Assembly (NCBI RefSeq): GCF_003351045.1
Contig: NZ_QQZY01000004.1
Coordinates: 1-64,000, forward strand
Source: Gaiella occulta
Lineage (GTDB): Bacteria > Actinomycetota > Thermoleophilia > Gaiellales > Gaiellaceae
DNA length: 64,000 bases
Direction of reading: 5' to 3'
Shown: positions 1 through 64,000 of the stretch, one piece after another
Numbering within the stretch: the first letter of the stretch is position 1
Layout of the letters: each line of letters starts with the position of its first letter
Position numbers and translations under genes: made by a program
Notes under the pieces: generated by a model
Told to the model about the DNA's origin: nothing
Databases searched by the model: none
What the model saw: the letters and a program-made list of their open reading frames with translations, nothing else

Positions 1-119
1 CCCTGCCAGGTGCCGAAGAACGAGATGCGGCGGATGTCGAGCGTTCCGTCCGTCGTCACCCCGGCGCTCGAGCGGGCCCCGTAGGGAGGGCTCGCCACCT
101 GTCCGTCGCGCATGAACAC
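1..119 (-). CDS. Internal fragment of a secreted protein, apparently inverted against its own 3' end
   Basis: Read on the minus strand from about base 119, this stretch gives one open frame (V-F-M-R-D-G-Q-V-A-S-P-P onward, then D-G-T-L-D-I-R-R and S-F-F-G-T-W) running off the window edge. It reads like real protein. From memory, the pattern resembles phosphodiester-glycosidase-type (NAGPA/DUF2233) secreted proteins of GC-rich actinobacteria, many of which end in FlgD-like Ig domains. The plus-strand fragment starting at about 116 is just such an Ig-domain tail. The two therefore look like parts of one gene in opposite orientation. Family assignment is inference. Confidence 0.4.
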   Translation of the reverse strand, partial: MFMRDGQVASPPYGARSSAGVTTDGTLDIRRISFFGTWQ

Positions 120-532
120 GCCGCTGGCGGCTCACCGTCTCCGCGACCGACGACGTCGGCCAGCAGTCGGAGATGACGCAGTCGTTCGTCGTCAACTCGA
201 CGATCGGCTTCCTCGCCACGGCGCCGAAGAAGCTCTTCCTCCCGCCCGCGGGCCGCGACCTGCGCATCGGCTGGCGGCAGACGCGGGAGGCGCGCGTCGT
301 CGTCACCGTCGAGACTCCCGCCGGCGAGATCGTGCGCACGCTCGCGCGACGCCGTTACGCCCCGGGCGCTCCCGGCGTGACGTGGAACGGCCTCGACCGT
401 GACCGGAAGGCCGTCAAGGGCGGCAAGTACGTCGTGCGCGTCGTCGCGCGGAACGGCCTCGGCACGATCCAGCTCACGCGCGACGTCCGTGTGCAGCGGA
501 TCGTCGGCCCCAAGAAGCGCCTGACACGATGA
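116..532 (+). CDS. C-terminal fragment of a protein with a FlgD-like Ig domain
   Basis: The frame opens just after a TGA at 113-115 and reads T-R-R-W-R-L-T-V-S-A-T-D-D before the first internal ATG (173), so coding clearly extends upstream of that ATG. The rest is one beta-sandwich of the FlgD Ig-like type, with the typical V-x-W-N-G-x-D motif and G-G-K-Y-V-V-R-V strand near the end. Such domains are stalk or adhesion modules on secreted or surface proteins of this group. No start codon is available, and the N-terminal part appears as an inverted piece at 1-119. A stop at 530-532 ends it. It is a partial gene, not a free-standing 119-residue protein. Confidence 0.7.
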   Translation, partial: TRRWRLTVSATDDVGQQSEMTQSFVVNSTIGFLATAPKKLFLPPAGRDLRIGWRQTREARVVVTVETPAGEIVRTLARRRYAPGAPGVTWNGLDRDRKAVKGGKYVVRVVARNGLGTIQLTRDVRVQRIVGPKKRLTR

Positions 533-584
533 CCGCCGCCCGGACGGCACGCTGCTTCGTCGTGGTGGGTGCGCCCGGGCGAAG

Positions 585-590
585 TAGAGT
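585..590 (+). promoter_or_regulatory. -10 box TAGAGT of the DedA gene
   Basis: TAGAGT lies 6 bases before ATG 597, so transcription would begin at or beside the start codon. No Shine-Dalgarno sequence is visible. Confidence 0.5.
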
Positions 591-596
591 GCCCTG

Positions 597-1265
597 ATGC
601 CGGTCGCATCGCTCCTGACGTCGGTGACGGCCTTCATCGGCGACTACGGCCTCTACGCCGTGTTCGGCCTCATGCTGATCGACGCCGTGCTCCCCGCGGC
701 GAGCGAGCTCGTGATGGTGTACGGCGGCGCGATCGCCTCCGGGGCGCTCGCCGGCCAGACGGTGACGCTCTTCGGCGCCGACGTGTCCGCAGGCCTGCCC
801 GCCTACCTGGCGATCGCGCTCGCCGGCACGATCGGATACACGATCGGCGCCGTGCTCGGGTGGCAGATCGGCCGGCGCGGAGGCCGCCCGTTCCTCGAGC
901 GCCACGGCCGCTGGCTCCATCTCGACGAGAGGAAGCTCGAGCGGGCCGAGTCCTGGTTTCGCCGCTTCGGGGACGAGGCGGTGCTGATCGGCCGCGTCAC
1001 GCCGGTCGTGCGCTCCTTCATCTCCATCCCCGCCGGGGTGTTCGAGCAGCCGCTGCGCCGCTACACGCTGCTCACGCTCGCCGGCTCGGCGCTGTGGGCG
1101 TTCGCGTTCGCCGGCGCCGGCTGGGCCGCCGGCGCGAGCTGGGAGCGATTCCACCAGGCGTTCCGGTACGCCGACATCGCGGTCGCCGCGCTCGTCGTCG
1201 CGGGCCTCGGCTGGCTCGCCTGGCGCACCCTGAAGGGGCGCCGCGCCTCCGCGGAGACGCCCTGA
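597..1265 (+). CDS. DedA/SNARE-associated family membrane protein
   Basis: Polytopic inner-membrane protein of 222 residues, the usual DedA length. Family members act as undecaprenyl-phosphate or phospholipid translocases and support membrane-potential homeostasis. Visible: hydrophobic segments at about 13-45, 67-90 and 155-205, and the amphipathic re-entrant region with R133-x-T-P136-V-V-R139, matching the conserved R-x-x-P-x-x-R signature, followed by I-P-A-G. The start is set by a -10 box 6 bases upstream. A C55-P recycling role would suit the glycan-synthesis genes that follow, but this link is inference. Confidence 0.85.
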   Translation: MPVASLLTSVTAFIGDYGLYAVFGLMLIDAVLPAASELVMVYGGAIASGALAGQTVTLFGADVSAGLPAYLAIALAGTIGYTIGAVLGWQIGRRGGRPFLERHGRWLHLDERKLERAESWFRRFGDEAVLIGRVTPVVRSFISIPAGVFEQPLRRYTLLTLAGSALWAFAFAGAGWAAGASWERFHQAFRYADIAVAALVVAGLGWLAWRTLKGRRASAETP

Positions 1266-1335
1266 CGCGGGCGCGCTCCGTCGCTTGCCGCGCACAGATT
1301 CCCTGCTCGCAGGCGGTTTCAGGCGCGCGGGTCGC

Positions 1336-1341
1336 TACACT
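1336..1341 (+). promoter_or_regulatory. -10 box TACACT of the aminotransferase gene
   Basis: TACACT ends 9 bases before GTG 1351. It decides the start in favour of GTG 1351 over an in-frame upstream start at 1285, which would lie before the promoter. Confidence 0.55.
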
Positions 1342-1350
1342 CGAACGGCC

Positions 1351-2433
1351 GTGATCCCGCTCGTCGACGTGAAGGCGCAGTACGCCCCCCTGATCCCGCA
1401 GCTGCAGGAGCGCCTCGCGCAGGTGCTCGAGTCGGGTCGCTTCATCTTCGGCCCCGAGGTCGAGGCGTTCGAGCGCGAGTCGGCCGCATTCCTGGGCGTC
1501 GCGCACGCGATCGGCGTCGCCAACGGCACCGACGCGCTCGTGCTCGCGCTCGAGGCGATGGGCATCGGCCGGGGTGACGAGGTGATCTGCCCGGCGTTCA
1601 CCTTCTACGCCAGCGCGGAGTCGATCGCGCGCGTCGGCGCGACCCCGGTGTTCGCGGACATCGACCCGGTCTCGCTCAACCTCGACCCGGAGGACGTGGC
1701 TGCACGGATGACGGCGCGCACGAAGGCGATCATGCCCGTGCACCTGTTCGGCCGCCCGGCCCCGCTCGACGCGCTCGCGTCCCTCGGCCTGCCGCTGATC
1801 GAGGATTCCGCGCAGGCGTTCGGCGCCGCAGGCGTCGCGTCGAAGGGCGTCTGCTCGACGTTCAGCTTCTTCCCCACGAAGAACCTGTTCGCGCTCGGCG
1901 ACGGCGGGCTGGTGGCCTGCAGCGACGACGAGGTGGCGGAGCGCGTGCGCATGCTGCGCTTCCACGGCTCCCGCGACAAGAAGACGTTCGAGCTCGTGGG
2001 CACGAACTCCCGTCTCGACGCGATCCAGGCCGCGGCCCTGCGCGTGTTCCTGCCGCATCTGAACGGCTGGAACCGCGGCCGTCGCGAGGGCGCCGCCCGC
2101 TACGCGGAGCTCGGGCTGGGCGACGTCGTCGAGCTGCCGCTCGACGAGCCCGGGCACGTCTACCACATGTACGTCGTGCGCTCGCCCGACCGGGCACGGA
2201 TCGCGGCCGCCCTCGCGGAGGCCGGCATCGCGTCCGCGTCCTACTACGTGGTGCCGCTGCATCTGCAGCCGGCGATGCGCTACCTCGGCTACTCCGCCGG
2301 CTCGCTGCCCGAGACGGAGCGGGCCGCGGCCGACAACCTCGCCCTGCCCTTGTGGGGCGGGATCGGCGCAGAGGTGCAGGAGCAGGTCGCCGCCGCCGTG
2401 CTCGCCGCCGCCGGCGTCACAGCGGCGTCCTGA
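1351..2433 (+). CDS. DegT/DnrJ/EryC1 family sugar aminotransferase
   Basis: PLP-dependent aminotransferase, 360 residues from GTG 1351. It should transfer an amino group, usually from glutamate, to a keto sugar bound to a nucleotide, for surface glycans. Visible: N-terminal I-P-L-V-D typical of the family, substrate loop after G34-P-E-V, PLP phosphate site around G59-T-D, D152 for the pyridine nitrogen (I-E-D-S-A-Q) and the Schiff-base lysine K177 in F-P-T-K-N-L. The phosphate-binding G-D-G-G follows it. The CapD-type dehydratase begins 12 bases after the stop, so the pair probably forms an operon making an amino sugar. The exact sugar cannot be told. Confidence 0.9.
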   Translation: MIPLVDVKAQYAPLIPQLQERLAQVLESGRFIFGPEVEAFERESAAFLGVAHAIGVANGTDALVLALEAMGIGRGDEVICPAFTFYASAESIARVGATPVFADIDPVSLNLDPEDVAARMTARTKAIMPVHLFGRPAPLDALASLGLPLIEDSAQAFGAAGVASKGVCSTFSFFPTKNLFALGDGGLVACSDDEVAERVRMLRFHGSRDKKTFELVGTNSRLDAIQAAALRVFLPHLNGWNRGRREGAARYAELGLGDVVELPLDEPGHVYHMYVVRSPDRARIAAALAEAGIASASYYVVPLHLQPAMRYLGYSAGSLPETERAAADNLALPLWGGIGAEVQEQVAAAVLAAAGVTAAS

Positions 2434-2445
2434 TCGAGGGGCGCC

Positions 2446-4323
2446 GTGCGGTTCCCCGTCAACCGGCACAGGCTCTGGCAGGTCGGAGTCGACGGCGCCG
2501 TGGTCGCGCTCGCCTGGTGGCTCGCGTGGCAGCTCCGCTTCGACCAGGGGCGGCCCGGCTACTACAACCGCTACCTCGACTGGGATCTCGTCCTGCTCGT
2601 CGCCGGCGTCAAGCTGCCGGTCTTCGCCCTGGCCGGGTTCTACAACCGCTGGTGGCGCTACGTCTCGACGCGGGACATGTGGGGCGCCGTGCGCGGCGTC
2701 GCCTTCGCCTCGCTTGCGACGTTCCTCGTGTTCACCCTGTTCGAGGTGCAGCCGAACCGTGTGCCGACCGGCGTCTGGTTCATCGACCTGCTGCTCTGCC
2801 TCGCCTTCGTGGCGGGCCTGCGCCTCGCCGCGCGGTCGCTGATCGAGCGGCCCCGTCCCGGGCAGGTCGTCGTCCGCGGCAAGGAGGCGCTCGTCGTCGG
2901 CGCCGGCGACGCGGCGCAGCTCGTCGTCAAGGAGATGCTCCGGAACCCGGGGCTCGGGTACACGCCGATCGGCCTCGTCGACGACGATCCGCGCAAGAAG
3001 AACCTGCGCATCCACGGCATCCGCGTGCTCGGGACGACGGAAGAGCTGCCGCAGCTGATCCGCCTCCGGCGCCCCGACGAGGTGCTGATCGCGATCCCCT
3101 CCGCGTCGGGTGCGGCGCGCGGGAAGATCGTGGAGGCGGCCCGCGCGGAGGGCGTCGCGGTGAAGACGCTGCCGGGACTGATGGAGCTCGTCTCCGGCGA
3201 CTTCGACCTCACCGCCCAGCTGCGGCCGGTCGAGGTCGAGGACGTGCTCGGGCGCGAGCCGGTAGAGGTCGACCTCGACGCGATCGCCGGCTACCTCGGC
3301 GGCGAGGTGGTGATGGTGACCGGCGCCGGCGGCTCCATCGGCTCGGAGCTCTGCCGGCAGGTGTCGCGCCTCGGACCGGCCAAGCTCGTGCTCGTCGACC
3401 ACGCGGAGCCGGCGCTGTTCGAGATCGAGCGGGAGCTCGTGCGCGAGCGCGGCTTCACCGCGGCCGCAGCCGTCGTCGCAGACGTGAAGGACGGCGAGAA
3501 GATGCGCCAGGTGTGCGCGAGCTACCGGCCGGGCGTCGTCTTCCACGCGGCCGCGTACAAGCACGTGGCGATGATGGAGGCGAACCCGATCGAGGCGGTG
3601 CGCAACAACACGCTCGGCACGCGGACGCTCGCGGACGTCGCCGTGGAGCACGGAGCGAAGCGCTTCGTGCTCGTGTCCACCGACAAGGCGGCCAATCCGA
3701 AGACGGTGATGGGCCAGTCGAAGGCTCTGTGCGAGTGGATCGTCGAGACGTACGGCCACCGCCCCGACGTCGCGACCCGGTTCGTGGCGGTGCGGTTCGG
3801 CAACGTGCTCGGCTCGTCGGGCTCCGTGATCCCGATCTTCCGCAGGCAGATCGCACGGGGCGGGCCGGTGACGGTGACGCATCCGGAGATGACGCGCTTC
3901 TTCATGACGATCCCCGAGGCGGTCCAGCTCGTCGTGCAGGCGGGCGCGATCGGCGAGCGCGGCCAGGTGTACGTGCTCGACATGGGCGAGCCGGTGCGCA
4001 TCGTCGACCTCGCCGAGAACATGATCCGCCTCTCGGGCAAGGAGCCCGGCACCGAGATCGCGATCGAGTTCATCGGGCCGGCGCCGGGGGAGAAGCTGCA
4101 CGAGGAGCTGGTCGGCGACGGCGAGACGGTGTCGCCGAGCCCGCACCCGAAGATCCGCCGGATCACGCGGCCGCCCGTCGAGCAGGCCTGGCTCGAGGCC
4201 GAGCTCGCCACGCTCGAGCGGCTCGTCGAGGAGGGCGAGACGCTGGAGCTCGTGGGCGCCTTGAGCCGTATCGTGCGCGAGCCGCGCCGCGAGGGCAGCT
4301 CGACCGCCGTCGGCGCCGACTAG
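2446..4323 (+). CDS. CapD/FlaA1-like polysaccharide biosynthesis dehydratase, membrane-anchored
   Basis: Long-form nucleotide-sugar 4,6-dehydratase (625 residues from GTG 2446). Such enzymes convert UDP-GlcNAc to a 4-keto-6-deoxy sugar, feeding DegT aminotransferases like the gene just upstream. Order: four transmembrane helices (about 1-115), a CoA-binding-like Rossmann domain (about 140-275) and an extended SDR domain starting at the V-T-G-A-G-G-S-I-G-S-E motif (about 297). The S-T-D-K-A-A-N-P segment and the M-G-Q-S-K catalytic segment are also present; this subgroup has Met where most SDRs have the catalytic Tyr. It ends in C-T-A-G, sharing stop-codon bases with the converging DUF354 gene. 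Confidence 0.92.
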   Translation: MRFPVNRHRLWQVGVDGAVVALAWWLAWQLRFDQGRPGYYNRYLDWDLVLLVAGVKLPVFALAGFYNRWWRYVSTRDMWGAVRGVAFASLATFLVFTLFEVQPNRVPTGVWFIDLLLCLAFVAGLRLAARSLIERPRPGQVVVRGKEALVVGAGDAAQLVVKEMLRNPGLGYTPIGLVDDDPRKKNLRIHGIRVLGTTEELPQLIRLRRPDEVLIAIPSASGAARGKIVEAARAEGVAVKTLPGLMELVSGDFDLTAQLRPVEVEDVLGREPVEVDLDAIAGYLGGEVVMVTGAGGSIGSELCRQVSRLGPAKLVLVDHAEPALFEIERELVRERGFTAAAAVVADVKDGEKMRQVCASYRPGVVFHAAAYKHVAMMEANPIEAVRNNTLGTRTLADVAVEHGAKRFVLVSTDKAANPKTVMGQSKALCEWIVETYGHRPDVATRFVAVRFGNVLGSSGSVIPIFRRQIARGGPVTVTHPEMTRFFMTIPEAVQLVVQAGAIGERGQVYVLDMGEPVRIVDLAENMIRLSGKEPGTEIAIEFIGPAPGEKLHEELVGDGETVSPSPHPKIRRITRPPVEQAWLEAELATLERLVEEGETLELVGALSRIVREPRREGSSTAVGAD

Positions 4324-5339
4324 CGCCGCAGCTCGAGGGCCGACAGGAGCAGATCGAGCAGCGCCGACGGCGCGCGCTCGAGGCGCGGCGCGGCGCCGGC
4401 CCGCTTCACGAGCGCGAGATCGCCGGCGGAGGCCAGCGGCCGCAGGCGTCCGCCGGCGATCAGTGCCTCGTCGACCGCGCCCAGCCTGCCGGCGAAGGTC
4501 GTGTAGACCGGCACGCCGAGCGCGACCGCCTCGCGGTTCATCGTGCCTCCGGCGGACACGACGAGGTCGGCGAGCGCGACCAGGCTCTGCGCGTCGATCG
4601 CGCGCCCGGGCACGACGAGCGACGGCAGCGCCGCCTGCCGGAGCGCGTCGCGCTGCGCCGCGGTGCGAGGGAGCACGACCGCGTGCACCGCCGGGTCGCG
4701 TCCGAGCCGCTCGAGCACGTCGGCGAAGAGCGGGTTGCCGTGGCGGTGGTACAGCGACACCTCCGGCGGGGTGCGCACGACCGCGAGCACGCGCGAGCGG
4801 TCGAGGCCGAGCGCGTCGAGCACGGAGGCGTCCGCCACGAAGCCCGAGAGGTAGTACTCCTCCTTGAGGCCCGGGTAGCGGCGCACCTTGGCCGCGGTGG
4901 CGCCGAGACGGTCGAGCCGCTCCTTCGGGATCGCCTCCGGCACGATGACGCAGGTCGCGGCGCGTGAGCCGAGCGTGTGCTGGGCGCGCGCGAACTCGTA
5001 GTCGAACGCGTAGGCGGACGGCACGCCGAGCGTGCGCGCGACGAGCGGCAGCTCGTGCGAGGCGTGCGAGAGGGCGACGTCGAAGCGGCGCCGCCGCGCC
5101 CAGCCGCGCAACGCGTGCAGCCTCGCGCCCATCGCGCGGACCTTCGCCCCGCGCCCCGCCCCGCCGTGCGGGGGCCCCACGACGTCGTGCGCGACGCCCG
5201 CCGCCTGCAGCAGCTCCAGCGTCTGCGCGAAGTCGCGCGCCGACACGTGCACCTCGTGCCCGCGCTCCTCGAGCAGCGCGAGCAGCGGCCGGAAGAACGG
5301 CACGTGCGGCGAGTTCGTCATGTCGATCCAGACCCTCAT
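4320..5339 (-). CDS. DUF354 family protein (GT-B/UDP-GlcNAc 2-epimerase-like)
   Basis: Protein of 339 residues starting M-R-V-W-I-D-M-T-N-S-P-H, the hallmark opening of DUF354. The fold is predicted to resemble GT-B glycosyltransferases and UDP-GlcNAc 2-epimerases. Function in bacteria is not established; a nucleotide-sugar or glycan role fits the neighbourhood. The C-terminal half carries S-A-G-G-T-M-N-R-E-A, equivalent to the nucleotide-binding loop with its conserved glutamate. The ATG overlaps the stop of the upstream ATPase gene (ATGA), so the two are translationally coupled. The stop overlaps the end of the converging CapD gene. Confidence 0.82.
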   Translation of the reverse strand: MRVWIDMTNSPHVPFFRPLLALLEERGHEVHVSARDFAQTLELLQAAGVAHDVVGPPHGGAGRGAKVRAMGARLHALRGWARRRRFDVALSHASHELPLVARTLGVPSAYAFDYEFARAQHTLGSRAATCVIVPEAIPKERLDRLGATAAKVRRYPGLKEEYYLSGFVADASVLDALGLDRSRVLAVVRTPPEVSLYHRHGNPLFADVLERLGRDPAVHAVVLPRTAAQRDALRQAALPSLVVPGRAIDAQSLVALADLVVSAGGTMNREAVALGVPVYTTFAGRLGAVDEALIAGGRLRPLASAGDLALVKRAGAAPRLERAPSALLDLLLSALELRR

Positions 5340-6517
5340 GCGTCCCCTTCCAGCCTCGTCGACGCCTTCCGCTCCAGCCATTCGGCGAGAAACGGCTCGG
5401 CGAGTCGATAGCGTCCGTCCGGGCCCTTCTCGATCACATCCTCCCGCACGAGCGACGTGACGGCGCGCTGCACGAAGGTCGGAGCGGGCAGCCCGGCCCG
5501 TTCGCGCGTCTCCTCGGCGTACAGGCTCTGCGCCCCGGCGCGGAGTGCCAGCAGGACGAGGCGCTCGTTGCGCGTTGCCGCGTCCCACAGGCGGGCGAGA
5601 TTGTTGTGCTCGGCGCGCAGCACGTCCACGAGGCCGGCCTCGACGTCGGCGGCCCGCGCCGCGTGCCCGCGGGGGACATGCGCCCAGGTGAAGAAGGCCA
5701 GCTCCTGCGTCGCGTACGGGTGGCCGTCGGTGATCTCGAGGATGCGGGAGACGGCCTCGTCGTCGGCGTCCCGCGCCGTCGCGGCGAACCGTGAGCGCAG
5801 ATGGCCCGCGAGCGTGTCGTGGGGCAGCCGGCCGAGCTCCATCCGGCGTGCGCCCCGCCACAGCGCGCCGTCGCGGTCGTCGAAGATCGCGTGCCGGGCG
5901 TGCCGCCTGCTGCCCACGTACACGTGGGCGACGTCGGGCTGGGCCTGGAACACCGACCGCATCAGGTCGGGCAGCCGCGGGTCGAGTGCCACGATCTCCT
6001 GGAACTCGTCGAACAGGATCGCCACCTGCCGCTCGCGCTCGGCCGCGATCCGCCCCGGCAGCTCGAGCAGCCGCTCGATCGTGCCGTCGATGGCGCCGTC
6101 GGCGTGGCTTGCCCGGAAGGAGAAGCTGAGCGCGCCGTCGTCCGGGTCGAGCTCGATCGTCGGGCGCACCGGTAGGCCGCGGAAGAGACCGGCGGCGCGA
6201 TCTCGCGGCTGCCCCGGCGGCGAGGCGAGGTCGTCGTCGATCGTCTTCGCCAGAGCGGCGGCGAAGCGCTCCTTCGTGGGCGTACGCGTCAGGTCGCACG
6301 TGGCGACGAGGATGCCCTCGCGCGCCGCCTCCTGGACGGCCCGGAGCGCGAGCGAGGACTTGCCGTAGCGCCGGGGAGCGAGCAGGAGCACGTCCCGGCC
6401 GCCGCGCAGATCGCTCGTCAGCGCCCGCAGCTCGTCCTCGCGGTCGACGAACGCGTCGCCGCAGGCGAGGCTTCCGAACGTGAACGGATTCCGCTCGACC
6501 ACCCGCGCAATATACAT
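5336..6517 (-). CDS. AAA+ ATPase of the archaeal-ATPase (ATPase_2) type with C-terminal winged helix
   Basis: 393 residues from ATG 6517 (M-Y-I-A-R-V-V-E-R-N-P-F). The N-terminal N-P-F-x-F and F-V-D-R-E-D-E-L lead into Walker A A-P-R-R-Y-G-K53-S-S and Walker B L-F-D170-E171-F-Q-E, all typical of the ATPase_2 group of STAND-like P-loop proteins. The last ~80 residues look like a winged helix. Members are linked to DNA transactions, mobile elements or signalling, but few have known functions. The unusual point is its coupling by ATGA to a DUF354 sugar-type gene. The upstream region is strikingly AT-rich compared with everything around it. Confidence 0.85.
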   Translation of the reverse strand: MYIARVVERNPFTFGSLACGDAFVDREDELRALTSDLRGGRDVLLLAPRRYGKSSLALRAVQEAAREGILVATCDLTRTPTKERFAAALAKTIDDDLASPPGQPRDRAAGLFRGLPVRPTIELDPDDGALSFSFRASHADGAIDGTIERLLELPGRIAAERERQVAILFDEFQEIVALDPRLPDLMRSVFQAQPDVAHVYVGSRRHARHAIFDDRDGALWRGARRMELGRLPHDTLAGHLRSRFAATARDADDEAVSRILEITDGHPYATQELAFFTWAHVPRGHAARAADVEAGLVDVLRAEHNNLARLWDAATRNERLVLLALRAGAQSLYAEETRERAGLPAPTFVQRAVTSLVREDVIEKGPDGRYRLAEPFLAEWLERKASTRLEGDA

Positions 6518-6552
6518 CCGCCATATGAATGAGATATATGAGTATGTATAAT
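6511..6552. promoter_or_regulatory. AT-rich divergent control region with inverted repeat and TATAAT
   Basis: TATACAT (6511-6517, covering the ATPase start codon) and ATGTATA (6544-6550) form a 7-base inverted repeat with a 26-base spacer. TATAAT at 6547-6552 is a good -10 for the LysR gene at 6591, giving a leader of roughly 30 bases. LysR proteins usually bind such dyads near their own promoters, so autoregulation is plausible but inferred. Confidence 0.45.
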
Positions 6553-6590
6553 ACAGAGGCGGACAATCGACAACGGGATAACATCCGCTT

Positions 6591-7484
6591 ATGGACACGC
6601 GCCAGCTCGCCGCGTTCTGCGCCGTCGTCGAGCGCCGCAGCTTCTCGCAGGCGGCCGAACGGCTCGGCGTCACGCAGCCCGCCGTTTCGCTGCAGGTACG
6701 GGCGCTCGAGAAGCGCCTCGGGGTGCAGCTGCTCGACCGCTCCGGCAGGCGCGTGGAGCCCACCGAGGCCGGCTCGAGGCTCTACCGCGGCGCCCAGCGT
6801 CTCCTCGAGATCGAGGAGACGCTGCTCGAGGAGATCGCGGCCGAGGGGCAGGGCGCCCTCGAGGGCGAGCTTGCGATCGGCGCCTCGACCGGCCCTGCCG
6901 CGATCGCCGTGCCCGTGCTCCTGTGCGAGTTCCAGCAGGCGAACCCCGGCGTGCGGATCCGCCTGCGCGTGCACGACACGCAGACGGTCGTCGATCTCGT
7001 CGCCGGCCGCGAGCTCGAGCTCGGCATCGTCGGCGCCGCGCGCCGCCATCGCGGCGTCCGCTTCGAGCCTCTGCTGCGAGACGAGGTGATCCTGATCTGC
7101 CCTCCGGGCCACCCGTTCGCGGGACGCACCGTCGCCGTCGACGAGCTGCGCGCCGAGCGCCTGATCGTGATGCAGGAGGGCGCCGGCGTGCGGCAGGTGG
7201 TCGAGGACGAGCTGCGGCGCATGGGAACGCGGCTGCGCGACCTCGACGTGCGCCTCGAGCTCGGCCTGCAGGAGTCGGTGCGCAGCGCGGTCATCGCGGG
7301 CTACGGGGTGACGTTCATCTCCCGCACGGCCGTCGAGGCCGACCTTGCCGCCGGCACGCTCGCCGAGGCGCGTCTCGACGGCATGGACGCGACGCGCGAG
7401 ATCTCGCTCGTGCGCGGCGCCGGGAGGGTCTCGACGCGCGTCGCGGAGGCGTTCGCCGCGTTCGCCCACGTCCGGCAGGGATGA
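6591..7484 (+). CDS. LysR-family transcriptional regulator
   Basis: 297 residues. Residues 1-60 form the LysR winged helix-turn-helix (M-D-T-R-Q-L-A-A-F, S-F-S-Q-A-A-E-R-L, T-Q-P-A-V-S-L-Q-V-R-A-L-E, then the wing with L-L-D-R). Residues ~90-297 are the periplasmic-binding-like effector domain. It likely responds to a small metabolite and controls the coupled dehydrogenase gene. Its stop overlaps the next ATG (ATGA). This same-strand, coupled arrangement is less common than the divergent one usual for LysR regulators. The ligand cannot be predicted. Confidence 0.92.
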   Translation: MDTRQLAAFCAVVERRSFSQAAERLGVTQPAVSLQVRALEKRLGVQLLDRSGRRVEPTEAGSRLYRGAQRLLEIEETLLEEIAAEGQGALEGELAIGASTGPAAIAVPVLLCEFQQANPGVRIRLRVHDTQTVVDLVAGRELELGIVGAARRHRGVRFEPLLRDEVILICPPGHPFAGRTVAVDELRAERLIVMQEGAGVRQVVEDELRRMGTRLRDLDVRLELGLQESVRSAVIAGYGVTFISRTAVEADLAAGTLAEARLDGMDATREISLVRGAGRVSTRVAEAFAAFAHVRQG

Positions 7485-8500
7485 GCGCCAGGATCGTCCG
7501 TTTCGGCCCCGGCGCGCTCGCACGGCTGCCGGAGGTGCTGGCCGAGGTCGGGGTAGAGCGGCCGCTTCTCGTCACGACGCTCCGCGGGGCGCGCTCCGCG
7601 GGCGCCCTCGCCCGCGCCGGCCTCTTCGACGGCGTCCGCCCCCATGTCCCGCTCGAGACCGTGCACGCCGCCGCCGCGGCGGCGCGGCGCGCGCGGGCGG
7701 ACGGCATCGTCGCGCTCGGCGGCGGCAGCGCGATCGACACCGCCAAGGCGGCGGCGGTCGAGCTCCTCGACGAGGTCGAGCCGAGGATCGTCGTCGTGCC
7801 GACGACGTACGCCGGCGCCGAGTGGACGCCGTACTTCGGGATGCTCCTCGAGCCCGGCCGCAAGGGCGGCGGCGCCGACGCGCGGGTTCGTCCCGTCGCG
7901 GCCGTGTACGACCCGCTGCTCACGCTCGAGCTGCCGCCGGGCGACACGGTCGGCACGGCCATGAACGCTCTCGCACACTGCGCCGAGGCGTACTACCACC
8001 CGCGGTCGGGCCCCGAGGCTGCCGGACGCGCCGACGCGGGCGCCGCCGCGATCGCCCGCGCGCTTCCCGCGGTCGTCGAGGAGCCGCGCTCGCTCGCCGA
8101 GCGCACGCGCCTGCTCGAAGGCGCGATGCATGCCGCGATCGCGCTCGACGAGTCCGGCCTCTGCCTCGGGCATGCGATGGCGCAGGCCCTCGGCGGCCGC
8201 TACGGGCTTGCCCAGGGAACGGCGAACGCGCTCTGCCTGCCGGCGGCGCTGCGCTTCAACGCCGAGGCCGTTCCCGCTGCCGTCGCCCGCTTCGGCCGGG
8301 CGCTCGCGGCCGACGACGCGGCCGCCGGCGTCGAGCAGCTCGCGCGGCTCGGCGGCTTCGGGCGGCTGCGCGACCAGGGCGTCCCGGCCGGCGACCTGCC
8401 GGCGGTCGCCGAGGAGATCGCCGCCCGGCCGGGGGCGCGCGCGAACCCGAAGCCCGCGTCCGCCGCTCAGATCGCGGAGCTGCTGCGCGCCGTCTGGTAG
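7481..8500 (+). CDS. Iron-containing alcohol dehydrogenase, maleylacetate-reductase-like
   Basis: 339 residues. The G-G-G-S-A-I-D-T-A-K-A loop (about 79-89) binds the dinucleotide, P-T-T-Y-A-G-A-E-W-T follows, and G-T-A-M-N-A-L-A-H-C-A-E-A is the maleylacetate-reductase version of the metal/substrate region. The later G-H-A-M-A-Q-A-L-G-G segment matches the second ligand region. Maleylacetate reductases catalyse the last step of chloro- and hydroxy-aromatic degradation to 3-oxoadipate using NAD(P)H. No ring-cleavage dioxygenase is nearby, so the substrate is uncertain. It starts at ATG 7481, overlapping the LysR stop, and is probably controlled by that regulator. Confidence 0.8.
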   Translation: MSARIVRFGPGALARLPEVLAEVGVERPLLVTTLRGARSAGALARAGLFDGVRPHVPLETVHAAAAAARRARADGIVALGGGSAIDTAKAAAVELLDEVEPRIVVVPTTYAGAEWTPYFGMLLEPGRKGGGADARVRPVAAVYDPLLTLELPPGDTVGTAMNALAHCAEAYYHPRSGPEAAGRADAGAAAIARALPAVVEEPRSLAERTRLLEGAMHAAIALDESGLCLGHAMAQALGGRYGLAQGTANALCLPAALRFNAEAVPAAVARFGRALAADDAAAGVEQLARLGGFGRLRDQGVPAGDLPAVAEEIAARPGARANPKPASAAQIAELLRAVW

Positions 8501-8507
8501 TGGGCGG

Positions 8508-8888
8508 CTACGTCGCGGCCTTGACGGCGCCGACGACCCGACGCAGGCTGACGACGCCGAGCACGTGCCCGTTGCCGTCGAGCACGGGGAGGTGGCGGAA
8601 GCCGTGCTCGAGCATCACCTGCGCGGCCTCCTCGACGTCGCTGTCCGACGTCGTCGTGACGGGATCCTCCGTCATCCACTGCCGCACTCGCGCCTCGCTC
8701 GAGTGGACGCGGGCGGCCATCGCCTTGAGCAGGTCGCGCTCGGTGAGGATCCCGATCAGCGTCCCGTGATCCTTCACGACGACGGCGCCGACGTTCTTCG
8801 CCGTCATGCGCTCCGCGACCTCGCCGAGCGTGTCCTCGGGCGCGACCTCGATGAAATCGGGGCGCATCACGTCGGCGATCCGCGGCAT
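8508..8888 (-). CDS. Two-CBS-domain protein
   Basis: 126 residues made almost entirely of a CBS pair (Bateman module). CBS1 spans about 4-62 (V-M-R-P-D, then G-I-L-T-E-R-D-L-L) and CBS2 about 68-122 (W-M-T-E-D-P-V, R-H-L-P-V-L-D, G-V-V-S-L-R). Such stand-alone modules bind adenine nucleotides or SAM and act as energy sensors for partner proteins. No partner is evident. It converges on the dehydrogenase gene with a 7-base gap. A -10 box TAGACT on the minus strand (8895-8900) sits 6 bases before the ATG, so the mRNA is probably leaderless. Confidence 0.9.
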   Translation of the reverse strand: MPRIADVMRPDFIEVAPEDTLGEVAERMTAKNVGAVVVKDHGTLIGILTERDLLKAMAARVHSSEARVRQWMTEDPVTTTSDSDVEEAAQVMLEHGFRHLPVLDGNGHVLGVVSLRRVVGAVKAAT

Positions 8889-8894
8889 CGCCCG

Positions 8895-8900
8895 AGTCTA
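8895..8900 (-). promoter_or_regulatory. -10 box TAGACT of the CBS gene
   Basis: On the minus strand TAGACT ends 6 bases before ATG 8888, with no leader or Shine-Dalgarno sequence. Confidence 0.5.
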
Positions 8901-8978
8901 GCGCAGCGCGAGGGAAAGGAGGCCGCGCGCTCCCTTCCGAGGATAAGCATGTGTAATGCAGATCATAAGGCAACCTGG

Positions 8979-8984
8979 TAGTAT
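8979..8984 (+). promoter_or_regulatory. -10 box TAGTAT of the flavoprotein/fumarase/ComA operon
   Basis: TAGTAT ends 7 bases before ATG 8992. Because the two other in-frame ATGs (8956 and 8983) lie in or before the box, 8992 is the favoured start. The region is AT-rich against its surroundings. Confidence 0.5.
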
Positions 8985-8991
8985 GGCCGGA

Positions 8992-10197
8992 ATGCAGCCT
9001 GCGGGGCCCTTCGACGTGCTCGTGATCGGCAGCGGGGCCTCCGGCCTCGCCGCCGCCGTCTCCGCCGAGCGCGCGGGAGCGCGCGTCGCGCTCGCGACGA
9101 AGGGCTCGCTCCAGGCCAACAACTCGTCGAAGGCGCAGGGAGGGATCCAGGCCGCGCTGGGCGAGGACGACTCGCCGGCCCTTCACGCCGACGACATCAT
9201 GCGCTCCTCGCACGGCACGGCCGACCCGCGGCTCGTCGAGGTGCTCAGCGCCGAGGCGGCTTCGGCGATCCACTGGCTCGAGGAGCTCGGCTGCGTGTTC
9301 AACCGCGAGAACGGCGGCTACCGGCTCGCCCGCTGCGGCGGCGCCTCCCGCCGGCGGCTGCTCCAGGTCGGCGACCGTACCGGGCACGCGATCACGAAGG
9401 CGCTGCGTGACGCCTTCGAGGCCGGCTCCGGCCTCGCCTTCCCGCACCACGCGCTCGTGGATCTGGCGGCCGCGGAGAACGGCTGGAGCGCGAGCTTTCG
9501 CACGGGAGGCGGTGACCGGATCCGGTTGGCGGCCGGCACGGTCGTGCTGGCCGCCGGCGGGCGCTGCTTCGCCGAGGCGGCGAAGCGCGGCGAGCTGTCG
9601 ACGAACCATCCGAACGCGACCGGCGAGGTGACGAGGATCGCCCTCGACCTCGGCGTCGAGGCCCGCGATCTCGACGCCCTCCAGTACCACCCGAACGGCG
9701 GCGCCTGGCCGCGGACGATGCAGGGCTACTCGATTCCCGAGACGACGCGCGCCTACGGCGCCGTGCTCGTCAACGCGGACGGCGAGGAGTTCACCGACTC
9801 GCTCGGGCCGCGAGACGTCGTCTCGCAGGCGATCTTCGACGAGGTCGCCGCCGGCCGCGGCGTCGAGACCGAGGACGGCCGGCCGGCCGTCTACCTCGAC
9901 ACGACGAGGATCGCGAAGGCCGATGCCGAGATCTCGCTGCCGTACATGCTGCGCCGCTACCGCGGCGCCGGCATCGACCCGCTCGAGGAGAGGCTTCTGA
10001 CCTACCCCGTCCTCCACTACCAGAACGGCGGCCTCGTCATCGACGAGGACGCCGAGACCACGCTCGAGGGGCTGTACGCCTGCGGCGAGATCGCCGGCGG
10101 CACCCACGGGCGCAACCGCATGATGGGCAACTCGCTGCTGGAGTGCGTCGTCTTCGGACGGCGTGCCGGCCGCGCGGCCTCGGAGAAAGCGAGCTGA
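8992..10197 (+). CDS. Short FAD-dependent fumarate-reductase/aspartate-oxidase-like flavoprotein
   Basis: 401 residues from ATG 8992, first gene of the operon. FAD site: V-I-G-S-G-A-S-G (11-18) and N-N-S-S-K-A-Q-G-G (43-51). The family catalytic set is present: H233 in Q-Y-H-P-N-G, R253 in E-T-T-R-A-Y-G, H342 in H-Y-Q-N-G-G-L, and R376 in the N-R-M-M-G-N-S-L-L-E segment. It should therefore interconvert a succinate/fumarate-like pair or a close analogue. Two oddities: the normal R-G-E-G reads R-A-Y-G, and the protein stops right after the FAD/capping core, about 130-180 residues shorter than NadB or SdhA, lacking the C-terminal helical domain. Its stop overlaps the next ATG (TGATG). NadB is the main alternative, but no nadA or nadC is near. 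Confidence 0.8.
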   Translation: MQPAGPFDVLVIGSGASGLAAAVSAERAGARVALATKGSLQANNSSKAQGGIQAALGEDDSPALHADDIMRSSHGTADPRLVEVLSAEAASAIHWLEELGCVFNRENGGYRLARCGGASRRRLLQVGDRTGHAITKALRDAFEAGSGLAFPHHALVDLAAAENGWSASFRTGGGDRIRLAAGTVVLAAGGRCFAEAAKRGELSTNHPNATGEVTRIALDLGVEARDLDALQYHPNGGAWPRTMQGYSIPETTRAYGAVLVNADGEEFTDSLGPRDVVSQAIFDEVAAGRGVETEDGRPAVYLDTTRIAKADAEISLPYMLRRYRGAGIDPLEERLLTYPVLHYQNGGLVIDEDAETTLEGLYACGEIAGGTHGRNRMMGNSLLECVVFGRRAGRAASEKAS

Positions 10198-11096
10198 TGA
10201 CGACGATCACGACGACCGACCTCGCAGGAGCCGTGGAGGACGTCGCGGCGCACCTGTACGTGTGGGCGCTGAAGGACATCCCGCAGGACCTGCGTGACGC
10301 GCTGGCCGCGGCCCGCGACCGCGAGACCTCGACGACGGGCATCCGCATCCTCGAGACGATCCACCGCAACGTGTCGATCGCGGACGAGCAGAAGAACCTC
10401 GTCTGCCAGGACACCGGCATCGCCGTCTACACCTGCCGCGTGGGCGAGCACTTCCCGCTCCATCCGGCGCGCATCTACGCGTCGCTCAAGGCGGGCACGG
10501 CGCGCGCGACCGTCGAGCATCCGCTGCGCTCGAACGCGGTGCACGTGCTCACCCGCGAGAACACGGGCCCCAACGTCGGGCACCGGCTGCCGATCGTGCA
10601 CTGGGAGTTCATCCCGGACTGGGACGGCCTCGACGTGAAGTGCGTGCCGAAGGGGTCGGGCTCCGAGAACATGAGCTTCCTGAAGATGTGCGTCCCGGCC
10701 GACGGGGTGAGCGGGATCAAGAAGTTCGTGCTCGAGTCGATCGTCGACGCGGGCGGCAAGCCGTGCCCGCCCGGCATCGTCGGCGTCGGCATCGGCGGCT
10801 CGGCCGACTACGCGATGTACCTCGCCAAGGAGGCGATCGCCCGCCCGGTCGGCACTCGCAACGCGGACCCGCTCGTGGCGCAGCTCGAGGACGAGCTGTA
10901 CGGCCTGCTCAACGAGACCGGCATCGGTCCCATGGGCCTCGGCGGCGACGTCACCGTGTTGCAGTGCCACATCGAGCACGCCGACACGCACATGACGCTC
11001 AACCCGGTGGCGGTCAACTACCAGTGCTGGGCGGCGCGGCGCGCCTCCGCGCACATCGCCGCCGACGGCAGCGTCGACTTCGACCGGGAGTTCTGA
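10197..11096 (+). CDS. Class I (Fe-S) fumarate hydratase, alpha subunit-like
   Basis: 299 residues from ATG 10197, the usual length for the alpha subunit of two-part class I fumarases and tartrate dehydratases. The three 4Fe-4S cysteines are in their proper motifs: C70 in V-C-Q-D-T-G, C190 in K-P-C-P-P-G followed by G-V-G-I-G-G, and C277 in N-Y-Q-C-W-A. These oxygen-sensitive enzymes hydrate or dehydrate C4 dicarboxylates reversibly. The gene starts inside the stop of the flavoprotein (TGATG) and ends overlapping the ATG of a 32-codon frame before the beta subunit. Substrate may be fumarate/malate or, given ComA downstream, a sulfonate analogue; sequence alone cannot decide. Confidence 0.9.
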   Translation: MTTITTTDLAGAVEDVAAHLYVWALKDIPQDLRDALAAARDRETSTTGIRILETIHRNVSIADEQKNLVCQDTGIAVYTCRVGEHFPLHPARIYASLKAGTARATVEHPLRSNAVHVLTRENTGPNVGHRLPIVHWEFIPDWDGLDVKCVPKGSGSENMSFLKMCVPADGVSGIKKFVLESIVDAGGKPCPPGIVGVGIGGSADYAMYLAKEAIARPVGTRNADPLVAQLEDELYGLLNETGIGPMGLGGDVTVLQCHIEHADTHMTLNPVAVNYQCWAARRASAHIAADGSVDFDREF

Positions 11097-11194
11097 TGGC
11101 TGACGCGACGACGTACCCGTACGAGCGCGAACGGCCGCCCTTGTGGCTCGGAGCCACGAAGTCGTTTGCATCCGGCAGCGAGGAGACGAGCTGA
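11096..11194 (+). CDS. Small ORF (32 aa) between fumarase alpha and beta
   Basis: Reads M-A-D-A-T-T-Y-P-Y-E-R-E-R-P-P-L-W-L-G. Its ATG overlaps the alpha-subunit stop (TGATG) and its stop overlaps the beta-subunit ATG (TGATG), so it fills the gap exactly. That is what a translated, coupled small gene would look like. I recognise no family. It is acidic/aromatic, has no cysteine and no membrane segment. It could be a small accessory peptide or only a relay carrying ribosomes from alpha to beta. Coding status is unproven. Confidence 0.5.
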   Translation: MADATTYPYERERPPLWLGATKSFASGSEETS

Positions 11195-11781
11195 TGGCTC
11201 ACCACGAAGTCACGTTCCCGATCACCGACCCGCACGAGATCCTGAAGCTGCGTGCTGGTGACGAGGTGACGGTGCAGGGGCACATCATCGGCATCCGCGA
11301 CCGCACCCAGATCCGCATCTTCGACCAGGGCGTCGAGCCGCCGATGGACCTCTCCGGCGCCTTCCTGCTCCATACCGCCCCGAACGTGCGCAAGGTGGCC
11401 GAGGGCAGGTACGAGAAGATCTGCATCGGCACGACGACGAGCGCGCGCATGGTGCGCTTCACCGAGGGGCTCGGCGCGCAGTACGGCGTCCGCGCGATCT
11501 GCGGCAAGGGCGGCTTCCCCGACGTGGCGATCGAGCCGATGCAGCGGCTCGGGATGGTCTACTTCGCGATCGTCGGCGGCGCCGCGGCGCTCGAGACGAC
11601 GCAGATCGAGGAGATCGAGGAGGTGCTCTGGGAAGAGCTCATGCCCGAGTGCCTGTGGAAGTTCCGCGTCAAGGACTTCGGCCCGCTCATCGTCGGCATC
11701 GACGCGCACGGCAACTCCCTCTACCACGACGTCCAGGCCCGCGCCCACGACAAGCTGAAGGAGCTCTATGCCCGGCTATGA
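11194..11781 (+). CDS. Class I fumarate hydratase, beta subunit-like
   Basis: 195 residues from ATG 11194 (M-A-H-H-E-V-T-F-P-I). This is the swivelling C-terminal domain of class I fumarases as a separate subunit. Visible: L-R-A-G-D-E-V-T-V-Q-G near the start, H-T-A-P-N-V, G-T-T-T-S-A-R-M-V-R-F (the family G-P-T-T-S-x-R-M substrate loop, with P replaced by T), then G-K-G-G-F. It completes the active site of the alpha subunit. An upstream in-frame ATG at 11143 lies inside the 32-codon frame and is less likely, since 11194 is coupled to that frame's stop. Confidence 0.9.
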   Translation: MAHHEVTFPITDPHEILKLRAGDEVTVQGHIIGIRDRTQIRIFDQGVEPPMDLSGAFLLHTAPNVRKVAEGRYEKICIGTTTSARMVRFTEGLGAQYGVRAICGKGGFPDVAIEPMQRLGMVYFAIVGGAAALETTQIEEIEEVLWEELMPECLWKFRVKDFGPLIVGIDAHGNSLYHDVQARAHDKLKELYARL

Positions 11782-11911
11782 AGCCTCGGACGGCCACTTC
11801 GACCCTGCCCGCGGCGGCACTGATGCGGCCCGCGCCCGCGCAAGCCGGCCCGGGAGCTCTCGTCGTCCTCGCCCGTCGTCGTCCGCGCCGGCCGTGAGGA
11901 GGGCAACATGA
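11768..11911 (+). CDS. Small ORF (47 aa) bridging fumarase beta and comA
   Basis: Starts at ATG 11768 inside the last codons of the beta subunit (another frame) and ends with a stop overlapping the comA ATG (ATGA at 11908-11911). It reads M-P-G-Y-E-A-S-D-G-H-F-D-P, then becomes Arg/Ser/Pro-rich and probably disordered. No family is recognised. A second frame starting at 11778 (ATGA overlap with the beta stop) ends at 11897 and looks less likely. As with the 32-codon frame, exact overlap with the next start suggests coupling, but coding is unproven. Confidence 0.35.
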   Translation: MPGYEASDGHFDPARGGTDAARARASRPGSSRRPRPSSSAPAVRRAT

Positions 11912-12702
11912 CCATCGGAGGCTTCGAGGACGGCTGGCTCGGCGTTCCGACCCGCCCCGGCAAGCCCCGCCAGAACGGACTCACGCACGTCATCGACAAG
12001 GGCCTCAACACCCGCGACATCGAGGGGATGTTCGACACGGCGGGAGCCTTCGTCGACATCGTCAAGCTCGGCTGGGGCACGAGCTACGTCACGAACAACC
12101 TCGAGAAGAAGATCGCGCTGTACCGGCACTTCCAGACGCCGGTCGTGTGCGGAGGCACGCTGTTCGAGGCGGTCTACGCGCGCGGCAAGATGGACGAGTT
12201 CAAGGCGTGGCTCGTCGAGCACCGCTTCGCGCACGTCGAGATCTCCGACGGCACGATCGACATCCCGCGCGACGAGAAGCTCGAGCTGATCCGCGACTTC
12301 GCCCGCGACTTCACGGTGCTCTCCGAGGTCGGCTCGAAGGACTCCGACGTCGTCTACGCGCCCTACCAGTGGGTCGAATGGATCAAGGAAGAGCTCGCGG
12401 CCGGCTCGTGGAAGGTGATCACCGAGGCCCGCGAGGGCGGCACGGCCGGCATCTTCCGCAAGGACGGCGACATGCGCACCGGCCTCATCGACGAGATCGC
12501 GCACGAGGTGCCGATCGACGACCTCATCTTCGAGGCGCCGACGAAGTCCTCGCAGGCGTGGTTCGTGAAGCAGTTCGGCCCCAACGTCAACCTCGGCAAC
12601 ATCCCGCCCGACGAGGTGATCCCGCTCGAGACGCTGCGGCTCGGCCTGCGCGGCGACACGCTGAAGGAGATCCTCGTCCCCGCGCCGGAGCCCTCGGCAT
12701 GA
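11908..12702 (+). CDS. comA: Phosphosulfolactate synthase (ComA family)
   Basis: 264 residues, the family's normal TIM-barrel length. ComA adds sulfite to phosphoenolpyruvate to give (2R)-phospho-3-sulfolactate, first step of coenzyme M synthesis in methanogens and of some bacterial sulfonate routes. Motifs seen: D-K-G (30-32), K53-L-G-W-G-T-S, E111-I-S-D-G, E173-A-R-E, F-E-A-P (208-211) and N-L-G-N-I (228-232), the positions expected for Mg and substrate binding. A good ribosome site (GAGGAG) precedes ATG 11908. No ComB phosphatase is visible nearby. Location after a fumarase and before TauE suggests a sulfonate pathway, discussed as a finding. Confidence 0.9.
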   Translation: MTIGGFEDGWLGVPTRPGKPRQNGLTHVIDKGLNTRDIEGMFDTAGAFVDIVKLGWGTSYVTNNLEKKIALYRHFQTPVVCGGTLFEAVYARGKMDEFKAWLVEHRFAHVEISDGTIDIPRDEKLELIRDFARDFTVLSEVGSKDSDVVYAPYQWVEWIKEELAAGSWKVITEAREGGTAGIFRKDGDMRTGLIDEIAHEVPIDDLIFEAPTKSSQAWFVKQFGPNVNLGNIPPDEVIPLETLRLGLRGDTLKEILVPAPEPSA

Positions 12703-12749
12703 GCCTGCCGCCCCGCCCGTCCGGTCACGTGTCCCGCAGGGAGAAGTGA
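12699..12749 (+). other. 16-codon bridging ORF between comA and the TauE gene
   Basis: ATG 12699 overlaps the comA stop (ATGA) and the TGA at 12747-12749 overlaps the GTG start of the exporter gene (GTGA). The peptide would be M-S-L-P-P-R-P-S-G-H-V-S-R-R-E-K. It is too short to call a gene; a role in termination-reinitiation coupling is possible. The exporter also has its own purine-rich ribosome site (about 12738-12744). Confidence 0.3.
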
Positions 12750-13654
12750 GCGTGGACTGGAAGCTGTCGCTTGCCGGGCTCCTCATCGGCCTGCTCGTCG
12801 GGATGACGGGGATGGGCGGCGGCTCGCTGATGACGCCGCTGCTCGTGCTCGTGTTCGGCTTCAAGCCGACGGTCGCAATCGGGACGGACATCCTGCACGG
12901 CGCCATCTTCAAGTCGTTCGGCGCCGTGCAGCACCGGCGGCTCGGCAACGTCAACCTGCGCCTCGCCCTGTGGATGCTGCTCGGCTCCGCGCCGCTGTCG
13001 CTCGTCGGGGTCATGGTGGCGACCTGGCTCAAGCACCACTACGGCGACGGCTTCGAGGCCGTCGCCAAGGAGATCCTCGGCGTCGCGCTCGTCCTCTGCG
13101 GGCTCGGCTTCCTCGCCAAGGCCTTCCTGCGCTCGCGCCCGCGGGGAGGCTCGTGGCGGATGAGCGTGCGCGACAAGCGCATCGCCTTCGTCACCGGCCT
13201 CGCCGGCGGCTTCGTCGTCGGGCTCACGTCCGTCGGCAGCGGCACCTTCTTCGGCCTCGTGATGATGCTCGTGTTCCCGCTCTCGGCGGCCGCCGTCGTC
13301 GGCACCGACATCTTCCATGCCGCCGCGCTGCTCTGGGTGGCCGGCGCGGGGCACATCGTGGCCGGGAACGTCGATCTCGGCGCGACGGGATGGCTGCTGA
13401 TCGGCTCGATCCCGGGAGTGCTGCTCGGCGGCCACTTCACCGTGCACCTCCCTGACCGTGTCCTGCGGGTCGCCCTTGCGACGACGCTCACGCTCGCGGG
13501 CGTGAAGCTCGTGGACTTCCCGGGAGCCGACATGGTGCTCCTGGCCGGCGTCGCAGCCGCGCTCGCGGGCGCGCTGCTCGCGCTCAGCGTGCGGCTCGGC
13601 CGGCGCGCCCGCCCGCTGCCGGTCGCCGACGCGGTGCCGTCGTCGGAGCCCTGA
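12746..13654 (+). CDS. TauE/SafE family sulfite/sulfonate transporter
   Basis: 302-residue membrane protein with about eight helices and the repeated family motif: G-M-T-G-M-G-G-G-S in the first half and G-L-T-S-V-G-S-G in the second. TauE/SafE proteins carry sulfite, sulfoacetate, 3-sulfolactate, taurine-derived sulfonates or other organic anions, often as exporters. Last gene of the flavoprotein/fumarase/ComA operon, translated from GTG 12746, whose bases overlap the stop of a 16-codon frame. The pairing with ComA supports a substrate that is either sulfite (input) or an organosulfonate (output). Confidence 0.88.
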   Translation: MSVDWKLSLAGLLIGLLVGMTGMGGGSLMTPLLVLVFGFKPTVAIGTDILHGAIFKSFGAVQHRRLGNVNLRLALWMLLGSAPLSLVGVMVATWLKHHYGDGFEAVAKEILGVALVLCGLGFLAKAFLRSRPRGGSWRMSVRDKRIAFVTGLAGGFVVGLTSVGSGTFFGLVMMLVFPLSAAAVVGTDIFHAAALLWVAGAGHIVAGNVDLGATGWLLIGSIPGVLLGGHFTVHLPDRVLRVALATTLTLAGVKLVDFPGADMVLLAGVAAALAGALLALSVRLGRRARPLPVADAVPSSEP

Positions 13655-13664
13655 GCCGCTACCG

Positions 13665-14153
13665 CTACGCGTTCTCGCCCGCGACCGGCGGCGGCAGCGG
13701 GCAGCTGACGAACTTCCGCCCGGTCAGCGCATAGCCGATCTTGTAGGCGCTGCAGCCGGCGCAGAAGCCGGTGACGGCGGCGAGGAGCGCGAGCGCGGCG
13801 ACGATGCTCCCGAGCACGGTGCCGGCCGTCGACCAGCCGGCGACGTGCGCGAGCGACGCGGCGGTGAGGAAGGCGAGCCCGACCATGTTCGCGAAGCGCG
13901 GCGGGCGGCTGTCCTCGAGCGGCCCTTCGCCGAGGCGCTGCTGCAGCACCTCGTAGTAGAAGACGCAGGCGAGGCACCAGCGCCGGCCGAGCGTGAGGCC
14001 GAGCGCGAGCTGCAGGGCGAGCAGCGCGAGCAGCCACCACGGCCCGACCGTGACCGCGGCGAGCGCGACGAGCCCGACGACGGCCTGGTTCACCCGCGGC
14101 GCTCGGGCGTCGATCACGGTGGTGTCCCGGTACGGATCCGCTCGTCGCTTCAC
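13665..14153 (-). CDS. DUF4395 membrane protein
   Basis: 162 residues beginning (GTG 14153) with a short cytosolic segment, then D-A-R-A-P-R-V-N-Q and four hydrophobic helices. Cysteines occur at W-C-L-A-C and F-C-A-G-C, the spacing that marks DUF4395 proteins, often found with thiosulfate sulfurtransferase or thioredoxin-like genes. The four cysteines suggest a redox or sulfur-handling role in the membrane, which would fit the neighbouring sulfonate operon it converges on (10-base gap). That link is inference; no function is established for the family. Confidence 0.75.
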   Translation of the reverse strand: MKRRADPYRDTTVIDARAPRVNQAVVGLVALAAVTVGPWWLLALLALQLALGLTLGRRWCLACVFYYEVLQQRLGEGPLEDSRPPRFANMVGLAFLTAASLAHVAGWSTAGTVLGSIVAALALLAAVTGFCAGCSAYKIGYALTGRKFVSCPLPPPVAGENA

Positions 14154-14193
14154 TTTGGGAAGTATGCCTGACGGCGAACCGGCCGTCGCAACC

Positions 14194-14199
14194 TAGAAT
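14194..14199 (+). promoter_or_regulatory. -10 box TAGAAT of the FlgD-Ig/ligase/PIG-L operon
   Basis: TAGAAT ends 9 bases before GTG 14209; no ribosome binding site is present between them. Confidence 0.5.
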
Positions 14200-14208
14200 C
14201 AGCCGGAC

Positions 14209-15147
14209 GTGGCCAGATACGCACCAGCCGCCCTCGTCGCGGCGCTGCTCGTCGCCACGGCCCTCGCGTTCACCTACACCGAGCAGCTGAAGCTGACGCC
14301 GAGCCCCATCTTCGGCACCCGCGTGCCGGCGAAGACGTTCTCGCCGGTGTGCCGCTGCGACACCGACACGGTCACGATCGGGTTCCGGCTGCGCGAGGCC
14401 GACCGGCTCGAGATCGACATCGTGCGCGACGGCGACGTCGTGAGGCGCCTCGTCCGTGACAGGGACGTCCCGCGTGGGGGGTACGTGCACGTGCGATGGA
14501 ACGGGCGCGACGACGCCGGCAGGGTCGTCGCCGAGGGCCCGTACCGGCCGCGCGTGCGCCTCGAGCGGCAGCGGCGGACGATCGTGCTGCCGAACCCGAT
14601 CGTCGTCGACACGACTCCGCCGCGGGTGAGGCTGACGCGCCTGGCGCCGCGCGTGTTCTCGCCCGACGGCAACGGCCGCGGCGACCGCGTCGTCGTCGGG
14701 TACCGCCTCGACGAGCCGGCGCGCGTGTCGCTGCTCGTCGACGGCGAGCGCGCGGTGCGCAAGAAGGGGCAGAAGACCGAGGGCACGATCGACTGGTACG
14801 GCCGGCGGGCGGGCAGGAGCCTGCCGCGGGGCCGCTACCGCCTCGAGGTCGAGGCCGTCGATCTTGCCGGCAACACGTCGCGGCCCACGCCGGCCAGGAC
14901 CGTCGTGATCCGCTACGTCGCGCTCGGTCGCGACCGCATCGAGACGCGGCCGGGAGGGCGCATCGCCGTCCTCGTGCTCGCCGACGCCGCCAACGTCGCG
15001 TGGAAGCTCGGCGCCCGCGCCGGCAGCGCGCCTCCGGGCACGCTGCGGCTGCGCGCGCCGCTGCGCCCGGGTCGCTTCACGCTGACCGTGGCGGTGGGGG
15101 AGCACCGCGCCCGCGCCGCGGTGATCGTGCGGGAGCCGGCCCCGTGA
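14209..15147 (+). CDS. Secreted or anchored protein with FlgD-like Ig repeats
   Basis: 312 residues. A hydrophobic segment at about 7-25 is a signal peptide or signal anchor. It is followed by two FlgD-type Ig units: one at about 35-135 (W-N-G-R-D-D-A-G-R-V-V and P-Y-R-P-R-V strands) and one at about 140-235, which opens with R-V-F-S-P-D-G-N-G-R-G-D, a motif common at the start of such domains. A third beta-rich region runs to the end. Function is unknown; these modules form stalks on surface proteins. The stop overlaps the GTG of the O-antigen ligase-like gene (GTGA), so it likely acts with glycan export. Confidence 0.75.
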   Translation: MARYAPAALVAALLVATALAFTYTEQLKLTPSPIFGTRVPAKTFSPVCRCDTDTVTIGFRLREADRLEIDIVRDGDVVRRLVRDRDVPRGGYVHVRWNGRDDAGRVVAEGPYRPRVRLERQRRTIVLPNPIVVDTTPPRVRLTRLAPRVFSPDGNGRGDRVVVGYRLDEPARVSLLVDGERAVRKKGQKTEGTIDWYGRRAGRSLPRGRYRLEVEAVDLAGNTSRPTPARTVVIRYVALGRDRIETRPGGRIAVLVLADAANVAWKLGARAGSAPPGTLRLRAPLRPGRFTLTVAVGEHRARAAVIVREPAP

Positions 15148-16610
15148 CGCTGGTCGCGCAGATCGGGAGCGTCGTCGGCTGCGCCGGGCTCGCGCTGCTG
15201 TTGGCGGCACCGCGCCGCGACCTGCGGCTCGCCGGCCTCGCCGCGTGGGCGCTCGGCCTCGCCGCCCTCGCCGCGTACCTGGCGCCGAGCATGAGCGCCG
15301 CGCGGCTCGCCGCCGCCGCCGCGGCGGGCCTGCTCGTCGCCGCGGCGGGGGCGTGGGCGCTGCTGCGCTGGCCGTACCTGCTCGCGTTCGCCACGCTCGC
15401 GTGCCTGCCGGCGCGCGTCCCCGTCACGCTCGGCGACGAGGACGCCAACCTGCTGCTGCCGCTCTATGCGGTGGTCGGCGCGCTCGCGCTCGCGCTCGGC
15501 TGGCAGCTCGCGGCGTGCCGCGACGACCGCGCGCGCGAGCTCGGCCCCGTGGCGCTGCCGCTCGCCGCGTTCGTCGCCTGGACGGGGCTGACGCTCGTGT
15601 GGAGCGTCGACGTGCGCGAAGGCGCGATCTTCGTCGGCGCCTTCGTGCTTCCGTTCGGGCTGCTCTCGCTCGGCATCGCGCGCCTGCCGTGGCGCGGCCG
15701 CCGGCTCACGTGGCTGTGGGTCGGGCTCGTCGGGACGGCGCTCGCGTACGCGTCGGTCGGCCTCTACCAGTGGGCGACGCGCGAGGTGTTCTGGAATCAG
15801 AAGGTGATCGTCGGGAACGCGTACGCCCCGTTCTTCCGCGTCAACTCGATCTTCTGGGACCCGTCCATCTACGGCCGCTACCTCAGCGCCGGGATCCTGA
15901 CGGCGCTCGCCGGGATCCTGCTCGGCGGCGTGCGTGGAACGCGCCTCGCCGGCCTCTACGCCGTCGTCGCCGCCATGTGGGTGGGGCTGTTCTTCTCGTT
16001 CTCGCAGTCGAGCTTCGCGGCGCTTTCCGTCGGCGCCGTCGTCGCGGCGCTCGTCGTCTGGGGGCGGCGCGCGGCGCTCGCGCTGGCTGTGTCGGCGCTC
16101 GTTCTCGCCCTCGGCGCGCTGGCCGTCCCGCAGGCGCGCGACCGCATCGGGACGAAGTCGCGCTCCGGGCTCGACGCGATCACGAGCGACCGCTCGACGC
16201 TCGTCGGTGAGGGCGTGCGCATCGCGCTCGACCGTCCGCTCGGCGGTGTCGGCGTCGGCGGCTTCAAGCGCGCCTACGCCGATCGTGTCGGGCTTCCCGG
16301 CAAGCGCCCGAAGAAGGCGGCGTCGCACACGACGCCGGTCACCGTCGCGGCGGAGGAGGGGCTGCCGGGCCTGGCGGCGTTCGCCTGGGTCGTCGCCGCG
16401 GCGCTGCTTGCGGCGCTGCGCGGCCTCGGCCGCGGCTTCACCTCGCGCGTGTCGTTCGCCGTTGGCCTTACGCTTCTCGCGATCACCGTGCACAGCCTCT
16501 TCTACAACGCGATGTTCGAGGACCCGATGACGTGGGCGCTGCTCGGCCTCGTCGCGCTCTCCGCCACCGTGCCGCGCAAGGGTGCGGCGGCGAACGGAGG
16601 GGGGGCGTGA
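15144..16610 (+). CDS. O-antigen ligase/polymerase-like membrane protein (Wzy/WaaL family)
   Basis: 488 residues from GTG 15144, with about 12 hydrophobic helices. A large periplasmic loop (about 215-245) contains the F-W-D-P-S-I-Y-G-R-Y segment typical of O-antigen ligase (Wzy_C) proteins. A second loop carries V-G-V-G-G-F-K-R and a downstream H-T-T-P-V-T, similar to the ligase H-N region. Such proteins polymerise or transfer undecaprenyl-linked glycans outside the membrane. Coupled by GTGA overlaps both to the Ig-repeat gene upstream and to the PIG-L deacetylase downstream, so the three genes probably modify one surface glycan. Confidence 0.82.
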   Translation: MTLVAQIGSVVGCAGLALLLAAPRRDLRLAGLAAWALGLAALAAYLAPSMSAARLAAAAAAGLLVAAAGAWALLRWPYLLAFATLACLPARVPVTLGDEDANLLLPLYAVVGALALALGWQLAACRDDRARELGPVALPLAAFVAWTGLTLVWSVDVREGAIFVGAFVLPFGLLSLGIARLPWRGRRLTWLWVGLVGTALAYASVGLYQWATREVFWNQKVIVGNAYAPFFRVNSIFWDPSIYGRYLSAGILTALAGILLGGVRGTRLAGLYAVVAAMWVGLFFSFSQSSFAALSVGAVVAALVVWGRRAALALAVSALVLALGALAVPQARDRIGTKSRSGLDAITSDRSTLVGEGVRIALDRPLGGVGVGGFKRAYADRVGLPGKRPKKAASHTTPVTVAAEEGLPGLAAFAWVVAAALLAALRGLGRGFTSRVSFAVGLTLLAITVHSLFYNAMFEDPMTWALLGLVALSATVPRKGAAANGGGA

Positions 16611-17242
16611 TCGAGGGTTGGCGCCGCGCGCTCGTGCTCGCGCCGCACACCGACGACGGCGAGTTCGGCTGCGGCGGCACGACCGCCCGGCTCGTCGAGG
16701 CCGGCTGCGAGGTGCGCTACGTCGCCTTCTCGATCGCGACGCGCTCGCTGCCCCCCGGCTTCCCGCCGGACACGCTCGCCCGTGAGGTGCGTGAGGCGAC
16801 GGCGGAGCTCGGCATCCCCGAGGCGAACCTCACCGTCCACGACTTCGACGTGCGCACGTTCCCCGAGCGCCGCCAGGACATCCTCGAGCTGCTCGTGGCG
16901 ATGTGGGAGGAGTGGCGGCCCGACGTCGTCTTCCAGCCGTCCCACCACGACGTGCACCAGGATCACCAGACGGTCGCGCAGGAGGGTCTGCGCGCCTTCA
17001 AGCGCACGACGATCCTCGGCTACGAGATCCCCTGGAACAACTTCGACTTCTCGTACGGCGCCTACATCGGGCTCGAGCAGCGGCATGTGGAGCGCAAGAT
17101 CGCCGCGGTGGCGAGGTACGCCTCGCAGCAGCATCGCCGCTACGCGAACGCCGACTACATCTGGAACCTCGCGCGCGTGCACGGTACGAACGTGAATCGC
17201 GACCTCGCCGAGGTGTTCCAGGTGTACCGCATCGTGGCGTAA
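16607..17242 (+). CDS. PIG-L family N-deacetylase
   Basis: 211 residues from GTG 16607, which overlaps the stop of the ligase gene. Zn-dependent LmbE/PIG-L deacetylase: the metal motif is A-P-H-T-D-D-G-E (about 13-20; the family's H-x-D-D), with the third ligand in S-H-H-D-V-H-Q-D-H (about 108-116). Substrates are N-acetylated sugars or glycan precursors, for example GlcNAc-PI or GlcNAc-inositol. The operon context suggests deacetylation of a surface-glycan sugar. The final segment is typical of the subgroup found in polysaccharide clusters. Confidence 0.9.
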   Translation: MIEGWRRALVLAPHTDDGEFGCGGTTARLVEAGCEVRYVAFSIATRSLPPGFPPDTLAREVREATAELGIPEANLTVHDFDVRTFPERRQDILELLVAMWEEWRPDVVFQPSHHDVHQDHQTVAQEGLRAFKRTTILGYEIPWNNFDFSYGAYIGLEQRHVERKIAAVARYASQQHRRYANADYIWNLARVHGTNVNRDLAEVFQVYRIVA

Positions 17243-17528
17243 GGCGGACTGTTCTCGCTCCTGTTCTCGGGTAGACGCGGATCGTGGTGCTGCTCGTCAC
17301 CGGCGAACTCGAGCGGCTTTCGATGGGCGTCGCAGACGAGTCGGCCGTCGTGGGTGACGGCGGAGACCGACCCATCGCGCGACTCTTTCGACTCGAGCGG
17401 GATGTGCGACCGCTTGTAGAGCTCGGAGGGCTTGATGCCTGTCCGCTCGGCAGATCGCGGGAATCTCACTCGACAGACCCGGGGCACGTACGAATGGCAG
17501 CGCACGCGCTGGGCTGCCGCGTCGAGAC
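17243..17528. other. Gap between PIG-L and Fic genes; no gene supported
   Basis: GC falls here relative to the flanks. A minus-strand frame (about 17155-17505) reads plausibly for a stretch (T-G-I-K-P-S-E-L-Y-K-R-S-H-I) but overlaps the PIG-L gene and matches nothing I recognise. It may be the decayed edge of the island holding the Fic gene. No tRNA or terminator was seen. Confidence 0.3.
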
Positions 17529-19049
17529 TCAGTCCTCGGCTGACGCCTCGAGGGTCGCGGGCAGGACGAGGCGGATGCCGTGCGCATCAGCGTCGGTCGG
17601 ATCCGCGAACGCGTTGGTCCGCACCAGATGCGCCTGGGCCGTCGCGAGCGTTGAGCAGTCGAGCTGGGCGGCGTACCGCTGGGCGAAGGAGAGCATCGCG
17701 ACGTAGCTGCCCGTGTTGCCGTTACGAGTTAACCCGCGGAGCGCCATGAGGTAGTTGGTCCGGTACACGGTCGGGATCACGATCCGCGCCAGTCCGGCGG
17801 CGACGAGCTCGGCGTTCATCATGATCCGAGCGACCCGCCCGTTGCCATCATCGAACGGGTGGACCTCCGAGACGAGGAACATCATGAATGCGGAGCGTGC
17901 AAACGGATCGTCGAGCTGCGCGCAGCGTTCGAAGCCGGCCTTCAACGTGCCGCGCACAAGCCGCGGGGCAACGAACAGCGTCGAGCCGGCCTGGTTTGCC
18001 CGCTGCTTCAGCTCGCCGGGGCGCTTCTCGGGCCGGCCGGTCATCAGGATCGCGTGCCGGCGCTCGAGGAGGTGGATCAGGTCGTCACCGGTCGCAGGCG
18101 TGCGGCGCATCTCGGTCGAGTCCGCGGTGATTTCGTACGTTCCCCGGATGTCATGTGCGTCTGCCGGCCGATTCTCTGGCTCGGTGCCCTCGTACACGAT
18201 TGCTGCGGCCTCCTCGAACGTGAACTCGGTGCCCTCGATGAAGTTCGAGAAGTAGGCCTCGACGAACGGCAGCACGTTCTCGCGCCGACCTCCACTTGAG
18301 GCGAGTGCGGGCGGCGGCGCCGTCATGGCGAGTTGTGTGAAGAGTTGGTCGAACACGGCGACGCGAGCAGCGTCGTAGGGGATTCCGCGCTGCCGGGCCG
18401 CGAGCTCGGGAGATGCGGCTGTCACCGTGCGCGTGCCGAGCAGCGCGTCGAGGAGAGCGTCAAGGTCGTCGGCTTCACGCTCGAGCCCAAGCGTCGGGGC
18501 GATCTCGCGTACCTGGTCACGAAGGTCGCGCGCCCAGTCGTCGCCTTCCCGGCTCACGAGGCGGTCCAGCCACGCTTCGAGCTCGCTCCGCGAGAGTGTG
18601 CGAGACGTCCTGCCGCCGCGCGATCGGCTCCCGACCATGTTCTCGAGCGCAGCACGGGCCTGGCCGCTCATGTGCAGGCCGTCCGGCAGCGCCAAGTCGG
18701 ACGGAAGAGGCCCCGGCCCTCGCCGACAGCGCAACACGATGCCGCCCGGCAGAGTGACATCCGGGGTCCTGTCGTGCACGAGGAACAGGAGGTTGTCCGC
18801 GGTCGGCTTACCGCCGAGGACCGCCGAGCGATCGGAGATCACCGCTCCAGGCCGGACGGCCGCCACCACCTCGAATAGCCGCGTGCGGACAAGAACATCA
18901 AGCGAGGTCGTCAGGTCGCGCGTGTAAACGCCCTGGACGATCCGGCGGAGCTTGCCTCGGCGCGCCGCCGCGCCCGCAGCATCCTGCATCCCCGTGGCAG
19001 CGGCGGCAAAGATCTCATCCGTCGGCAGTTTGTTGTATTGTATCCTCAT
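17529..19049 (-). CDS. AbiEi-type winged helix fused to a Fic AMP-transferase
   Basis: 506 residues. The N-terminus (about 1-110) looks like the AbiEi antitoxin DNA-binding domain (I-V-Q-G-V-Y-T-R-D, then A-V-I-S-D-R-S-A-V-L-G). The Fic core carries the complete catalytic motif H397-P-F-D-D-G-N-G-R-V-A-R408, so AMPylation activity is expected. The inhibitory helix is built in: S268-N-F-I-E272-G273 matches S/T-x-x-x-E-G of class II Fic proteins, so activity is probably autoinhibited. Regulator and toxin-like enzyme thus share one chain. The gene sits alone in a lower-GC patch between core-like genes, suggesting acquisition, perhaps as a defence or stress module. Confidence 0.9.
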   Translation of the reverse strand: MRIQYNKLPTDEIFAAAATGMQDAAGAAARRGKLRRIVQGVYTRDLTTSLDVLVRTRLFEVVAAVRPGAVISDRSAVLGGKPTADNLLFLVHDRTPDVTLPGGIVLRCRRGPGPLPSDLALPDGLHMSGQARAALENMVGSRSRGGRTSRTLSRSELEAWLDRLVSREGDDWARDLRDQVREIAPTLGLEREADDLDALLDALLGTRTVTAASPELAARQRGIPYDAARVAVFDQLFTQLAMTAPPPALASSGGRRENVLPFVEAYFSNFIEGTEFTFEEAAAIVYEGTEPENRPADAHDIRGTYEITADSTEMRRTPATGDDLIHLLERRHAILMTGRPEKRPGELKQRANQAGSTLFVAPRLVRGTLKAGFERCAQLDDPFARSAFMMFLVSEVHPFDDGNGRVARIMMNAELVAAGLARIVIPTVYRTNYLMALRGLTRNGNTGSYVAMLSFAQRYAAQLDCSTLATAQAHLVRTNAFADPTDADAHGIRLVLPATLEASAED

Positions 19050-19533
19050 AGTAAGGCATCTATGTCAGGAAAAATAAGTTTAGTATAGAGGTAGGAGGTT
19101 GTAGCGAAGGGTCGAGTCGCGGTAAACGCATGACATGCACGCATTCGGTTTAATCGGTTTATTCCGCGAGGATGTCGGAATGATAGTAGTTATCTGTAGT
19201 TAGCCAGTTGGACACGGCGGATTTCTTGCTTCTAGCAAGCGTCCGACAAGAACCGCGTTCTCAGCCCAGCAACACCATCCTTCGAGATGCCGCTGTTCGT
19301 CGAGCTCGAGACCGGGCAACAGAGCCCGCGGCGCAGCGATGTAGGCCCGCACATCGGAGACCTCGCGCCAGTGTCGAGACTCCTCCGGCAGTCGCGCCGC
19401 GCGGGCCTGCTGCCTCGACCCCAGGCTCCGGAGCGCCGTGCTCGACCGGACGCTCGTCCTCCCCTGACCAGGCGCTCGTCCAGGGGCCGCCGAGCCGCAC
19501 GCCACGCTCGCGAACGATCCGCCACGGCGCGCG
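19050..19533. other. Low-GC non-coding stretch with promoter and a possible gene remnant
   Basis: Bases 19050-19230 are the most AT-rich of this region. They hold a minus-strand TATACT (19082-19087) suited to driving the Fic gene with a leader near 25 bases, and a small hairpin (CTTGCT/AGCAAG at about 19225-19240). From about 19505 down to 19200, a minus-strand frame contains D-V-R-A-Y-I-A-A and H-L-E-G-W-C-C-W-A-E-N, like the C-terminal helix of some actinobacterial proteins, but with no proper start or full domain. I read it as a degraded remnant at the island edge. Confidence 0.3.
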
Positions 19534-20448
19534 TCAGGCGTGCGCGGCCGCCGCGCGCTGCTCGATCAGCAGCTCGAGCGCGTCGTAGACGTCCTGCACC
19601 TGCGCGCGGGTCAGCGAGTCGACGTCGTCGCCGCCGGTGACGCGCGCGACGAGCGCGACGACCTGGGCGCGGTCGACGCCGCCGTCGCGGCGGAGAAGAC
19701 CCGCCGAGCGCGCCATGCCGAAGACCCTGCGGATCTGCGGCTGCGAAGCGGGTCGCGTGTCGCCGCGGGAGCGAAGCCGCATGTACGCGGCATGGTCGAG
19801 CTGCACCGTCTCCGGGGCGACGCCCTCGTCGAGGAGGAGCACGCGCAGGAGCGCCGCGGTCGCGAGCACGTCGCTCAGCGCTTCGTGCGCGCCCTTGAGC
19901 GCGATCCCGCGCCGCGCGCAGATCGACTGCAGGCGATGGTCGTCCGCGAGCGGCTCCAGCAGCCGGAACGCGTCGAGCGTGCATGCCACCGCGACCGGTT
20001 CGTAGTCGATGCCGGCGCTCGCGAAAGCGTGCTGCAGCATCGCGAGGTCGAACCCGGCGTTGTGTGCGACGAACACGGCCCCGTCGAGCAGACCGAGAAC
20101 CTCCGCGGCGATCTCCGCGAAGCGCGGCGCGTCGGCCACGTCGCCGTCGCCGATGCCGTGCACGAGCGTCGCCTCTGCCGGGATCGGGCGCGACGGCCGC
20201 ACGATCCGTGCGTACCTGGCCGTCTCGACGGCGCCGGCGTCGAGACGCACGATCGCGAGCGAGACGATCTCGTCCACGCCCGGCGTCGTCCCGGTCGTCT
20301 CGCAGTCGAACACCGCGTAGGCCGCCGGCGCCGGCACCTCCGACCGGCCGCGGACGATTCCCGGTAGGCCCTCGCCGGCACCCCGCGCCCCGAGCGCCGG
20401 GGCCGGAGCGGACCTCGGCGTGACAGGGATGGCGGCCGTCGTCGACAT
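19534..20448 (-). CDS. DEDDh 3'-5' exonuclease (DNA polymerase III epsilon/RNase T-like)
   Basis: 304 residues from ATG 20448. The exonuclease fold spans about 43-205 with all acidic residues: D48 and E50 in F-D-C-E-T-T-G, D134 in H-N-A-G-F-D, and H188/D193 in H-E-A-L-S-D. It therefore belongs to the DEDDh group, with two-metal 3'-5' exonuclease activity on DNA or RNA. After it comes a ~100-residue tail ending in a helical region that begins Q-P-Q-I-R-R-V-F-G, like small domains found on actinobacterial stand-alone exonucleases. The first ~40 residues are low-complexity. It is divergent from the acyl-CoA dehydrogenase-like gene and stands alone. Confidence 0.88.
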   Translation of the reverse strand: MSTTAAIPVTPRSAPAPALGARGAGEGLPGIVRGRSEVPAPAAYAVFDCETTGTTPGVDEIVSLAIVRLDAGAVETARYARIVRPSRPIPAEATLVHGIGDGDVADAPRFAEIAAEVLGLLDGAVFVAHNAGFDLAMLQHAFASAGIDYEPVAVACTLDAFRLLEPLADDHRLQSICARRGIALKGAHEALSDVLATAALLRVLLLDEGVAPETVQLDHAAYMRLRSRGDTRPASQPQIRRVFGMARSAGLLRRDGGVDRAQVVALVARVTGGDDVDSLTRAQVQDVYDALELLIEQRAAAAHA

Positions 20449-20647
20449 GCATCGAGGATGTCGGGAGCGTCGGACGGCGACCGTACGGAGCCCGGCAAGG
20501 CCGGACGCCTTGCCGGCGTCTCCCTGCGGCTGCGGTCGACGCACGCTTCTCGAGCGCACGTCGCATCGTGACCAGGATCTCGTCAGCCCGGGCGCGGCTC
20601 GCAGTCGTGTGGTTCCCATCCGGCCGGGCAGGCGTCACAATGGGCCC

Positions 20648-22273
20648 GTGGCAGTCGACGTGGGCTCCGTCCGCAACCAGCCGCCTCCGCTCGAGGGCTA
20701 CGACCTGTTCACCGAGAACCGGCCGCTCGTCGAGGCGTTGCGGCGCGAGGGCGGCGCTGCCTGGGAGGAGAGCGCGGCGGCGCTCGGGGTCGAGCTCGGC
20801 GGCGAGCCGCTCGAGTGGGGCCGTCTCGCGAACGTCAACGCGCCGCTCCTGCGCAGCCACGACCGCTACGGCGAGCGGCTCGACGAGGTCGAGTTCCACC
20901 CCGCCTGGCACGCGCTGATGGCGCTCGGCGTCCGCCACGGCCTGCACGCGCTCTCGTGGCGCGAGCCGCGGCCGGGAGCCCACGTCGCCCGCGCGGCGAT
21001 GTTCGTCACCTACTCGCAGGTCGAGCAGGGCTCGGGCTGCCCCATCTCGATGACGCACGCCGCGGTGCCCGCGCTCCGTGCCGAGCCGGCGCTCGCCGCC
21101 GCGTGGGAGCCGCGTCTCGCCTCGCTCGTGTACGAGCCCCGGCTGCTGCCGGCGGCGGAGAAGGAGGGCGCGCTGTGCGGGATGGCGATGACCGAGAAGC
21201 AGGGCGGCTCCGACGTGCGCGCGAACGAGTCGGCCGCCGAGCCGCTCGACGGCGACGACGGCGCGTTCCTGCTCACCGGGCACAAGTGGTTCTGCTCGGC
21301 GCCGATGTGCGACGCCTTCCTCGTGCTCGCCTACGCGCCGGGTGGCCTCTCGTGCTTCCTGCTCCCGCGCCTGCTTCCCGACGGGACGCGCAACGACTTC
21401 CGCATCCAGCGCCTGAAGGACAAGCTCGGCAACCGCTCGAACGCCTCCGCCGAGATCGAGTTCGAGGGCGCGTGGGCGCGGCTCGTCGGCGCGGAGGGCG
21501 CCGGCGTGCGGACGATCATCGAGATGGTCAACCACACGCGCCTCGACTGCGTGCTCGGATCGGCGGCGATCATGCGCCGCGCCGTCGCCGAGGCGACCCA
21601 CCACGCAGCCCATCGGGTCGCCTTCGGCCGTCTGCTGGCCGAGCAGCCGCTGATGGCGAACGTGCTCGCCGACCTCTGCATCGAGTCCGAGGCCGCGACT
21701 GCGACGGCGTTGCGGGTCGCGCGCGCCTACGACGAGGGCGATGCCGCTTTCCGCCGGCTCGCGACAGCGGTCGCCAAGTACTGGATCTGCAAGCGCGCCC
21801 CCGAGCACGTCGCCGAGGCGCTCGAGTGCGTCGGCGGCAACGGCTACGTCGAGGAGTCGGTGCTGCCGCGCCTCTATCGCGAGGCGCCGGTCAACTCGAT
21901 CTGGGAGGGCGCCGGCAACATCCAGTGCCTCGACGTGCTCCGCGCGGCGCGCAAGCAGCCGGACAGCCTCGACGCCTTCCTCGCCGAGGTCGCGCTCGCG
22001 CAGGGCGCGGACGCCCGCCTCGACGCCGCCCTCGCGGAGCTGCGCGGCGCGCTCTCCAACCAGGATGGGATCGAGCACCGGGCGCGCCGGATCGTCGAGC
22101 GGCTCGCGACCTGCCTGCAGGGCTCGCTGCTCGTCCGCCACGCCCCGCACGAGGTCGCCGACGCCTTCTGCGCGACGCGCCTCGGCGGCGAGGGCGGGCT
22201 CTCCTACGGCACCCTCCCGCGCGGCGTCGACTGCGCCGCGATCGTCGAGCGCCACCGGCCGCGGGTGCGCTGA
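20648..22273 (+). CDS. AidB-like acyl-CoA dehydrogenase family protein
   Basis: 541 residues from GTG 20648, which lies 6 bases after CACAAT, a plausible -10. AidB proteins are long acyl-CoA dehydrogenases that bind FAD and DNA and are induced by alkylation damage; their natural reaction is unsettled. Seen: T-Y-S-Q-V-E-Q-G-S-G-C-P-I-S-M-T-H in the middle domain, M-T-E-K-Q-G-G-S-D-V-R (the AidB signature), F-C-S-A-P-M-C-D-A and V-G-G-N-G-Y-V-E-E near the end, close to E. coli AidB. Length also fits. An E. coli-like Ada control is not visible. Confidence 0.9.
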   Translation: MAVDVGSVRNQPPPLEGYDLFTENRPLVEALRREGGAAWEESAAALGVELGGEPLEWGRLANVNAPLLRSHDRYGERLDEVEFHPAWHALMALGVRHGLHALSWREPRPGAHVARAAMFVTYSQVEQGSGCPISMTHAAVPALRAEPALAAAWEPRLASLVYEPRLLPAAEKEGALCGMAMTEKQGGSDVRANESAAEPLDGDDGAFLLTGHKWFCSAPMCDAFLVLAYAPGGLSCFLLPRLLPDGTRNDFRIQRLKDKLGNRSNASAEIEFEGAWARLVGAEGAGVRTIIEMVNHTRLDCVLGSAAIMRRAVAEATHHAAHRVAFGRLLAEQPLMANVLADLCIESEAATATALRVARAYDEGDAAFRRLATAVAKYWICKRAPEHVAEALECVGGNGYVEESVLPRLYREAPVNSIWEGAGNIQCLDVLRAARKQPDSLDAFLAEVALAQGADARLDAALAELRGALSNQDGIEHRARRIVERLATCLQGSLLVRHAPHEVADAFCATRLGGEGGLSYGTLPRGVDCAAIVERHRPRVR

Positions 22274-22280
22274 CGTCCTC

Positions 22281-22931
22281 TCAGCAACTCGCGCAGCAGC
22301 CTTCGCCGCGCCAGCTCGCGCGCCCTTCCTTGACGGCGACCGCGGCGATCGCGAGGGCGGCGACGGGGTCGAGCCACCAGAGACCGAAGAGCGTGTTGCC
22401 GAGCAGCCCGGCGAGGACCGCGGCCGCGAGGTACGCGCAGAGGATGTTCTGCATCCCCTCGCCGCGTGTCGCCGCGGAGCCGAGCTTCTCGGCGAGGCGG
22501 CGCTTCGCGATCCCCAGCATCGGCATCCCCGCCAGGCTCGACGCGGTGAGCGCGACGCCGAGCCAACTCGTCCGCGGCTGCTCGCCGCCGGCGAGCTTCT
22601 CGATCGCCTCGAAGCTCACGTACGGCGCGAGCAGGAAGAACTGGATCGCGACGAGCCGCTGCGCGCGCCGCTCGGCGGCTCCCGAGTGGAGGCGGGCGCC
22701 GGTGAAGCGCCAGACGATGACGAGGCTGGCGATGCCCTCGATGAAGCTGTCGATGCCGAACCCGACGAGCGCGATCGACCCGGCGAGGACGCCCGCGGTG
22801 ATCGCGAGCGCCCCCTCGGCGCCCATCCAGGCGAGGCTGATCCAGGAGAGGAGGCGCGCCCTGCGCGCGGCGCGAAGCCACTCCTCGCCCGCTCCCACTC
22901 GTCGCGGCAGCGTGGCGGGAGCGGTGCTCAC
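22281..22931 (-). CDS. Cation transporter, CDF-like, without C-terminal cytosolic domain
   Basis: 216 residues with five to six hydrophobic helices and ending in G-E-G-C-C-A-S-C. The segment I-D-S-F-I-E-G-I-A-S aligns with the first metal-site helix of cation diffusion facilitators (D-x-x-x-D, here D-x-x-x-E). The second site reads Q-N-I-L-C-A-Y, with Cys where most CDFs have His/Asp. The usual ~90-residue cytoplasmic dimer domain is missing and a Cys-rich tail stands in its place. The gene starts at GTG 22931 overlapping the stop of the CadC-like regulator (GTGA), so it is probably a metal exporter induced by soft metals. Confidence 0.82.
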   Translation of the reverse strand: MSTAPATLPRRVGAGEEWLRAARRARLLSWISLAWMGAEGALAITAGVLAGSIALVGFGIDSFIEGIASLVIVWRFTGARLHSGAAERRAQRLVAIQFFLLAPYVSFEAIEKLAGGEQPRTSWLGVALTASSLAGMPMLGIAKRRLAEKLGSAATRGEGMQNILCAYLAAAVLAGLLGNTLFGLWWLDPVAALAIAAVAVKEGRASWRGEGCCASC

Positions 22932-23287
22932 TCGGCGACCACCTCGCCGGCGGCGAGCACGGCATCGACGAGTCGCCGTCCCTTCCCGGTCAGCGCGTAC
23001 ATCACCATCTTGCGCTCGCGCCGGGAGGTCACGAGCCCTTCGCTGCGCAGCGCGCGCAGGTGATGCGAGACGAGAGCCTGCGATCGCTCCGCGATCCAGC
23101 CGAGGTCGCAGACGCAGAGCTCGTCGGCTTCCGCGAGCACGACCGCGAGGGTGAGGCGCGTCGGATCGGCGAGCGCCCGCGCGCGCCGGGACGCGCGCTC
23201 GGCGGCCGCGGCGCCGAGACGCCGCGCGCGCAGGCGCTCCGCCTGCGGCAGGTCGAGGCAGAGGACGTCGCAGCGGTCGGCAGCCAC
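22928..23287 (-). CDS. ArsR/SmtB family metal-sensing repressor, CadC-like
   Basis: 119 residues from GTG 23287. A winged helix with the recognition helix S-Q-A-L-V-S-H-H-L-R-A-L and wing R-R-E-R-K-M-V-M-Y. Four cysteines, C6 and C10 near the N-terminus and C58/C60 in L-C-V-C-D-L, fall almost exactly where the thiolate sensor site of staphylococcal CadC lies (C7, C11, C58, C60). Cd/Pb/Zn sensing is therefore likely. It is coupled by GTGA to the downstream transporter. An operator-like dyad begins one base upstream of its start. Confidence 0.93.
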   Translation of the reverse strand: MAADRCDVLCLDLPQAERLRARRLGAAAAERASRRARALADPTRLTLAVVLAEADELCVCDLGWIAERSQALVSHHLRALRSEGLVTSRRERKMVMYALTGKGRRLVDAVLAAGEVVAE

Positions 23288-23315
23288 ACGATCATTCTAA
23301 CATCTGTTTGATCGT
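23288..23315. promoter_or_regulatory. 12-2-12-type ArsR operator upstream of the CadC-like gene
   Basis: Perfect inverted repeat ACGATCA (23288-23294) and TGATCGT (23309-23315). Between them, the minus strand also contains A-A-C-A-G-A-T-G-T-T with symmetric AACA/TGTT. This nested symmetry is typical of SmtB/CadC operators. Sitting next to the GTG start, bound repressor would block initiation of a leaderless or short-leader mRNA. Confidence 0.65.
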
Positions 23316-23440
23316 CGCTGCGGTCGCGCTTGCCGACGGCCGGCGGCTCGTCGAGGGGGTGTCGTCCTCCCGCTCCCCCGCCGGCGTCGAGGCGCTCGAG
23401 GTCGCCGCCGCAGGCTGACGCGGTCGGGCACGATACGGCG

Positions 23441-23629
23441 ATGCGCCGTCGCGACTGGATCGGTCCCGGGCTCTGCGCCGCCGGCGCGCTCTGCCTGCTG
23501 GCCGCGCTCGCCGTCGACCTCGACAGCAGCGCGGCGAAGGCGCTGATGGCCGCGGCCGCGATCGCCTTCGTCCCCGGCGCGCTCGCCACCCTCGCGCTCG
23601 TGCGCCGCAGCGCCGGCCCGCCGCAGTAG
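23441..23629 (+). CDS. Small two-helix membrane protein (62 aa)
   Basis: Starts M-R-R-R-D-W-I-G-P-G and contains two hydrophobic helices (about 8-26 and 34-53) separated by D-L-D-S-S-A-A-K. Basic residues before the first helix suggest N-in topology. No family recognised. The segment G-A-T-A-C-G just upstream could be a poor -10. Neighbours are the metal regulator and mntH, but there is no overlap with either, so a role in metal handling is only a guess. Confidence 0.5.
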   Translation: MRRRDWIGPGLCAAGALCLLAALAVDLDSSAAKALMAAAAIAFVPGALATLALVRRSAGPPQ

Positions 23630-23649
23630 AGCGGCCCGCCACGCCAGAG

Positions 23650-23667
23650 ATTTAGTCACGGCTAAAT
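23650..23667. promoter_or_regulatory. Metal-repressor (DtxR/MntR-type) box upstream of mntH
   Basis: ATTTAG (23650-23655), 6-base spacer, CTAAAT (23662-23667): a perfect palindrome of the T-T-A-G-N6-C-T-A-A type bound by actinobacterial DtxR/MntR proteins. It lies 8 bases before the -10 box (23675-23680), so binding would exclude RNA polymerase. Confidence 0.6.
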
Positions 23668-23674
23668 ATTCGGC

Positions 23675-23680
23675 TAGGAT
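23675..23680 (+). promoter_or_regulatory. -10 box TAGGAT of mntH
   Basis: TAGGAT ends 6 bases before ATG 23687, again implying a leaderless mRNA and fixing the start. Confidence 0.55.
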
Positions 23681-23686
23681 GCGCCC

Positions 23687-25054
23687 ATGAGCGGCAGATC
23701 CCAACAGGCCAGGAGGTCGCGCATGCCGTCGCCGCACCGGTCGCTGCCGGGGAGCTCCCTCGTCGTCGGGGTCGAGGAGGCCCTGCCCGGCGAGGCGGCG
23801 GTGCTGCGGGCCGCCGAGCGCTCGCTGAACGGGCAGCGGCGCGGCGCACGGCGCGTGACGCCGTTCCTGGGGCCCGCCTTCATCGCCGCCGTCGCCTACG
23901 TCGACCCCGGCAACTTCGCCACCAACATGGCGGGCGGCGCCCAGTTCGGCTACCTGCTGCTGTGGGTCGTGCTGACGGCGAACCTGATGGCGATGCTGAT
24001 CCAGTCGATGAGTGCGAAGCTCGGGATCGCGACGGGGATGAACCTGCCCGAGGTCTGCCGCGAGCGCTTCCCGCGACCGGTCTCGTTCCTGCTCTGGATC
24101 CAGGCGGAGGCGATCGCGATGGCCACCGATCTCGCCGAGTTCATCGGCGCCGCGATCGGCATCAACCTCCTGTTCGGGATCCCGCTCTTTCCCGCGGCGC
24201 TGCTCACCGGCGCCGCCGCCTTCCTCATTCTCGCGCTGCAGTCGCACGGGTTCCGTCGCCTCGAGTCGGTGATCGCGGGGCTCGTCGGCGTCATCGTGGT
24301 CGCCTTCGGGCTGCAGGTGCTCCTCGCCGCACCCGACCCGGGCGGCATCGCGCGGGGACTGCTCGTACCCGGCTTCGAGGGCGGCGAGAGCGTGCTGCTC
24401 GCCGTCGGCATCCTCGGCGCGACCGTGATGCCGCACGTGATCTACCTGCACTCGGCGCTGACGCAGCGCCGCATCGTCGGCGCGACGCCGGAGGTGCGCA
24501 GGCGCATCTTCCGCTTCGAGCTCGTCGACGTCGTGATCGCGATGAGCCTCGCCGGCCTCATCAACATGAGCATGCTCATCACCGCCTCTGCGGTGTTCCA
24601 CCGGCGCGGCCTCTTCGACGTCGGCAGCGACCTGTCGAAGGTCTACGACGGCCTCGGCGTGCACCTGGGGTCGGGCGCGAACGTCATGTTCGGCATCGCG
24701 CTGCTCGCCTCCGGCCTGTCGTCGTCGAGCGTCGGCACGATGGCCGGGCAGGTCGTGATGCAGGGCTTCATCCGGCGCCGGATCCCTCTCACCCTGCGGC
24801 GCGGCATCACGATGGTGCCGGCGCTCGCGATCATCGCCGCCGGCGTCGACCCGTACCGCTCGCTCGTGATCAGCCAGGTCGTGCTCTCGTTCGGCATCCC
24901 GTTCGCGCTCATCCCCCTCCTCCTCTTCTCGCGCGACCGGTCGCTGATGGGCGAGCTCGTCAACCGGCGCCTGACGACGGCCGTAGCCGCCGCCGTCGCG
25001 ACGGTGATCGTCGCGCTCAACCTGTTTCTGCTCGAGCAGACGTTCTTCGGCTGA
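23687..25054 (+). CDS. mntH: Nramp-family divalent metal transporter
   Basis: 455 residues, about 11 helices. Proton-coupled Mn/Fe uptake. Signature motifs: D-P-G-N-F-A-T in helix 1 (about 73-79), the A-E-A-I-A-M-A-T-D-L-A-E stretch in helix 3, and M-P-H-V-I-Y-L-H-S in helix 6, the form seen in E. coli MntH. The N-terminal extension of about 55 residues before the first helix is long and Arg-rich; the promoter position supports ATG 23687, but ATG 23723 is possible. A DtxR/MntR-type palindrome just upstream suggests repression by Mn or Fe. Confidence 0.93.
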   Translation: MSGRSQQARRSRMPSPHRSLPGSSLVVGVEEALPGEAAVLRAAERSLNGQRRGARRVTPFLGPAFIAAVAYVDPGNFATNMAGGAQFGYLLLWVVLTANLMAMLIQSMSAKLGIATGMNLPEVCRERFPRPVSFLLWIQAEAIAMATDLAEFIGAAIGINLLFGIPLFPAALLTGAAAFLILALQSHGFRRLESVIAGLVGVIVVAFGLQVLLAAPDPGGIARGLLVPGFEGGESVLLAVGILGATVMPHVIYLHSALTQRRIVGATPEVRRRIFRFELVDVVIAMSLAGLINMSMLITASAVFHRRGLFDVGSDLSKVYDGLGVHLGSGANVMFGIALLASGLSSSSVGTMAGQVVMQGFIRRRIPLTLRRGITMVPALAIIAAGVDPYRSLVISQVVLSFGIPFALIPLLLFSRDRSLMGELVNRRLTTAVAAAVATVIVALNLFLLEQTFFG

Positions 25055-25147
25055 GCAGGGCCGGCCGCCTCGCTCGCGCCGCGCCCCGGATCCGTGCTTT
25101 CGCGGATGCGCGCCGTCCGCGCGGAGCGCACAATGGAGGCGTTCCGC

Positions 25148-25156
25148 GGAAGGAGG
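25148..25156 (+). promoter_or_regulatory. Strong Shine-Dalgarno of the YbaK gene
   Basis: GGAAGGAGG, 6 bases before ATG 25163. It is notable because most monocistronic starts in this window lack such a site, and it selects 25163 over an upstream in-frame ATG (25094). Confidence 0.7.
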
Positions 25157-25162
25157 TCAACC

Positions 25163-25639
25163 ATGCCCGGGACGATGAAGGTCGCTCCGCTGATCGACGT
25201 GCTCGACCGCGAGGGGGTTGCGTACGAGCTGCTCGAGCACGCTCGCACCGAGCGGGCGGTCGCAGAGGCCGAGGCGCTCGGGCTGCCGCCGCACGAGGTC
25301 GCCAAGACGCTCGTCGTCGCCACGCCCGAGGGGAACGCCCGTGTCGTGTTGCCCGCGTCCGAGCGGCTCGACATGCACAAGCTGCGCGACGTGGTCGGTG
25401 GGGGCAAGGAGACGCGCCTGCTCGCCGAGGAGGATCTCGTGCGCGCATACCCCGAGTTCGAGCTCGGGGCCGTCCCGCCCGTCGGCGGGCCGCGCGAGCG
25501 CGTGATCCTCGACCGCAGGCTCGCAACGCGCGACACGCTCGTCATCGAGGCGGGCGCCCACGACCGCTCGGTGCGCCTGCGCCCGCAGGCGCTGATCGTC
25601 GCGGCCGGCGCGCTCGTGGAGGACGTCTGCTGCGACTAG
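25163..25639 (+). CDS. YbaK/EbsC family aminoacyl-tRNA deacylase-like protein
   Basis: 158 residues. YbaK/ProX-type proteins hydrolyse mischarged aminoacyl-tRNAs such as Cys-tRNA(Pro) or Ala-tRNA(Pro). Seen: H26 in L-L-E-H-A-R, the V-A-K-T-L-V-V-A segment with the conserved lysine, L-P-A-S-E-R-L-D, and G-A-V-P-P-V-G, corresponding to the family G-x-x-P glycine loop. Length is normal. It is preceded by a strong ribosome site. Its stop abuts the palindromic element at 25638. Confidence 0.85.
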   Translation: MPGTMKVAPLIDVLDREGVAYELLEHARTERAVAEAEALGLPPHEVAKTLVVATPEGNARVVLPASERLDMHKLRDVVGGGKETRLLAEEDLVRAYPEFELGAVPPVGGPRERVILDRRLATRDTLVIEAGAHDRSVRLRPQALIVAAGALVEDVCCD

Positions 25640-25800
25640 TGCGGCGTCTCGCAACATTCCACCGGAAAGTCTTGTTGCGAGACGCCGCACTCGATGCTTG
25701 CTGCATGTCGCCCGGCTGCTGCGCAGCCGGGCGACATGATCCTGAAGGGGCGCGCTTCGCGCGCCCGTTTCGGGTCGAACGTTCGGAGACGGCGCACTAG
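25638..25800. repeat. Nested palindromic repeat element with imperfect terminal inverted repeats
   Basis: A 163-base unit made of three hairpins. First: a 19-bp perfect stem, 25638-25656 with 25673-25691, loop 16. Second: a 16-bp stem, 25704-25719 with 25723-25738, loop 3. Third: an 8-bp stem, 25748-25755 with 25759-25766. The outer ends are an imperfect inverted repeat, 25636-25650 against 25786-25800, with one mismatch in 15. This looks like a MITE- or BIME-like dispersed element between converging genes and could act as a bidirectional terminator. No copy is seen elsewhere in the window. Apparent short proteins across it are unlikely to be real. Confidence 0.7.
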
Positions 25801-25840
25801 CGGCACGACAGCGCTGGCGGGGCGGGCCGTGCCCGCCCCG

Positions 25841-27283
25841 TCAGCGTGCGAGCCGCCGCAGCCCGGCGCCGATCGCGCGCCGCTCGGCCGGCACGTAGAA
25901 GCCGAGCGGCACGAGCACGAGCGGGTAGGCGAGCGCGAGCGCGAGCGCGACCGGCAGGCCGCCGCCGCCGATCTTGCCGGCCGCCGCGAGCGCGACGCCC
26001 GCGAGGGCGGCGGTGAGCACCCGGCGCCACTGGTAGGGGACAGGGTAGACGCGTTGCGCCCACCAGGCCATGCCCGCGAACATGACGGCATAGGCCGCGA
26101 CCGTGGCGACAGCCGCCCCCATCATCCCGTAGGGCGGGATCAGCGCCAGGTTGAGCCCGACGTTGACGGCGGCGGCGGCTCCGGTGATGACCCAGTTGAA
26201 CTGGGTGCGCCGGGCGCGCCCGATGCCGATCGAGAGCACGATGTAGCCCGCGAATGCGACGGCCGCGAACGCAAGCGGGCCCACGACCCGCGACGACTCC
26301 GCGAACTTCGGCGCCGCCAGCCAGCCCACGAGCCACGGCGAGAGCAGGGCGAGCGCGGTTGCAACCCAGGTGGTGAGCACGACGAGGTACGTGAGCACCC
26401 ATCGATAGGTGAGCTTCGCCTCGTCGTCGCCGCGGATCGAGTAGGCGAAGGCGGGCCACGCGGTGCGGAACGCCGTCAGCAGCAGCACCATCGCCGAGGC
26501 GATGCGCACGCCGACCGAGTAGAGGCCGACCTCGTCCGGCCCTGCCAGCTTGACGAGGAAGATGCGGTCGCTGAAGTTCGTCACCCACAGGAGCAGCGCC
26601 GACGGCACGAGCGGCATGCCGAAGCGGTTCATGTCGCGCAGCAGGCTGCGGCTCATCTGCAGGCCGAGCTGCTCGCGCCGGTACCCGAGCAGCGCCAGGT
26701 AGACGGCGAGCGTGCCGACGAAGTTCCCGACGACGACGCCGAGCGCGCCCTTGTCGAGCACGACGACGAGCAGCACCGTGGCGCCGACGGTGACGAAGAT
26801 GTTGACGAGGCTGGCGAGCACGAAGGCGGCCGACCGCTCCTCGACGCGGAACAGTGCCGTGAGCTGCTCGTAGTTCATCTGCGCCCAGAGGCCGACGAAC
26901 GAGGCCCGGACGATCCCCGTCGCCGAGCCCGTGCCGAAGAGCGCGTGCGAGACGGGCGCCGCGAGCAGGACTCCCGCGACGAGCCCTGCGGTCGCCGTCG
27001 TCATCGTGAACCAGAACGAGGTGCGCAGCACGAGCCGCCGCCGCGCGGGCTCGTCGGCGTCGAAGTAGAAGCGGAAGAACGCCGACGAGATGCCGAAGCG
27101 GAGGACGATCGCGAGCGCCGTCGTCAGCGCGACGAGGGTCTCGATCTGCCCGTAGTCGCTCTTCGAGAGGTAGTGCGTGTAGAGCGGGAGCAGGAGGACG
27201 GCGAGGATCCGCGAGACGAGGCCGCCGAGGCCGTAGATCGCGGAGTGCTTGCCGAGTCGCTTGAGCTGGCCTGCGAGCGCCAT
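25841..27283 (-). CDS. Polysaccharide flippase, Wzx/MATE-like (PST family)
   Basis: 480 residues with about 12-14 helices. Begins M-A-L-A-G-Q-L-K-R-L-G-K-H-S-A-I-Y-G-L-G-G-L, the amphipathic start typical of Wzx/RfbX-type lipid-linked oligosaccharide flippases. Y-L-S-K-S-D-Y-G is the conserved first-loop motif and D-R-I-F-L-V-K-L-A-G-P-D-E-V-G-L-Y-S the second-half motif. It would move undecaprenyl-linked glycan across the membrane. Last gene of a five-gene operon: its ATG shares a base with the stop of the glycosyltransferase gene (TGATG). Convergent with yabK-side genes across the palindromic repeat. Confidence 0.9.
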   Translation of the reverse strand: MALAGQLKRLGKHSAIYGLGGLVSRILAVLLLPLYTHYLSKSDYGQIETLVALTTALAIVLRFGISSAFFRFYFDADEPARRRLVLRTSFWFTMTTATAGLVAGVLLAAPVSHALFGTGSATGIVRASFVGLWAQMNYEQLTALFRVEERSAAFVLASLVNIFVTVGATVLLVVVLDKGALGVVVGNFVGTLAVYLALLGYRREQLGLQMSRSLLRDMNRFGMPLVPSALLLWVTNFSDRIFLVKLAGPDEVGLYSVGVRIASAMVLLLTAFRTAWPAFAYSIRGDDEAKLTYRWVLTYLVVLTTWVATALALLSPWLVGWLAAPKFAESSRVVGPLAFAAVAFAGYIVLSIGIGRARRTQFNWVITGAAAAVNVGLNLALIPPYGMMGAAVATVAAYAVMFAGMAWWAQRVYPVPYQWRRVLTAALAGVALAAAGKIGGGGLPVALALALAYPLVLVPLGFYVPAERRAIGAGLRRLAR

Positions 27284-28248
27284 CAGAGCCGAGCGTAGAC
27301 GTCGAGCAGGCGGTCGGCGACGCGCTCCACGTCGTGTACGTGCTCGACGTAGGCGCGCGAGGCGGCTCCGATGCGGCGCCGCTCGGCCGCGTCGGCGACG
27401 AGCGGGCGCAGCCGCTCGCGCAGCGTCTCGGCGCTGGCCGAGACGATCGGCACCTCCATGCCGAACGCCTCGCCGGTGCGGCGGACGGCCTCGTCGTGCA
27501 GGAAGGCGACGACCGGCTTGCCGAGCGCCATGCACTCGATCGCGAACAGCCCGTACCAGCCGGCGTTGAGCTGGTCGACGACGATGTCGGCTCCGCGGTA
27601 GCGCGCGAGCGCCTCGTCGTGGTGGAGGCCCTCGACGATCTCGAGGTCGGCGTCGAGCCCCTCGACGGCGGCGACGACGTGCTCGGTTCCCTTGCGGCGG
27701 CGCGACGAGGGAGCGTGCACGATCAGCGGTCGCTCGCGGTCGCGGGGCGCTACCGGGTCGATGCGCGAGAGGTCGATGCCGGGCGGGATCACCTCGGCCT
27801 CCGGCACCCAGCGCAGCGCGTCGTAGCTGCCGACGATCTCGGCGCCCGCCTTCTTGCCGTAGGCGAGCTGCTCGCGCGTCTTGCCGCGGATGTCGGAGCC
27901 GAGGTAGTGCATCACGGACTTCTTGCCGAAGAGCTTCAGGATCGGGAACTGCAGCGTCTGCGGCACGAGCGTGAGACCGAAGACGAAATGGAAGACGTCG
28001 GTGCGCGGGAGCAGCTCGAGCAGGGCCCGCCACTGGCGCGGCTGCCGGCGCAGGAAGCCGCCGCGGAGGTCGAGCGAGCGGTCCGCCTCGGGGTGGAGCG
28101 CGTAGCGCTCGAACACCACGAGCCGCGCGTCGACGCCGCGGCGGCGCAGCGCCTGCACGTTCGTCCACGGGACACCCGCCGTGTTGACGGGGCAGTGGAC
28201 GACGCGCAGCGGCCGCTCCGCGCCGTGCGCAGGCGCGCCCGCGCTCAC
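27283..28248 (-). CDS. Glycosyltransferase family 4-like (GT-B)
   Basis: 321 residues from GTG 28248. The N-terminal half reads L-R-V-V-H-C-P-V-N-T-A-G-V-P-W; the C-terminal GT-B half has V-H-A-P-S-S-R-R-R-K-G-T-E and A-I-E-C-M-A-L-G-K-P-V-V-A-F, the nucleotide-sugar binding E-x7-E region. Shorter than many GT4 enzymes (350-400). It should extend or start a lipid-linked glycan for the flippase encoded next. Separated from the upstream ATP-grasp gene by 7 bases. Confidence 0.85.
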   Translation of the reverse strand: MSAGAPAHGAERPLRVVHCPVNTAGVPWTNVQALRRRGVDARLVVFERYALHPEADRSLDLRGGFLRRQPRQWRALLELLPRTDVFHFVFGLTLVPQTLQFPILKLFGKKSVMHYLGSDIRGKTREQLAYGKKAGAEIVGSYDALRWVPEAEVIPPGIDLSRIDPVAPRDRERPLIVHAPSSRRRKGTEHVVAAVEGLDADLEIVEGLHHDEALARYRGADIVVDQLNAGWYGLFAIECMALGKPVVAFLHDEAVRRTGEAFGMEVPIVSASAETLRERLRPLVADAAERRRIGAASRAYVEHVHDVERVADRLLDVYARL

Positions 28249-28255
28249 TCCTGGC

Positions 28256-29281
28256 TCACGCGTCCCATTCGATCTGGTCGAAGTAGCGCAGCGCCGTGCG
28301 GCCCGGCCTGATGCGGGGCCGCAGCGCCACGAGCTCCTCGGGCGTGATCTCGCCGAGCGCGCGCTTGACGCCCAGGTACGGCAGGTCGAGGTCTTCCTGG
28401 TAGACGATCGTCGAGATGCGCGGGTTGATCTCGATCACGTGGTCGCCGACGAGCTGGATGTTGAAGAAGTGCTCGATGCCGAGCTCGGCGACGATCAGGT
28501 CGGCGATCGCCATCAGCGCAGGGTCGTCGAGGGTGACGAAGTACATGGCAAGGCCGGCGCGCATCGCCTCGCGCGTCTTCGGATGCCCGAGCAGCACGCG
28601 CTCGCCGTCGGCGATGCCGTCGATCGTGCGCTCGCCGCCCGTCGCCAGCTCCATCACGAGCAGGTCGGGGCCGCCCTCGGCGGGCAGCAGCTCGACGGCC
28701 TCCTCGAGCCGCATCGCCACCGAGCCGGGCCGCTCGTCGAGGAGCTGGCGGGCGCGGTCGACGGTCGGGTCGAGGACGCGGAAGCCGCGCGAGCCGGACG
28801 AGAACACCGGCTTGAAGCACACGGGCACGTCGGGATAGCCGAGCTCGCGTGCGGCCGCCTCGACCTCCGCCGCCCCGCTGACGCGGCGGAACGCGGGCGC
28901 GGGCAGGCCGAGCCGGTGGAGGAAGGCATAGGTCTCCGCCTTGTCGTTGCAGCGGAAGATCGCGTCGGGCCGCGAGACGAGCACCGGCACCGGGAAGCTC
29001 TCCCGATGCTGCGCGAGCCCCTCGAGGTCGAACGACGACTGCGGCAGCACGCAGTCGGCGCCCTCGCGCTCGACGATCGCCCGGATCGCGTCGGCGAAGC
29101 CCGGGTCGGATCCCGCCGGCACGAGATGGAACGCGTCGCAGAGATGGCGGCCGACCGAGCGCTCCGACATGTCGGTGCCGACGAGCCGCACCTCGCGCTC
29201 GCCGTTCTCGCGCAGCCCGCGCAGCAGGGCGGCGGTGCCCGGCGCGCCGGACGCCGTGACGACGACGGTGATCGGCCTCAT
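28256..29281 (-). CDS. ATP-grasp ligase (carbamoyl-phosphate-synthase large-subunit-like)
   Basis: 341 residues from ATG 29281, whose ATGA overlaps the stop of the deacetylase-like gene. The pre-ATP-grasp Rossmann-like part (V-V-V-T-A-S-G-A-P-G) leads to the ATP-grasp core with N-D-K-A-E-T-Y, C-F-K-P-V-F-S-S-G-S-R-G-F and the Mg-binding I-E-I-N-P-R-I-S-T. Such ligases join a carboxylate to an amine through an acyl-phosphate. Within a polysaccharide operon it may aminoacylate or acylate an amino sugar. The substrate is unknown. Confidence 0.85.
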   Translation of the reverse strand: MRPITVVVTASGAPGTAALLRGLRENGEREVRLVGTDMSERSVGRHLCDAFHLVPAGSDPGFADAIRAIVEREGADCVLPQSSFDLEGLAQHRESFPVPVLVSRPDAIFRCNDKAETYAFLHRLGLPAPAFRRVSGAAEVEAAARELGYPDVPVCFKPVFSSGSRGFRVLDPTVDRARQLLDERPGSVAMRLEEAVELLPAEGGPDLLVMELATGGERTIDGIADGERVLLGHPKTREAMRAGLAMYFVTLDDPALMAIADLIVAELGIEHFFNIQLVGDHVIEINPRISTIVYQEDLDLPYLGVKRALGEITPEELVALRPRIRPGRTALRYFDQIEWDA

Positions 29282-29919
29282 GACAGGTCGATTCTGTCCT
29301 CTGCGAGCTGCTCGAGGCGCCGCCGTCTCTCCGCCTCGAGCATCGCCCGCATCGTCTGCCCCATCGTCGCTCCCTCGTAGGCCCAGATCTCCGGGTGCGT
29401 GAGCAGCTGCAGCCACGGGAACGCGCCCGCGCGCAGTCCCTCGTGCGGGCAGCCGCAGCGCCAGTGCTGGTTCGAGTCGGAGCGGTACGTCGATCGGTCG
29501 AAGTAGCGTTCCTCCATCACGTTGATCGGTCCGCCGAGCGGGGCGCTCATGTACTCCGGGTCGGGGTTGTGCCAGGCGACGACGGGGTCGAAGCGCCCGT
29601 CCAGCCCCGCGTTGGGGTAGACGGCGTGCAGCCCGACGCGGTGGCCGAGCGCCCGCAGCCGCTCGATCGCCGCGGCGCCTTCCCTCGACGCGAGGTTGTA
29701 GAAGACCGACTCGGTCATGAGGAAGTACGTCGCCGTCGCCCCTGCCTCGTGCTCGAGCTCGGCCATCCGCAGCGCCGCGTCGAGCGAGAGGTCGACGTCG
29801 TGGCGCAGGAACAGGTCGCCCTCGTCGGGGCCCTCGCCGAAGTGGGCGAAGCGGTAGCCGCCGGCCCTGGCGGCCTCGAGGATCTCCCCGTAGTGGCCGA
29901 AGTCGAAGGCGCACGTCAT
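29278..29919 (-). CDS. Polysaccharide-deacetylase-like (NodB-fold) protein
   Basis: 213 residues, coupled by ATGA at both ends to ATP-grasp genes. F-L-R-H-D-V-D-L-S corresponds to NodB motif 1 (here H-D-V-D). Later A-T-Y-F-L-M-T, G-L-H-A-V-Y-P-N-A and L-L-T-H-P-E match motif regions 2 and 5 of this subfamily, which lacks a clear second zinc histidine pair. It may deacetylate a sugar to free the amine that a neighbouring ligase then acylates. This gene order supports that idea but it is inference. Confidence 0.75.
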   Translation of the reverse strand: MTCAFDFGHYGEILEAARAGGYRFAHFGEGPDEGDLFLRHDVDLSLDAALRMAELEHEAGATATYFLMTESVFYNLASREGAAAIERLRALGHRVGLHAVYPNAGLDGRFDPVVAWHNPDPEYMSAPLGGPINVMEERYFDRSTYRSDSNQHWRCGCPHEGLRAGAFPWLQLLTHPEIWAYEGATMGQTMRAMLEAERRRRLEQLAEDRIDLS

Positions 29920-31130
29920 ACCGGCGCCACCTCGACCTCGAGCAGCGCCGCCGCCGCCTCGGCGCGCGCGAGCGCGGTGTCGGCGTCGTCCGCGACGGCG
30001 ATCACGTAGCCGCGGCGGTCGCCGTCGAGCCGGACGGGGCGGATCGTCTCACCGACCTGGAGGTAGGTGTCGGCCTGGACGACGCCTTCCGCCGCGAGCA
30101 CCGGGTCGAGGCTGCCGATGCGCAGCACCTTCCCCGCCGGCAGCGGGCCCGGCTGCGCGGTGAAGAAGCGGATCGCGAGCGGCTGCCGGAAGCGTGGCAG
30201 CGCCACGTCGTCGGGCACCTCCTCTCCGAGTGCCTGTCGCAGCGCCACCTCGACGAGGTCGACGCCGACGGCGTGGCGCACGAGGTCGGCCATCTGCCCT
30301 CCCGGGATGCGCGCCGCCACCTCGACGACGGCGACGCCGCCGTCGGGCGCGGCGATCAGCTGCGGGAACGCGATCCCGTCGCGCAGGCCGAGCGCGCGGA
30401 CAGCGTCCGCCGCCACCTGCTCCGCCAGCGCGTGCTGCTGCGGGCGAAGCCGCGCCGGGTAGACGTGGATCCAGCCGACGCCGAAGCCGATCCCCGGCGG
30501 GCGCAAGCGGTCGGACAGCGTCAGCGCCGCCGGCTCGCCGCCGCGCGCGATGACGATGCCGTTCATCTCCAGCCCGTCGACGAAGCCCTCCAGGATCGCC
30601 TCGCCCGAGCGCGACTCCGCGAGCGCGTCCGGCAGGTGGCGCTCCAGCTGCGCGCGCGTCTCGACCCGGAAGATGCCGCGCTGGCCGCCCGAGTCGGACG
30701 GCTTCAGCACCCCCGGCAGCGGCACCGCCTCGAGTGCGGCGTCGATGGCGGCGGGCGAGGCGAGCGCCGAGAACGGCGGCTGCGGCACGCCCGCCTCGGC
30801 CAGGCGTCTGCGCATGACGAGCTTGTTCGTCATGCGCAGGGCGACCGCGGTGCCGATCGACGGCAGGCCGAGGCGCTCCGTGACCGCGGCGACGACGGGC
30901 ACCGCGCGGTCGGCCGAGACGGTGAGCGCACCGTCGACCTCGTTCCTGCGGGCGACCTCCGTGACCGCGTCGACGTCGCTGAAGTCGACCGCCTCGGGGA
31001 CGTCGGCGGCCTGCAGGCCGGGAGCGTCCGGATTGCGGTCGACGCCGACGACGCGCAGCCCACGCTCGCGTGCCTGCAGGATCGCACGGCGCTGGTGGCG
31101 CCCGGCGCCGACGAAGAGGACGGTCTTCAC
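29916..31130 (-). CDS. ATP-grasp ligase, first gene of the flippase operon
   Basis: 404 residues from GTG 31130. V-L-F-V-G-A-G-R-H-Q-R-R-A at the N-terminus is a PurK/CPS-like preATP-grasp fold; T-N-K-L-V-M-R-R-R-L-A-E-A-G-V-P and L-K-P-S-D-S-G-G-Q-R-G form the ATP lid, and V-V-E-V-A-A-R-I-P-G-G is the metal-binding strand. It closely resembles the ATP-grasp protein at 39975, so two loci here use the same ligase type. Minus-strand TAGCAT (31140-31145) ends 9 bases before the start. Confidence 0.87.
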   Translation of the reverse strand: MKTVLFVGAGRHQRRAILQARERGLRVVGVDRNPDAPGLQAADVPEAVDFSDVDAVTEVARRNEVDGALTVSADRAVPVVAAVTERLGLPSIGTAVALRMTNKLVMRRRLAEAGVPQPPFSALASPAAIDAALEAVPLPGVLKPSDSGGQRGIFRVETRAQLERHLPDALAESRSGEAILEGFVDGLEMNGIVIARGGEPAALTLSDRLRPPGIGFGVGWIHVYPARLRPQQHALAEQVAADAVRALGLRDGIAFPQLIAAPDGGVAVVEVAARIPGGQMADLVRHAVGVDLVEVALRQALGEEVPDDVALPRFRQPLAIRFFTAQPGPLPAGKVLRIGSLDPVLAAEGVVQADTYLQVGETIRPVRLDGDRRGYVIAVADDADTALARAEAAAALLEVEVAPV

Positions 31131-31139
31131 TGTGCGCCG

Positions 31140-31145
31140 ATGCTA
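31140..31145 (-). promoter_or_regulatory. -10 box TAGCAT of the ATP-grasp/flippase operon
   Basis: On the minus strand TAGCAT ends 9 bases before GTG 31130; it would drive the five coupled genes down to 25841. Confidence 0.5.
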
Positions 31146-31171
31146 GCCGTGCGCCGGCGCGCGGGAGGCCG

Positions 31172-31591
31172 TCAGCCGGACGCCGTCCACACCACCGGCA
31201 GCAGGAACGCCAGCCGGTTCCAGCGGCTGATCTCGCAGCCGTTGTCGCGCTTCAGGCGCACCCACACCCGCTGCCCGTCGACGACGCCCTGGACGACCGC
31301 CGCCTGCGGGCCGCCGTAGATCTCCGTGCAGGCGACGCCGCGCGGCAGGGGCTGCAGGCCGCGCAGGCCGACCCGCGCGAGCCCGCGGCAGGCGAGCGAG
31401 CGCCGCGGATGGGTGCCGCCCACGGGGTTGCAGCGCAGGGTGGCGGCGACGCGTGTCGCCGGCTCGCGCGCGTCCTCGAAATAGGTGATCGTGAGCGACG
31501 TGCGCGGCGCCGCCGCCGCGGACGAGCCGCCGACCGGCGCGGCTGCGACGAGCGTGGCCGCGACGAGCGCGAGAGCTGCCGGGGAGCGCAT
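31172..31591 (-). CDS. Subtilisin-inhibitor-like (SSI family) secreted protein
   Basis: 139 residues from ATG 31591 with a clear signal peptide (about 1-28, A-L-A-L-V-A-A-T-L then A-A-A-A-P). The mature part has four cysteines in the SSI arrangement: L-R-C-N-P-V-G-G-T-H-P, L-A-C-R-G, V-A-C-T-E-I-Y and N-G-C-E-I-S, enough for two disulfides. SSI proteins block serine proteases of the subtilisin type. By alignment with C-P-M-V of the classical inhibitor, the P1 residue here would be Glu (C-T-E-I), which is unusual and hints at Glu-specific proteases or lost activity. A -10 box 8 bases upstream supports this start over ATG 31597. Confidence 0.78.
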   Translation of the reverse strand: MRSPAALALVAATLVAAAPVGGSSAAAAPRTSLTITYFEDAREPATRVAATLRCNPVGGTHPRRSLACRGLARVGLRGLQPLPRGVACTEIYGGPQAAVVQGVVDGQRVWVRLKRDNGCEISRWNRLAFLLPVVWTASG

Positions 31592-31599
31592 GTCCATCA

Positions 31600-31605
31600 A
31601 CGATA
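31600..31605 (-). promoter_or_regulatory. -10 box TATCGT of the SSI-like gene
   Basis: Minus-strand TATCGT ends 8 bases before ATG 31591. It lies only 6 bases from the plus-strand box at 31612, so the two divergent promoters overlap. Confidence 0.45.
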
Positions 31606-31611
31606 CGCCGC

Positions 31612-31617
31612 TACACT
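31612..31617 (+). promoter_or_regulatory. -10 box TACACT of the SDR/aminotransferase pair
   Basis: TACACT ends 6 bases before GTG 31624. Confidence 0.55.
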
Positions 31618-31623
31618 CGCCGC

Positions 31624-32595
31624 GTGTCACTGAGCGGCAAGCGGATCCTGATCACGGGCGGGGCCGGATTCATCGGCACGACGCTCGCGCGCCGCCTCGT
31701 CGACGACAACACGGTCGTCGCGATGGACAACCTGCACCGCGACGCGCTGTCGGGCACGGCGCTCGCCGAGCACCCCAACTTCACGTTCGTGCAGGGCGAC
31801 ATCCTCGAGCCGGAGCGACTCACAGAGCTCGCCCGCGACGCCACCCACATCGTCCACGCCGCCGCGATCGCGGGCGTCGACACCGTGCTCGCGAGCCCCG
31901 TGCGCACGATGCGCGTCAACACGATCGGCACGTACAACGTGCTCGAGGCGGCGCTGACGACGAAGGACACGCTCGAGCGCCTGATCGAGTTCTCCACGAG
32001 CGAGGTGTTCGGCCAGCACGCCTTCAACGTGGGCGAGGGTCACGTCACCACGATCGGCTCCGTCGGCGAGGCGCGCTGGACGTACGCGGTCTCGAAGCTC
32101 GCCGGCGAGCACATGACGCACGCCTACCACGACGAGTTCGGGTTGCCCACCGTCACGGTGCGGCCGTTCAACATCTACGGGCCCGGCCAGATCGGCGGCG
32201 GCGCCATCCGCGCCTTCATCGAGGCGGCGCTCGACGGCCGCGAGCTCACGATCCACGGCGACGGCTCGCAGATCCGGGCCTGGACCTACGTCGACGACAT
32301 GGTGGAGGGGCTGTTGCTCGCGCTCGAGCACCCGGCCGCGGTCGGGGAGAGCTTCAACATCGGCAACCCGCGCTCGGCCGTCACGATCTTCGATCTCGCC
32401 CAGCGCATCAAGAGGCTCACGGGAGCCGCCGCCGGCATCACGTTCCAGCCGCTCCACTACACCGACGTGGAGCTGCGGATCCCGAACGCGACCAAGGCCC
32501 GCGAGCTGATCGGCTTCGAGGCGAAGGTCGAGCTCGACGACGGCCTCGAGCGGACGATCGCCTGGTACCGCGAGCGCCGGCTCGGCGCAGCGTGA
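31624..32595 (+). CDS. Extended SDR: NAD-dependent sugar epimerase/dehydratase
   Basis: 323 residues from GTG 31624. NAD site I-T-G-G-A-G-F-I-G-T-T (about 9-19). H-A-A-A-I-A-G and the F-S-T-S-E-V-F-G segment precede the catalytic tyrosine in W-T-Y-A-V-S-K-L-A-G-E-H, so Y-x-x-x-K is present. R-P-F-N-I-Y-G-P-G is the substrate loop. It is closest in style to UDP-glucuronate decarboxylase or GDP-sugar dehydratase/epimerase enzymes. Its stop overlaps the aminotransferase GTG (GTGA), so it likely makes the keto sugar that enzyme aminates. Confidence 0.88.
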   Translation: MSLSGKRILITGGAGFIGTTLARRLVDDNTVVAMDNLHRDALSGTALAEHPNFTFVQGDILEPERLTELARDATHIVHAAAIAGVDTVLASPVRTMRVNTIGTYNVLEAALTTKDTLERLIEFSTSEVFGQHAFNVGEGHVTTIGSVGEARWTYAVSKLAGEHMTHAYHDEFGLPTVTVRPFNIYGPGQIGGGAIRAFIEAALDGRELTIHGDGSQIRAWTYVDDMVEGLLLALEHPAAVGESFNIGNPRSAVTIFDLAQRIKRLTGAAAGITFQPLHYTDVELRIPNATKARELIGFEAKVELDDGLERTIAWYRERRLGAA

Positions 32596-33662
32596 GCGAG
32601 CCCATCCGCCTCGCGCGGCCGGACGTCGGCGAGGCCGAGCTCGCCGCGGTCGCCGCGGTCGTCGCAAGCGGCATGCTCACGATGGGCCCGAAGGTGGGCG
32701 AGCTCGAGCGCGCGCTCGCCGGCGCCTGCGGCACGGCCGACGCGGTCGTCGTCTCGTCGGGGACGGCGGCGCTCCACCTCGCCATGATGGCCCTCGGCGT
32801 CGGCCCGGGCGACGAGGTGATCGTGCCCGCCTACACGTTCCCGGCCACGGCCAACGCGGTCGAGCTCTGCGGGGCGCGTGCCGTGCTCGTCGACGTCGAC
32901 CCGGACACCTTCGACCTCGAGCCCGCGCACGTCGCCGCTGCTCTCGGCGAGCGTACGAAGGCGGTGCTCGCCGTGCACCTGTTCGGGCGCCCCGTCGACT
33001 GGGAGGCGCTCCGCGCCGCGGTGCCGCAGGAGGTGGCCCTCGTCGAGGATGCGGCCGGCGCGCTCGGCGCGCGCTACCGCGGCCGGCCCTGCGGGTCGCT
33101 CGGCGTGATGGGCTGCCTGTCGTTCCACCCGCGCAAGATCGTCACCACCGGCGAGGGCGGCGCCGTCACCACCGACGAGCCCGAGCTCGCCGACGCGATC
33201 CGGCGCTTGCGCCACCACGGCATCGTCTCGCACGGCGGCTTCGACATCCCGCAGCCGGGTCTCAACTACCGCCTGCCCGACCTCCTATGCGCCGTCGGCA
33301 TTCCGCAGCTGGAGCGGCTCGAGCGGCTGCTCGCCGCGCGCGAGCGCGTCGCGGGCTGGTACACGGAGCGGCTCGAGCAGCTCGTGCTGACCCCGTCGGC
33401 GGCCGAGGGCGACCGGCACGGCTGGCAGGCGTACGTCGTGCAGCTCGACCGGCGCGACGAGGCCCTCGAGGCGCTGCGCGCCGAGGGCATCGAGGTGCAG
33501 ATCGGCACCTACGCGCTGCACCGCCTCGGCGCCTACCGCGACCGCGGCGCCTTCCCCGGCGCCGACCGTGCCTTCGCACGCGCGCTCGCGCTCCCCTTCT
33601 CGACGACGACGACGGAGTCCGAGTGCGACCGCGTGGCCGAGGCGCTCGCGCGCCACGTCTGA
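32592..33662 (+). CDS. DegT/DnrJ/EryC1 family sugar aminotransferase
   Basis: 356 residues from GTG 32592. S-G-T-A-A-L-H-L-A-M (PLP phosphate region), V-E-D-A-A-G-A-L-G-A (aspartate to the ring nitrogen) and F-H-P-R-K-I-V-T-T-G-E-G-G with the Schiff-base lysine are all intact. The H-P-R-K-x-x-T-T-G-E-G-G form is typical of the enzymes making amino sugars such as perosamine or bacillosamine precursors. Coupled to the SDR gene upstream. Confidence 0.92.
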   Translation: MSEPIRLARPDVGEAELAAVAAVVASGMLTMGPKVGELERALAGACGTADAVVVSSGTAALHLAMMALGVGPGDEVIVPAYTFPATANAVELCGARAVLVDVDPDTFDLEPAHVAAALGERTKAVLAVHLFGRPVDWEALRAAVPQEVALVEDAAGALGARYRGRPCGSLGVMGCLSFHPRKIVTTGEGGAVTTDEPELADAIRRLRHHGIVSHGGFDIPQPGLNYRLPDLLCAVGIPQLERLERLLAARERVAGWYTERLEQLVLTPSAAEGDRHGWQAYVVQLDRRDEALEALRAEGIEVQIGTYALHRLGAYRDRGAFPGADRAFARALALPFSTTTTESECDRVAEALARHV

Positions 33663-33703
33663 TCGTCGCCCCCGGCGCGATCCCGGGCGGCGCTCGTGGC
33701 GGA

Positions 33704-33732
33704 TTGACAGCCGCGATAAGTGAGTGAATAAT
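33704..33732 (+). promoter_or_regulatory. Promoter of the TetR gene (TTGACA, 17 bases, AATAAT)
   Basis: A textbook -35 TTGACA at 33704-33709 and -10 AATAAT at 33727-33732, 17 bases apart. The -10 lies inside the palindromic operator, so a bound repressor would directly occlude it. Confidence 0.65.
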
Positions 33733-33739
33733 CACTCAC
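33720..33739. promoter_or_regulatory. TetR operator: perfect 8-4-8 palindrome
   Basis: GTGAGTGA (33720-33727), ATAA, TCACTCAC (33732-33739). The core GTGA-N4-TCAC recurs ahead of the efflux gene at 34333-34344, so both are probably sites for the TetR protein encoded at 33745. Confidence 0.7.
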
Positions 33740-33744
33740 GAGAG

Positions 33745-34299
33745 ATGACGACGACGACACGCAAGACAGCCGACGAGCGGCGTGCCGCGGTGCTCGACGC
33801 GGCGACGAAGGAGTTCGCCGCCAAGGGGCTCCACGGCGCGTCGACCGAGGACATCGCCCGCATGGCAGGCATCTCGCAGCCCTACCTGTTCCGGCTCTTC
33901 GGCACGAAGAAGGAGCTCTACCTCGCCGCGTCGCGGCGTGCCATCGACCACCTCTACGAGGTATTCGAGGATGCGTCCGCCGGCAAGGCCGGGGCGGACG
34001 CGCTCCATGCGATGGGGGACGCGTACGAGACGGTGATGTCCGACCGCGACCGGCTCATGCTGATGCTGAAGTGCTGGGCCTCGTGCGACGATCCGGACAT
34101 CTGCGAGGTCGTCCGCGGCGCGTGGCGCAACCTCGTCGATCTCGCCGAGCGCCGCTCGGGCGAGTCCCCCGAGGTCGTGAGCACGTTCTTCTCGAAGGGC
34201 GCGCTGCTCACGATCCTGATGGGGATGGAGGCCTTCACGCGCCCCGAGCCGTGGTCGAACCGCCTCATCGAGGGCTGCCAGGCGGGATTGACGGAGTAG
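33745..34299 (+). CDS. TetR-family repressor
   Basis: 184 residues from ATG 33745 (M-T-T-T-T-R-K-T-A-D-E-R-R). The N-terminal helix-turn-helix is clear: A-A-V-L-D-A-A-T-K-E-F-A, then G-A-S-T-E-D-I-A-R-M-A-G-I-S-Q-P-Y-L-F-R-L-F-G-T-K-K-E-L-Y... in family register. The rest is a helical ligand-binding domain. ATG 33724 is also in frame but lies in the promoter/operator, so it is rejected. It probably represses itself and the efflux pump gene behind it. Confidence 0.9.
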   Translation: MTTTTRKTADERRAAVLDAATKEFAAKGLHGASTEDIARMAGISQPYLFRLFGTKKELYLAASRRAIDHLYEVFEDASAGKAGADALHAMGDAYETVMSDRDRLMLMLKCWASCDDPDICEVVRGAWRNLVDLAERRSGESPEVVSTFFSKGALLTILMGMEAFTRPEPWSNRLIEGCQAGLTE

Positions 34300-34332
34300 G
34301 CAGGCGGCTCTCTTTTTTTCACCAGATAGATA

Positions 34333-34344
34333 GTGATTGCTCAC
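34333..34344. promoter_or_regulatory. Second TetR-type operator core, upstream of the efflux gene
   Basis: GTGA-TTGC-TCAC, same core and spacing as the operator of the tetR gene. It lies 35 bases before ATG 34380. A run of T (34311-34319) between the two genes may limit read-through, but no clear stem precedes it. Confidence 0.5.
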
Positions 34345-34379
34345 AATCCTCTGACAGAACAGGAAAGGACGGCCTCGCG

Positions 34380-35813
34380 ATGACCCAGCGCGCGACCACC
34401 CTGTGGACGTTCGCGATCACCTCGATCGCGCTGTTCATGGTCTCCCTCGACAACCTCGTCGTCCCCACCGCGATCCCCGTCATCCGCGCCGACCTCGGCG
34501 CCTCCCTCGAGAGCCTCGAGTGGACGGTCAACGCCTACACGCTCACCTTCGCCGTGCTCCTGCTCACGGGAGCCGCCCTCGGCGACCGCTTCGGCCGCCG
34601 CCGCGTGTTCTCGCTCGGCGTCGGCGTCTTCAGCGCCGGCTCGATCGCCGCGGCGCTCGCACCGAGCGTCGAGGCGCTGAACGTCGCGCGCGCGCTTCAG
34701 GGCCTCGGCGGAGCGGTCGTCATGCCGCTGACGCTGACGATCCTCTCGGCGGCGGTGCCGCCGGAGAGGCGCGGGCTCGCGCTCGGCGCCTGGGGCGGCA
34801 TCGGCGGGCTCGCGATCGCCTTCGGCCCGCTCGTCGGCGGCGCCGTCGTGCAGGGCTTCTCGTGGCAGTGGATCTTCTGGCTCAACGTGCCGATCGGCCT
34901 GCTGCTCGTGCCGATGGCGCTCTCGCGCCTGCAGGAGACCCATGGTCCGCAGGGCAGGCTCGACCTGCCCGGCGTCGGCCTTGCGAGCGCGGGGCTGTTC
35001 GGAGTCGTCTGGGGCCTCGTGCGCGGCAACGGGCAGGGCTGGGCGAGCCCCGAGATCACCGTCGCGCTCGCTGCCGGCCTCGTGCTGCTGGCCGCGTTCG
35101 TCGTGTGGGAGCGGCGCGCGCCCTCGCCGATGCTGCCGCTGCGCTTCTTCCGCAACGCCGCCTTCTCGCTCGCCAACATCGCCTCCCTGCTCATGTTCTT
35201 CGGCATGTTCGGCTCGATCTTCCTGCTGACGCAGTTCTTCCAGACGGTGCAGGGGTATTCGCCGCTCGGCTCGGGCCTGCGGATCCTGCCGTGGACGCTG
35301 GCGCCGATGTTCATCGCCCCGCTCGCGGGCGCGATGTCGGACCGGATCGGCCCCAAGCGGATCCTCGGCGTCGGCCTCGTGCTGTAGGCGATCGCGCTCG
35401 GCTGGATCGCAGCCGTGTCCACGCCGACGACCCCGTACTCCCGGCTCGTGCTGCCGTTCGTGATGGCCGGCGTCGGCATGGCGCTGTTCTTCGCACCGAT
35501 GGCGAACCTCGTGCTGTCGGCCGTGCGCAGCGAAGAGGAGGGCCAGGCCTCGGGCGCCAACAACGCGATCCGCGAGCTCGGCGGCGTCTTCGGCGTCGCG
35601 GTGCTGGCGTCGATCTTCTCCCGCTACGGCGGCTACGGCACGGGCGGGTCGTTCGTCGACGGGATGACGCCCGCGCTCTGGCTCGGCGCCGCCGCCGTCG
35701 CGCTCGGCGCGCTCGCCGCCTTCCTCGTCCCCGCGCGCCGCGGCGCCGCGGAGGTGACCTCCGGCGTGCGCATGTCGCCCGAGCTCGCCGATGCCGCGCC
35801 GCCCGTCCTCTAG
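34380..35813 (+). pseudogene. DHA2/EmrB-type MFS efflux transporter split by an in-frame TAG
   Basis: A 14-helix drug/H+ antiporter of about 477 codons. It starts at ATG 34380 with a purine-rich ribosome site. Family motifs: L-D-N-L-V-V-P-T-A (helix 1), D-R-F-G-R-R-R-V (loop 2-3, motif A) and A-L-Q-G-L-G-G-A-V-V-M-P (motif B/C region). Codon 336 is TAG (35385-35387), and the same frame continues at once with A-I-A-L-G-W-I and the last helices up to 35813 with no other damage. This is therefore a recent nonsense mutation (C-A-G to T-A-G is the simplest), a sequencing error, or a suppressed amber codon. Truncated at 335 residues the pump would lose its last four helices. Confidence 0.85.
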
Positions 35814-35880
35814 GGCACAGAGGCGCGTGCGCGGGCGTGAACCGCGTCCCCGCACGCGCCTGCGCTGCTTATCTGGTGCC

Positions 35881-37866
35881 GTGTCAGCGCTGATCGTCTC
35901 TCGCGCGCGGCTCGTGACGGTGGTCGCGGCGCTCGCGATCGTGGTCGCGTTCGCCGCCGGCAACACGGTCGTGCCGCGCATGAACGCGGGCGCCGACCAG
36001 TTCGCCGACCTCTCCTCCGAGAGCCGGCTCGCGAACCGCGAGGTGGAGCGGCGCACGGGCGTCGAGGCCGACCCGGGCATCCTCGCGCTCGTGCGCGGCG
36101 GCGCCGGCGAGGTCGCGCGCGTGCGTGCCCGCATCGCCGCCGACCCGTCGGTCGCGCTGACCCTCGTCGACGACCGCGGCGTCGTGCTCGTGTTCCTGCG
36201 CTCCGGCGCCGGCGAGGACTCGAAGGCCGCCGCCGACCGGCTCGCCCGCGCCTTCGCCCGCGACGCGAACGTGCGGCTCGGCGGCGGCGTGATCGCGTCG
36301 CGGCAGGTGACCGAGGCGATCCAGAGGGATCTGCGCCGGGCCGAGCTGATCGCGTTCCCGCTCGTCCTCCTGCTCTCGTTCTGGGTCTTCCGCGGGCTCG
36401 TGGCCGCGTTCCTGCCGCCGCTCGTCGGCGCCGGCGCGATCGCGCTCACGCTCCTCGGGCTCCGCGTCGGCGTGGAGGTGCACCCGCTCTCGGTGTTCGC
36501 GCTCAACCTCGTCACGGGCCTCGGCCTCGGGCTCGCGATCGACTACTCGCTGTTCGTCGTCTCGCGCTGGCGGGAGGAGGCGCGCCGCACCGGGTTCGGC
36601 CCCGAGGCGATGGCGCGCACGCTCCGCACGGCCGGCCGCACCGTGCTCTTCAGCGCGCTCACGGTCGCCGCGTCGATGGCGTGCCTGCTCGTGTTCCCGC
36701 AGCAGTTCCTCTACTCGATGGGGCTCGGCGGCGTGCTCGTCGCGCTCTCGGCCGGTGTCGTCGCGCTCGTGCCGCTGCCGGCCTTCCTCTACTGGCTCGG
36801 CCCCCGGATCGACGCGCTCGCGCCGCGGCGCCTGCAGCAGCCGCCGTCGGGCGGTCGCTGGGCGCGGCTCGCGGCATGGGTGATGCGGCGTCCTGGGCGG
36901 GTCGCCGCGCTCTCCGCGGCGGTGCTCGTGCTGCTCGCCGCCCCGGCGCTCGGCGTGCACTTCGTCGGCGTCGACGCGAGCACGCTGCCGGCGTCGGCGA
37001 GCGCGCGTCAGGTCGCGGAGGCGCTCGACCGCGGCGGGGTGAGCGGGCGCTACGCCCCGATCACCGCGGTCGCGGACGCGCGGCCGGGCGACGTCGCGGT
37101 CGCGCGCATCGCGGCGCTTCCCGGCGTCGCGGCCGTGCTGCCCGCGCGCGAGGCGGCTCCCGGCCTCTGGCGTCTCGACGTGCTGCCGCGCGAGAAGGGG
37201 CTCGCCGCGTCCACGCAGCGCGTCGTCCGCGAGGTGCGCAGGCTGCTGCCGGACGCGCGCGTGACCGGCCAGACGGCGGCGTTCGTCGACCAGCAGGCGA
37301 GCCTCGCCCGGCACCTGCCGTGGGCGCTCGGGATCCTCGCCCTCACCACCGCGCTGCTGATCTTCCTCTTCACCGGCTCGCTGCTGCTGCCGTTGAAGTC
37401 GCTCGTCATGAACGTCTTCACGCTCGGCGCCTCGTTCGGCATCCTCGTGCTCGTGTTCGAGCGCTGGCGCGGCCTCGACGGCCTCGAGTCGACGCAGCCG
37501 ATCCTCCTCGGCGCGACCGCGTTCGGCCTCTCCACCGACTACGCGATCTTCCTCTTCTCGCGCATCAGGGAAGCACGCGACCGCGGCCTCCGCAACCGTG
37601 CCGCCGTCGCCGACGGGCTCGAGCGCACGGGACGCATCGTGACGGCGGCGGCGCTGCTGTTCTGCGTCGCGATCGGCACGTTCGCCACGTCCGGCATCTC
37701 GTTCATCCTGGAGCTCGGCGTCGGCACGGCCGCCGCCGTGGCCCTCGACGCCACGATCGTGCGGGCGCTGCTCGTGCCGAGCCTGATGGCGCTGCTCGGC
37801 GAGTGGAACTGGTGGGCGCCCGCGCCGCTGCGGCGGTTGCACGCGCGTCTCGGCCTCGCCGCGTAG
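35881..37866 (+). CDS. MMPL-family (RND-type) transporter
   Basis: 661 residues from GTG 35881, about 12 helices in two repeats, each with a large extracytoplasmic loop. Proton-relay motifs are seen in both halves: A-I-D-Y-S-L-F-V-V-S-R-W-R-E-E (about 217-231) and L-S-T-D-Y-A-I-F-L-F-S-R-I-R-E-A (about 547-562). Members export lipids or glycolipids to the cell envelope or act as drug exporters. Short beside mycobacterial MmpL proteins (~950) but normal for the smaller class. Located after the efflux gene without overlap. Confidence 0.9.
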   Translation: MSALIVSRARLVTVVAALAIVVAFAAGNTVVPRMNAGADQFADLSSESRLANREVERRTGVEADPGILALVRGGAGEVARVRARIAADPSVALTLVDDRGVVLVFLRSGAGEDSKAAADRLARAFARDANVRLGGGVIASRQVTEAIQRDLRRAELIAFPLVLLLSFWVFRGLVAAFLPPLVGAGAIALTLLGLRVGVEVHPLSVFALNLVTGLGLGLAIDYSLFVVSRWREEARRTGFGPEAMARTLRTAGRTVLFSALTVAASMACLLVFPQQFLYSMGLGGVLVALSAGVVALVPLPAFLYWLGPRIDALAPRRLQQPPSGGRWARLAAWVMRRPGRVAALSAAVLVLLAAPALGVHFVGVDASTLPASASARQVAEALDRGGVSGRYAPITAVADARPGDVAVARIAALPGVAAVLPAREAAPGLWRLDVLPREKGLAASTQRVVREVRRLLPDARVTGQTAAFVDQQASLARHLPWALGILALTTALLIFLFTGSLLLPLKSLVMNVFTLGASFGILVLVFERWRGLDGLESTQPILLGATAFGLSTDYAIFLFSRIREARDRGLRNRAAVADGLERTGRIVTAAALLFCVAIGTFATSGISFILELGVGTAAAVALDATIVRALLVPSLMALLGEWNWWAPAPLRRLHARLGLAA

Positions 37867-38010
37867 GCGCGTCGAGCCAGCCGCAGGGCGGCCCTGCGGC
37901 GGCGCAGCGCCCGCCGGGCTCCCATGCGCGCCAGTGCCGCCACCAGCGCTCGTCCGGCTCCGGGGTCACGGCGACCGCGGCCCGAGCTCGCCGGGCCGGG
38001 AGCGGGAGGT

Positions 38011-38016
38011 TACGCT
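38011..38016 (+). promoter_or_regulatory. -10 box TACGCT of the GtrB-like gene
   Basis: TACGCT ends 10 bases before ATG 38027. The same hexamer at the same distance precedes GTG 55290. Confidence 0.4.
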
Positions 38017-38026
38017 GCCCCTTCCG

Positions 38027-38995
38027 ATGTCCGAGATCCAGGCGCTTCCGGGGGCCGCGCGCGAGCAGGGCGCGGGCGCCGTCCCCGAGCTCTCCGTCGT
38101 CGTCACCCTCTACGACGAGGCCGGCACGATCGACGAGCTCTACCGCCGCACGGTGCAGGCGCTCGACGCGCTCGGGCGGCCGTTCGAGCTCCTCTTCGTC
38201 GACGACGGCTCGACCGACGGCACCTTCGCCGCGCTCGAGCGCCTCCACGCGGCCGATCCTCGCGTGCGCGCGATCCGCTTCAAGCGGAACTTCGGCCAGC
38301 ACCCCGCGATGCACGCCGGCCTGAGCCGCGCCCGCGGGGAGATCGTCGTCACGATGGACGGCGACCTGCAGAACCCGCCCGAGGACATCCCGAAGCTCGT
38401 CGCCGCCATCGAGGCCGGCTACGACGTGGCGAGCGGACGGCGGGCGGCCCGGAGCGACTCGTGGGGACGCACGCTGCCGTCGCGCCTCATCAACGGCATG
38501 CTGCGCCGCTTCACGCGCGTCGACATCTCCGACTTCGGCTGCGCCTTCAACGCCTACCGGCGCACCGTCGTCGCGCCGATGCTCGGCTCGATCGGGCGGC
38601 AGAAGTTCACGAAGGCGCTGATCCTCTCCGGCGGCGCCTCGGTGATCGAGGTCGACGTCGGCCATGCCGCCCGCCAGGGTGCGTCGCGCTACTCGCCTCT
38701 GCGCTTGACGCGGCTCGCCCTGCACGTGCTCGCCGGCTTCTGGCCGCAGCCGATCCAGTGGGCCGGCGTCATCCTCGGCTTCACCTGCTCGCTCGCGGCC
38801 GCCGCGCTCGGCGCCTACGGGGTCGTGTACTGGATCGGCGAGTCGGACTTCCCGGGCCCGCTCTTCCTCGGCGCCGCGGTGATCTTCGTGCTCGGCGTGC
38901 AGGGCTTCGTGCTCGCCCTCGTCGGCGAGTACCTCGGCCGCATCCAGCGCGAGGTCGAGGGGCGCCCGCTCTACGCGATCGAGCGGGAGATCTGA
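38027..38995 (+). CDS. GT2 glycosyltransferase of the dolichol/undecaprenyl-phosphate type (GtrB-like)
   Basis: 322 residues. The GT-A catalytic domain (about 22-230) has V-V-V-T-L-Y-D-E, F-V-D-D-G-S-T-D-G-T, G-Q-H-P-A-M-H-A-G (normally G-x-x-A-A) and the metal-binding M-D-G-D-L-Q-N-P-P. Two helices follow (about 238-275 and 283-310), ending in V-G-E-Y-L-G-R-I. This layout is that of polyprenyl-phosphate glucose/mannose synthases, which make a lipid-linked sugar used outside the membrane. It would provide donors to GT-C enzymes. Confidence 0.9.
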   Translation: MSEIQALPGAAREQGAGAVPELSVVVTLYDEAGTIDELYRRTVQALDALGRPFELLFVDDGSTDGTFAALERLHAADPRVRAIRFKRNFGQHPAMHAGLSRARGEIVVTMDGDLQNPPEDIPKLVAAIEAGYDVASGRRAARSDSWGRTLPSRLINGMLRRFTRVDISDFGCAFNAYRRTVVAPMLGSIGRQKFTKALILSGGASVIEVDVGHAARQGASRYSPLRLTRLALHVLAGFWPQPIQWAGVILGFTCSLAAAALGAYGVVYWIGESDFPGPLFLGAAVIFVLGVQGFVLALVGEYLGRIQREVEGRPLYAIEREI

Positions 38996-39006
38996 CGGCG
39001 CGCCGC

Positions 39007-39012
39007 TAGGAT
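39007..39012 (+). promoter_or_regulatory. -10 box TAGGAT of the 39022 operon
   Basis: TAGGAT ends 9 bases before GTG 39022 and probably drives the coupled genes as far as 46052. Confidence 0.55.
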
Positions 39013-39021
39013 CACCCCGTC

Positions 39022-40020
39022 GTGAGCAAGCGTGTCCTCGTCACCGGCGGCGCCGGGTTCATCTCGTCGAACGTGATCCGCCACCTGCTGGCGCGGACGC
39101 CCTACGAGGTCGTGTCGCTCGACGCGCTCACCTACGCGGGCAACCTCGAGAACCTCGCCGACGTGATGAGCCACGAGCGGCTCTCGTTCGTGCACGGCGA
39201 CATCCGCGACGCGGCCCTCGTCGCCGACCTCGCCGCCGGGGTCGACGTGATCGTGAACGCCGCCGCCGAGTCGCACGTCGAGAAGTCGATCGCGGAAGGC
39301 GCTTCCGAGTTCGTGACGACGAACGTGGAGGGAACGCAGATCCTGCTCGATGCGATCCGGCGCACGCCCGTCGAGCGCTTCATCCTGATCTCGTCGAGCG
39401 AGGTGTACGGCACGGCGGAGACCGACCCGATGGACGAGCGCCACCCGCTCGAGCCGCGCAGCCCCTACGCCGCGACGAAGGCGGGAGGCGACCGGCTCGC
39501 CTACAGCTACTTCGTCACGTACGGGCTGCCGATCGTGATCGTGCGCCCGTTCAACAACTACGGCCCGCGGCAGCACCCGGAGAAGGCCGTGCCGCGCTTC
39601 ATCACGCAGGCGCTCGCCGGCGAGGCGCTGACGATCCACGGCGACGGCCACGCGAGCCGCGACTGGCTGTACGTCGACGACCATGCCGAGGCGATCGAGG
39701 CGTTGATCGAGGCGCCGCTCGACGCGGTCGCGGGCGAGGTCGTCAACGTCGCCACGGGGGTCGACATCTCCGTCGCCGAGATCGCCGACCTCGTCCTCGA
39801 CGCGGTCGGCAACCCGGAGGCGACGAAGGAGTACCTGCCGGAGCGGCCCGGCCAGGTCGACCGGCACATCGGCTCGACCGGCAAGATGGAGCGCCTCACG
39901 GGCTGGCGGGCGCGCACCGACTTCGCCGCCGGGCTCGAGCAGACGGTCGCCTGGTACCGCGAGAACGAGGCCTGGTGGCGGAGCGTCCTCGGTCGCGCCG
40001 ACCGCGTCTCCTCGTCCTAG
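39022..40020 (+). CDS. dTDP-glucose 4,6-dehydratase-like SDR
   Basis: 332 residues from GTG 39022. NAD site V-T-G-G-A-G-F-I-S-S-N; D-A-L-T-Y-A-G-N-L-E-N-L is the RfbB signature; A-A-E-S-H-V-E-K-S-I; catalytic segment S-P-Y-A-A-T-K-A-G-G-D. The hydride-transfer helpers of true dTDP-glucose dehydratase (T-D-E) read S-S-S-E-V-Y-G here, so the Asp is absent and the enzyme may instead be an epimerase or another nucleotide-sugar dehydratase. It overlaps the ATP-grasp gene by 46 bases. Confidence 0.85.
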   Translation: MSKRVLVTGGAGFISSNVIRHLLARTPYEVVSLDALTYAGNLENLADVMSHERLSFVHGDIRDAALVADLAAGVDVIVNAAAESHVEKSIAEGASEFVTTNVEGTQILLDAIRRTPVERFILISSSEVYGTAETDPMDERHPLEPRSPYAATKAGGDRLAYSYFVTYGLPIVIVRPFNNYGPRQHPEKAVPRFITQALAGEALTIHGDGHASRDWLYVDDHAEAIEALIEAPLDAVAGEVVNVATGVDISVAEIADLVLDAVGNPEATKEYLPERPGQVDRHIGSTGKMERLTGWRARTDFAAGLEQTVAWYRENEAWWRSVLGRADRVSSS

Positions 40021-41180
40021 GCGCCGGCGCCGCCCAGCTCGGGCTGCTCGAGGCGGCCCGCGCCCGCGGCGTCCACGTGATCGCGGCCGACAGGGATCCG
40101 CAGGCGCCCGGGTTCGCGCTCGCCGACGAGCGTGCCCTCATCTCGTCGGAGGACGAGCAGGCGATCGAGCGGCTCGCGCGCGCGCGCGACGTCGACGGGC
40201 TCGTCTCCCCCGGGGCCGACTGGCCCGTGGGGATCGCCGCCCGCGTCGCCGCGCATCTCGGCCTGCCGCACCCGATCGACGGCGCCGCCGCGGTGCTCGC
40301 GACGACGAAGACGCGCCAGCGGGAGCGCCTCGCCGCCGCCGGGGTGCCGCAGCCGCGCACGTTCGCCGCCGGCGACCCGGAGATCGCGTTCCCGTGCGTC
40401 GTCAAGGCGCCCGACCGGCAGGGCCAGCGCGGTCTCACGCTCGTGCGCGAGCGCTCGGCGCTGGCCGCCGCGATCGAGGCCGCCGTCGCAGAGTCGCGAG
40501 GCGGATCGGCCCTTGTCGAAGAGCTCGTCGACGGCCCCGAGGTGACCGTGAACGCCGTCTCGGTCGACGGCCGCTTCGTCCCGCTCACCGTCACCGACCG
40601 CCTCACGGCGGAGCCGCCCGCCTTCGGTGTCGCGCTCGCGCACGCCTGGCCGAGCGCGATCGACGAACGGCCGCCGATCGAGGTCGCGCGGGAGGCGGCG
40701 ACGGCGCTCGGGGTGCGGAACGGCCCCACGTACACGCAGATCCGCGTCGGCGCCGACGGCCCGAAGGTGGTCGAGGTCGCGGCGCGTCTCGGCGGCGGTC
40801 ACGACGCCGAGCTGTGCCGTGCCGCCGTCGGCGTCGATCTCAACGATCTCGCCGTCTCGTTCGCCCTCGGCGAGCCGCCGACGGCAAGCGGCTCGGATCC
40901 GCAAGCGCTGCCTTCCGTCGGCGGGGCGTGCGTCCTCTTCCTCGTCGCGCCCGAAGGGGTGCTGCGCGCGGTCGAAGGGGTGGAGGCGGCCGAAGCCGTC
41001 GAGGGAGTCGAATGGGTGCGAACCTACCGGCGCCCCGGCTGGCGCTTCGGGCCGCTGCGGCGCGGCGCAGACCGTGCCGGTGCCGTGCTCGCGGTCGGCG
41101 CGGATCGCGACGACGCGCTCGGGCGGGCCCGCCGTGCCGCGCAGGCCCTACGCTTCCTGGTCGATGCAGACGCGTCGTAG
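39975..41180 (+). CDS. ATP-grasp ligase
   Basis: 401 residues from GTG 39975. L-V-L-G-A-G-A-A-Q-L-G-L-L-E-A-A (pre-ATP-grasp fold), T-T-K-T-R-Q-R-E-R-L-A-A-A-G-V-P, V-V-K-A-P-D-R-Q-G-Q-R-G (ATP lid) and V-V-E-V-A-A-R-L-G-G-G-H-D (metal site) line up with the protein at 29916. It lies between a dehydratase gene and an aminotransferase gene, overlapping both (46 and 17 bases). A reaction joining a carboxylate to the amino sugar made by these enzymes is a reasonable guess. Confidence 0.86.
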   Translation: MAERPRSRRPRLLVLGAGAAQLGLLEAARARGVHVIAADRDPQAPGFALADERALISSEDEQAIERLARARDVDGLVSPGADWPVGIAARVAAHLGLPHPIDGAAAVLATTKTRQRERLAAAGVPQPRTFAAGDPEIAFPCVVKAPDRQGQRGLTLVRERSALAAAIEAAVAESRGGSALVEELVDGPEVTVNAVSVDGRFVPLTVTDRLTAEPPAFGVALAHAWPSAIDERPPIEVAREAATALGVRNGPTYTQIRVGADGPKVVEVAARLGGGHDAELCRAAVGVDLNDLAVSFALGEPPTASGSDPQALPSVGGACVLFLVAPEGVLRAVEGVEAAEAVEGVEWVRTYRRPGWRFGPLRRGADRAGAVLAVGADRDDALGRARRAAQALRFLVDADAS

Positions 41181-42288
41181 CTCCCGGCTCGGCTTCCAGC
41201 CGCCCGCCGTCGGCGAGGAGGAGGTCGCGGCCGTGGCCGACGCGCTCCGCTCCGGCTGGCTCACCACGGGGCCGCGGGCGGCGCTGCTCGAGGAGCGCAT
41301 GGCCGCCTATCTCGAGGCGAAGCACGTCCTCGCGGTCGCCTCGGGCACGGCGGCGCTGCACCTGTCGCTGCTCGCGCTCGGGGTCGGGCCCGGCGACGAG
41401 GTGATCACGAGCCCGATCACGTGGCCCGCGACCGCGAACGTGATCGAGCATTGCGGCGCCACGCCGGTGTTCTGCGACGTGCGGCCCGGCGACCTCAACA
41501 TCGACCCCGCGCTCGTGCCCGGCCTTCTCAGCGAGCGCACGAAGGCGATCATGCCCGTGCACCTCGCCGGCCAGCCGGCCGACCTCGACCCGCTCCTCGC
41601 GCTCGGGCTGCCGGTCGTCGAGGACGCCGCCCACGCCGCCGAGAGCGCCTACCGGGGCCGCAAGATCGGCTCCATCTCCGACGCCGCCTGCTTCTCGCTG
41701 TACGCGACGAAGAACATCGCCGCCGGCGAGGGCGGCCTCGTCGCGACCGACCGCGACGACGTCGCGCAGGCGATCCGCGACATGCGGCTGACCCGGCGCG
41801 GGGACGGCGCCCGCTACGACCAGGTGAGCGCGGGCTTCAAGGCGAACCTGCCCGACGTGCTGGCGGCGATCGCGCTCGTGCAGCTCGACCGCGTCGAGGA
41901 GCACGCGCGCATCCGCGCCCGGCAGTTCGCCCTCTACGACGAGGGCCTCGCCGGCCTCGCCGGCATCGAGCCGCTCGAGCGCGACCCGCGCGACACGCAC
42001 GCGCTGCACCTCTACATCGTGCGCATCGACCCGGCCGCGGCCGGCGCCTGCCGCGACGACTACCAGCGGGCGCTCGACGTGGAGCTGATCGGCACGAGCA
42101 TCCACTTCCTGCCCGTGCACCGGCTGACGTGGTTCCGCGGCCGCTACCCGTCCCAGCCGCCGCTGCCGGTCGCGGAGCGGGCAGGCGACGAGGTGCTGTC
42201 ACTGCCGCTCTCGCCCGCGCACTCCGAGGCGGACATCCTCGACGCCGTCGACGCGATCCGGCGCGTGCACGCGCGCTTCACCGCATGA
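41164..42288 (+). CDS. DegT/DnrJ/EryC1 family sugar aminotransferase
   Basis: 374 residues from ATG 41164. S-G-T-A-A-L-H-L-S-L, V-E-D-A-A-H-A-A-E-S and the lysine in L-Y-A-T-K-N-I-A-A-G-E-G-G are complete. The T-S-P-I-T-W-P-A-T-A-N loop differs from the two other aminotransferases in the window, so it probably acts on another sugar. It overlaps the ATP-grasp gene by 17 bases and the next gene by ATGA. Confidence 0.92.
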   Translation: MQTRRSSRLGFQPPAVGEEEVAAVADALRSGWLTTGPRAALLEERMAAYLEAKHVLAVASGTAALHLSLLALGVGPGDEVITSPITWPATANVIEHCGATPVFCDVRPGDLNIDPALVPGLLSERTKAIMPVHLAGQPADLDPLLALGLPVVEDAAHAAESAYRGRKIGSISDAACFSLYATKNIAAGEGGLVATDRDDVAQAIRDMRLTRRGDGARYDQVSAGFKANLPDVLAAIALVQLDRVEEHARIRARQFALYDEGLAGLAGIEPLERDPRDTHALHLYIVRIDPAAAGACRDDYQRALDVELIGTSIHFLPVHRLTWFRGRYPSQPPLPVAERAGDEVLSLPLSPAHSEADILDAVDAIRRVHARFTA

Positions 42289-43262
42289 GCGCGCGCAGGG
42301 CGATCCGCGTGGCCGCGACGGTGGCGTTCACCGCGCTCGCCGCCGGCTACATCCTGTGGAAGATCGACCTCGGCAAGACGGCCGACACGCTCGCGTCGGC
42401 CAACCCGTGGTGGTTCGCGCTCGCCTGCACGATCATGATCGTCACCGCCGTGCCGATGGCGCTGCGCTGGCAATGGCTGCTCGCGGCGCAGGGCATCCAC
42501 GACCGCTTCGCGTGGCTGACGCGGGCGTACTTCGTCTCCTACACGGCCGGGCAGATCCTCCCGACCGCGATCGGCGGCGACGCCGTCCGCATCTACGAGA
42601 CGGCGAGGCGCCATCCCGGCCGCACCGCCGACCTGACCGCGATCGTGGTGCTCGAGCGCGGCCTCGGCGGCGCAGCCACGGTGCTGCTCGGCGCCGCCGG
42701 CTTCGTGCTCGCGATCGGCCGCTACGACGTCGGCGCCTACCTGTGGCTCGAGGGGGCGTTCGTGGCCGGCACCGCCGTCGCGATCGTCGTGTTCTTCTCG
42801 CGCGCCGCGCGACCGCTGCTGCGCCGGCTTTCGCCGCTGCTTGCGCGCGTGCGGCTCGAGCGGCCGCTGCGCGGCTTCTACGAGGGCGTGCACCACTTCC
42901 GGGGCCACCCGCGCCTGCTGCTCGAGGTGTTCGTCTTCACGACCGTGATCCAGGCCGTGCGCATCCTCGCCATCTGGGCCGCGTGCCGCGCGGTGGGGAT
43001 CGAGCTCGGGCCGCGCATCTACTACGTGATGGGGCCGCTCTTCTTCCTCGTGCTGCTCGTGCCGTTCACCCTCAACGGCTTCGCGGTGCGCGAGGCGTTC
43101 TTCGTCAGCTTCCTCGGCAGCGTCGGCGTGGGTGCGGACGCCGCGTTCGCCGCCGGCTTCCTCTTCTTCCTCGTCACCGTGGCGCTCGCCCTTCCGGGCG
43201 GCGCCGTCCTGCTGTGGGAGGGCGTCCGCGGGGGGGCGCGGCCGCGCATCGAGCATGGCTGA
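42285..43262 (+). CDS. UPF0104/lysylphosphatidylglycerol synthase transmembrane-type protein
   Basis: 325 residues, about eight helices. Motifs of the MprF flippase-like domain: L-R-W-Q-W-L-L, A-Y-F-V-S-Y-T-A-G-Q-I-L-P-T-A-I-G-G-D-A-V-R (very conserved), V-L-E-R-G-L-G and the late N-G-F-A-V-R-E-A. It lacks the soluble synthase domain, as is usual for stand-alone versions in glycan clusters, where a lipid-linked intermediate flippase role is proposed. Coupled by ATGA upstream; its end overlaps the next ATG by 8 bases. Confidence 0.87.
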   Translation: MSARRAIRVAATVAFTALAAGYILWKIDLGKTADTLASANPWWFALACTIMIVTAVPMALRWQWLLAAQGIHDRFAWLTRAYFVSYTAGQILPTAIGGDAVRIYETARRHPGRTADLTAIVVLERGLGGAATVLLGAAGFVLAIGRYDVGAYLWLEGAFVAGTAVAIVVFFSRAARPLLRRLSPLLARVRLERPLRGFYEGVHHFRGHPRLLLEVFVFTTVIQAVRILAIWAACRAVGIELGPRIYYVMGPLFFLVLLVPFTLNGFAVREAFFVSFLGSVGVGADAAFAAGFLFFLVTVALALPGGAVLLWEGVRGGARPRIEHG

Positions 43263-44139
43263 CGTCGCCGCCGTCGTCGTCACCTACAACGCGCTGCCGT
43301 GGATCGAGCAGTGCCTGGCGAGCGTGGAGGGAACCGAGGCCGTCGTCGTCGACAACGGCTCCGGCGACGGCACCGTCGCCCTCGTGCGCGAGCGCTTCCC
43401 CCGCGTGCGGCTGCTCGAGCAGCCCAACCGCGGCCTCGCCGCGGGATGGAACGCGGGGCTCGCCGCGACGGAGAGCAGGTGGGTGCTCATCCTCAACGCC
43501 GACGCATGGCTCGTCGGCGACGCGCTTGCGCAGCTCGTCGCGGTGGGCGACGCGCATCCCGACGTCGCGGTCGTGGGGCCGAAGCTGCTCGACCGCGACG
43601 GCTCCCTGCAGCGGTCGGTGCGCGGCTTCCCGACCCGCTGGCGCCTCGCCACCGAGTACCTCTACCTGCGCAAGCTCGCGCCGCGCAGCCGGCTGCTGAA
43701 CGCGTTCTACGCCGGGGGGTTCGATCACGAGAGCGAGCGCGAGGCCGAGTTCGTGATGGGCGCCTGCATGCTCGTGCGCCGGGCCGCGATCGACGAGGTG
43801 GGGCCGCTCGACGAGGGCTTCTTCCTCTTCAGCGAGGAGGTCGACTGGTGCTACCGCTTCGCCCGGGCCGGCTGGAAGACGCTGTTCACCCCGGCCGCCA
43901 GCTGCGTGCACGTCGGCGGCGCCTCGCACGGCGGGCGGCTCCTGCGCGAGAACGTGCGCGGGCACCTGCGCTTCTTCGCCAAGCACCACGGGACGGACGA
44001 GGCGGAGAAGGTGCGCAAGCTGCTGCGGGCGGCGCTCGCGCTGCGCGGCCGGGTCGTGCGGGGCGAGCGCGGCGCGCTCTACCGCGATACCGCGCGCTGG
44101 CTCGCCTCCGGCGACGTGGCGACGCTGATCGAGCGATGA
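43255..44139 (+). CDS. GT2 glycosyltransferase, rhamnosyltransferase (WbbL)-like
   Basis: 294 residues. V-A-A-V-V-V-T-Y-N-A-L-P-W, D-N-G-S-G-D-G-T, N-R-G-L-A-A-G-W-N-A-G and the metal motif L-N-A-D-A-W are typical, followed by F-F-L-F-S-E-E-V-D-W-C-Y-R-F (the E-D/E-V-D catalytic motif). It would transfer a deoxysugar to a lipid-linked acceptor on the cytosolic side. Starts inside the flippase-like gene; stop overlaps the following ATG. Confidence 0.9.
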   Translation: MADVAAVVVTYNALPWIEQCLASVEGTEAVVVDNGSGDGTVALVRERFPRVRLLEQPNRGLAAGWNAGLAATESRWVLILNADAWLVGDALAQLVAVGDAHPDVAVVGPKLLDRDGSLQRSVRGFPTRWRLATEYLYLRKLAPRSRLLNAFYAGGFDHESEREAEFVMGACMLVRRAAIDEVGPLDEGFFLFSEEVDWCYRFARAGWKTLFTPAASCVHVGGASHGGRLLRENVRGHLRFFAKHHGTDEAEKVRKLLRAALALRGRVVRGERGALYRDTARWLASGDVATLIER

Positions 44140-46052
44140 GCTCCCTGCTCCTGTTCCTGCGCCTCGCGCTCGCGACCGGCATCGTGCTGGCGCCCGGGGC
44201 GATGCTCGCGCGGGCCGTGGGGGTGCGCTCCACGTCTGCGACGCTCGCCTGGGGCCTCTCCGTCGTGTTCGGGGCGATGGGCGTCACGTTCCTCGTGCAC
44301 GGGTCGCTCACCCTGACGCTCGTGCTGGCGGCCGCCGCCGCGCTCGTCGCGGCCCCGCTCGCGGCGCGGAGGGCGACGGGGAGCGGCGTGCCGGGCCGGC
44401 CCGTCGTGTGGCTTGCCGGCATCGTGCTCGGGGTCGCGCTCTGGCACGTGGCCGGAGAGATCGGCGGCGACGGCCTCTTCCACCTCGCCCGCGTGCGCAA
44501 GCTGCTCGCCTTCGACGATCTCTCGCTGTCGTCGCCGAACGAGTTCGCCGACGGCGGCCTCCACCCCGGCTACGCGTTCCCGCTCTGGCACGGCTTCCTC
44601 GCCCTCGTCGCGCGGGTGGCGTTCGTCGACCCGTCGCAGGCGCTGCTGCACGAGCCCTCGATCCTGGCCCCGCTCGCGCTGCTCACCGCCTACGAGGCGG
44701 GCTACGCCCTCTTCCGCCGCTCCGTCCCGGCGGCGGCGGCCGCGGCGGCGAGCGTCGCGCTCGTCGCGATGGCCCCCGGCGGCGGCGGCGCGTACACGGC
44801 GCTGTCGCTGCCCGCGACCGCGTCCCGTCAGATCCTCGTTCCCGCCGCCCTCGCGCTCGCGCTCGCGGCCGTGCGCCGGCCCTCGCCCGGGCTGCTCGCC
44901 TCCGCCGGCGCCGCCTCGCTCGTGCTGGCGGTCGTGCACCCGACGTACGCGCTCTTCCTGTGGATCCCGTTCGGCGGCTTCCTCGCGGTGCGCTGGGCCT
45001 GGCACGGGAAGGACGTTCGCGGCGGCGCGCTCGCGCTCGCCGCGCTCGTCGTGCCGGCGGGCGCCTTCCTCGCGTGGCTTGTGCCCGTCGTGCGCGGCAC
45101 CGCGTCCGTGAGCCCCGACGCCGCGGAGCGGGCGCGCGCCTTCGCCCAGTATGCGGGCCAGGTGCGCGGCACGGTCGACCGCTTCTCGCTCGCGCCCGAG
45201 CTGTTCGGGCGCGCGGGCGCCGTGGCGGTCGCCGCGCTCCTGCTCGTCCCCCTCGCCGCGCTCGCGTCGAAGCGGCGCTGGGCCGCCTACGTCGTCGGCG
45301 GCTCGCTGGCGATCTTCGCGCTCACGCTGCTGCCGCCGCTGTTCACGCCGTTCTCGGACGCCGTCTCGCTGTCGCAGTCGCGCCGGCTCGCCGGCTTCCT
45401 GCCCTTCGCCTTCGCCTTCGCCGGCGGCGTCGGCGTGCTGGCGCGCCTGCTCGGCCCCGCGGCGGCTCCCGTCGCGCTCGCGGCCGGCATCGGCCTGCAG
45501 TGGCGCGCCCCTGGCGACTTCGGCTACCGGCTCGAGCACGGCGGGCCGGCATGGGTGACGTGGGTCGCGGCCGCCGGCGCCGCCGTCGCGCTCGCCCTCG
45601 GCCTCTGGCGCGGCCTCGAGGTCGAGACGACCGCGGCGCTCGCCTCCGCGCTGCTGCTCGCGCCCGTGTTCGTCCACGGGCTGTCGCACTGGTCGCCGTC
45701 GAGCGAGCGGCGGCCGAGCCCGCTCACGCCCGGCCTCGTCGCGGCCCTGCGCGACGCCGTCCCCGCGGGGGACACCGTCTACTCCGACCTCGAGTCGAGC
45801 TACCGCATCGCCGCCTTCGCGCCCGTGTACGTCTGCAACGCTCCGCCCGGCCACGTCGCGGACACGGAGAAGAACCGGCCGTACGTCCGCCGCGAGCGCT
45901 GGCGGCGCTTCAACCGCACCGGCGAGCTCGGGATCCCGCGCCGCTGCGGGGCGCGCTGGCTCGTCGTCGATCGCTCGCGCTTCACGACGGCGCCGAAGCT
46001 CCCGGTCGTCTACCGCGACGGCCGCTACACGCTCTACCGCCTCGCGCGGTAG
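44136..46052 (+). CDS. Large polytopic membrane protein, possibly a GT-C-type transferase
   Basis: 638 residues with about 14 helices, then a soluble C-terminal domain of ~130 residues (S-E-R-R-P-S-P-L-T-P onward). The first long extracytoplasmic loop holds H-V-A-G-E-I-G-G-D-G-L-F-H-L-A-R-V-R, whose acidic/His pattern recalls the catalytic loop of GT-C enzymes. No specific family was recognised. It lies in the glycan operon, coupled by ATGA to the GT2 gene, and is followed by a 110-base gap with a fresh promoter. Confidence 0.6.
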   Translation: MSSLLLFLRLALATGIVLAPGAMLARAVGVRSTSATLAWGLSVVFGAMGVTFLVHGSLTLTLVLAAAAALVAAPLAARRATGSGVPGRPVVWLAGIVLGVALWHVAGEIGGDGLFHLARVRKLLAFDDLSLSSPNEFADGGLHPGYAFPLWHGFLALVARVAFVDPSQALLHEPSILAPLALLTAYEAGYALFRRSVPAAAAAAASVALVAMAPGGGGAYTALSLPATASRQILVPAALALALAAVRRPSPGLLASAGAASLVLAVVHPTYALFLWIPFGGFLAVRWAWHGKDVRGGALALAALVVPAGAFLAWLVPVVRGTASVSPDAAERARAFAQYAGQVRGTVDRFSLAPELFGRAGAVAVAALLLVPLAALASKRRWAAYVVGGSLAIFALTLLPPLFTPFSDAVSLSQSRRLAGFLPFAFAFAGGVGVLARLLGPAAAPVALAAGIGLQWRAPGDFGYRLEHGGPAWVTWVAAAGAAVALALGLWRGLEVETTAALASALLLAPVFVHGLSHWSPSSERRPSPLTPGLVAALRDAVPAGDTVYSDLESSYRIAAFAPVYVCNAPPGHVADTEKNRPYVRRERWRRFNRTGELGIPRRCGARWLVVDRSRFTTAPKLPVVYRDGRYTLYRLAR

Positions 46053-46149
46053 CCGCTGCGGGCGCGGCTTCGGTCGGCGCGGCCGCCGCCGCGCGCCGGC
46101 TCGGGGCTCGATCGCGGAGAACGGACGGCCCCGCGACGGGGGTCTCCCG

Positions 46150-46155
46150 TACCAT
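46150..46155 (+). promoter_or_regulatory. -10 box TACCAT before the GT4 gene
   Basis: TACCAT ends 7 bases before GTG 46163 and starts a second transcription unit (46163-49748). Confidence 0.5.
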
Positions 46156-46162
46156 CGCCCGG

Positions 46163-47410
46163 GTGAAGGTCCTGCTCGTCAGCTTCTACTTCCCGCCTGC
46201 CGGCGGCGGCGGCGTGCAGCGGCCGCTGAAGCTCGCGCAGTACCTTCCGGGGCTCGGCATCGAGACGCACGTGCTCGCGCCCGACGACCCGCAGTGGATC
46301 CACCGGGACGAGGGCCTGCGCGTACCGACCCAGGCATGGGTGCACCGGGCCCGCTACCTCGGGCCGGGCGGTCGCAGGCCGGCCGAGGAGCTGCACGGCA
46401 AGCAGGGCCTGGCCCGTATCACCACCCAGGCACGGCTGTTCGGACGGCGTGCGCTCGTGCCCGACGAGAACGTGCCGTGGAGCCTGACGGCGATACCGGC
46501 GGCGATCCGGCTCGTGCGGCGGCACGGGATCGACGTCGTGATCACGACCTCGCCGCCGAACTCGATCCATCTCGTCGGCGCCGCCGTCAAGCGCGCCACT
46601 GGCGCGAGGTGGGTGGCCGACCTGCGCGACTCGGCCGTCGCCCACGTGCACCGCCGCTCCGAGAGCGCGGCCGTCCGTGCGAAGGAGAAGGTCGACCTCG
46701 GCGTGGCGAAGCTCGTCGCCCGCTCGGCCGACGCGATCGTCTGCGTCGCCGACTTCATCGCCGACGAGGTGCGCGCGCTCGGGCCGCGCGGTGCCGTCGC
46801 GACGATCCCGAACGGCTCCGACTTCGACGACTTCGACGGTCTCGACTACACGCCGGGCGAGCGGCTGCGGATCACGCACACCGGCAGCTTCTTCGGCAAG
46901 CGCGACCCGCGCCCGTTCCTGCAGGCGCTGCACGACGCGGGCGTGGACGCGACGGCGCGCTTCCTCGGCGACTTCCGCAGCGCCGACCGCGAGTGGGCCC
47001 GCCGGCTCGACCTGGGCGAGAAGCTCGAGCTGATCCCCTATGCCCCGCGGGCGACCTCGCTCGCCCTGCAGCGCGACTCCGAGGCGCTCCTGCTGCTGAT
47101 CCCGGATGCCGGCGGCCGCGGCCAGGGCGTGCTGTCGGGGAAGGTGTTCGAGTACCTCGCCGCCCGGCGGCCGATCCTCGCCGCCGTGCCGCCCGGCGGC
47201 GCCGCCGCCGAGCTGATCCTCGCAGCCGGCGCGGGCGTCGTCGCGGCGCCCGACGACGTCGACGGGCTGCGCGAGGCGATCGTCGAGCTCGACCGTCGCT
47301 TCCGCTCGGGCGGGCTGCCCGACGTCGATCTCTCCGACGAGTGGATCGACCGCGTCTCGCGGCTCTCCCGCGTCGAGGAGACCGCCGAGCTGCTGCGGGC
47401 GCTCGCATGA
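46163..47410 (+). CDS. GT4 glycosyltransferase (WbuB/WcaI-like)
   Basis: 415 residues from GTG 46163. Starts V-K-V-L-L-V-S-F-Y-F-P-P-A-G-G-G-G-V-Q-R, the first Rossmann strand and acceptor loop of GT-B enzymes; T-S-P-P-N-S-I-H, then a second domain with T-G-S-F-F-G-K-R-D and G-K-V-F-E-Y-L-A-A-R-R-P-I-L, the donor-binding region. The loop D-L-R-D-S-A-V suggests the subgroup that transfers sugars to undecaprenyl-linked acceptors. Coupled by ATGA to the polymerase/ligase gene. Confidence 0.88.
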   Translation: MKVLLVSFYFPPAGGGGVQRPLKLAQYLPGLGIETHVLAPDDPQWIHRDEGLRVPTQAWVHRARYLGPGGRRPAEELHGKQGLARITTQARLFGRRALVPDENVPWSLTAIPAAIRLVRRHGIDVVITTSPPNSIHLVGAAVKRATGARWVADLRDSAVAHVHRRSESAAVRAKEKVDLGVAKLVARSADAIVCVADFIADEVRALGPRGAVATIPNGSDFDDFDGLDYTPGERLRITHTGSFFGKRDPRPFLQALHDAGVDATARFLGDFRSADREWARRLDLGEKLELIPYAPRATSLALQRDSEALLLLIPDAGGRGQGVLSGKVFEYLAARRPILAAVPPGGAAAELILAAGAGVVAAPDDVDGLREAIVELDRRFRSGGLPDVDLSDEWIDRVSRLSRVEETAELLRALA

Positions 47411-48738
47411 GCCGGCGCCAGCCCGTTCTCGACGCGCTGTTCTTCGCCACGGTCTTCACCGTCACCTTCGCGAAGATCTACTGGACGCTCGCGGGCGACC
47501 TGTCGCTCTCGGACGTGCTGACGGCGCTGTTCCTCGTCGCGTTCGCGGTCAACCGGCTCGAGCACCTCGACGCGCGCGTCGCGCGCTGCGCCGCCGTCAC
47601 GCTCGGGTTCTTCGCGGCGTTCCTCGCCGTCTACCTGCTCGGCTTCTTCAACCTCGACACGGCCGAGGCGCTCGCCCAGTGGGCGAAGGGGATGGTCAAG
47701 TTCCTGCTGCACTTCCTGTTCCTGTTCGCCGCCGTCGCGCTCGTCGCGCGCCGCGGCGAGCGCTTCTACTGGTGGGCGCTCGGCACCTTCTGCGCGGGAC
47801 TGGTGTTCAACGCCCTCTACGGCCTGCTGCAGCTCGGCGTCGCCCAGGCGAGCGGCGCGAACCTCGACGCGGCCGTCCTGTCGCCGCTGACGGGCGGGGC
47901 GAGCCAGATCAACGTCTACGGCGCGATCGAGGGCGCGAACGTGTACCGGCCGAACGCGCTCACCGGCGACCCCAATCACCTCGGCATCGAGCTCGTCGTC
48001 CCGCTGCTCGTGCTGCTGCCGATCTACCTGCGGCTCGAGCGGGGCCACCGGCTGCGCACGCCGCTGATGCTCACGCTGATGTTCCTGTTCCTGACGGAGC
48101 TCGCGACGCTGTCGCGCAGCGGCTTGCTCGGCCTCGCCAGCGGGCTGCTCGTGCTCGCCCTCCCGTACGGGCGCAAGCTCCTCTCGCGGCAGGTCCTGCT
48201 GCCGCTCGCGGGAGTGGGCCTCGCGCTCGCCGCCGTCGTCGCACAGCGCGCGGACTTCTTCCGCACGGTGCTGCGCTCGCGCGTCGACACGGGCGCCAAC
48301 GGCACGTCGACCCACTTCGCCGTCTACGGGTTCATCCCGGACGTGCTCGCGCAGAACCCGCTGCTCGGCCTCGGGCTGAACAACTTCGCCGTCTACTACG
48401 AGTTCGTCACCGGGCGCACCAACTTCGGGCCGCACTCGTTCTACGTGGCCCTGTTCGTCGAGACCGGCCTCGTCGGCGCGGCGCTGTTCGCGGTCTTCCT
48501 CGGATACCTGTTCCGGCGGCTCTCGCTCTGCCGCCGCATCGGTCGCGCGCTCGCCGCGGGCGGAGACGCGGCCGCCGCGCGCGTGAGCCCGCTCGCGTGG
48601 GGGCTGACCGCCGCGCTCGTCGGCACGATGGCCGCCAATCTCTTCTACCTGACGATGTCGTTCTACTACTTCTTCGTGCTGGCGATGCTGATCGTCGCCG
48701 CGCCCGCCGTGTTCGGCAGGCGGCTCGCGCCCACATGA
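47407..48738 (+). CDS. O-antigen ligase/polymerase-like membrane protein
   Basis: 443 residues, about 11 helices. Long loop with Y-R-P-N-A-L-T-G-D-P-N-H-L-G, the T-G-x-x-x-x-P-N motif seen in Wzy_C/WaaL proteins, and G-L-G-L-N-N-F followed by F-G-P-H-S-F-Y, the late H-S/N motif. It is clearly different from the ligase-like protein at 15144. In an operon with two GT4 genes it may polymerise or ligate their product. Confidence 0.85.
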   Translation: MSRRQPVLDALFFATVFTVTFAKIYWTLAGDLSLSDVLTALFLVAFAVNRLEHLDARVARCAAVTLGFFAAFLAVYLLGFFNLDTAEALAQWAKGMVKFLLHFLFLFAAVALVARRGERFYWWALGTFCAGLVFNALYGLLQLGVAQASGANLDAAVLSPLTGGASQINVYGAIEGANVYRPNALTGDPNHLGIELVVPLLVLLPIYLRLERGHRLRTPLMLTLMFLFLTELATLSRSGLLGLASGLLVLALPYGRKLLSRQVLLPLAGVGLALAAVVAQRADFFRTVLRSRVDTGANGTSTHFAVYGFIPDVLAQNPLLGLGLNNFAVYYEFVTGRTNFGPHSFYVALFVETGLVGAALFAVFLGYLFRRLSLCRRIGRALAAGGDAAAARVSPLAWGLTAALVGTMAANLFYLTMSFYYFFVLAMLIVAAPAVFGRRLAPT

Positions 48739-49748
48739 GGGTCCTCGTCCTGACGACGTCGTACCCGCGAGATGCCGGCGACGTCGCAGGCCGCTTCGTC
48801 CAGGACGCGGTCGAGCACCTGCGCGCGGAAGGAGTGGAGGTCGCGGTCGTGTCGCCGGCGTCGTTCCGCCACTTCGGCATCGCCTACGGGGACGGCATCG
48901 CCAACAACCTGCGTGCGGCGCCGTGGCGGCTGCTGCTGCTGCCGCTGTTCTTCCTCTCGTTCGCGCGTGCGGCGCGGCGGGCGGCGGGCGGCGCCGACGT
49001 CGTGCACGCGCACTGGCTTCCGTCCGCCGTCGCCGGCCTCGCGACGCGGAGGCCGCTCGTCGTGCAGCTCTGGGGCACGGACGTCGAGCTCGCGAAGAGG
49101 CTGCCGTGGCTCTTCCGGCCCGTGCTCCGGCGTGCACGCGTGGTCGTGTGCGCGTCCAGGGCCCTGGCCGCGGACGCGCGTGCCCTCGGTGCAGGTGACG
49201 TCCGCGTGATAGCGAGCGGTGTCGACATTCCCGCGGCCGTCGGCGAGCCCGACGAGCCGCCGCACGTGCTCTACGTCGGCCGGCTGTCGGAGGAGAAGGG
49301 GGTGCGGGAGCTTGCCGAGGCGGCGGCCGGTCTGCCGCTCGCCGTCGTCGGCGACGGGCCGCTCCGGCATCTCTTCCCTCAGGCCGTGGGCTTCGTGCCC
49401 CGCGACGAGCTGGGGGCGTACTACGAGCGTGCGGCCGTCGTGGTGGTGCCTTCGCGGCGTGAGGGCTACGGCGTCGTCGCCCGCGAGGCGATGGCGCACG
49501 GGCGCGCCGTGGTGGCGACCCGCGTCGGCGGGCTGCCCGACGCGATCGAGGACGGCGTCACGGGGCTGCTCGTGCCTCCGTGCGAGGTCGGTGCGTTGCG
49601 GGCGGCGCTGGAGCGGCTGCTTGGCGACGCGGAGTTGCGCGCGCGGCTCGGCTCGGCGGCGCGGGAGCGGGCGCGGGCCGCGTTCTCGTGGGACGCGGCG
49701 GCGGCGGCGACGCTTGCCGCCGACCGCGACGCGCACACTCCCGGGTAG
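48735..49748 (+). CDS. GT4 glycosyltransferase
   Basis: 337 residues. M-R-V-L-V-L-T-T-S-Y-P-R-D-A-G-D-V-A-G-R-F begins the acceptor domain; V-H-A-H-W-L-P-S-A, G-T-D, then Y-V-G-R-L-S-E-E-K-G and P-S-R-R-E-G-Y-G-V-V-A-R-E-A-M-A-H-G (E-x7-E) for UDP- or GDP-sugar binding. Complete and typical. Starts by ATGA overlap; the lower-GC insert begins right after its stop. Confidence 0.92.
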   Translation: MRVLVLTTSYPRDAGDVAGRFVQDAVEHLRAEGVEVAVVSPASFRHFGIAYGDGIANNLRAAPWRLLLLPLFFLSFARAARRAAGGADVVHAHWLPSAVAGLATRRPLVVQLWGTDVELAKRLPWLFRPVLRRARVVVCASRALAADARALGAGDVRVIASGVDIPAAVGEPDEPPHVLYVGRLSEEKGVRELAEAAAGLPLAVVGDGPLRHLFPQAVGFVPRDELGAYYERAAVVVVPSRREGYGVVAREAMAHGRAVVATRVGGLPDAIEDGVTGLLVPPCEVGALRAALERLLGDAELRARLGSAARERARAAFSWDAAAAATLAADRDAHTPG

Positions 49749-49817
49749 CCGCCCCTGCAACGGGTTGGGGTCGATCGCATGGAGTAACGGCTCGACCCTT
49801 CGATGCTGTGACCGGCG

Positions 49818-49916
49818 ATGGAGCACGCGATTGAGGTTGACTACAACCTCGAGACGCTGGTGGCAAAGCGCGTTGTCGGCAAGGCTGAGATCCTCATCGA
49901 AAGGTTGGACAACTGA
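49818..49916 (+). other. 32-codon ORF in the gap before the NYN gene, possible remnant
   Basis: Reads M-E-H-A-I-E-V-D-Y-N-L-E-T-L-V-A-K-R-V-V, then G-K-A-E-I-L-I-E-R-L-D-N. The amino-acid pattern is helix-like and more natural than random GC-rich DNA, with codons like the NYN gene next to it. It could be a tiny gene or the end of a lost one. No family recognised. Confidence 0.3.
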
Positions 49917-49948
49917 GCTGTGACTGCTATTCTCCGCGTACGAGCCGT

Positions 49949-49984
49949 AAGGCCCGTGACTAACTGGGGCCCTCTACGGGCCCT
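49949..49984. terminator. Hairpin with alternative pairing before the NYN gene
   Basis: GGCCCGT (49951-49957) can pair with ACGGGCC (49976-49982) across an 18-base loop. A competing small hairpin pairs the first GGGCCC (about 49967-49972) with the second (49979-49984). A weak T-rich stretch follows. Mutually exclusive stems just before a gene recall an attenuator, but a plain terminator is equally possible. Confidence 0.35.
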
Positions 49985-50007
49985 TTCCTATTCTTGGAGG
50001 TCGCCGG

Positions 50008-50838
50008 ATGGATCGCTTTGGCGTCTTTGTCGATGCGGGATATCTGTACGCGGCGTCCGGGAAGCTCCTCTTCGGAACGACGGACCGAAAGAAGTTCTCA
50101 CTGAACTTCGAGTCCATCGTCGAGCGGCTGATCGCTCTTGGCAAAAAGGATTCAGGGTCATCGTATCTGCGTACCTACTGGTACGATGGCGCCAGAAACG
50201 CGGTACCATCTGCGCAGCATCTCATTGTTGCCAATCTCTCCGGGGTGAAGCTTCGTCTCGGCCGTCTGACCCCTCATGGTCAGAAGGGTGTCGACTCACG
50301 GATCGTGCGAGATCTCATCGTTCTCGCCACGCAGCAGGCGATCTCGACCGCGTACCTCATTGGCGGAGACGAGGACCTACGCGAGGGAGTCAGCGAGGCA
50401 CAGGAGCGCGGAGTTCGCGTTGTCCTCGTGGGCGTCGAACCACTGAATGAGCAGAATCTCTCACCAACGCTCGCGATGGAGTCCGACGACGTGCTCGTTC
50501 TCAAACGTGACTTTGTAGAACGCCACTTCCGCCTTCGTGATCCCGAGTTCGTCGAGGTGATCGAGCCGGCGGATCCGACCGACGTCGAAGCGCACGGCGG
50601 CGTGTTCGCACTCGCCTGGAGCGAGAAGGCGTCGCCCGAAGAGCTAGGAGCGGTGATCGAGCAGATCTCTCGATCGATCCCACCCGAGATCGACCGACAA
50701 CTTCTCGCGTACGGTGCCGGCGCGCTCAAGGTCGGAAGGCTAGCGGACGAGCCGAAGCGGCAGCTCCGGCTAGGGTTCGGCAATACGCTCAAGAGTTTGG
50801 GCGCGTCGGCGCCCACGGACGAAGAGGAGGACACGTAG
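50008..50838 (+). CDS. NYN-domain (LabA/DUF88-type) nuclease-like protein
   Basis: 276 residues with a good ribosome site (GGAGG, 49996-50000). PIN-like NYN fold at about 3-170: D9 in F-V-D-A-G-Y-L, W-Y-D-G-A-R-N, D96 and D102 in K-G-V-D-S-R-I-V-R-D, and D121/D123 in G-G-D-E-D-L; all acidic metal-binding positions are present, so RNase activity is likely. The C-terminal ~90 residues are a helical domain of unknown type. GC content and codon use differ from the glycan genes on both sides, suggesting horizontal acquisition, perhaps as a defence or RNA-processing gene. Confidence 0.88.
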   Translation: MDRFGVFVDAGYLYAASGKLLFGTTDRKKFSLNFESIVERLIALGKKDSGSSYLRTYWYDGARNAVPSAQHLIVANLSGVKLRLGRLTPHGQKGVDSRIVRDLIVLATQQAISTAYLIGGDEDLREGVSEAQERGVRVVLVGVEPLNEQNLSPTLAMESDDVLVLKRDFVERHFRLRDPEFVEVIEPADPTDVEAHGGVFALAWSEKASPEELGAVIEQISRSIPPEIDRQLLAYGAGALKVGRLADEPKRQLRLGFGNTLKSLGASAPTDEEEDT

Positions 50839-50923
50839 TGGAACGTATGCTCCGCACCGCTTGGGCGAGCGCGGTCTGAATGAGTCCCGCGAGTACGACC
50901 GTGCGTAGCTCTGCGGTGATTCA

Positions 50924-53722
50924 GTGATGCGATTCGTCTCACCCATCTCTTTCCTCTATCCTGAGCGCCTGGCTGGAGCGCCCTCCGCGTGGATCCCGCA
51001 TGTCCCATTTGCGTTCTGGCTCGTCGAGGCGCTCAGGCCGTCTTCGATCGTTGAACTCGGCACGCACACAGGCGTCTCGTACTTCGCGTTCTGCCAGGCC
51101 GTTCAGCACCTCGGGCTCGATACTCGCTGCCGCGCTATCGATTCGTGGCTCGGTGACGAACACGCGGGATATTATGGCGAAGACATCTACGAGGACGTGC
51201 GCGCCTATAACGATGCGCATTACTCAAAGTTTTCCGAGCTTCTACGTATGACCTTCGATGAAGCAGCATCGCGCTTCGCCGATGGCTCCGTCGACCTTCT
51301 CCACATCGATGGGTGCCACATGCACGAGGCAGTGCGCCACGACTTCGAGACATGGTCACCCAAGCTTTCCCAGCGTGCAGTCGTTCTCTTCCACGACACC
51401 AATGTGCAGGAGAGAGGATTCGGAGTCTTCCGCCTCTGGGATGAGCTCAGGGAACAGTATCCGCACTTCGAGTTTCTGCACGGATCTGGGCTCGGCGTGC
51501 TCGGCTGGGGACCGACAGGCTCCACGGATATAAATGCTCTCCTAAGCCTGAATCAGAACGCGGTGCTCATAGCTAAGACCAGGGCCGCGTACGAACGTCT
51601 CGGGGGGAGTCTCCTCGACTGGCATGGGATTCGCGATGTAAGTGCGGAGCCTGTCGCGCGCCACACTGGCGCGGATCGATCCCGGATCGACATCGCAGCC
51701 CGGGACGCCGAGATAGAGCGCCTTCAGCACGAGACGTTTGTCCTCCGCAGCGACCTGGATCGGACGGCCGCCGCCCTTGCGGAGCTCCGGCAGAGTTCTA
51801 CGTGGAGGGCCACGGCGCCCGTGCGTTCTTTCCTTGCCTCACGACCTCGGCTGACTCGCGGACTGAGGCGCACGGCGAAGCTGGTGTGGTGGACGGTGAC
51901 GTTTCAAGTCATCAGACGGCTCCGAGAGCGGCGGGAACGTGGGCGGGCTCGGCACGGTGCGCGCGGCTACGCCGACTGGATTCGCGCATACGACACCATC
52001 AGCCACGAGGACGTGGAAGCCTTGCGCAACGCCAATGCCCTCTTGACGACGCAGCCGTTGATCTCGGTCGTCATGCCTGTGTTCGAACCCGAAGAGCATT
52101 TTCTTCGTGAAGCGATCGAATCCGTCCTTGCGCAGACGTACGAAAATTGGGAGCTGTGCATTGCCGATGACGCCTCCGCCCATGCCTGCGTTCAGCGGGT
52201 GCTCGACGAGTTGCAGATATGCGATGCTCGGGTGAAGATGGTAACCAGGAAGACGAATGACGGTATTTCTGCTGCGTCGAACGATGCTCTCGAGCTCGCC
52301 TCGGGCGAATGGATAGCGCTCCTCGACCACGACGGCATACTGCGTCCACATGCTCTATTCATGATTGCTCGAACGGTCGAGAACCACCCGGGTGTGATGT
52401 ACATCTATTCTGACGAAGATAAGATTGATGAGTCCGGTGCGCGGATCGATCCCTATTTCAAACCCGATTGGAATCGGACTTTATTCTATTCGCAGAATTA
52501 CATATGTCATGTCTCGGCTTTCAGACGGCACCTCGCCACACGGTGCGGCGGATTTCGCGCTGCCTTCGACGGCTCTCAGAACTGGGATCTGTTTCTCCGC
52601 ATGACGGCGGCTATCACACCGGAGGCAATTCATCACATTCCTCATGTTCTCTACCATTGCCGGGCGCTGCCGTCCGCTACGGACTCGATCGTAGACGCGA
52701 AGACCTGCGCAGTCGACGCGGCGACACGAGCGCTGAAGGATCGTCTGACCGCTGACGGGGTGCAAGCGGACGTGCACACCATCCGTGGGAGCTACAATCA
52801 GGTTCGCTATCGGCTGCCTGCCGACCCTCCGGGCGTGAGCATCGTCATACCGACCACAGGCAAGCTGCGATTCCTCGAGCAGTGCATCGAGGGCGTGTTG
52901 CGTCGTACCGATTACCCCAATCTTAAGGTCTTGCTCGTGCTGAGCAAGGATGCGATGAACGTCATCGAGCAGCGGTCGTACCTGGAGGAGATCGCCACTG
53001 ACCCACGCGTGCGGTTGCTCCTCCACGACGACAGGCCGTTCAACTTCTCGTGGGTGAACAACTGGGCGGTCTCTCAGGTAGACGACAGCATCATCTGCTT
53101 CCTGAACGACGACACAGATCCGATCAGCGAGGGCTGGCTTCGGTCGATGGTCGGGCATCTCCTACAGGAAGGCGTCGGGGCAGTCGGTGCGAAGCTCTAC
53201 TACCCCGATGGCACCATTCAGCACGCCGGCGTCGTGCTCGGACTCGGTGGTGTAGCCGATCACCTCTACCGATCGCTCCCTCGCGAGTCGGACGGCTACT
53301 TCGGACGGGCGAAATTGGATCAGGATCTCTCGTGCGTGACCGCCGGTTGCATGCTTATGAGAAAGGCTGTGTTCGACGATCTCGGCGGGTTCGACGAGTC
53401 CTGGGGCGTTGCCTTCAACGACGTCGATCTCTGCATTCGTATTCGAGAGGCCGGATGGCGGATCGTCTGGACGCCCTCTGCCGAGCTCTATCATCGCGAG
53501 TCGATCTCGCTCGGGCGACATGACGCCCCAGCACGGCGAGCGCAGTTCGAAGACGAAGTACGCATGCTCAGGGAGCGATGGGGAGCGATCCTCGACCGCG
53601 ATCCGCACTACAATCCGAATCTCTCGCTCGAGCGGCAGTGGGATCTCGCGTTCCCGCCACGCGTCGCCTATCCATGGCGAGCAGCAACAGAGGCTGAGGC
53701 GATCGATCGGTCTCCCCGGTAG
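50924..53722 (+). CDS. Trimodular protein: methyltransferase, coiled coil, two GT2 domains
   Basis: 932 residues from GTG 50924 (ATG 50927 equally possible). Residues ~1-230: class I SAM methyltransferase (V-E-L-G-T-H-T-G-V-S-Y at about 43, H-I-D-G-C-H, V-V-L-F-H-D-T-N). ~250-290: coiled coil (R-D-A-E-I-E-R-L-Q-H). ~376-610: first GT2 (S-V-V-M-P-V-F-E-P, then D-D-A-S, L-L-D-H-D-G as the metal motif). ~636-900: second GT2 (S-I-V-I-P-T-T-G-K, F-L-N-D-D-T-D and the V-A-F-N-D-V-D-L-C catalytic segment). Such proteins cap or extend repeating glycans while sizing them, as in O-antigen chain terminators. Lower GC than neighbours; part of the insert. Confidence 0.87.
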   Translation: MMRFVSPISFLYPERLAGAPSAWIPHVPFAFWLVEALRPSSIVELGTHTGVSYFAFCQAVQHLGLDTRCRAIDSWLGDEHAGYYGEDIYEDVRAYNDAHYSKFSELLRMTFDEAASRFADGSVDLLHIDGCHMHEAVRHDFETWSPKLSQRAVVLFHDTNVQERGFGVFRLWDELREQYPHFEFLHGSGLGVLGWGPTGSTDINALLSLNQNAVLIAKTRAAYERLGGSLLDWHGIRDVSAEPVARHTGADRSRIDIAARDAEIERLQHETFVLRSDLDRTAAALAELRQSSTWRATAPVRSFLASRPRLTRGLRRTAKLVWWTVTFQVIRRLRERRERGRARHGARGYADWIRAYDTISHEDVEALRNANALLTTQPLISVVMPVFEPEEHFLREAIESVLAQTYENWELCIADDASAHACVQRVLDELQICDARVKMVTRKTNDGISAASNDALELASGEWIALLDHDGILRPHALFMIARTVENHPGVMYIYSDEDKIDESGARIDPYFKPDWNRTLFYSQNYICHVSAFRRHLATRCGGFRAAFDGSQNWDLFLRMTAAITPEAIHHIPHVLYHCRALPSATDSIVDAKTCAVDAATRALKDRLTADGVQADVHTIRGSYNQVRYRLPADPPGVSIVIPTTGKLRFLEQCIEGVLRRTDYPNLKVLLVLSKDAMNVIEQRSYLEEIATDPRVRLLLHDDRPFNFSWVNNWAVSQVDDSIICFLNDDTDPISEGWLRSMVGHLLQEGVGAVGAKLYYPDGTIQHAGVVLGLGGVADHLYRSLPRESDGYFGRAKLDQDLSCVTAGCMLMRKAVFDDLGGFDESWGVAFNDVDLCIRIREAGWRIVWTPSAELYHRESISLGRHDAPARRAQFEDEVRMLRERWGAILDRDPHYNPNLSLERQWDLAFPPRVAYPWRAATEAEAIDRSPR

Positions 53723-53732
53723 CCTCAGCCGG

Positions 53733-55193
53733 GTGGAAACGAGGCTCGACGACTCGCCGACGGGACTCGGCCGGCCGGGACCCAGCGGGTTGAGGCTGCG
53801 TGTCGAGCGGATCGAGCCAACGACGGTGCCGGCAGGCCGCGGCTGCGTGCTCTACCTCGAGGGCTGGTGCTTCCACCCTGAGCGCAGGATCGTCCGCCTC
53901 GACGTCGTGCTCGGCAGCCGCTCGGACCCGGTCGCCGCCTTCCCGTACGCGCGCCCCGACGTGGTGGATGCACTGCGAGAGCCGCGGGCGCGCTACAGCG
54001 GCTTCTGCGCGATCGTCCCGGTCAACGGAGCGATGCAGCCGGGCGAGCACGAGATCTCCCTGCGAGCGACGCTCGAGGGAGGCGTTGTGTGCCTGCGCCA
54101 GTGCGGCTCCATCACCGTCGAGGATGAGCCGACCAGGGCCGCGCGCGAATCGGATGGCCCGCGGCCTTCCGGCGCCGATCCGCTCATCGCGATCTGTATG
54201 GCCACCTACAATCCCGACAAGGAATCGATCGAACGCCAGGTCGAGACGATCCGTGCGCAGACGCACCAGCGATTTGTCTGCCTCATCAACGACGACGGAT
54301 CAGATCCCGGCGCCTGGGAGTGGATCAAGGGCGCAGCCGGTGACGATCCGCGTTTCGTCTGCTCTCGCAACACGCATCGGCTCGGGTTCTACCGTAACTT
54401 CGAGCGCTGCCTCTCTCTCGTCCCTACGGATGCAGCGTATGTCGCCCTCGCGGATCAGGACGACATCTGGCACCCCGACAAGCTCGCCACCCTGGTGGAA
54501 GCGATGCACGACAGCACCGTGCAGCTCGCATACAGCGACATGAACATCGTCTCGGCCACGGGCCTGCTCATCGCTCCTACTGCCTGGGCGAACCGGCCGA
54601 ACAACTTCACTCGGCTCGGCTCGCTCGTGATCATCAACACGGTTACCGGGGCAGCATCGCTCTTCCGTCGCGAGCTGCTGGACGACGTCCTGCCGTTCCC
54701 ACCGGATGTCGGGCACGCCTACCACGACCATTGGATCGCCTGCGTGGCACTTGCGCTCGGTCGGCTTGCTTACGTCGATCGAGCACTCTATGACTATGTT
54801 CAGCACGACTCGAACACCGTGGGCCACTACTCCGGCAACCTCAAGAGCGGGTTGCTATACATGCTCGTCCGTTTCCTGAAGAACCCTTCGCTCAGACTGC
54901 GAAACACGGTCGCTCTTTCCCGAAGCCTGTACCTGACGGAGGTCGTCCGAATGGAGTTGATCGGCCGTACGCTCGAGCTTCGTTTCGCAGGCCGCATGGC
55001 TCCCGATCGCGCCGCCGACGTGCGGCGGATCGCGCGCTTGAGCTCCTCGTTCCGTTCGCTCGCTTGGCTGCTCGGAAGAAGTGCGCGCGACGTGCGTGGG
55101 GATAGCGTGACCCTTGGATTGGAGAATCAGATCGCGAAGGGCATTCTCTGGCGTCACGGCCAGGCGCTGCGCGCGCGAGCCAGGCGCACATAG
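53733..55193 (+). CDS. GT2 glycosyltransferase with N-terminal beta-sandwich
   Basis: 486 residues from GTG 53733. Residues ~20-130 form a beta-rich domain (V-L-Y-L-E-G-W-C-F-H-P, then G-E-H-E-I-S-L-R-A), like the N-terminal modules of some rhamnan or O-antigen transferases. The GT-A domain starts at about 149 (I-A-I-C-M-A-T-Y-N-P) with N-D-D-G-S-D and A-L-A-D-Q-D-D-I-W-H-P as the metal motif, similar to rhamnosyl/galactofuranosyl transferases. The C-terminal ~150 residues are helical. Base composition returns to high GC here. Confidence 0.88.
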   Translation: METRLDDSPTGLGRPGPSGLRLRVERIEPTTVPAGRGCVLYLEGWCFHPERRIVRLDVVLGSRSDPVAAFPYARPDVVDALREPRARYSGFCAIVPVNGAMQPGEHEISLRATLEGGVVCLRQCGSITVEDEPTRAARESDGPRPSGADPLIAICMATYNPDKESIERQVETIRAQTHQRFVCLINDDGSDPGAWEWIKGAAGDDPRFVCSRNTHRLGFYRNFERCLSLVPTDAAYVALADQDDIWHPDKLATLVEAMHDSTVQLAYSDMNIVSATGLLIAPTAWANRPNNFTRLGSLVIINTVTGAASLFRRELLDDVLPFPPDVGHAYHDHWIACVALALGRLAYVDRALYDYVQHDSNTVGHYSGNLKSGLLYMLVRFLKNPSLRLRNTVALSRSLYLTEVVRMELIGRTLELRFAGRMAPDRAADVRRIARLSSSFRSLAWLLGRSARDVRGDSVTLGLENQIAKGILWRHGQALRARARRT

Positions 55194-55273
55194 ACCATCG
55201 GTGCCTGACTGTTCGCTCCTCGCCGGTGGAGTCGACCCACAGGTGCTCTCCGGCTCGAGCCGTGCATGCGGGG

Positions 55274-55279
55274 TACGCT
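55274..55279 (+). promoter_or_regulatory. -10 box TACGCT of the 55290 GT2 gene
   Basis: TACGCT ends 10 bases before GTG 55290, favouring it over ATG 55266. Confidence 0.4.
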
Positions 55280-55289
55280 GGCTCCGCTT

Positions 55290-56360
55290 GTGGCTCCTAC
55301 GTCCACACCGCTCGTATCCGTTCTCGTCACGGCACGCGACAACGAGCGCCATGTCGGCGCCGCTCTGACGAGCGTTCTCCGGCAAACGCTCACGAGCCTG
55401 GAGCTGCTCGTCGTCGACGACGGCTCGGCTGATGCTACTCCTGCGATCGTCGAGTCCCTCCGTGACGAACGCCTCCGGTTCGTCCGCTTCCCGGAGAGCA
55501 GAGGCATCTCCGCTCGCCGGAACGAGCTCCTCGAGCGTGCGCGGGGCAGATACGTCGCTCCTCTCGACGCCGACGACGTCTGGCTCCCTGACCGGCTCGA
55601 GCGCCACGTGCGCCTCCTCGAGTCGCGCCCCGATCTCGTCGCGGTCGGGAGCGACGTTCTCGTCGTGGACGACGGGGTCGGCGTGGGACGCTATTTTCGC
55701 CTTCCTCGCTCGGATGCGGCGATCCGCTGGAACTGCCTGTTCACCTCGCCGCTGATCCATTCCGCCTCCACCATCCGTGCCTCGGCGTTCCACGACGGCG
55801 TCCGCTACGACCCGGCCTATCCGCTGGCTCAGGACTACGACCTCTGGACGAAGCTCCTCCGACGAGGGCGGTCAGAGAACCTCGCTGTGCCCTTGACGCT
55901 CTACCGTGTCCATTCGGCGCAGGCAAGCCAGCGGCGTGCCTGCGAGAGACGTGCCGAGCAGGAGCGGATCGGTCTGCGGGCGATCGAGGACCCCGCGGGA
56001 GGACATGGGCCGACGGGAGATCGCGCCCGGCTCGCGTGGTGTCTCGGTGCGGCCATGGCTGTCGCAGACGAGGAGCTCGAGGACGCGATCGACGCCTACA
56101 GAGAGCTCTTTGCCCGCATCGAGAGCGCGTATCGCGGCACGTCAGGTCTCCGCGAGGCTCGTCGCATCGCAGCGACGACGCTCCTCCGCCGAGCCGGCCT
56201 TGCGGCGGACGCCGCGGCCTGGGCGCTGCGGCGGGCGGCGCTGGCGATCGATCGGCGCGTCACCGTCTCGGCCGTGGCCGTGCGCGCCGCGAACATCGCG
56301 GCAGGACGCCGCTATCGGCGGCCGGCCGCGCGGCTCCTCGCGGATCTCGCCGAAGCGTGA
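55290..56360 (+). CDS. GT2 glycosyltransferase
   Basis: 356 residues from GTG 55290 (an ATG at 55266 is the alternative). S-V-L-V-T-A-R-D-N-E-R-H-V, V-V-D-D-G-S-A-D-A-T, G-I-S-A-R-R-N and the metal motif P-L-D-A-D-D-V-W mark the GT-A fold; D-Y-D-L-W-T-K-L-L is the late acidic motif. The C-terminal third is helical and Arg/Ala-rich. Ends 4 bases before the converging ABC exporter genes. Confidence 0.88.
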   Translation: MAPTSTPLVSVLVTARDNERHVGAALTSVLRQTLTSLELLVVDDGSADATPAIVESLRDERLRFVRFPESRGISARRNELLERARGRYVAPLDADDVWLPDRLERHVRLLESRPDLVAVGSDVLVVDDGVGVGRYFRLPRSDAAIRWNCLFTSPLIHSASTIRASAFHDGVRYDPAYPLAQDYDLWTKLLRRGRSENLAVPLTLYRVHSAQASQRRACERRAEQERIGLRAIEDPAGGHGPTGDRARLAWCLGAAMAVADEELEDAIDAYRELFARIESAYRGTSGLREARRIAATTLLRRAGLAADAAAWALRRAALAIDRRVTVSAVAVRAANIAAGRRYRRPAARLLADLAEA

Positions 56361-56364
56361 GTCC

Positions 56365-57129
56365 TCACGTCCGGGCGCCGATGACGGGGTGGACGATCGC
56401 GTCGTAGCGACTCAGCACGTCGTCCGGCTTCCCGATCGCCCGGATCGAGCCGTCCAGCAGCAACATTGCTCGGTCGCAGTGATCCCGGATGGCGCCGAGG
56501 TCGTGTGACACGAACACGATCGTCTTGCCCGCCTCCCGGATCGCCGCGAGCGTCTCGAAGCACCGCTCCTGGAACTCCTGGTCGCCGACGGCGAGCACCT
56601 CGTCGAGCATGAGGATGTCGAAGTCCACCTGGATCGCGATCGAATACGCGAGCCGCACCTGCATCCCGGAGGAGAAGTTCTTGAGCTTCTGGTCGATGAA
56701 CCGCTCGAGCCCGCCGAAGCCCACGATCTCGTCGAAGCGCTCCCGGATCTGGCGCCGTGTCAGCCCAAGCAGCGTGGCGTTGATGCGGATGTTGTCGCGG
56801 CCGGTGAGCTCCGGGTTGAACCCGACTCCGAGCTCGATGAACGGGGAGAGCACGCCGTTCACGCGCACCGTGCCCGCGTCCTGGCGGTAGATGCCGGCGA
56901 GCACCTTGAGGAGAGTGCTCTTGCCGCTGCCGTTCGGCCCGATGATGCCGAAGAACTCACCCTCCTCGACCGCGAACGTGACGCCGCTGAGCGCGCGCTG
57001 ACGCTCGAACGTCGTGTGGCGCAGCGGGTGCAGGAAATACTCCTTGAAGGTCGTCCGCTGCTCGTGGGGAAGCCGGAACGCCTTCTCGACGCCGGCGACT
57101 TCGATCGCGATGTTGGCGAGCGAGCTCAT
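56365..57129 (-). CDS. ABC transporter ATP-binding subunit for polysaccharide export (Wzt-like)
   Basis: 254 residues from ATG 57129. Walker A G-P-N-G-S-G-K-S-T, a signature N-F-S-S-G-M-Q-V-R-L-A, Walker B I-L-M-L-D-E-V and switch H-D. The F-K-E-Y-F segment before the first strand is typical of TagH/Wzt proteins. The C-terminal carbohydrate-binding domain of O9a-type Wzt is absent, so this resembles TagH-short/RfbE. Couples to the permease through ATGA overlap. Confidence 0.93.
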   Translation of the reverse strand: MSSLANIAIEVAGVEKAFRLPHEQRTTFKEYFLHPLRHTTFERQRALSGVTFAVEEGEFFGIIGPNGSGKSTLLKVLAGIYRQDAGTVRVNGVLSPFIELGVGFNPELTGRDNIRINATLLGLTRRQIRERFDEIVGFGGLERFIDQKLKNFSSGMQVRLAYSIAIQVDFDILMLDEVLAVGDQEFQERCFETLAAIREAGKTIVFVSHDLGAIRDHCDRAMLLLDGSIRAIGKPDDVLSRYDAIVHPVIGART

Positions 57130-57965
57130 GCGCGTTCCGCGAACCATGGCTGCTCGCGCCTGAAGAACAGGTAGCCGACGGCGAGCGTACCCACGGCGAT
57201 GCCGATCGGGAGCAAGCGTCCAAAGCTTCCAAACGCCGAGGCCGCCGTGATTCGGTTGTCCGGCAGGTCGGGGTAGAAGAGCAGCGAGCGGATGTCCTGC
57301 AGCACCTGCGTGAACGGGCTGAGGAACACGATCTGCCGCCCCCAGGGAGGCAGGTAGCCGATCGGGTAGAGGATCGGCGAGGCATAGAAGAAGAGCTGGA
57401 GCAGGAGCTCCCAGACCTGCTGGAGGTCGCGCAGCCGGACGTACAGCGCCGACAGGAGCAGGCCGACGCCGAGCGTGAAGGCGTACAGCTCGACCAGGAG
57501 GAGCGGGATCAGCAGCCAGTCGAGCCGTGGCACGATCTGCTTGTAGGCGACGAAGGCGCCGACGACGGTGAGGTTGATGAGGAGTGTCATCATCGCCGTG
57601 AGCGTGGCGGAGGCCGGGATGATGACGCGTGGGAACGCGAGCTTGCGGATGATCGAGTCGCGCGCGACGATCGAGATCAGAGCCAGCATGGTCGCGTCGG
57701 CGAAGAACGTGAACAGGACGATGCCGACGAGCAGGGAGACGGCGTAGTACGGGGAGAGCAGGTTCAGCTTGAACACGCGCCCGAACACGAGGTAGAGGAG
57801 CGTGAACAGCGCGAGCGGCTTGACGACCGACCACACGTACCCGAGCGCAGAGCCGGCGTACTTGAGCTTGAACTCCGCCGTCGCGATCACGTAGAGCACG
57901 CGCAGCCGGTGCGCGAGTGCCCGGCGCGGCGAGGTGCGGTGCGGGCTCAGGGCGGAGCTCGACAC
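57126..57965 (-). CDS. ABC-2 type polysaccharide export permease (Wzm-like)
   Basis: 279 residues from GTG 57965. Six helices with the family entry Y-K-x-S-x-L-G-x-x-W: here K-L-K-Y-A-G-S-A-L-G-Y-V-W-S-V. Late motif A-S-P-I-L-Y-P-I-G-Y-L-P precedes the last helices. With the ATPase it forms the exporter that moves a completed undecaprenyl-linked polymer out of the cytosol. This is a second export route besides the Wzx-type flippase at 25841. Confidence 0.92.
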   Translation of the reverse strand: MSSSALSPHRTSPRRALAHRLRVLYVIATAEFKLKYAGSALGYVWSVVKPLALFTLLYLVFGRVFKLNLLSPYYAVSLLVGIVLFTFFADATMLALISIVARDSIIRKLAFPRVIIPASATLTAMMTLLINLTVVGAFVAYKQIVPRLDWLLIPLLLVELYAFTLGVGLLLSALYVRLRDLQQVWELLLQLFFYASPILYPIGYLPPWGRQIVFLSPFTQVLQDIRSLLFYPDLPDNRITAASAFGSFGRLLPIGIAVGTLAVGYLFFRREQPWFAERA

Positions 57966-58154
57966 GACCCTCAGCAGCGCCGGAGCACGATCGGCGCGCG
58001 GTAAGCGACGAGGATCGCGATTGTCAGTCGACGGCGGTCTGCGACCGGGTGGGTCGGGCCATGCACGCGCGCAACGATAGCGTCCGGGGCGGTGAGCACC
58101 CGAGCCCTACGACGGGGCGCCCGAGGACGGCGCCGCTTCCCGGACGTTCTGACC

Positions 58155-58160
58155 TAGGCT
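58155..58160 (+). promoter_or_regulatory. -10 box TAGGCT before a TTG-start gene
   Basis: TAGGCT ends 7 bases before TTG 58168, which supports the rare start codon. Confidence 0.5.
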
Positions 58161-58167
58161 GTTCCCC

Positions 58168-58989
58168 TTGCTCACCGTCTTCACCATCCCGAAGCCCTTC
58201 GCCGGCCGCATCGCGGAGATCCAGCTCAACGCGATCCGGAGCTGGCGCTCACTCCGGGAGGACGTGCAGGTGGTGCTCCTCGGAGACGAGGACGGAGTGG
58301 CGGAGGCTGCGCGCTCGTGCCGGGCCGAGAACCTCGCATCGATGCTCCGGAACGAGCACGGGACGCCGAGGCTCGACGATGCGTTCGCGCAGGTCGATCG
58401 CGTCGCACGTCATCCGCTGCGCTGCTTCGTGAACGCCGACATCGTCCTGCTGGACGACTTCCTTCCCGCCGTGCGTCGCGCCGCCGCCGTCGGGTCGCGC
58501 TTCCTCATGATCGGCCGCACGGTCGATCTCGACATGGTGACTCCCGCCGAGCTCGCCGACGCCGGCAGGCTGCGCGCGAAGGCGCGCGCCGTCGGGGCCG
58601 AGCGCGGTGCCGCCGCGCTCGACTACTTCGTCTTCCCGGCCGGGCTGTTCGGCGAGCTGCCGCCCTTCCTCGTCGGCCGCGCGTGCTTCGACAACTGGCT
58701 CGTGTGGCGCGCGCGGCAGGTCGGGCCCGTCGTCGACGCGACCGACGCCGTCGTCGCCACGCATCAGCGGCACGACTACGCTCACCTCCCCGGAGGCAAG
58801 GACGAGGCGTACTACGGCGAGGAAGCCGCCTGGAACAGGAAGCTCGCCGGCGGGCGCAGCCGCATCTACACGATCCACGATGCGAGCCACAGGCTCACCG
58901 CGAGCGGCGGCGTGCGGCGCAACCTCGGCTCGATCCTGCGCACCCGCGAGACGGCGAGGAAGATCGGATGGAAGCTGGGCCTGCGCTGA
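58168..58989 (+). CDS. Putative nucleotide-sugar transferase-like protein, family not recognised
   Basis: 273 residues from TTG 58168. Begins L-T-V-F-T-I-P-K-P-F, a beta strand like that of GT-A folds. C-F-V-N-A-D-I-V-L-L-D-D-F may serve as the D-x-D-type metal motif, and D-Y-F-V-F-P-A-G-L-F and W-N-R-K-L-A look like later pocket segments. Similar proteins occur in actinobacterial glycan loci without a known role. It overlaps the following GT4 gene by 22 bases. A DNA-binding or membrane segment is not visible. Confidence 0.6.
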   Translation: MLTVFTIPKPFAGRIAEIQLNAIRSWRSLREDVQVVLLGDEDGVAEAARSCRAENLASMLRNEHGTPRLDDAFAQVDRVARHPLRCFVNADIVLLDDFLPAVRRAAAVGSRFLMIGRTVDLDMVTPAELADAGRLRAKARAVGAERGAAALDYFVFPAGLFGELPPFLVGRACFDNWLVWRARQVGPVVDATDAVVATHQRHDYAHLPGGKDEAYYGEEAAWNRKLAGGRSRIYTIHDASHRLTASGGVRRNLGSILRTRETARKIGWKLGLR

Positions 58990-60155
58990 AGGTCGTCGCC
59001 GTCTTCCCGGAGCCGACGCCCTACCGGGCGCCGCTGTTCGACCTGATCGCGGCCCGTCCCGGCGTCGACCTCCTCGTCGCCTACGCGGCGCGCACCGTTG
59101 CCGGGCGAACCTGGGAGGTGGCGATCCGGCACCCGCACGCCTTCCTCGGCGGCTTCGCGCTCCCGGGCGCGCGGCGGCTGCTCCGGCACGACTACCCGAT
59201 CACGCCCGGCATCCTCCGCGTCCTCGAGCGGCGTCGCCCCGATGTCGCCGTCGTCTCCGGCTGGAGCACGTTCGCCGCCCAGGCCGCGATCGCCTGGTGC
59301 CGCGCGCGCCGGGTGCCGTACGTCCTCGTCGTCGAGAGCCACGACCACGACCCGCGACGCGCGTGGCGCCGTGCCGTCAAGAGCGCCGTCGTGCCCCGTG
59401 TCGTCCGCAACGCGGCCGGCGTGCTCGTCACCGGCTCGCTCGTCCGCGCGTCGATGGTCGCCCGCGGCGCCCGTCCCGACCGGATCGAGACGTTCGCCAA
59501 CACCATCGACGTCGAGGGCTTCGCAGAGCGTGCCGACAGGCTCGCGGGCAGGCGGCCCGAGCTCCGCGGCAGCCTCGGGATCGAGGAGGGCGACGTCGCC
59601 GTCGTCTGCGTCGCCCGGCTCGTCGAGGAGAAGGCGCTCGACGCGCTTCTCCGCGCGGCGGCCGCGGCCGGGCCGCCCGTCGTCCCCGTCCTCGTCGGCG
59701 ACGGCCCCGAGCGGGCTCGGCTCGAGGCGCTCGCCGCAGAGCTGGGCTCGCGTGTCGTGTTCACCGGCGCCGTCGCCTGGGAGCGGATCGTCGAGATCTA
59801 TGCCGCGAGCGACGTCTTCGCCCTCGTCTCACGCCACGAGCCGTGGGGCGTCGCCGTCAACGAGGCGGCGGCGTGCGGCCTGCCACTCGTCCTCTCGGAT
59901 CATGTCGGAGCTGCCCACGACCTCCTGCGCCCCGGGGAGAACGGCGTGCTCGTGCCTCCCGACGACGTCGCCGCCACCGCAGCCGCGTTGCGTGAGCTCG
60001 CGGCCGACAGGAGCCTCCGGCTCCGACTCGGGGCACGCTCCCGCCAGATCGTCGCCGGGTGGGGATACGCGAGCAGTGTGCGCGGCTTCGTGCAGCTGCT
60101 CGATGCCGTGTGCCGGCACGGCGACGAGCATCGCGCCTCCCCTTCCAGCCCGTAG
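58968..60155 (+). CDS. GT4 glycosyltransferase
   Basis: 395 residues from ATG 58968. V-F-P-E-P-T-P-Y-R-A-P-L-F-D-L starts the acceptor domain in the style of enzymes for which P-T-P-Y-R is diagnostic; the donor half has V-A-R-L-V-E-E-K-A, V-G-D-G-P-E-R and S-R-H-E-P-W-G-V-A-V-N-E-A-A-A-C-G (E-x7-E). Complete. Probably transcribed with the preceding gene. Confidence 0.9.
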   Translation: MEAGPALKVVAVFPEPTPYRAPLFDLIAARPGVDLLVAYAARTVAGRTWEVAIRHPHAFLGGFALPGARRLLRHDYPITPGILRVLERRRPDVAVVSGWSTFAAQAAIAWCRARRVPYVLVVESHDHDPRRAWRRAVKSAVVPRVVRNAAGVLVTGSLVRASMVARGARPDRIETFANTIDVEGFAERADRLAGRRPELRGSLGIEEGDVAVVCVARLVEEKALDALLRAAAAAGPPVVPVLVGDGPERARLEALAAELGSRVVFTGAVAWERIVEIYAASDVFALVSRHEPWGVAVNEAAACGLPLVLSDHVGAAHDLLRPGENGVLVPPDDVAATAAALRELAADRSLRLRLGARSRQIVAGWGYASSVRGFVQLLDAVCRHGDEHRASPSSP

Positions 60156-60172
60156 GCAGCGGGAAGGGCGAG

Positions 60173-60178
60173 TATCGT
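60173..60178 (+). promoter_or_regulatory. -10 box TATCGT of the methyltransferase gene
   Basis: TATCGT ends 6 bases before ATG 60185. Confidence 0.45.
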
Positions 60179-60184
60179 CCACCC

Positions 60185-60901
60185 ATGTCCGGCTCGGTGA
60201 CACGAACGCTGCGGGACAGCCGACCGCTGATCCACGAGGGCGGCCGGACGTGCGCAGGACTGTCGTGGCAGGCACTCGAGTGGCTCGAGGACAGGGTCGC
60301 ACCGGGGATGCGCACCCTCGAGACGGGAGCCGGGCTGAGCACGGTCGTCTTCGCCGCCTCGGGCGCACGACACACCGCGGTGACGCCCGAGGCTCGTGAG
60401 GAGGCTGCCGTCCGTGCCGTCTGTCGAGGCCTCGGAATCGCCGAGGAAGGGCTCGACTTCGTCATCGGTCGCTCGGAAGAGGTGCTCCCCGGACTTTCCG
60501 AGAGCAGGCTCGACCTCGTGCTCGTCGACGGAGCCCACGGGTTCCCGTATGCGATTCTCGACTGGTGGCAGCTCGCCCGCCGGCTGCGGCTCGGTGGGAC
60601 GATGCTCCTCGACGACGCGTACCTGCCCCCGGTTCTCGCGATCCTCGACGGGTTGCGCGGAGTGCCGTCCTGGCGCGTGGAAGGCGCCATCGGCGACAGA
60701 ACGGTTCTCGTGCGCAAGCTCGCGGACGAGCTTCCACCCGGGGTCTGGCCGGGCGGGCCGTTCGGGGGGCGCCAGAGCTTCCGCTATCTCCCCGTCCGTC
60801 GCCGCCTCGTCGCCTCGACGCGGCATCGCATGCTCTCGACGCGGTTCGGCGAGCTGGCCGCCGGCGCCCGCCGCACCCTCCGTAGCCGCCGCCGCTCGTG
60901 A
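60185..60901 (+). CDS. Class I SAM-dependent methyltransferase-like protein
   Basis: 238 residues. T-L-E-T-G-A-G-L-S-T (about 43-52) is the SAM-binding G-x-G-x-S loop; V-L-V-D-G-A-H-G (about 116-123) is the Methyltransf_24 motif with the acidic/His pair; M-L-L-D-D-A-Y corresponds to the post-motif strand. Likely modifies a sugar or lipid acceptor in the glycan cluster. A C-terminal Arg-rich tail (R-R-T-L-R-S-R-R-R-S) could bind membranes. Confidence 0.82.
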   Translation: MSGSVTRTLRDSRPLIHEGGRTCAGLSWQALEWLEDRVAPGMRTLETGAGLSTVVFAASGARHTAVTPEAREEAAVRAVCRGLGIAEEGLDFVIGRSEEVLPGLSESRLDLVLVDGAHGFPYAILDWWQLARRLRLGGTMLLDDAYLPPVLAILDGLRGVPSWRVEGAIGDRTVLVRKLADELPPGVWPGGPFGGRQSFRYLPVRRRLVASTRHRMLSTRFGELAAGARRTLRSRRRS

Positions 60902-60931
60902 CCGCACCGGGCTCCGCAGCCGAGCGAGCGC

Positions 60932-60937
60932 TACCGT
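60932..60937 (+). promoter_or_regulatory. -10 box TACCGT of the 60945 GT4 gene
   Basis: TACCGT ends 7 bases before GTG 60945. Confidence 0.45.
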
Positions 60938-60944
60938 CTGCCGC

Positions 60945-62162
60945 GTGAACAGGCGCCCGCGAATCCTCGTCCTCAACCAGTACTACAAGCCCGGCGTCGA
61001 GGCGACCGCGAACCTGCTCGCCGAGCTGTGCGAGGCGCTGGCGCAGGAGTTCGAGATCACCGTCGTCACCGGCCGCCTCAACCCGTACCCGGATCTGCCG
61101 AGCGACGAGATGGTCGACGGCGTGCGCGTGATCCGGACGCGCTCGACGGCGTTCGACCGCACGAAGCTCCACCTCCGCGCGGTCAACTACGCCACGTATC
61201 TCGCCGACAGCGTCCTCCGCTCCCTGACGCTTCCCCGTCCCGACGCGGTCGTCACCCTCACCGACCCGCCCATGATCGGCGACGTCGGGCTCGCCGTCGC
61301 CCGGCGCTTCAGGGTGCCGTTGATGGTCGTCTCGGAGGACGTCTTCCCGGAGATCGCGGTCGAGCTGAAGCGGCTCGAGAACCCCGTGCTCATCCGCATG
61401 CTGCGAGAGATGGTCAGCCTCTACCTGCGCAGGGCCGACCAGGTCGTCGCGATCGGCGAGACGATGCGGCTGCGCCTCCAGGAGAAGGGCGCATCCGCCG
61501 ACCGGATCGCGGTGATCGAGAACTGGGTCGACACAAGGCGGATCGTCCCTCGCTCCCGTGACACAGCATGGGCCCGCGAGCACGATCTCGTCGACCGCTT
61601 CGTCGTCATGCACTCGGGCAACATCGGGCATGCCAACGACCTCGTCACCCTGATCCGCGCGGCGACGTTCCTGCGCGACCTGCCCGATCTGCGCCTGGTC
61701 GTGATCGGTTTCGGGGCCTTGCAGACCGTCGTACGCGACGTCGCCGACAGGCTCGAGGTCGACGTCGCCTTCCTGCCCTACCAGCCGCGCGACATCCTGC
61801 CCGAGTCGCTGTCGAGCGCGGACATCCACTACGTCGGCCTCGCCCGCGGGCTGTCCGGGTTCGTGGTGCCGAGCCGGGCGTACGGGATCATGGCCGCCGG
61901 ACGGCCGATGCTCGTCTCGGCCGACGAGGACAGCGAAACCGTGCGCATCGCCCGTGCGCAGCGCTGCGGCGTCGTCGTGCCGCCGGGCCGGCCGGAGCTC
62001 GTCGCCGGAGCGATCCGCGACGCCTACGAGGGCCGCTTCGACCTCGACGAGATGGGGCGGAGGGGCCGCGCCTACGTCGAGCGCGAGGCCGACCGCGAGG
62101 TCGCCGTCGCGCGCTACCGGGATGTGCTGGCCCGGCTCGTCCCCTCGAGCAGCGCCCGGTAG
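60945..62162 (+). CDS. GT4 glycosyltransferase (WbuB-like)
   Basis: 405 residues from GTG 60945. I-L-V-L-N-Q-Y-Y-K-P-G-V-E-A-T-A opens like WbuB/CapM FucNAc transferases; T-D-P-P-M-I-G, V-S-E-D-V-F-P-E (typical W/S-x-D-x-x-P motif), M-H-S-G-N-I-G-H-A-N-D, and P-S-R-A-Y-G-I-M-A-A-G-R-P. Its last 49 bases overlap the converging GT4 gene. Confidence 0.9.
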   Translation: MNRRPRILVLNQYYKPGVEATANLLAELCEALAQEFEITVVTGRLNPYPDLPSDEMVDGVRVIRTRSTAFDRTKLHLRAVNYATYLADSVLRSLTLPRPDAVVTLTDPPMIGDVGLAVARRFRVPLMVVSEDVFPEIAVELKRLENPVLIRMLREMVSLYLRRADQVVAIGETMRLRLQEKGASADRIAVIENWVDTRRIVPRSRDTAWAREHDLVDRFVVMHSGNIGHANDLVTLIRAATFLRDLPDLRLVVIGFGALQTVVRDVADRLEVDVAFLPYQPRDILPESLSSADIHYVGLARGLSGFVVPSRAYGIMAAGRPMLVSADEDSETVRIARAQRCGVVVPPGRPELVAGAIRDAYEGRFDLDEMGRRGRAYVEREADREVAVARYRDVLARLVPSSSAR

Positions 62163-63316
62163 AGCCGGTCGACGTCGTCGACGAGACGCGCGACGGCGTA
62201 GCGCCGCAGCACCCGCTCCCGTCCTGCCTGCCCGAGCCGCTCTCCGAGTGCCGGGTCGGCCGCGATCTCCGCCAGGCGCGCCGCCATCACGGCGGTGTCT
62301 CCCACCTCGACGAGGAAGCCGTCGACGCCGTCGCGGACGACGTCGGCGACGCCGCCCACGTTCGTGGAGACGACCGGCCTCCCTGCCGCGAGCGCCTCGA
62401 TGATCGTCACCGGCGTCCCTTCGCTCACCGATGTCAGGACGACGGCGTCGGCCACGGCATACCAGCGTGCGACGTCCTTCTGGTAGCCGAGGAAGAACAC
62501 GTCTCGCGCGACGCCGAGCTCCTTCGCGCGCAGCTCCAGGCGCTCACGGTCCGTTCCGTCCCCGACGAGCAACAGGCACGCGTCGACCCCACGTCCGCGC
62601 AGCGCCACGAGCGCGTCGATCAGGTCGTCCGTCCGCTTCACCGCGGTCATGCGCCCGAACCAGCCGACGACGAATCGTCCGGGAGCGATGCCGAGCTGCC
62701 GCCGCGCCTGCGCGCGGTCGACGGTCGTCGCCACGCGCGGCTCGAGGTCGATGCCGAGGCGGACGACGGCGAATCTCCGCCCCGGCGCGATCCCGATCTC
62801 GACCAGATCGTCGCGCACCTGCGGGCTGACCGCGACCAGCACGTCGGTGCCGCGGGCGAAGGCTCGCTCCACCGCGCGGAACAGCCACGTCCCGAGGCTG
62901 CCGAAGTACCCGCGCAGCACGTGGCCGTGATAGGTGTGGATCACGACGCGCGGCCGGGCGCTCCCGGCGAGGAGGGCCGCCAGGCGCCCGACGGCGCCCG
63001 CCTTGGCGGTATGGGTGTGCAGGATGTCGGGCTCCGTGCGGCGGATCTCTCGCGCGAGCCGAGCCGCGGCGACGAGATCGCGCAGCGGCGCGATCTCCCG
63101 CGAGAGGCCGGCGACGCGCACGACCTCCACGCCCTCGCTCTCGGCGACGAACGCCATCGATTCCTCGCCCCTGGCGACGTCGCCGGCGACGAGAGTCGTG
63201 TCGTAGCCGCGCTCTGCGAGCCCGCGCGACAGGTAGGCGACGTGCAGCGCGGGGCCGCCGACGTTGAGCCGGGCGATCACGCGCAGCACGCGGATGCGGT
63301 CGGCGGGCTGATCCAC
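62114..63316 (-). CDS. GT4 glycosyltransferase
   Basis: 400 residues from GTG 63316. V-I-A-R-L-N-V-G-G-P-A-L-H-V is the glycine-rich acceptor loop characteristic of Pel/Eps-type GT4 enzymes; H-T-H-T-A-K-A-G, Y-H-G-H-V; donor half G-W-F-G-R-M-T-A-V-K-R and S-E-G-T-P-V-T-I-I-E-A-L-A-A-G (E-x7-E). ATG 63343 is in frame, but a minus-strand -10 box TAGGCT (63324-63329) lies between them, making GTG 63316 likelier. Confidence 0.92.
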   Translation of the reverse strand: MDQPADRIRVLRVIARLNVGGPALHVAYLSRGLAERGYDTTLVAGDVARGEESMAFVAESEGVEVVRVAGLSREIAPLRDLVAAARLAREIRRTEPDILHTHTAKAGAVGRLAALLAGSARPRVVIHTYHGHVLRGYFGSLGTWLFRAVERAFARGTDVLVAVSPQVRDDLVEIGIAPGRRFAVVRLGIDLEPRVATTVDRAQARRQLGIAPGRFVVGWFGRMTAVKRTDDLIDALVALRGRGVDACLLLVGDGTDRERLELRAKELGVARDVFFLGYQKDVARWYAVADAVVLTSVSEGTPVTIIEALAAGRPVVSTNVGGVADVVRDGVDGFLVEVGDTAVMAARLAEIAADPALGERLGQAGRERVLRRYAVARLVDDVDRLYRALLEGTSRASTSR

Positions 63317-63323
63317 GGCGGCG

Positions 63324-63329
63324 AGCCTA
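63324..63329 (-). promoter_or_regulatory. -10 box TAGGCT of the minus-strand GT4 gene
   Basis: Minus-strand TAGGCT ends 7 bases before GTG 63316. Confidence 0.5.
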
Positions 63330-63384
63330 CCGATGCAGTCCACCCGGCGCCCGGGAGCCGGGCGGGAGCCGTGGCCGGCAAGGC

Positions 63385-63390
63385 TACACT
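63385..63390 (+). promoter_or_regulatory. -10 box TACACT of the last GT2 gene
   Basis: TACACT ends 6 bases before GTG 63397; identical to the boxes of 1351 and 31624. Confidence 0.55.
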
Positions 63391-63396
63391 CGCCCG

Positions 63397-64000
63397 GTGC
63401 CCGTCCTGAAGACGCTGTTCTGGGGCTCGCTCGGCGCGCTCGCGTGGACCCACGCCGGCTATCCCCTCGCCGCCGAGATCGCGGCCAGGCTGCGGCCGCG
63501 GCCGGTGCGCAAGGACCCGGGAGCGGAGCCGGCGGTGACGGTGATCGTCGCCGCCCACGACGAGGAGACCGTCATCGAGCGGCGCCTCGAGAACCTGCTG
63601 GCGCTCGACTACCCGGCGCAGAAGCTCGAGGTCGTCGTCGCCTCCGACGCGTCCGGCGACCGCACCAACGAGCTCGTCCTCGCCGTGGCGGAGCGGGAGC
63701 CGCGCGTGCGGCTGCTCGACTGCCCGCGCGGCGGCAAGGTGGCGGCCCAGAACCGGGCCGTGCGCGAGACGGCGAGCGAGGTCGTCGCCTTCTCCGACGC
63801 CAACGCGACGTGGGCGCCCGACGCGCTCCGGCACCTCGTCGCCAACCTCGCCGATCCCGACGTCGCCTACGTGTGCGGGCAGCTGCGCCTCGAGGCCGCC
63901 GACGGCTCGAACCGCGAGGGGCTCTACTGGCGCTTCGAGATGCGGCTGCGCGAGGCCGAGTCGAAGCTCGGCTCGATCACCGGCGGCAACGGCTCCATCT
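63397..64000 (+). CDS. GT2 glycosyltransferase, membrane-anchored, cut by the window end
   Basis: First 201 codons from GTG 63397; the frame stays open to the edge. A hydrophobic helix at about 6-26 (F-W-G-S-L-G-A-L-A-W-T-H-A-G-Y-P) precedes the GT-A domain: V-T-V-I-V-A-A-H-D-E-E, V-V-A-S-D-A-S-G-D-R-T, and the metal motif A-F-S-D-A-N-A-T-W (D-A-N in place of D-A-D). This fits the hyaluronan-synthase/IcaA-like processive group with N-terminal helix. C-terminal helices are expected beyond the window. Confidence 0.85.
   Translation, partial: MPVLKTLFWGSLGALAWTHAGYPLAAEIAARLRPRPVRKDPGAEPAVTVIVAAHDEETVIERRLENLLALDYPAQKLEVVVASDASGDRTNELVLAVAEREPRVRLLDCPRGGKVAAQNRAVRETASEVVAFSDANATWAPDALRHLVANLADPDVAYVCGQLRLEAADGSNREGLYWRFEMRLREAESKLGSITGGNGSI

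Follow-up and report, generated by a model that had tools for sequence, protein, structure and literature searches.

ComA-linked fumarase and flavoprotein genes in Gaiella occulta and its relatives: a possible route to 3-sulfopropionate

Soils and waters commonly harbour Thermoleophilia, a class of which little has been characterised. Gaiella occulta and dozens of its relatives in this class carry a conserved gene set that may encode an undescribed route to organic sulfonates, perhaps 3-sulfopropionate. Its enzymes probably attach sulfite to a three-carbon acid and convert the resulting compound by means of altered versions of two well-known enzymes of central metabolism. It was studied in a window of 64,000 nucleotides (positions 1 to 64,000 of contig NZ_QQZY01000004.1), which comes from the cultured type strain of G. 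occulta.

The ComA locus and its conservation

All five genes reported in the first-pass annotation of the window are present, each with a Pfam match far over the cut-off, and all are encoded on the plus strand. They are FrdL, a 413-aa flavoprotein and putative sulfoacrylate reductase (8956..10197; FAD_binding_2, 219 bits); FumA, the alpha subunit of a class I ([4Fe-4S]) fumarase and candidate alpha subunit of a sulfolactate dehydratase (10197..11096; Fumerase, 300 bits); the beta subunit FumB (11194..11781; Fumerase_C, 91 bits); ComA, of the (2R)-phospho-3-sulfolactate synthase family (11908..12702; ComA, 291 bits, against a curated cut-off of 25.2); and a TauE/SafE-family transporter, a potential exporter of sulfonate or sulfite (12746..13654; TauE, 141 bits). 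The FrdL reading frame can begin at 8956, position 8992 of the earlier call being an in-frame internal start. The five genes had been described as one coupled operon; they are indeed coupled, though not equally tightly throughout. FrdL ends and FumA begins with a shared nucleotide (10197), whereas the gaps downstream measure ~97 nt (FumA-FumB), 126 nt (FumB-ComA), and 43 nt (ComA-TauE). The FumA-FumB gap is spanned by a 32-codon ORF that overlaps both ends and is not conserved.

Upstream, a LysR-family regulator (6591..7484, plus strand; HTH_1 and LysR_substrate) also precedes the ComA module in family f1, to which G. occulta belongs, and in families f3 and f4. Its stop is overlapped by the gene for an iron-containing, maleylacetate-reductase-like ADH (7481..8500, plus strand; Fe-ADH, 99 bits), with good matches to the maleylacetate reductases 3w5s and 3hl0. 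When loci were compared across families, this neighbour was conserved in f1 only; given this confinement and the other substrates of its known relatives, it was rejected as a pathway reductase.

The order FrdL-FumA-FumB-ComA recurs at 25 loci of other genomes, which excludes the restriction of this adjacency to a single genome. Among 129 genomes of the class Thermoleophilia, FrdL is encoded in 41 of the 64 that have ComA and in none of the 65 that lack it (Fisher p = 2e-17, without correction for shared ancestry). It adjoins ComA in 38 of these 41 genomes, the other 3 being cases of broken contigs, with the genes at contig ends. Chance adjacency is excluded; together with ComA, these genes make up a conserved unit. 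A TauE gene accompanies ComA at most loci of f1 and at several of f4.

The sulfonate-pathway reading draws support from this linkage; on the other hand, FumAB and FrdL are separable at ComA loci, which counts against it. FrdL-ComA is found without FumAB in f2 and f3, and FumAB-ComA without FrdL in f4. In one genome (L140), FrdL-ComA is retained, FumA has been lost, and the catalytic Arg of FumB is missing. A more distant flavoprotein from another class (G400, 374 bits) was rejected as a FrdL member because the canonical Thr is intact and its contig carries no ComA. G239 (L124) has a NadB-like gene close to ComA, with an identity of just 34%.

Sulfite supply and the altered enzymes

Enzymes of the ComA family condense sulfite with PEP to (R)-phosphosulfolactate. 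The G. occulta protein shares motifs with 1qwg and 1u83, the latter being its nearest solved homologue, and we propose it as a predicted enzyme of this type. It scores 239 bits against the 280-bit cut-off of TIGR03849, an archaeal model, and this shortfall is a point against the pathway. The first-pass statement that ComB is missing holds for the locus but not for the genome, which has a ComB-family gene on another contig (contig 2:173829-174452, 208 bits). In f1, the ComB family is present where FumAB occurs, and in f4 a histidine phosphatase gene directly follows ComA. Two observations run against the proposal: no ComB was found in f3 genomes, and ComB also occurs in f1 genomes that lack ComA.

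No sulfite-forming genes adjoin the set within the Gaiella window itself, another point against. In relatives, genes for CysH and either ATP sulfurylase (Sat) or CysDN come directly after ComA, and no sulfite reductase (NIR_SIR) is recognisable in 14 of the 20 ComA-containing f1 genomes or in any of the 12 such f4 genomes. Because these sulfite-forming genes follow ComA in organisms that mostly have no sulfite reductase, ComA is very probably supplied with sulfite here, a stronger link than the first-pass annotation could see.

FumAB aligns as a two-subunit class I enzyme with conserved CQDTG, TT..R, and GKG motifs; FumA scores 302 with NF004885 (cut-off 276), and FumB stays under the equivalog cut-offs. 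The canonical substrate-site motifs of the beta subunit, RDxAH and GPTT, are absent from the ComA-linked FumB, which, aligned with canonical FumB, TtdB, and FumA, has RDRTQ in place of RDxAH and GTTTS in place of GPTTS. The ComA-linked FumAB proteins form a separate clade in the tree, with active-site motif changes in common. A FumAB paralogue, 83% identical, is encoded in a sister Gaiella genome (L137) in a catabolic-looking cluster without ComA, and this too counts against the proposal. A UxaA-family two-subunit enzyme beside it was considered as a sulfolactate sulfo-lyase (SuyAB); since no model supports that assignment, we treat it as a caveat and not as a link between FumAB and sulfonates.

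FrdL has the fold of the fumarate reductase superfamily (AlphaFold model with pLDDT 88; top PDB match E. coli FrdA, TM 0.86), and the catalytic His, Glu, Arg, His, and Arg of FrdA and NadB are kept in all 44 aligned FrdL homologues. The Thr that contacts the distal carboxylate (NadB Thr259) is replaced by Pro in all 44, and the position of NadB Glu121 is Cys throughout, apart from one homologue gapped there. Together with the absence of the C-terminal domain of NadB and SdhA and a TIGR00551 score of 263 bits against a cut-off of 453, these changes set FrdL apart from NadB; the Pro and scores under all equivalog cut-offs likewise separate it from the fumarate reductase/SDH flavoproteins. No gene for a FrdB-like iron-sulfur partner lies beside FrdL at the loci inspected, and FrdL has no evident electron donor partner, which also weighs against the pathway.

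Housekeeping roles for both enzymes are unlikely, since FumC-like and NadB-like genes are found elsewhere in the G. occulta genome, which also encodes SDH (PMC6741124), since both enzymes fall into groups that are linked to ComA and depart from the canonical enzymes at active-site residues, and since f4 genomes have a canonical class I fumarase besides the ComA-linked kind. Broad similarity to the respective families is what speaks for an ordinary fumarase and an ordinary fumarate reductase or aspartate oxidase, both no more than neighbours of ComA; with the strict co-occurrence with ComA and the divergence of substrate residues in FrdL and FumB also standing against it, this explanation is largely refuted and extremely improbable.

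Proposed pathway and alternatives

In the proposed scheme, ComA would condense sulfite with PEP, a ComB-family phosphatase encoded elsewhere would remove the phosphate from the resulting (R)-phosphosulfolactate, the ComA-linked fumarase would dehydrate (R)-sulfolactate to sulfoacrylate, FrdL would reduce sulfoacrylate to 3-sulfopropionate, and TauE may export this product or surplus sulfite. By our own derivation, (R)-sulfolactate fits as a steric analogue of (S)-malate, with the same spatial arrangement. A sulfonate-biosynthesis operon with all of these steps is a real, if tentative, possibility. We infer the exact steps through sulfolactate, sulfoacrylate, and 3-sulfopropionate with reserve, because either FumAB or FrdL can be missing beside ComA and FrdL has no evident donor. 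A broader claim is a shade more tentative: that Thermoleophilia have a dedicated pathway from sulfate via sulfite to 3-sulfopropionate, based on a class I fumarase that has taken on a new function and on a flavoprotein resembling a pared-down fumarate reductase; this pathway would be the main fate of CysH-derived sulfite in members without sulfite reductase.

Synthesis might instead begin with ComA while FrdL acts otherwise on a ComA-derived compound, for example as a lone oxidase or dehydrogenase or as a reductase of another unsaturated sulfonate, with FumAB an optional side branch. The ComA-FrdL pairs of f2, f3, and L140 would suit such a role, as would the lack of any partner domain or subunit, a trait FrdL shares with NadB, which can use O2; yet the residues that deliver protons in fumarate reductases (E-x-x-R and Arg) are conserved in FrdL, which in f1 is translationally coupled to FumA, and we consider this unlikely. 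Direct use by FumAB of phosphosulfolactate, or of another hydroxy-sulfonate, would make ComB dispensable and would suit an operon without a phosphatase gene. XcbC1 of bacterial coenzyme M synthesis, which reportedly removes phosphate from phosphosulfolactate to give sulfoacrylate, offers a precedent, but it is a member of the aspartase/fumarase superfamily, which is unrelated. In class I hydro-lyases, the free hydroxyl of the substrate is bound by the [4Fe-4S] cluster, and the phosphatase genes of f1 and f4 further reduce the appeal of such a shortcut, which we regard as quite improbable.

Loci for sulfonate degradation commonly carry LysR and TauE genes, as this one does, so the set might run in reverse, oxidising 3-sulfopropionate to sulfoacrylate and hydrating it to sulfolactate for breakdown, with TauE exporting sulfite. 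Homotaurine is degraded in this order in Roseovarius nubinhibens, according to a thesis as cited in PMC11489063. The operon, however, has no desulfonating enzyme or kinase, ComA is a synthase, and the CysH and ATP sulfurylase or CysDN genes beside it suggest sulfite production, which makes the reverse direction very doubtful. Also extremely improbable is a pathway for coenzyme M or a similar compound: bacterial operons for it share ComA and may include CysH (Nocardioides JS614), but the neighbourhoods examined lack the two fumarate-lyase genes and PLP enzyme of Xanthobacter, and no alkene or epoxide genes lie nearby. XcbC1/XcbD1 lyases and the XcbE1 PLP enzyme are present in L091; inspection of the ORFs at the Thermoleophilia loci showed none of them.

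If such a conserved route from sulfate to C3 sulfonates exists, it would be a new input to the sulfonates in the environment on which other bacteria act as degraders. It would also be a case in which enzymes of the malate-fumarate-succinate series were recruited for the analogous sulfonates, and it would explain why bacteria that have no sulfite reductase carry genes for making sulfite. Direct testing is possible, as the window comes from a cultured type strain.

Comparison with known systems

YitD/YitC of B. subtilis and ComA/ComB of methanogens share with the Gaiella proposal the condensation of PEP and sulfite to phosphosulfolactate, followed by ComB; to our knowledge, no fumarase-like or fumarate-reductase-like enzyme takes part in them. 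Bacterial coenzyme M synthesis (the xcb operon of Xanthobacter autotrophicus Py2; Nocardioides JS614) has the ComA-family start in common, includes sulfoacrylate as an intermediate, and may have a PAPS reductase gene nearby, as in the Thermoleophilia relatives, but it employs two class II-type lyases and a PLP enzyme where Gaiella has class I FumAB and a flavoprotein, and it ends in a thiol. Soluble fumarate reductase, L-aspartate oxidase, and TfrA resemble FrdL in fold and in the catalytic His, Glu, and Arg; FrdL is shorter, has Pro for Thr and Cys at NadB Glu121, and scores under every equivalog cut-off. Enterococcus gilvus converts DHPS through 3-sulfopropionaldehyde and a CoA ester to 3-sulfopropionate with HpfX/HpfYZ, and its TauE is the probable exporter (PMC11489063); the proposed product and exporter are alike, and the DHPS start differs. 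3-Sulfopropionate, sulfoacrylate, and sulfolactate form a reported metabolic series (PMC11489063), and the homotaurine route of R. nubinhibens, so far as that report describes it, passes through these three C3 sulfonates in the direction opposite to the Gaiella proposal. The first-pass claim that no described pathway has this set must thus be narrowed, as the compounds have precedents in degradation and, for sulfoacrylate, in coenzyme M synthesis.

ComA operon content and conservation

The first-pass annotation proposed that ComA makes phosphosulfolactate, that the fumarase may dehydrate (phospho)sulfolactate to sulfoacrylate, which the flavoprotein may then reduce to 3-sulfopropionate, and that TauE may move sulfite or product. 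The five genes that it named are all confirmed by the sequence and by profile matches: the fumarate-reductase-like FrdL (8956-10197, + strand), a 413-aa FAD_binding_2 flavoprotein; the alpha and beta subunits of class I fumarase, FumA (10197-11096) and FumB (11194-11781); ComA (11908-12702), a member of the ComA-family phosphosulfolactate synthases; and a TauE/SafE transporter (12746-13654). Upstream of FrdL is a LysR gene, overlapped by a gene for a maleylacetate-reductase-like iron alcohol dehydrogenase (ADH). A 32-codon ORF (11096-11194) overlaps both fumA and fumB via ATGA/TGATG; relatives have no conserved copy. The gene upstream of LysR (5336-6763, minus strand) has an ATP-binding motif and putatively encodes an AAA-type ATPase; it bears no relation to the ComA operon.

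The adjacency extends beyond G. occulta. Public genomes searched for ComA yielded 45 loci, the majority from Thermoleophilia/Gaiellales assemblies, and the FrdL-FumA-FumB-ComA order is intact in 25 of them. Across 129 Thermoleophilia genomes, ComA and class I FumA are each present in 64 and FrdL is present in 41; ComA is found in all 41 FrdL genomes and FrdL in none of the 65 ComA-lacking ones (Fisher p = 2e-17, shared ancestry not corrected for). The FrdL-ComA pairs lie within 4 kb on one contig in 38 of these 41 genomes and on broken contigs in the other 3. Loci of the same type (L033 and L041) occur in assemblies titled Bifidobacterium breve and Acidobacteriota, which are probably mislabelled. 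Three Bacteroidota ComA homologues (L042, L044, L045), ~50% identical, have no FrdL or FumAB nearby.

Locus layouts differ among families of the class. The family of G. occulta (f1) has LysR-iron ADH-FrdL-FumA-FumB-ComA; f3 has LysR-FrdL-ComA, with ATP sulfurylase next in some cases; ComA-FrdL is the arrangement in f2 and in freshwater assemblies; and f4 has LysR-PAPS reductase-TauE-FumA-FumB-ComA-histidine phosphatase, with FrdL absent from the locus. One f1 genome (L140:5451-7333) has FrdL-FumB-ComA, having lost FumA, and its FumB is without the catalytic Arg. Thus, ComA is the constant part of the module, and FrdL or FumAB may each accompany it alone.

Active sites and the housekeeping alternative

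FrdL retains the equivalents of NadB His244, Glu260, Arg290, His351, and Arg386 in 44 of 44 aligned sequences. In all 44, the conserved Thr of the distal-carboxylate site is replaced by Pro, and Cys replaces NadB Glu121 in 43 of 43 (one further sequence is gapped there). FrdL lacks the C-terminal domain and scores far under every equivalog cut-off; among PDB structures, E. coli FrdA matches its AlphaFold model (pLDDT 88) best (TM 0.86). The ComA-linked FumAB form a clade separate from the canonical class I fumarases found in Thermoleophilia. They retain the CQDTG, TT..R, and GKG motifs and share RDxTQ in place of RDxAH (one f1 and one f4 member keep the His), GTTTS in place of GPTTS, and further FumA changes past the conserved His. 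These replacements in FrdL and FumAB are compatible with a non-carboxylate distal group but do not prove a sulfonate.

The same proteins could instead serve central metabolism, FumAB as an ordinary fumarase and FrdL in a housekeeping role. This is unlikely, as G. occulta also encodes a FumC-like protein (508 bits, under the TIGR00979 cut-off), a NadB-like protein (421 bits, slightly under the cut-off of its model), and SDH (PMC6741124), and f4 genomes have two class I fumarases, one canonical (~380 bits) and one ComA-linked (~312 bits). For the proposed sulfolactate dehydratase and sulfoacrylate reductase, the reactions might run either way, since FrdL has no evident electron donor. The FumAB clade may not be sulfonate-specific, because a sister Gaiella genome (G079) has a second FumAB of this clade, 83% identical, in a cluster without ComA (L137:4221-14550). 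That cluster, which looks catabolic, also encodes an IclR regulator, an SDH-like trimer, a two-subunit UxaA-like enzyme, aconitase X, and an aldehyde dehydrogenase.

Stereochemistry, phosphatase, and sulfite supply

The ComA product is (2R), and class I fumarase acts on (S)-malate. The naming rules rank CH2SO3H above COOH, so by our derivation (R)-sulfolactate is the spatial match of (S)-malate. Because a class I hydro-lyase requires a free hydroxyl, one would expect a phosphatase as well. The reported lack of ComB holds for the locus but not for the genome, which has a ComB-family gene on contig 2. This family is present in 19 of 20 ComA-containing f1 genomes and also in three f1 genomes lacking ComA; in G121 (f8, the source of L058), ComA and ComB-family genes lie side by side on contig 9. 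In f4 loci L047, L050, L051, and L141, a histidine phosphatase gene immediately follows ComA and is a candidate ComB replacement. Neither FumAB nor ComB was found in f3 in the class survey.

In most f1 relatives, CysH comes directly after ComA, the next position is taken by ATP sulfurylase or CysDN, and TauE is also there. In the class survey, the NIR_SIR domain is absent from 14 of 20 ComA-containing f1 genomes and from all 12 such f4 genomes; many ComA-containing Thermoleophilia with CysH and Sat show no recognizable sulfite reductase. Judging from gene content, ComA would be the obvious consumer of sulfite in genomes without NIR_SIR. This argument fits the relatives more than G. occulta itself, which has a NirA-family reductase adjoining CysH elsewhere in the genome, as well as a siroheme-synthase-like gene.

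Known sulfonate pathways

A literature search, with many subscription papers outside its coverage, returned no account of a gene set that combines ComA with both a class I fumarase and a flavoprotein resembling fumarate reductase. Bacterial coenzyme M (CoM) synthesis reportedly goes via sulfoacrylate (Partovi 2018 and Wu 2022, cited in PMC11507031). Enterococcus gilvus yields 3-sulfopropionate, with TauE as the probable exporter (PMC11489063), and a thesis, as cited there, has 3-sulfopropionate broken down via sulfoacrylate and sulfolactate. In bacterial CoM operons, ComA comes first, and a Nocardioides operon of this kind has a PAPS reductase near ComA.

Follow-up and report, generated by a model that had tools for sequence, protein, structure and literature searches.

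A deacetylase-like gene between two ATP-grasp ligases in a Gaiella occulta flippase locus: a predicted amide-tailoring set for surface amino sugars

What chemistry is served by a deacetylase-like gene that lies between two ATP-grasp ligase genes in a flippase operon? In the window, the 64,000-nucleotide stretch of Gaiella occulta DNA analysed here, open reading frame calls place an overlapping triplet, g30–g29–g28, on the minus strand at 28256–31130, as the initial annotation had reported, and reading the bases at both junctions (g30/g29 and g29/g28) gave the ATGA overlaps that it had described. The first gene, g30 (29916..31130; 404 aa, GTG start), encodes an ATP-grasp protein of the L-amino-acid-ligase type with a LAL_C2 domain; g29 (29278..29919, minus strand; 213 aa) encodes a WbmS-like hydrolase of NodB/CE4 fold, predicted to be an N-deacylase; and g28 (28256..29281, minus strand; 341 aa) encodes a PylC/PRK12767-type ATP-grasp ligase, an optional member of the set. 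Directly 3′ of g28 on the same strand are a GT4-type glycosyltransferase-like gene, g27 (27283..28248; PF00534 at E 1.3e-4, which is under the cut-off, in a conserved position), and then a Wzx-like flippase gene, g26 (25841..27283; PF01943, 75 bits; cut-off 28.2), so the proposed flippase context stands. A divergent dehydratase–aminotransferase pair (31624–33662, plus strand) is part of the conserved locus. It consists of g32 (31624..32595), an NDP-sugar 4,6-dehydratase/epimerase-type SDR (PF01370, E 2.5e-57) whose exact assignment we withhold because TIGR01181 gave 167 bits against a cut-off of 365, and g33 (32592..33662), a DegT/DnrJ/EryC1 sugar aminotransferase (PF01041, E 2.8e-100) for which PseC and ArnB are the nearest NCBIfam models, both under cut-off. 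A gene for a subtilisin-inhibitor-like protein, g31 (31172..31597, minus strand; PF00720 SSI, 41.6 against 23.9), lies 41 bases upstream of the triplet on the same strand and is a frequent, inconstant neighbour found in part of the relatives.

The arrangement is not confined to this genome. Homologues of g29 were present in 53 of 299 genomes of the class. Our neighbour survey, which left out distant same-class matches and g28-only loci, took in the window together with 53 loci, 54 stretches in all, and counted 53 of them, since in L078 no g29 match passed the threshold. Among judgeable loci, that is, excluding those cut by contig ends, a LAL ligase gene preceded g29 in 41 of 44 (35/37 in the window's family, f1, and 6/7 in its sister family, f2), and g28 followed g29 in 39 of 47 (31/39 and 8/8, respectively). 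The g32 and g33 genes were divergent upstream in 21 of 26 f1 loci. Because the same order recurs in genomes of two families, the triplet is not a product of chance, and the search of other genomes that had been proposed as a check thus favours it; conserved order, the overlaps and the codon-position pattern together rule out chance overlap or spurious reading frames. The coupling extends to the SDR in f2, where the SDR, LAL and g29 genes each overlap by four bases in three loci (L090, L098 and L099), and in L098 g28 is next after this chain. Methyltransferase genes, which are accessory, are inserted in some loci.

Not every member of the set is constant. We found that g28 was missing from 8 of the 39 judgeable f1 loci, and a whole-genome search of seven genomes revealed no g28 match at E 1e-10 or better in five; in the same search G299 gave a weak partial match only and G096 a true copy. 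As g28 is optional, two obligatory ligations are not supported, and the stepwise action of both ligases, first suggested for this locus, is rejected as an obligatory scheme. In G096, g28 and g30 are adjacent and g29 is absent from the whole genome, and in other families g28 occurs without g29 beside other glycan genes. Two loci (L058 and L060) keep g29, g27, g26, g32 and g33 and have neither ligase at the locus. The g30–g29 pair stands among other genes, away from glycan genes, in L087; it is likewise away from glycan genes in L088 and L129, but contig edges lie there.

Both ligases score over Pfam cut-offs as ATP-grasp proteins. The g30 protein matched PF18603 (LAL_C2) with 58.1 bits against a gathering cut-off of 29.4, and its predicted model (pLDDT 94.3) matched the L-amino acid ligase 3vot_B over the full length of the fold (E 3.7e-29, TM 0.85/0.87). 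It thus resembles L-amino acid ligases (BL00235, PDB 3vot; BacD and RizA) in its domain and whole-length ATP-grasp fold, but it is only 23% identical to 3vot and sits in an amino-sugar/flippase locus; unlike that of L-amino acid ligases, its acceptor is probably not a free amino acid. The g28 protein passed the wider Pfam domains PF15632 (39.1 against 29.1) and PF21360 (31.9 against 27), which it shares with the PRK12767 ‘carbamoyl phosphate synthase-like’/PylC-like proteins, but it fell under every NCBIfam cut-off of that group, the best being NF009402 (87.2 bits against 218). No glycan function of the PRK12767/PylC-like group is established in the literature that we found. Metal/phosphate residues typical of the superfamily are conserved in g30 (Q257, E270 and R274) and in g28 (Q276, E284, N286 and R288), which we take to be CPS-like. 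Membership of a primary-metabolism family unrelated to glycans would have counted against a glycan role. We found that NCBIfam scores of g28 and g30 were far under the cut-offs of CarB, PurK, PurD, PurT, Ddl and AccC, and that the same genome has a separate CarB (1283 bits), so neither is a primary-metabolism enzyme.

A second LAL-type ligase gene lies further along the window. As the initial annotation had noticed, g40 (39975..41180, plus strand; PF18603, 63 bits against 29.4) is placed between a dTDP-glucose 4,6-dehydratase-like SDR gene, g39 (39022..40020, plus strand; TIGR01181, 324 bits, cut-off 365), and an ArnB-like DegT aminotransferase gene, g41 (41164..42288, plus strand; PF01041, E 3.9e-104; NF008658, 322 bits, cut-off 631). 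Its product is 39% identical to g30, it has these two partners without a deacetylase, and the g39–g40–g41 order recurs in L077, L119 and L126.

The central gene was harder to place. We found no match of g29 to any Pfam or NCBIfam model over cut-off, and none to PF01522 at E 0.1, so we do not file it as a PF01522 member; among four distant relatives scanned, one passed that model (27.0 against 23.1), one fell short (16.9) and two had no match. Searching the PDB with the single sequence returned nothing at E 10, profile searches returned weak CE4 matches only, and Foldseek alone gave only weak matches, at E 0.015. Comparison of the predicted model (pLDDT 94.9) by fold gave WbmS (3hft) as the best match (VIA Z 10.7, 166 residues, 3.5 Å), and the matches at rows 2 to 30 are likewise CE4-type by their entry titles; on this model, g29 is a CE4 barrel of the WbmS branch. 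It shares the fold and the RHDVD and late His-Pro motifs with CE4 deacetylases and with WbmS (BB0128, a putative O-antigen polysaccharide deacetylase of Bordetella), but its identity to WbmS is 15% in the structural alignment, it is operonic with two ATP-grasp ligases, and in f1 it lacks the canonical second His of CE4 motif 2 (HxxxH). Seven residues are invariant in the 41 rows of our g29 alignment A3 (R39, H40, D41, D43, H98, H117 and H175), with D43 and H98 as candidates for two places of the Asp-His-His metal triad of CE4 enzymes. At the level of the alignment to 2j13, H117 falls at the place of motif 3, and it may replace the missing second metal-binding His. Given this deviation in the metal site, we grade g29 as a probable, rather than certain, active hydrolase. 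The locus also provides a context for the WbmS family, for which a structure has been solved, yet is titled only a putative deacetylase.

Amide-linked amino acids occur on bacterial glycans. On balance we favour, with moderate confidence, a reading of the triplet as the amino-sugar amide-tailoring part of a surface-glycan pathway that runs from g32/g33 through g30, g29 and an optional g28 to g27/g26, and the gene set is predicted to attach amino acids or similar acids to an unusual amino sugar before its transfer to the surface. Family membership and conserved linkage suggest that g32 (the SDR) and g33 (the aminotransferase) convert a nucleotide sugar to an NDP-amino-deoxy sugar. With ATP, g30 would then form the acyl-phosphate of an amino acid (or similar acid) and join it to an amino group, which is most likely the one newly made on the sugar. 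The order is least certain for the next step, in which g29 would take off an N-acyl group such as acetyl or formyl, so that either the sugar or the residue joined to it would present a second amine. In lineages that have it, g28 could then use this exposed amine for another amide bond, a step that lineages without g28 would omit. Last, g27 would use the decorated sugar and the flippase g26 would move it. The locus had been proposed to work by a deacetylase exposing an amine for two carboxylate–amine ligases. What survives of that proposal is ligase chemistry with a deacetylase-like neighbour in an amino-sugar/flippase locus; the deacetylase as the needed source of the amine does not, because DegT and a 4,6-dehydratase-type SDR are in the locus and g40 has both of these partners without a deacetylase. 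The same evidence lowers the case for the deacetylase as sole amine source, and the aminotransferase is more likely to supply the amine than deacetylation alone.

One possible alternative, which we consider unlikely, is that g29 makes no second amine and serves in deprotection. In the pathway to 4-amino-arabinose, ArnA, ArnB and ArnD follow such a logic, with ArnD removing a protecting group. By analogy, the amino sugar would be N-acylated (for example, formylated), moved to a lipid carrier and deprotected by g29, whereupon the ligases would work on the exposed 4-amine. Our locus shares an SDR, DegT and a NodB-type hydrolase with the Arn pathway. The scores of g33 and g41 next to ArnB and PseC are consistent with this alternative, and in a Longimicrobiaceae locus (L197) one stretch joins an SDR, DegT, a glycosyltransferase, a g29 homologue (the NodB-type protein, identified by homology) and a formyltransferase (PF00551, 56.7 bits). 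However, no formyltransferase was among the 11 window proteins scanned, and in both f1 and f2 a LAL ligase takes the place of constant partner instead. We know of no ATP-grasp ligase that is part of the Arn pathway.

That g30 is a true dipeptide ligase is improbable. It would make a peptide or peptide-like metabolite whose N-acyl group g29 hydrolyses, and glycan genes would use the product in some lineages or never. That the top structural matches of g30 include 3vot, an L-amino acid ligase proper, would fit, as would the free-standing pair in L087, yet most loci are strongly linked to SDR, DegT, glycosyltransferase and flippase genes, and the SDR–LAL overlap in f2 also speaks against it. We regard as very improbable that the ligases amidate a sugar carboxylate (a uronic acid) with an amine after g29 has prepared the sugar by deacetylation. 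Genes for nucleotide sugar dehydrogenases lie nearby in the haloarchaeal relatives, and a capsule pathway offers a precedent in Cj1438C of Campylobacter jejuni, which is reported to be a TupA-like amidoligase acting on the carboxylate of glucuronic acid (PMC11800379). What it has in common with our locus is the making of an amide by an ATP-grasp enzyme, in its case on a sugar of the capsule. By contrast, none of g28, g30 and g40 had a Pfam match to the TupA-like ATP-grasp family at E 0.1, and the constant partner in our loci is an aminotransferase, the maker of a sugar amine.

The enzyme types are known individually, and we found no description of their combination in the literature searched. 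Cj1438C is the sole proven ligase of such chemistry in the literature found. In Clostridium acetobutylicum, PMC4000134 places an ‘ATP-grasp amino acyl ligase’, CA_C2189, in a predicted modified-polysaccharide operon (CA_C2186-2197), a setting like that of our triplet; it differs in that CA_C2189 is paired with a DUF4910 protein and the cluster has a sialic-acid-synthase-like gene, and the word deacetylase is absent from the main text of that paper. No paper joined ATP-grasp, polysaccharide deacetylase and O-antigen, and none joined ATP-grasp with Qui4N, in a full-text literature that leaves most subscription journals outside and in which absence is weak evidence.

Relatives also occur at greater distance. 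We counted 17 loci outside f1 and f2, including two distant members of the window's class (L213 and L214) and excluding L198 (from an f2 genome), L161, L169, L101-L104, L108 and the plasmid loci L111-L116. In the sequence surrounding the g29 homologue, DegT occurred in 9 of these 17 and a g28-type ATP-grasp in 6; among six such genomes searched whole, five had a single g28-type gene (E 1e-20 or better) and one had none. Haloarchaeal genomes, too, show a link between the deacetylase-like gene and the family of g28. A bolder proposal, speculative and rather unlikely to hold, is that these loci represent a widely conserved, undescribed system in which a LAL ligase, a WbmS-type deacylase and then a PylC/CarB-type ligase take turns at ATP-grasp ligation and deacylation and so equip 4-amino sugars with short, peptide-like side chains, with a deacylase–ligase partnership common to actinobacteria and haloarchaea. 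The ligase–deacylase–ligase set supplies named genes, from a soil lineage that has been little studied and from haloarchaea, with which amide-bond making could be tested. Searches of phage and plasmid sequences returned one weak phage record and 11 plasmid records, eight of them haloarchaeal by name.

The triplet lies on the minus strand and comprises an L-amino-acid-ligase-type (LAL_C2) ATP-grasp gene (g30, 31130–29916), a gene for a WbmS-like, CE4-fold putative deacylase (g29, 29919–29278) and a PylC/PRK12767-type ATP-grasp gene (g28, 29281–28256). Inspection of the bases at both junctions confirmed the two ATGA joints reported in the initial annotation, the coordinates and order of which were also correct. 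The gap from g28 to the start of a glycosyltransferase-like gene (g27) is 7 bases, and the end of g27 overlaps a Wzx-like flippase gene (g26) by one base. The host is an actinobacterium; its genome is GC-rich and 3.03 Mb in size. At the head of the operon is a subtilisin-inhibitor-like (SSI) gene (31172–31597), which recurs in some relatives; just 26 bases separate its start from that of the divergent SDR gene.

Of 299 genomes of the class, 53 carry a g29 homologue; 39 of these belong to the family of the window (f1) and 9 to a sister family (f2), and the remaining 5, with weak scores, lie elsewhere. Our locus tally covers 53 places, taken from fetched stretches. For f1, a same-strand LAL gene lay upstream of g29 in 35 of 37 judgeable places, and in 20 of the 37 that have an upstream LAL (places of any length) the two genes share four bases. 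Judgeable f1 places also retained g28 downstream (31/39), a downstream glycosyltransferase and flippase (27/33), and a divergent SDR and DegT aminotransferase upstream (21/26). The f2 loci contained LAL in 6 of 7 and g28 in all 8 judgeable places, with the four-base LAL/g29 overlap in 7 of 8; DegT and the flippase were on the opposite strand wherever the fetched stretch included them. The f2 SDR is on the same strand as the triplet, and in L090, L098 and L099 its last four bases are also the first four of the LAL gene; the sugar-making enzymes are therefore tied to the ligase.

Of the 39 judgeable f1 places, 8 lacked g28, and whole-genome searches (E 1e-10) detected no g28 in G003, G027, G289, G285 and G271. 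Neither ligase was present at the locus in L058 and L060, and the sole LAL of G003 belongs to a second g30–g29 pair elsewhere in that genome. Where a gene is inserted between g30 and g29, it was a methyltransferase in the three such places scanned (L057, L062 and L085), and a different methyltransferase lies between g29 and g28 in L073. Given this variation, the core of the set is the ligase–hydrolase pair g30–g29, to which g28 is an accessory. The second pair of G003 (L087:6967–8843) is diverged and outside any glycan cluster; its neighbours read as amino-acid metabolism and protease genes. Elsewhere in the window, a dehydratase–LAL ligase–aminotransferase trio (g39–g40–g41, 39022–42288) is kept without a deacetylase in L077, L119 and L126.

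LAL_C2 scored above its cut-off in g30, the predicted structure of which (pLDDT 94.3) matched ATP-grasp enzymes that include the L-amino acid ligase 3vot. g28 exceeded the Pfam cut-offs for ATPgrasp_Ter, PylC-like_N and ATP-grasp_3 and reached no NCBIfam cut-off. In alignments, both retain the Gln and Glu (and Arg) that would be expected near the metal in carbamoyl-phosphate-synthetase-like enzymes.

Family scans of g29 (Pfam and NCBIfam) gave no match except a sub-threshold DUF1702 (16.1 bits versus a cut-off of 25). Its model (pLDDT 94.9) was closest to WbmS (3hft; Z 10.7, 3.5 Å over 166 residues, 15% identity), with CE4 deacetylases ranking next; Foldseek by itself was weak (E 0.015), and sequence profiles reached CE4 enzymes only at E 0.001 or weaker. 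R39, H40, D41, D43, H98, H117, H175 and W179 were invariant in 41 proteins (alignment A3), although H117 was nearly, not fully, invariant in the more diverse A1 (31 rows). In the profile alignment, H98 aligns with the first His of CE4 motif 2, and the second-His position is not His in f1. The metal site may be shifted, because H117 occupies the position of the motif 3 Arg in 2j13.

The best-supported reading, which we favour slightly, is that the triplet forms a module for amide tailoring of an amino sugar before export. Only the genes were observed, and we infer every reaction. The 4,6-dehydratase-type SDR g32 and the DegT aminotransferase g33 would supply the sugar amine, g30 would form an amide, g29 would carry out N-deacylation and g28 could add an optional further amide, before transfer by g27 and flipping by g26. 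The main rival, an Arn-like protection–deprotection scheme, seems unlikely. The contexts of distant g29 homologues together fit N-modified amino sugars. One in Sphingomonas lies among acetamidino-sugar genes, and one in a Longimicrobiaceae genome occurs with SDR, DegT and formyltransferase genes. Among 17 distant loci from a named-genome scan, the fetched stretch held DegT in 9 and a g28-type ATP-grasp in 6. Six distant genomes searched whole (E 1e-20), four of them non-independent haloarchaea, contained exactly one g28-type gene in five cases and none in one; alignment A5 includes proteins from several of the loci. The gene order is NodB-type, GT2, ATP-grasp, HAD in haloarchaeal L207 and deacetylase, glycosyltransferase, ATP-grasp, HAD in Haloarcula L115.

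The component kinds are already known: WbmS, an ATP-grasp capsule amidoligase (PMC11800379) and an ATP-grasp aminoacyl ligase predicted within a polysaccharide cluster (PMC4000134). The combination of ligase, deacylase-like protein and ligase was not found in the open-licence literature searched.

Two further observations concern the surroundings. Positions 50001–56000 have a GC content of 61–65%, versus about 73%, and few genes that are native-like by codon use, the composition that a glycan segment of recent acquisition would show. About 1.1 kb past the window end, in the same polysaccharide region, another PylC-like/ATPgrasp_Ter ATP-grasp gene (L235:3112–4083) lies directly 3′ of an apparent bacterial sugar transferase gene.
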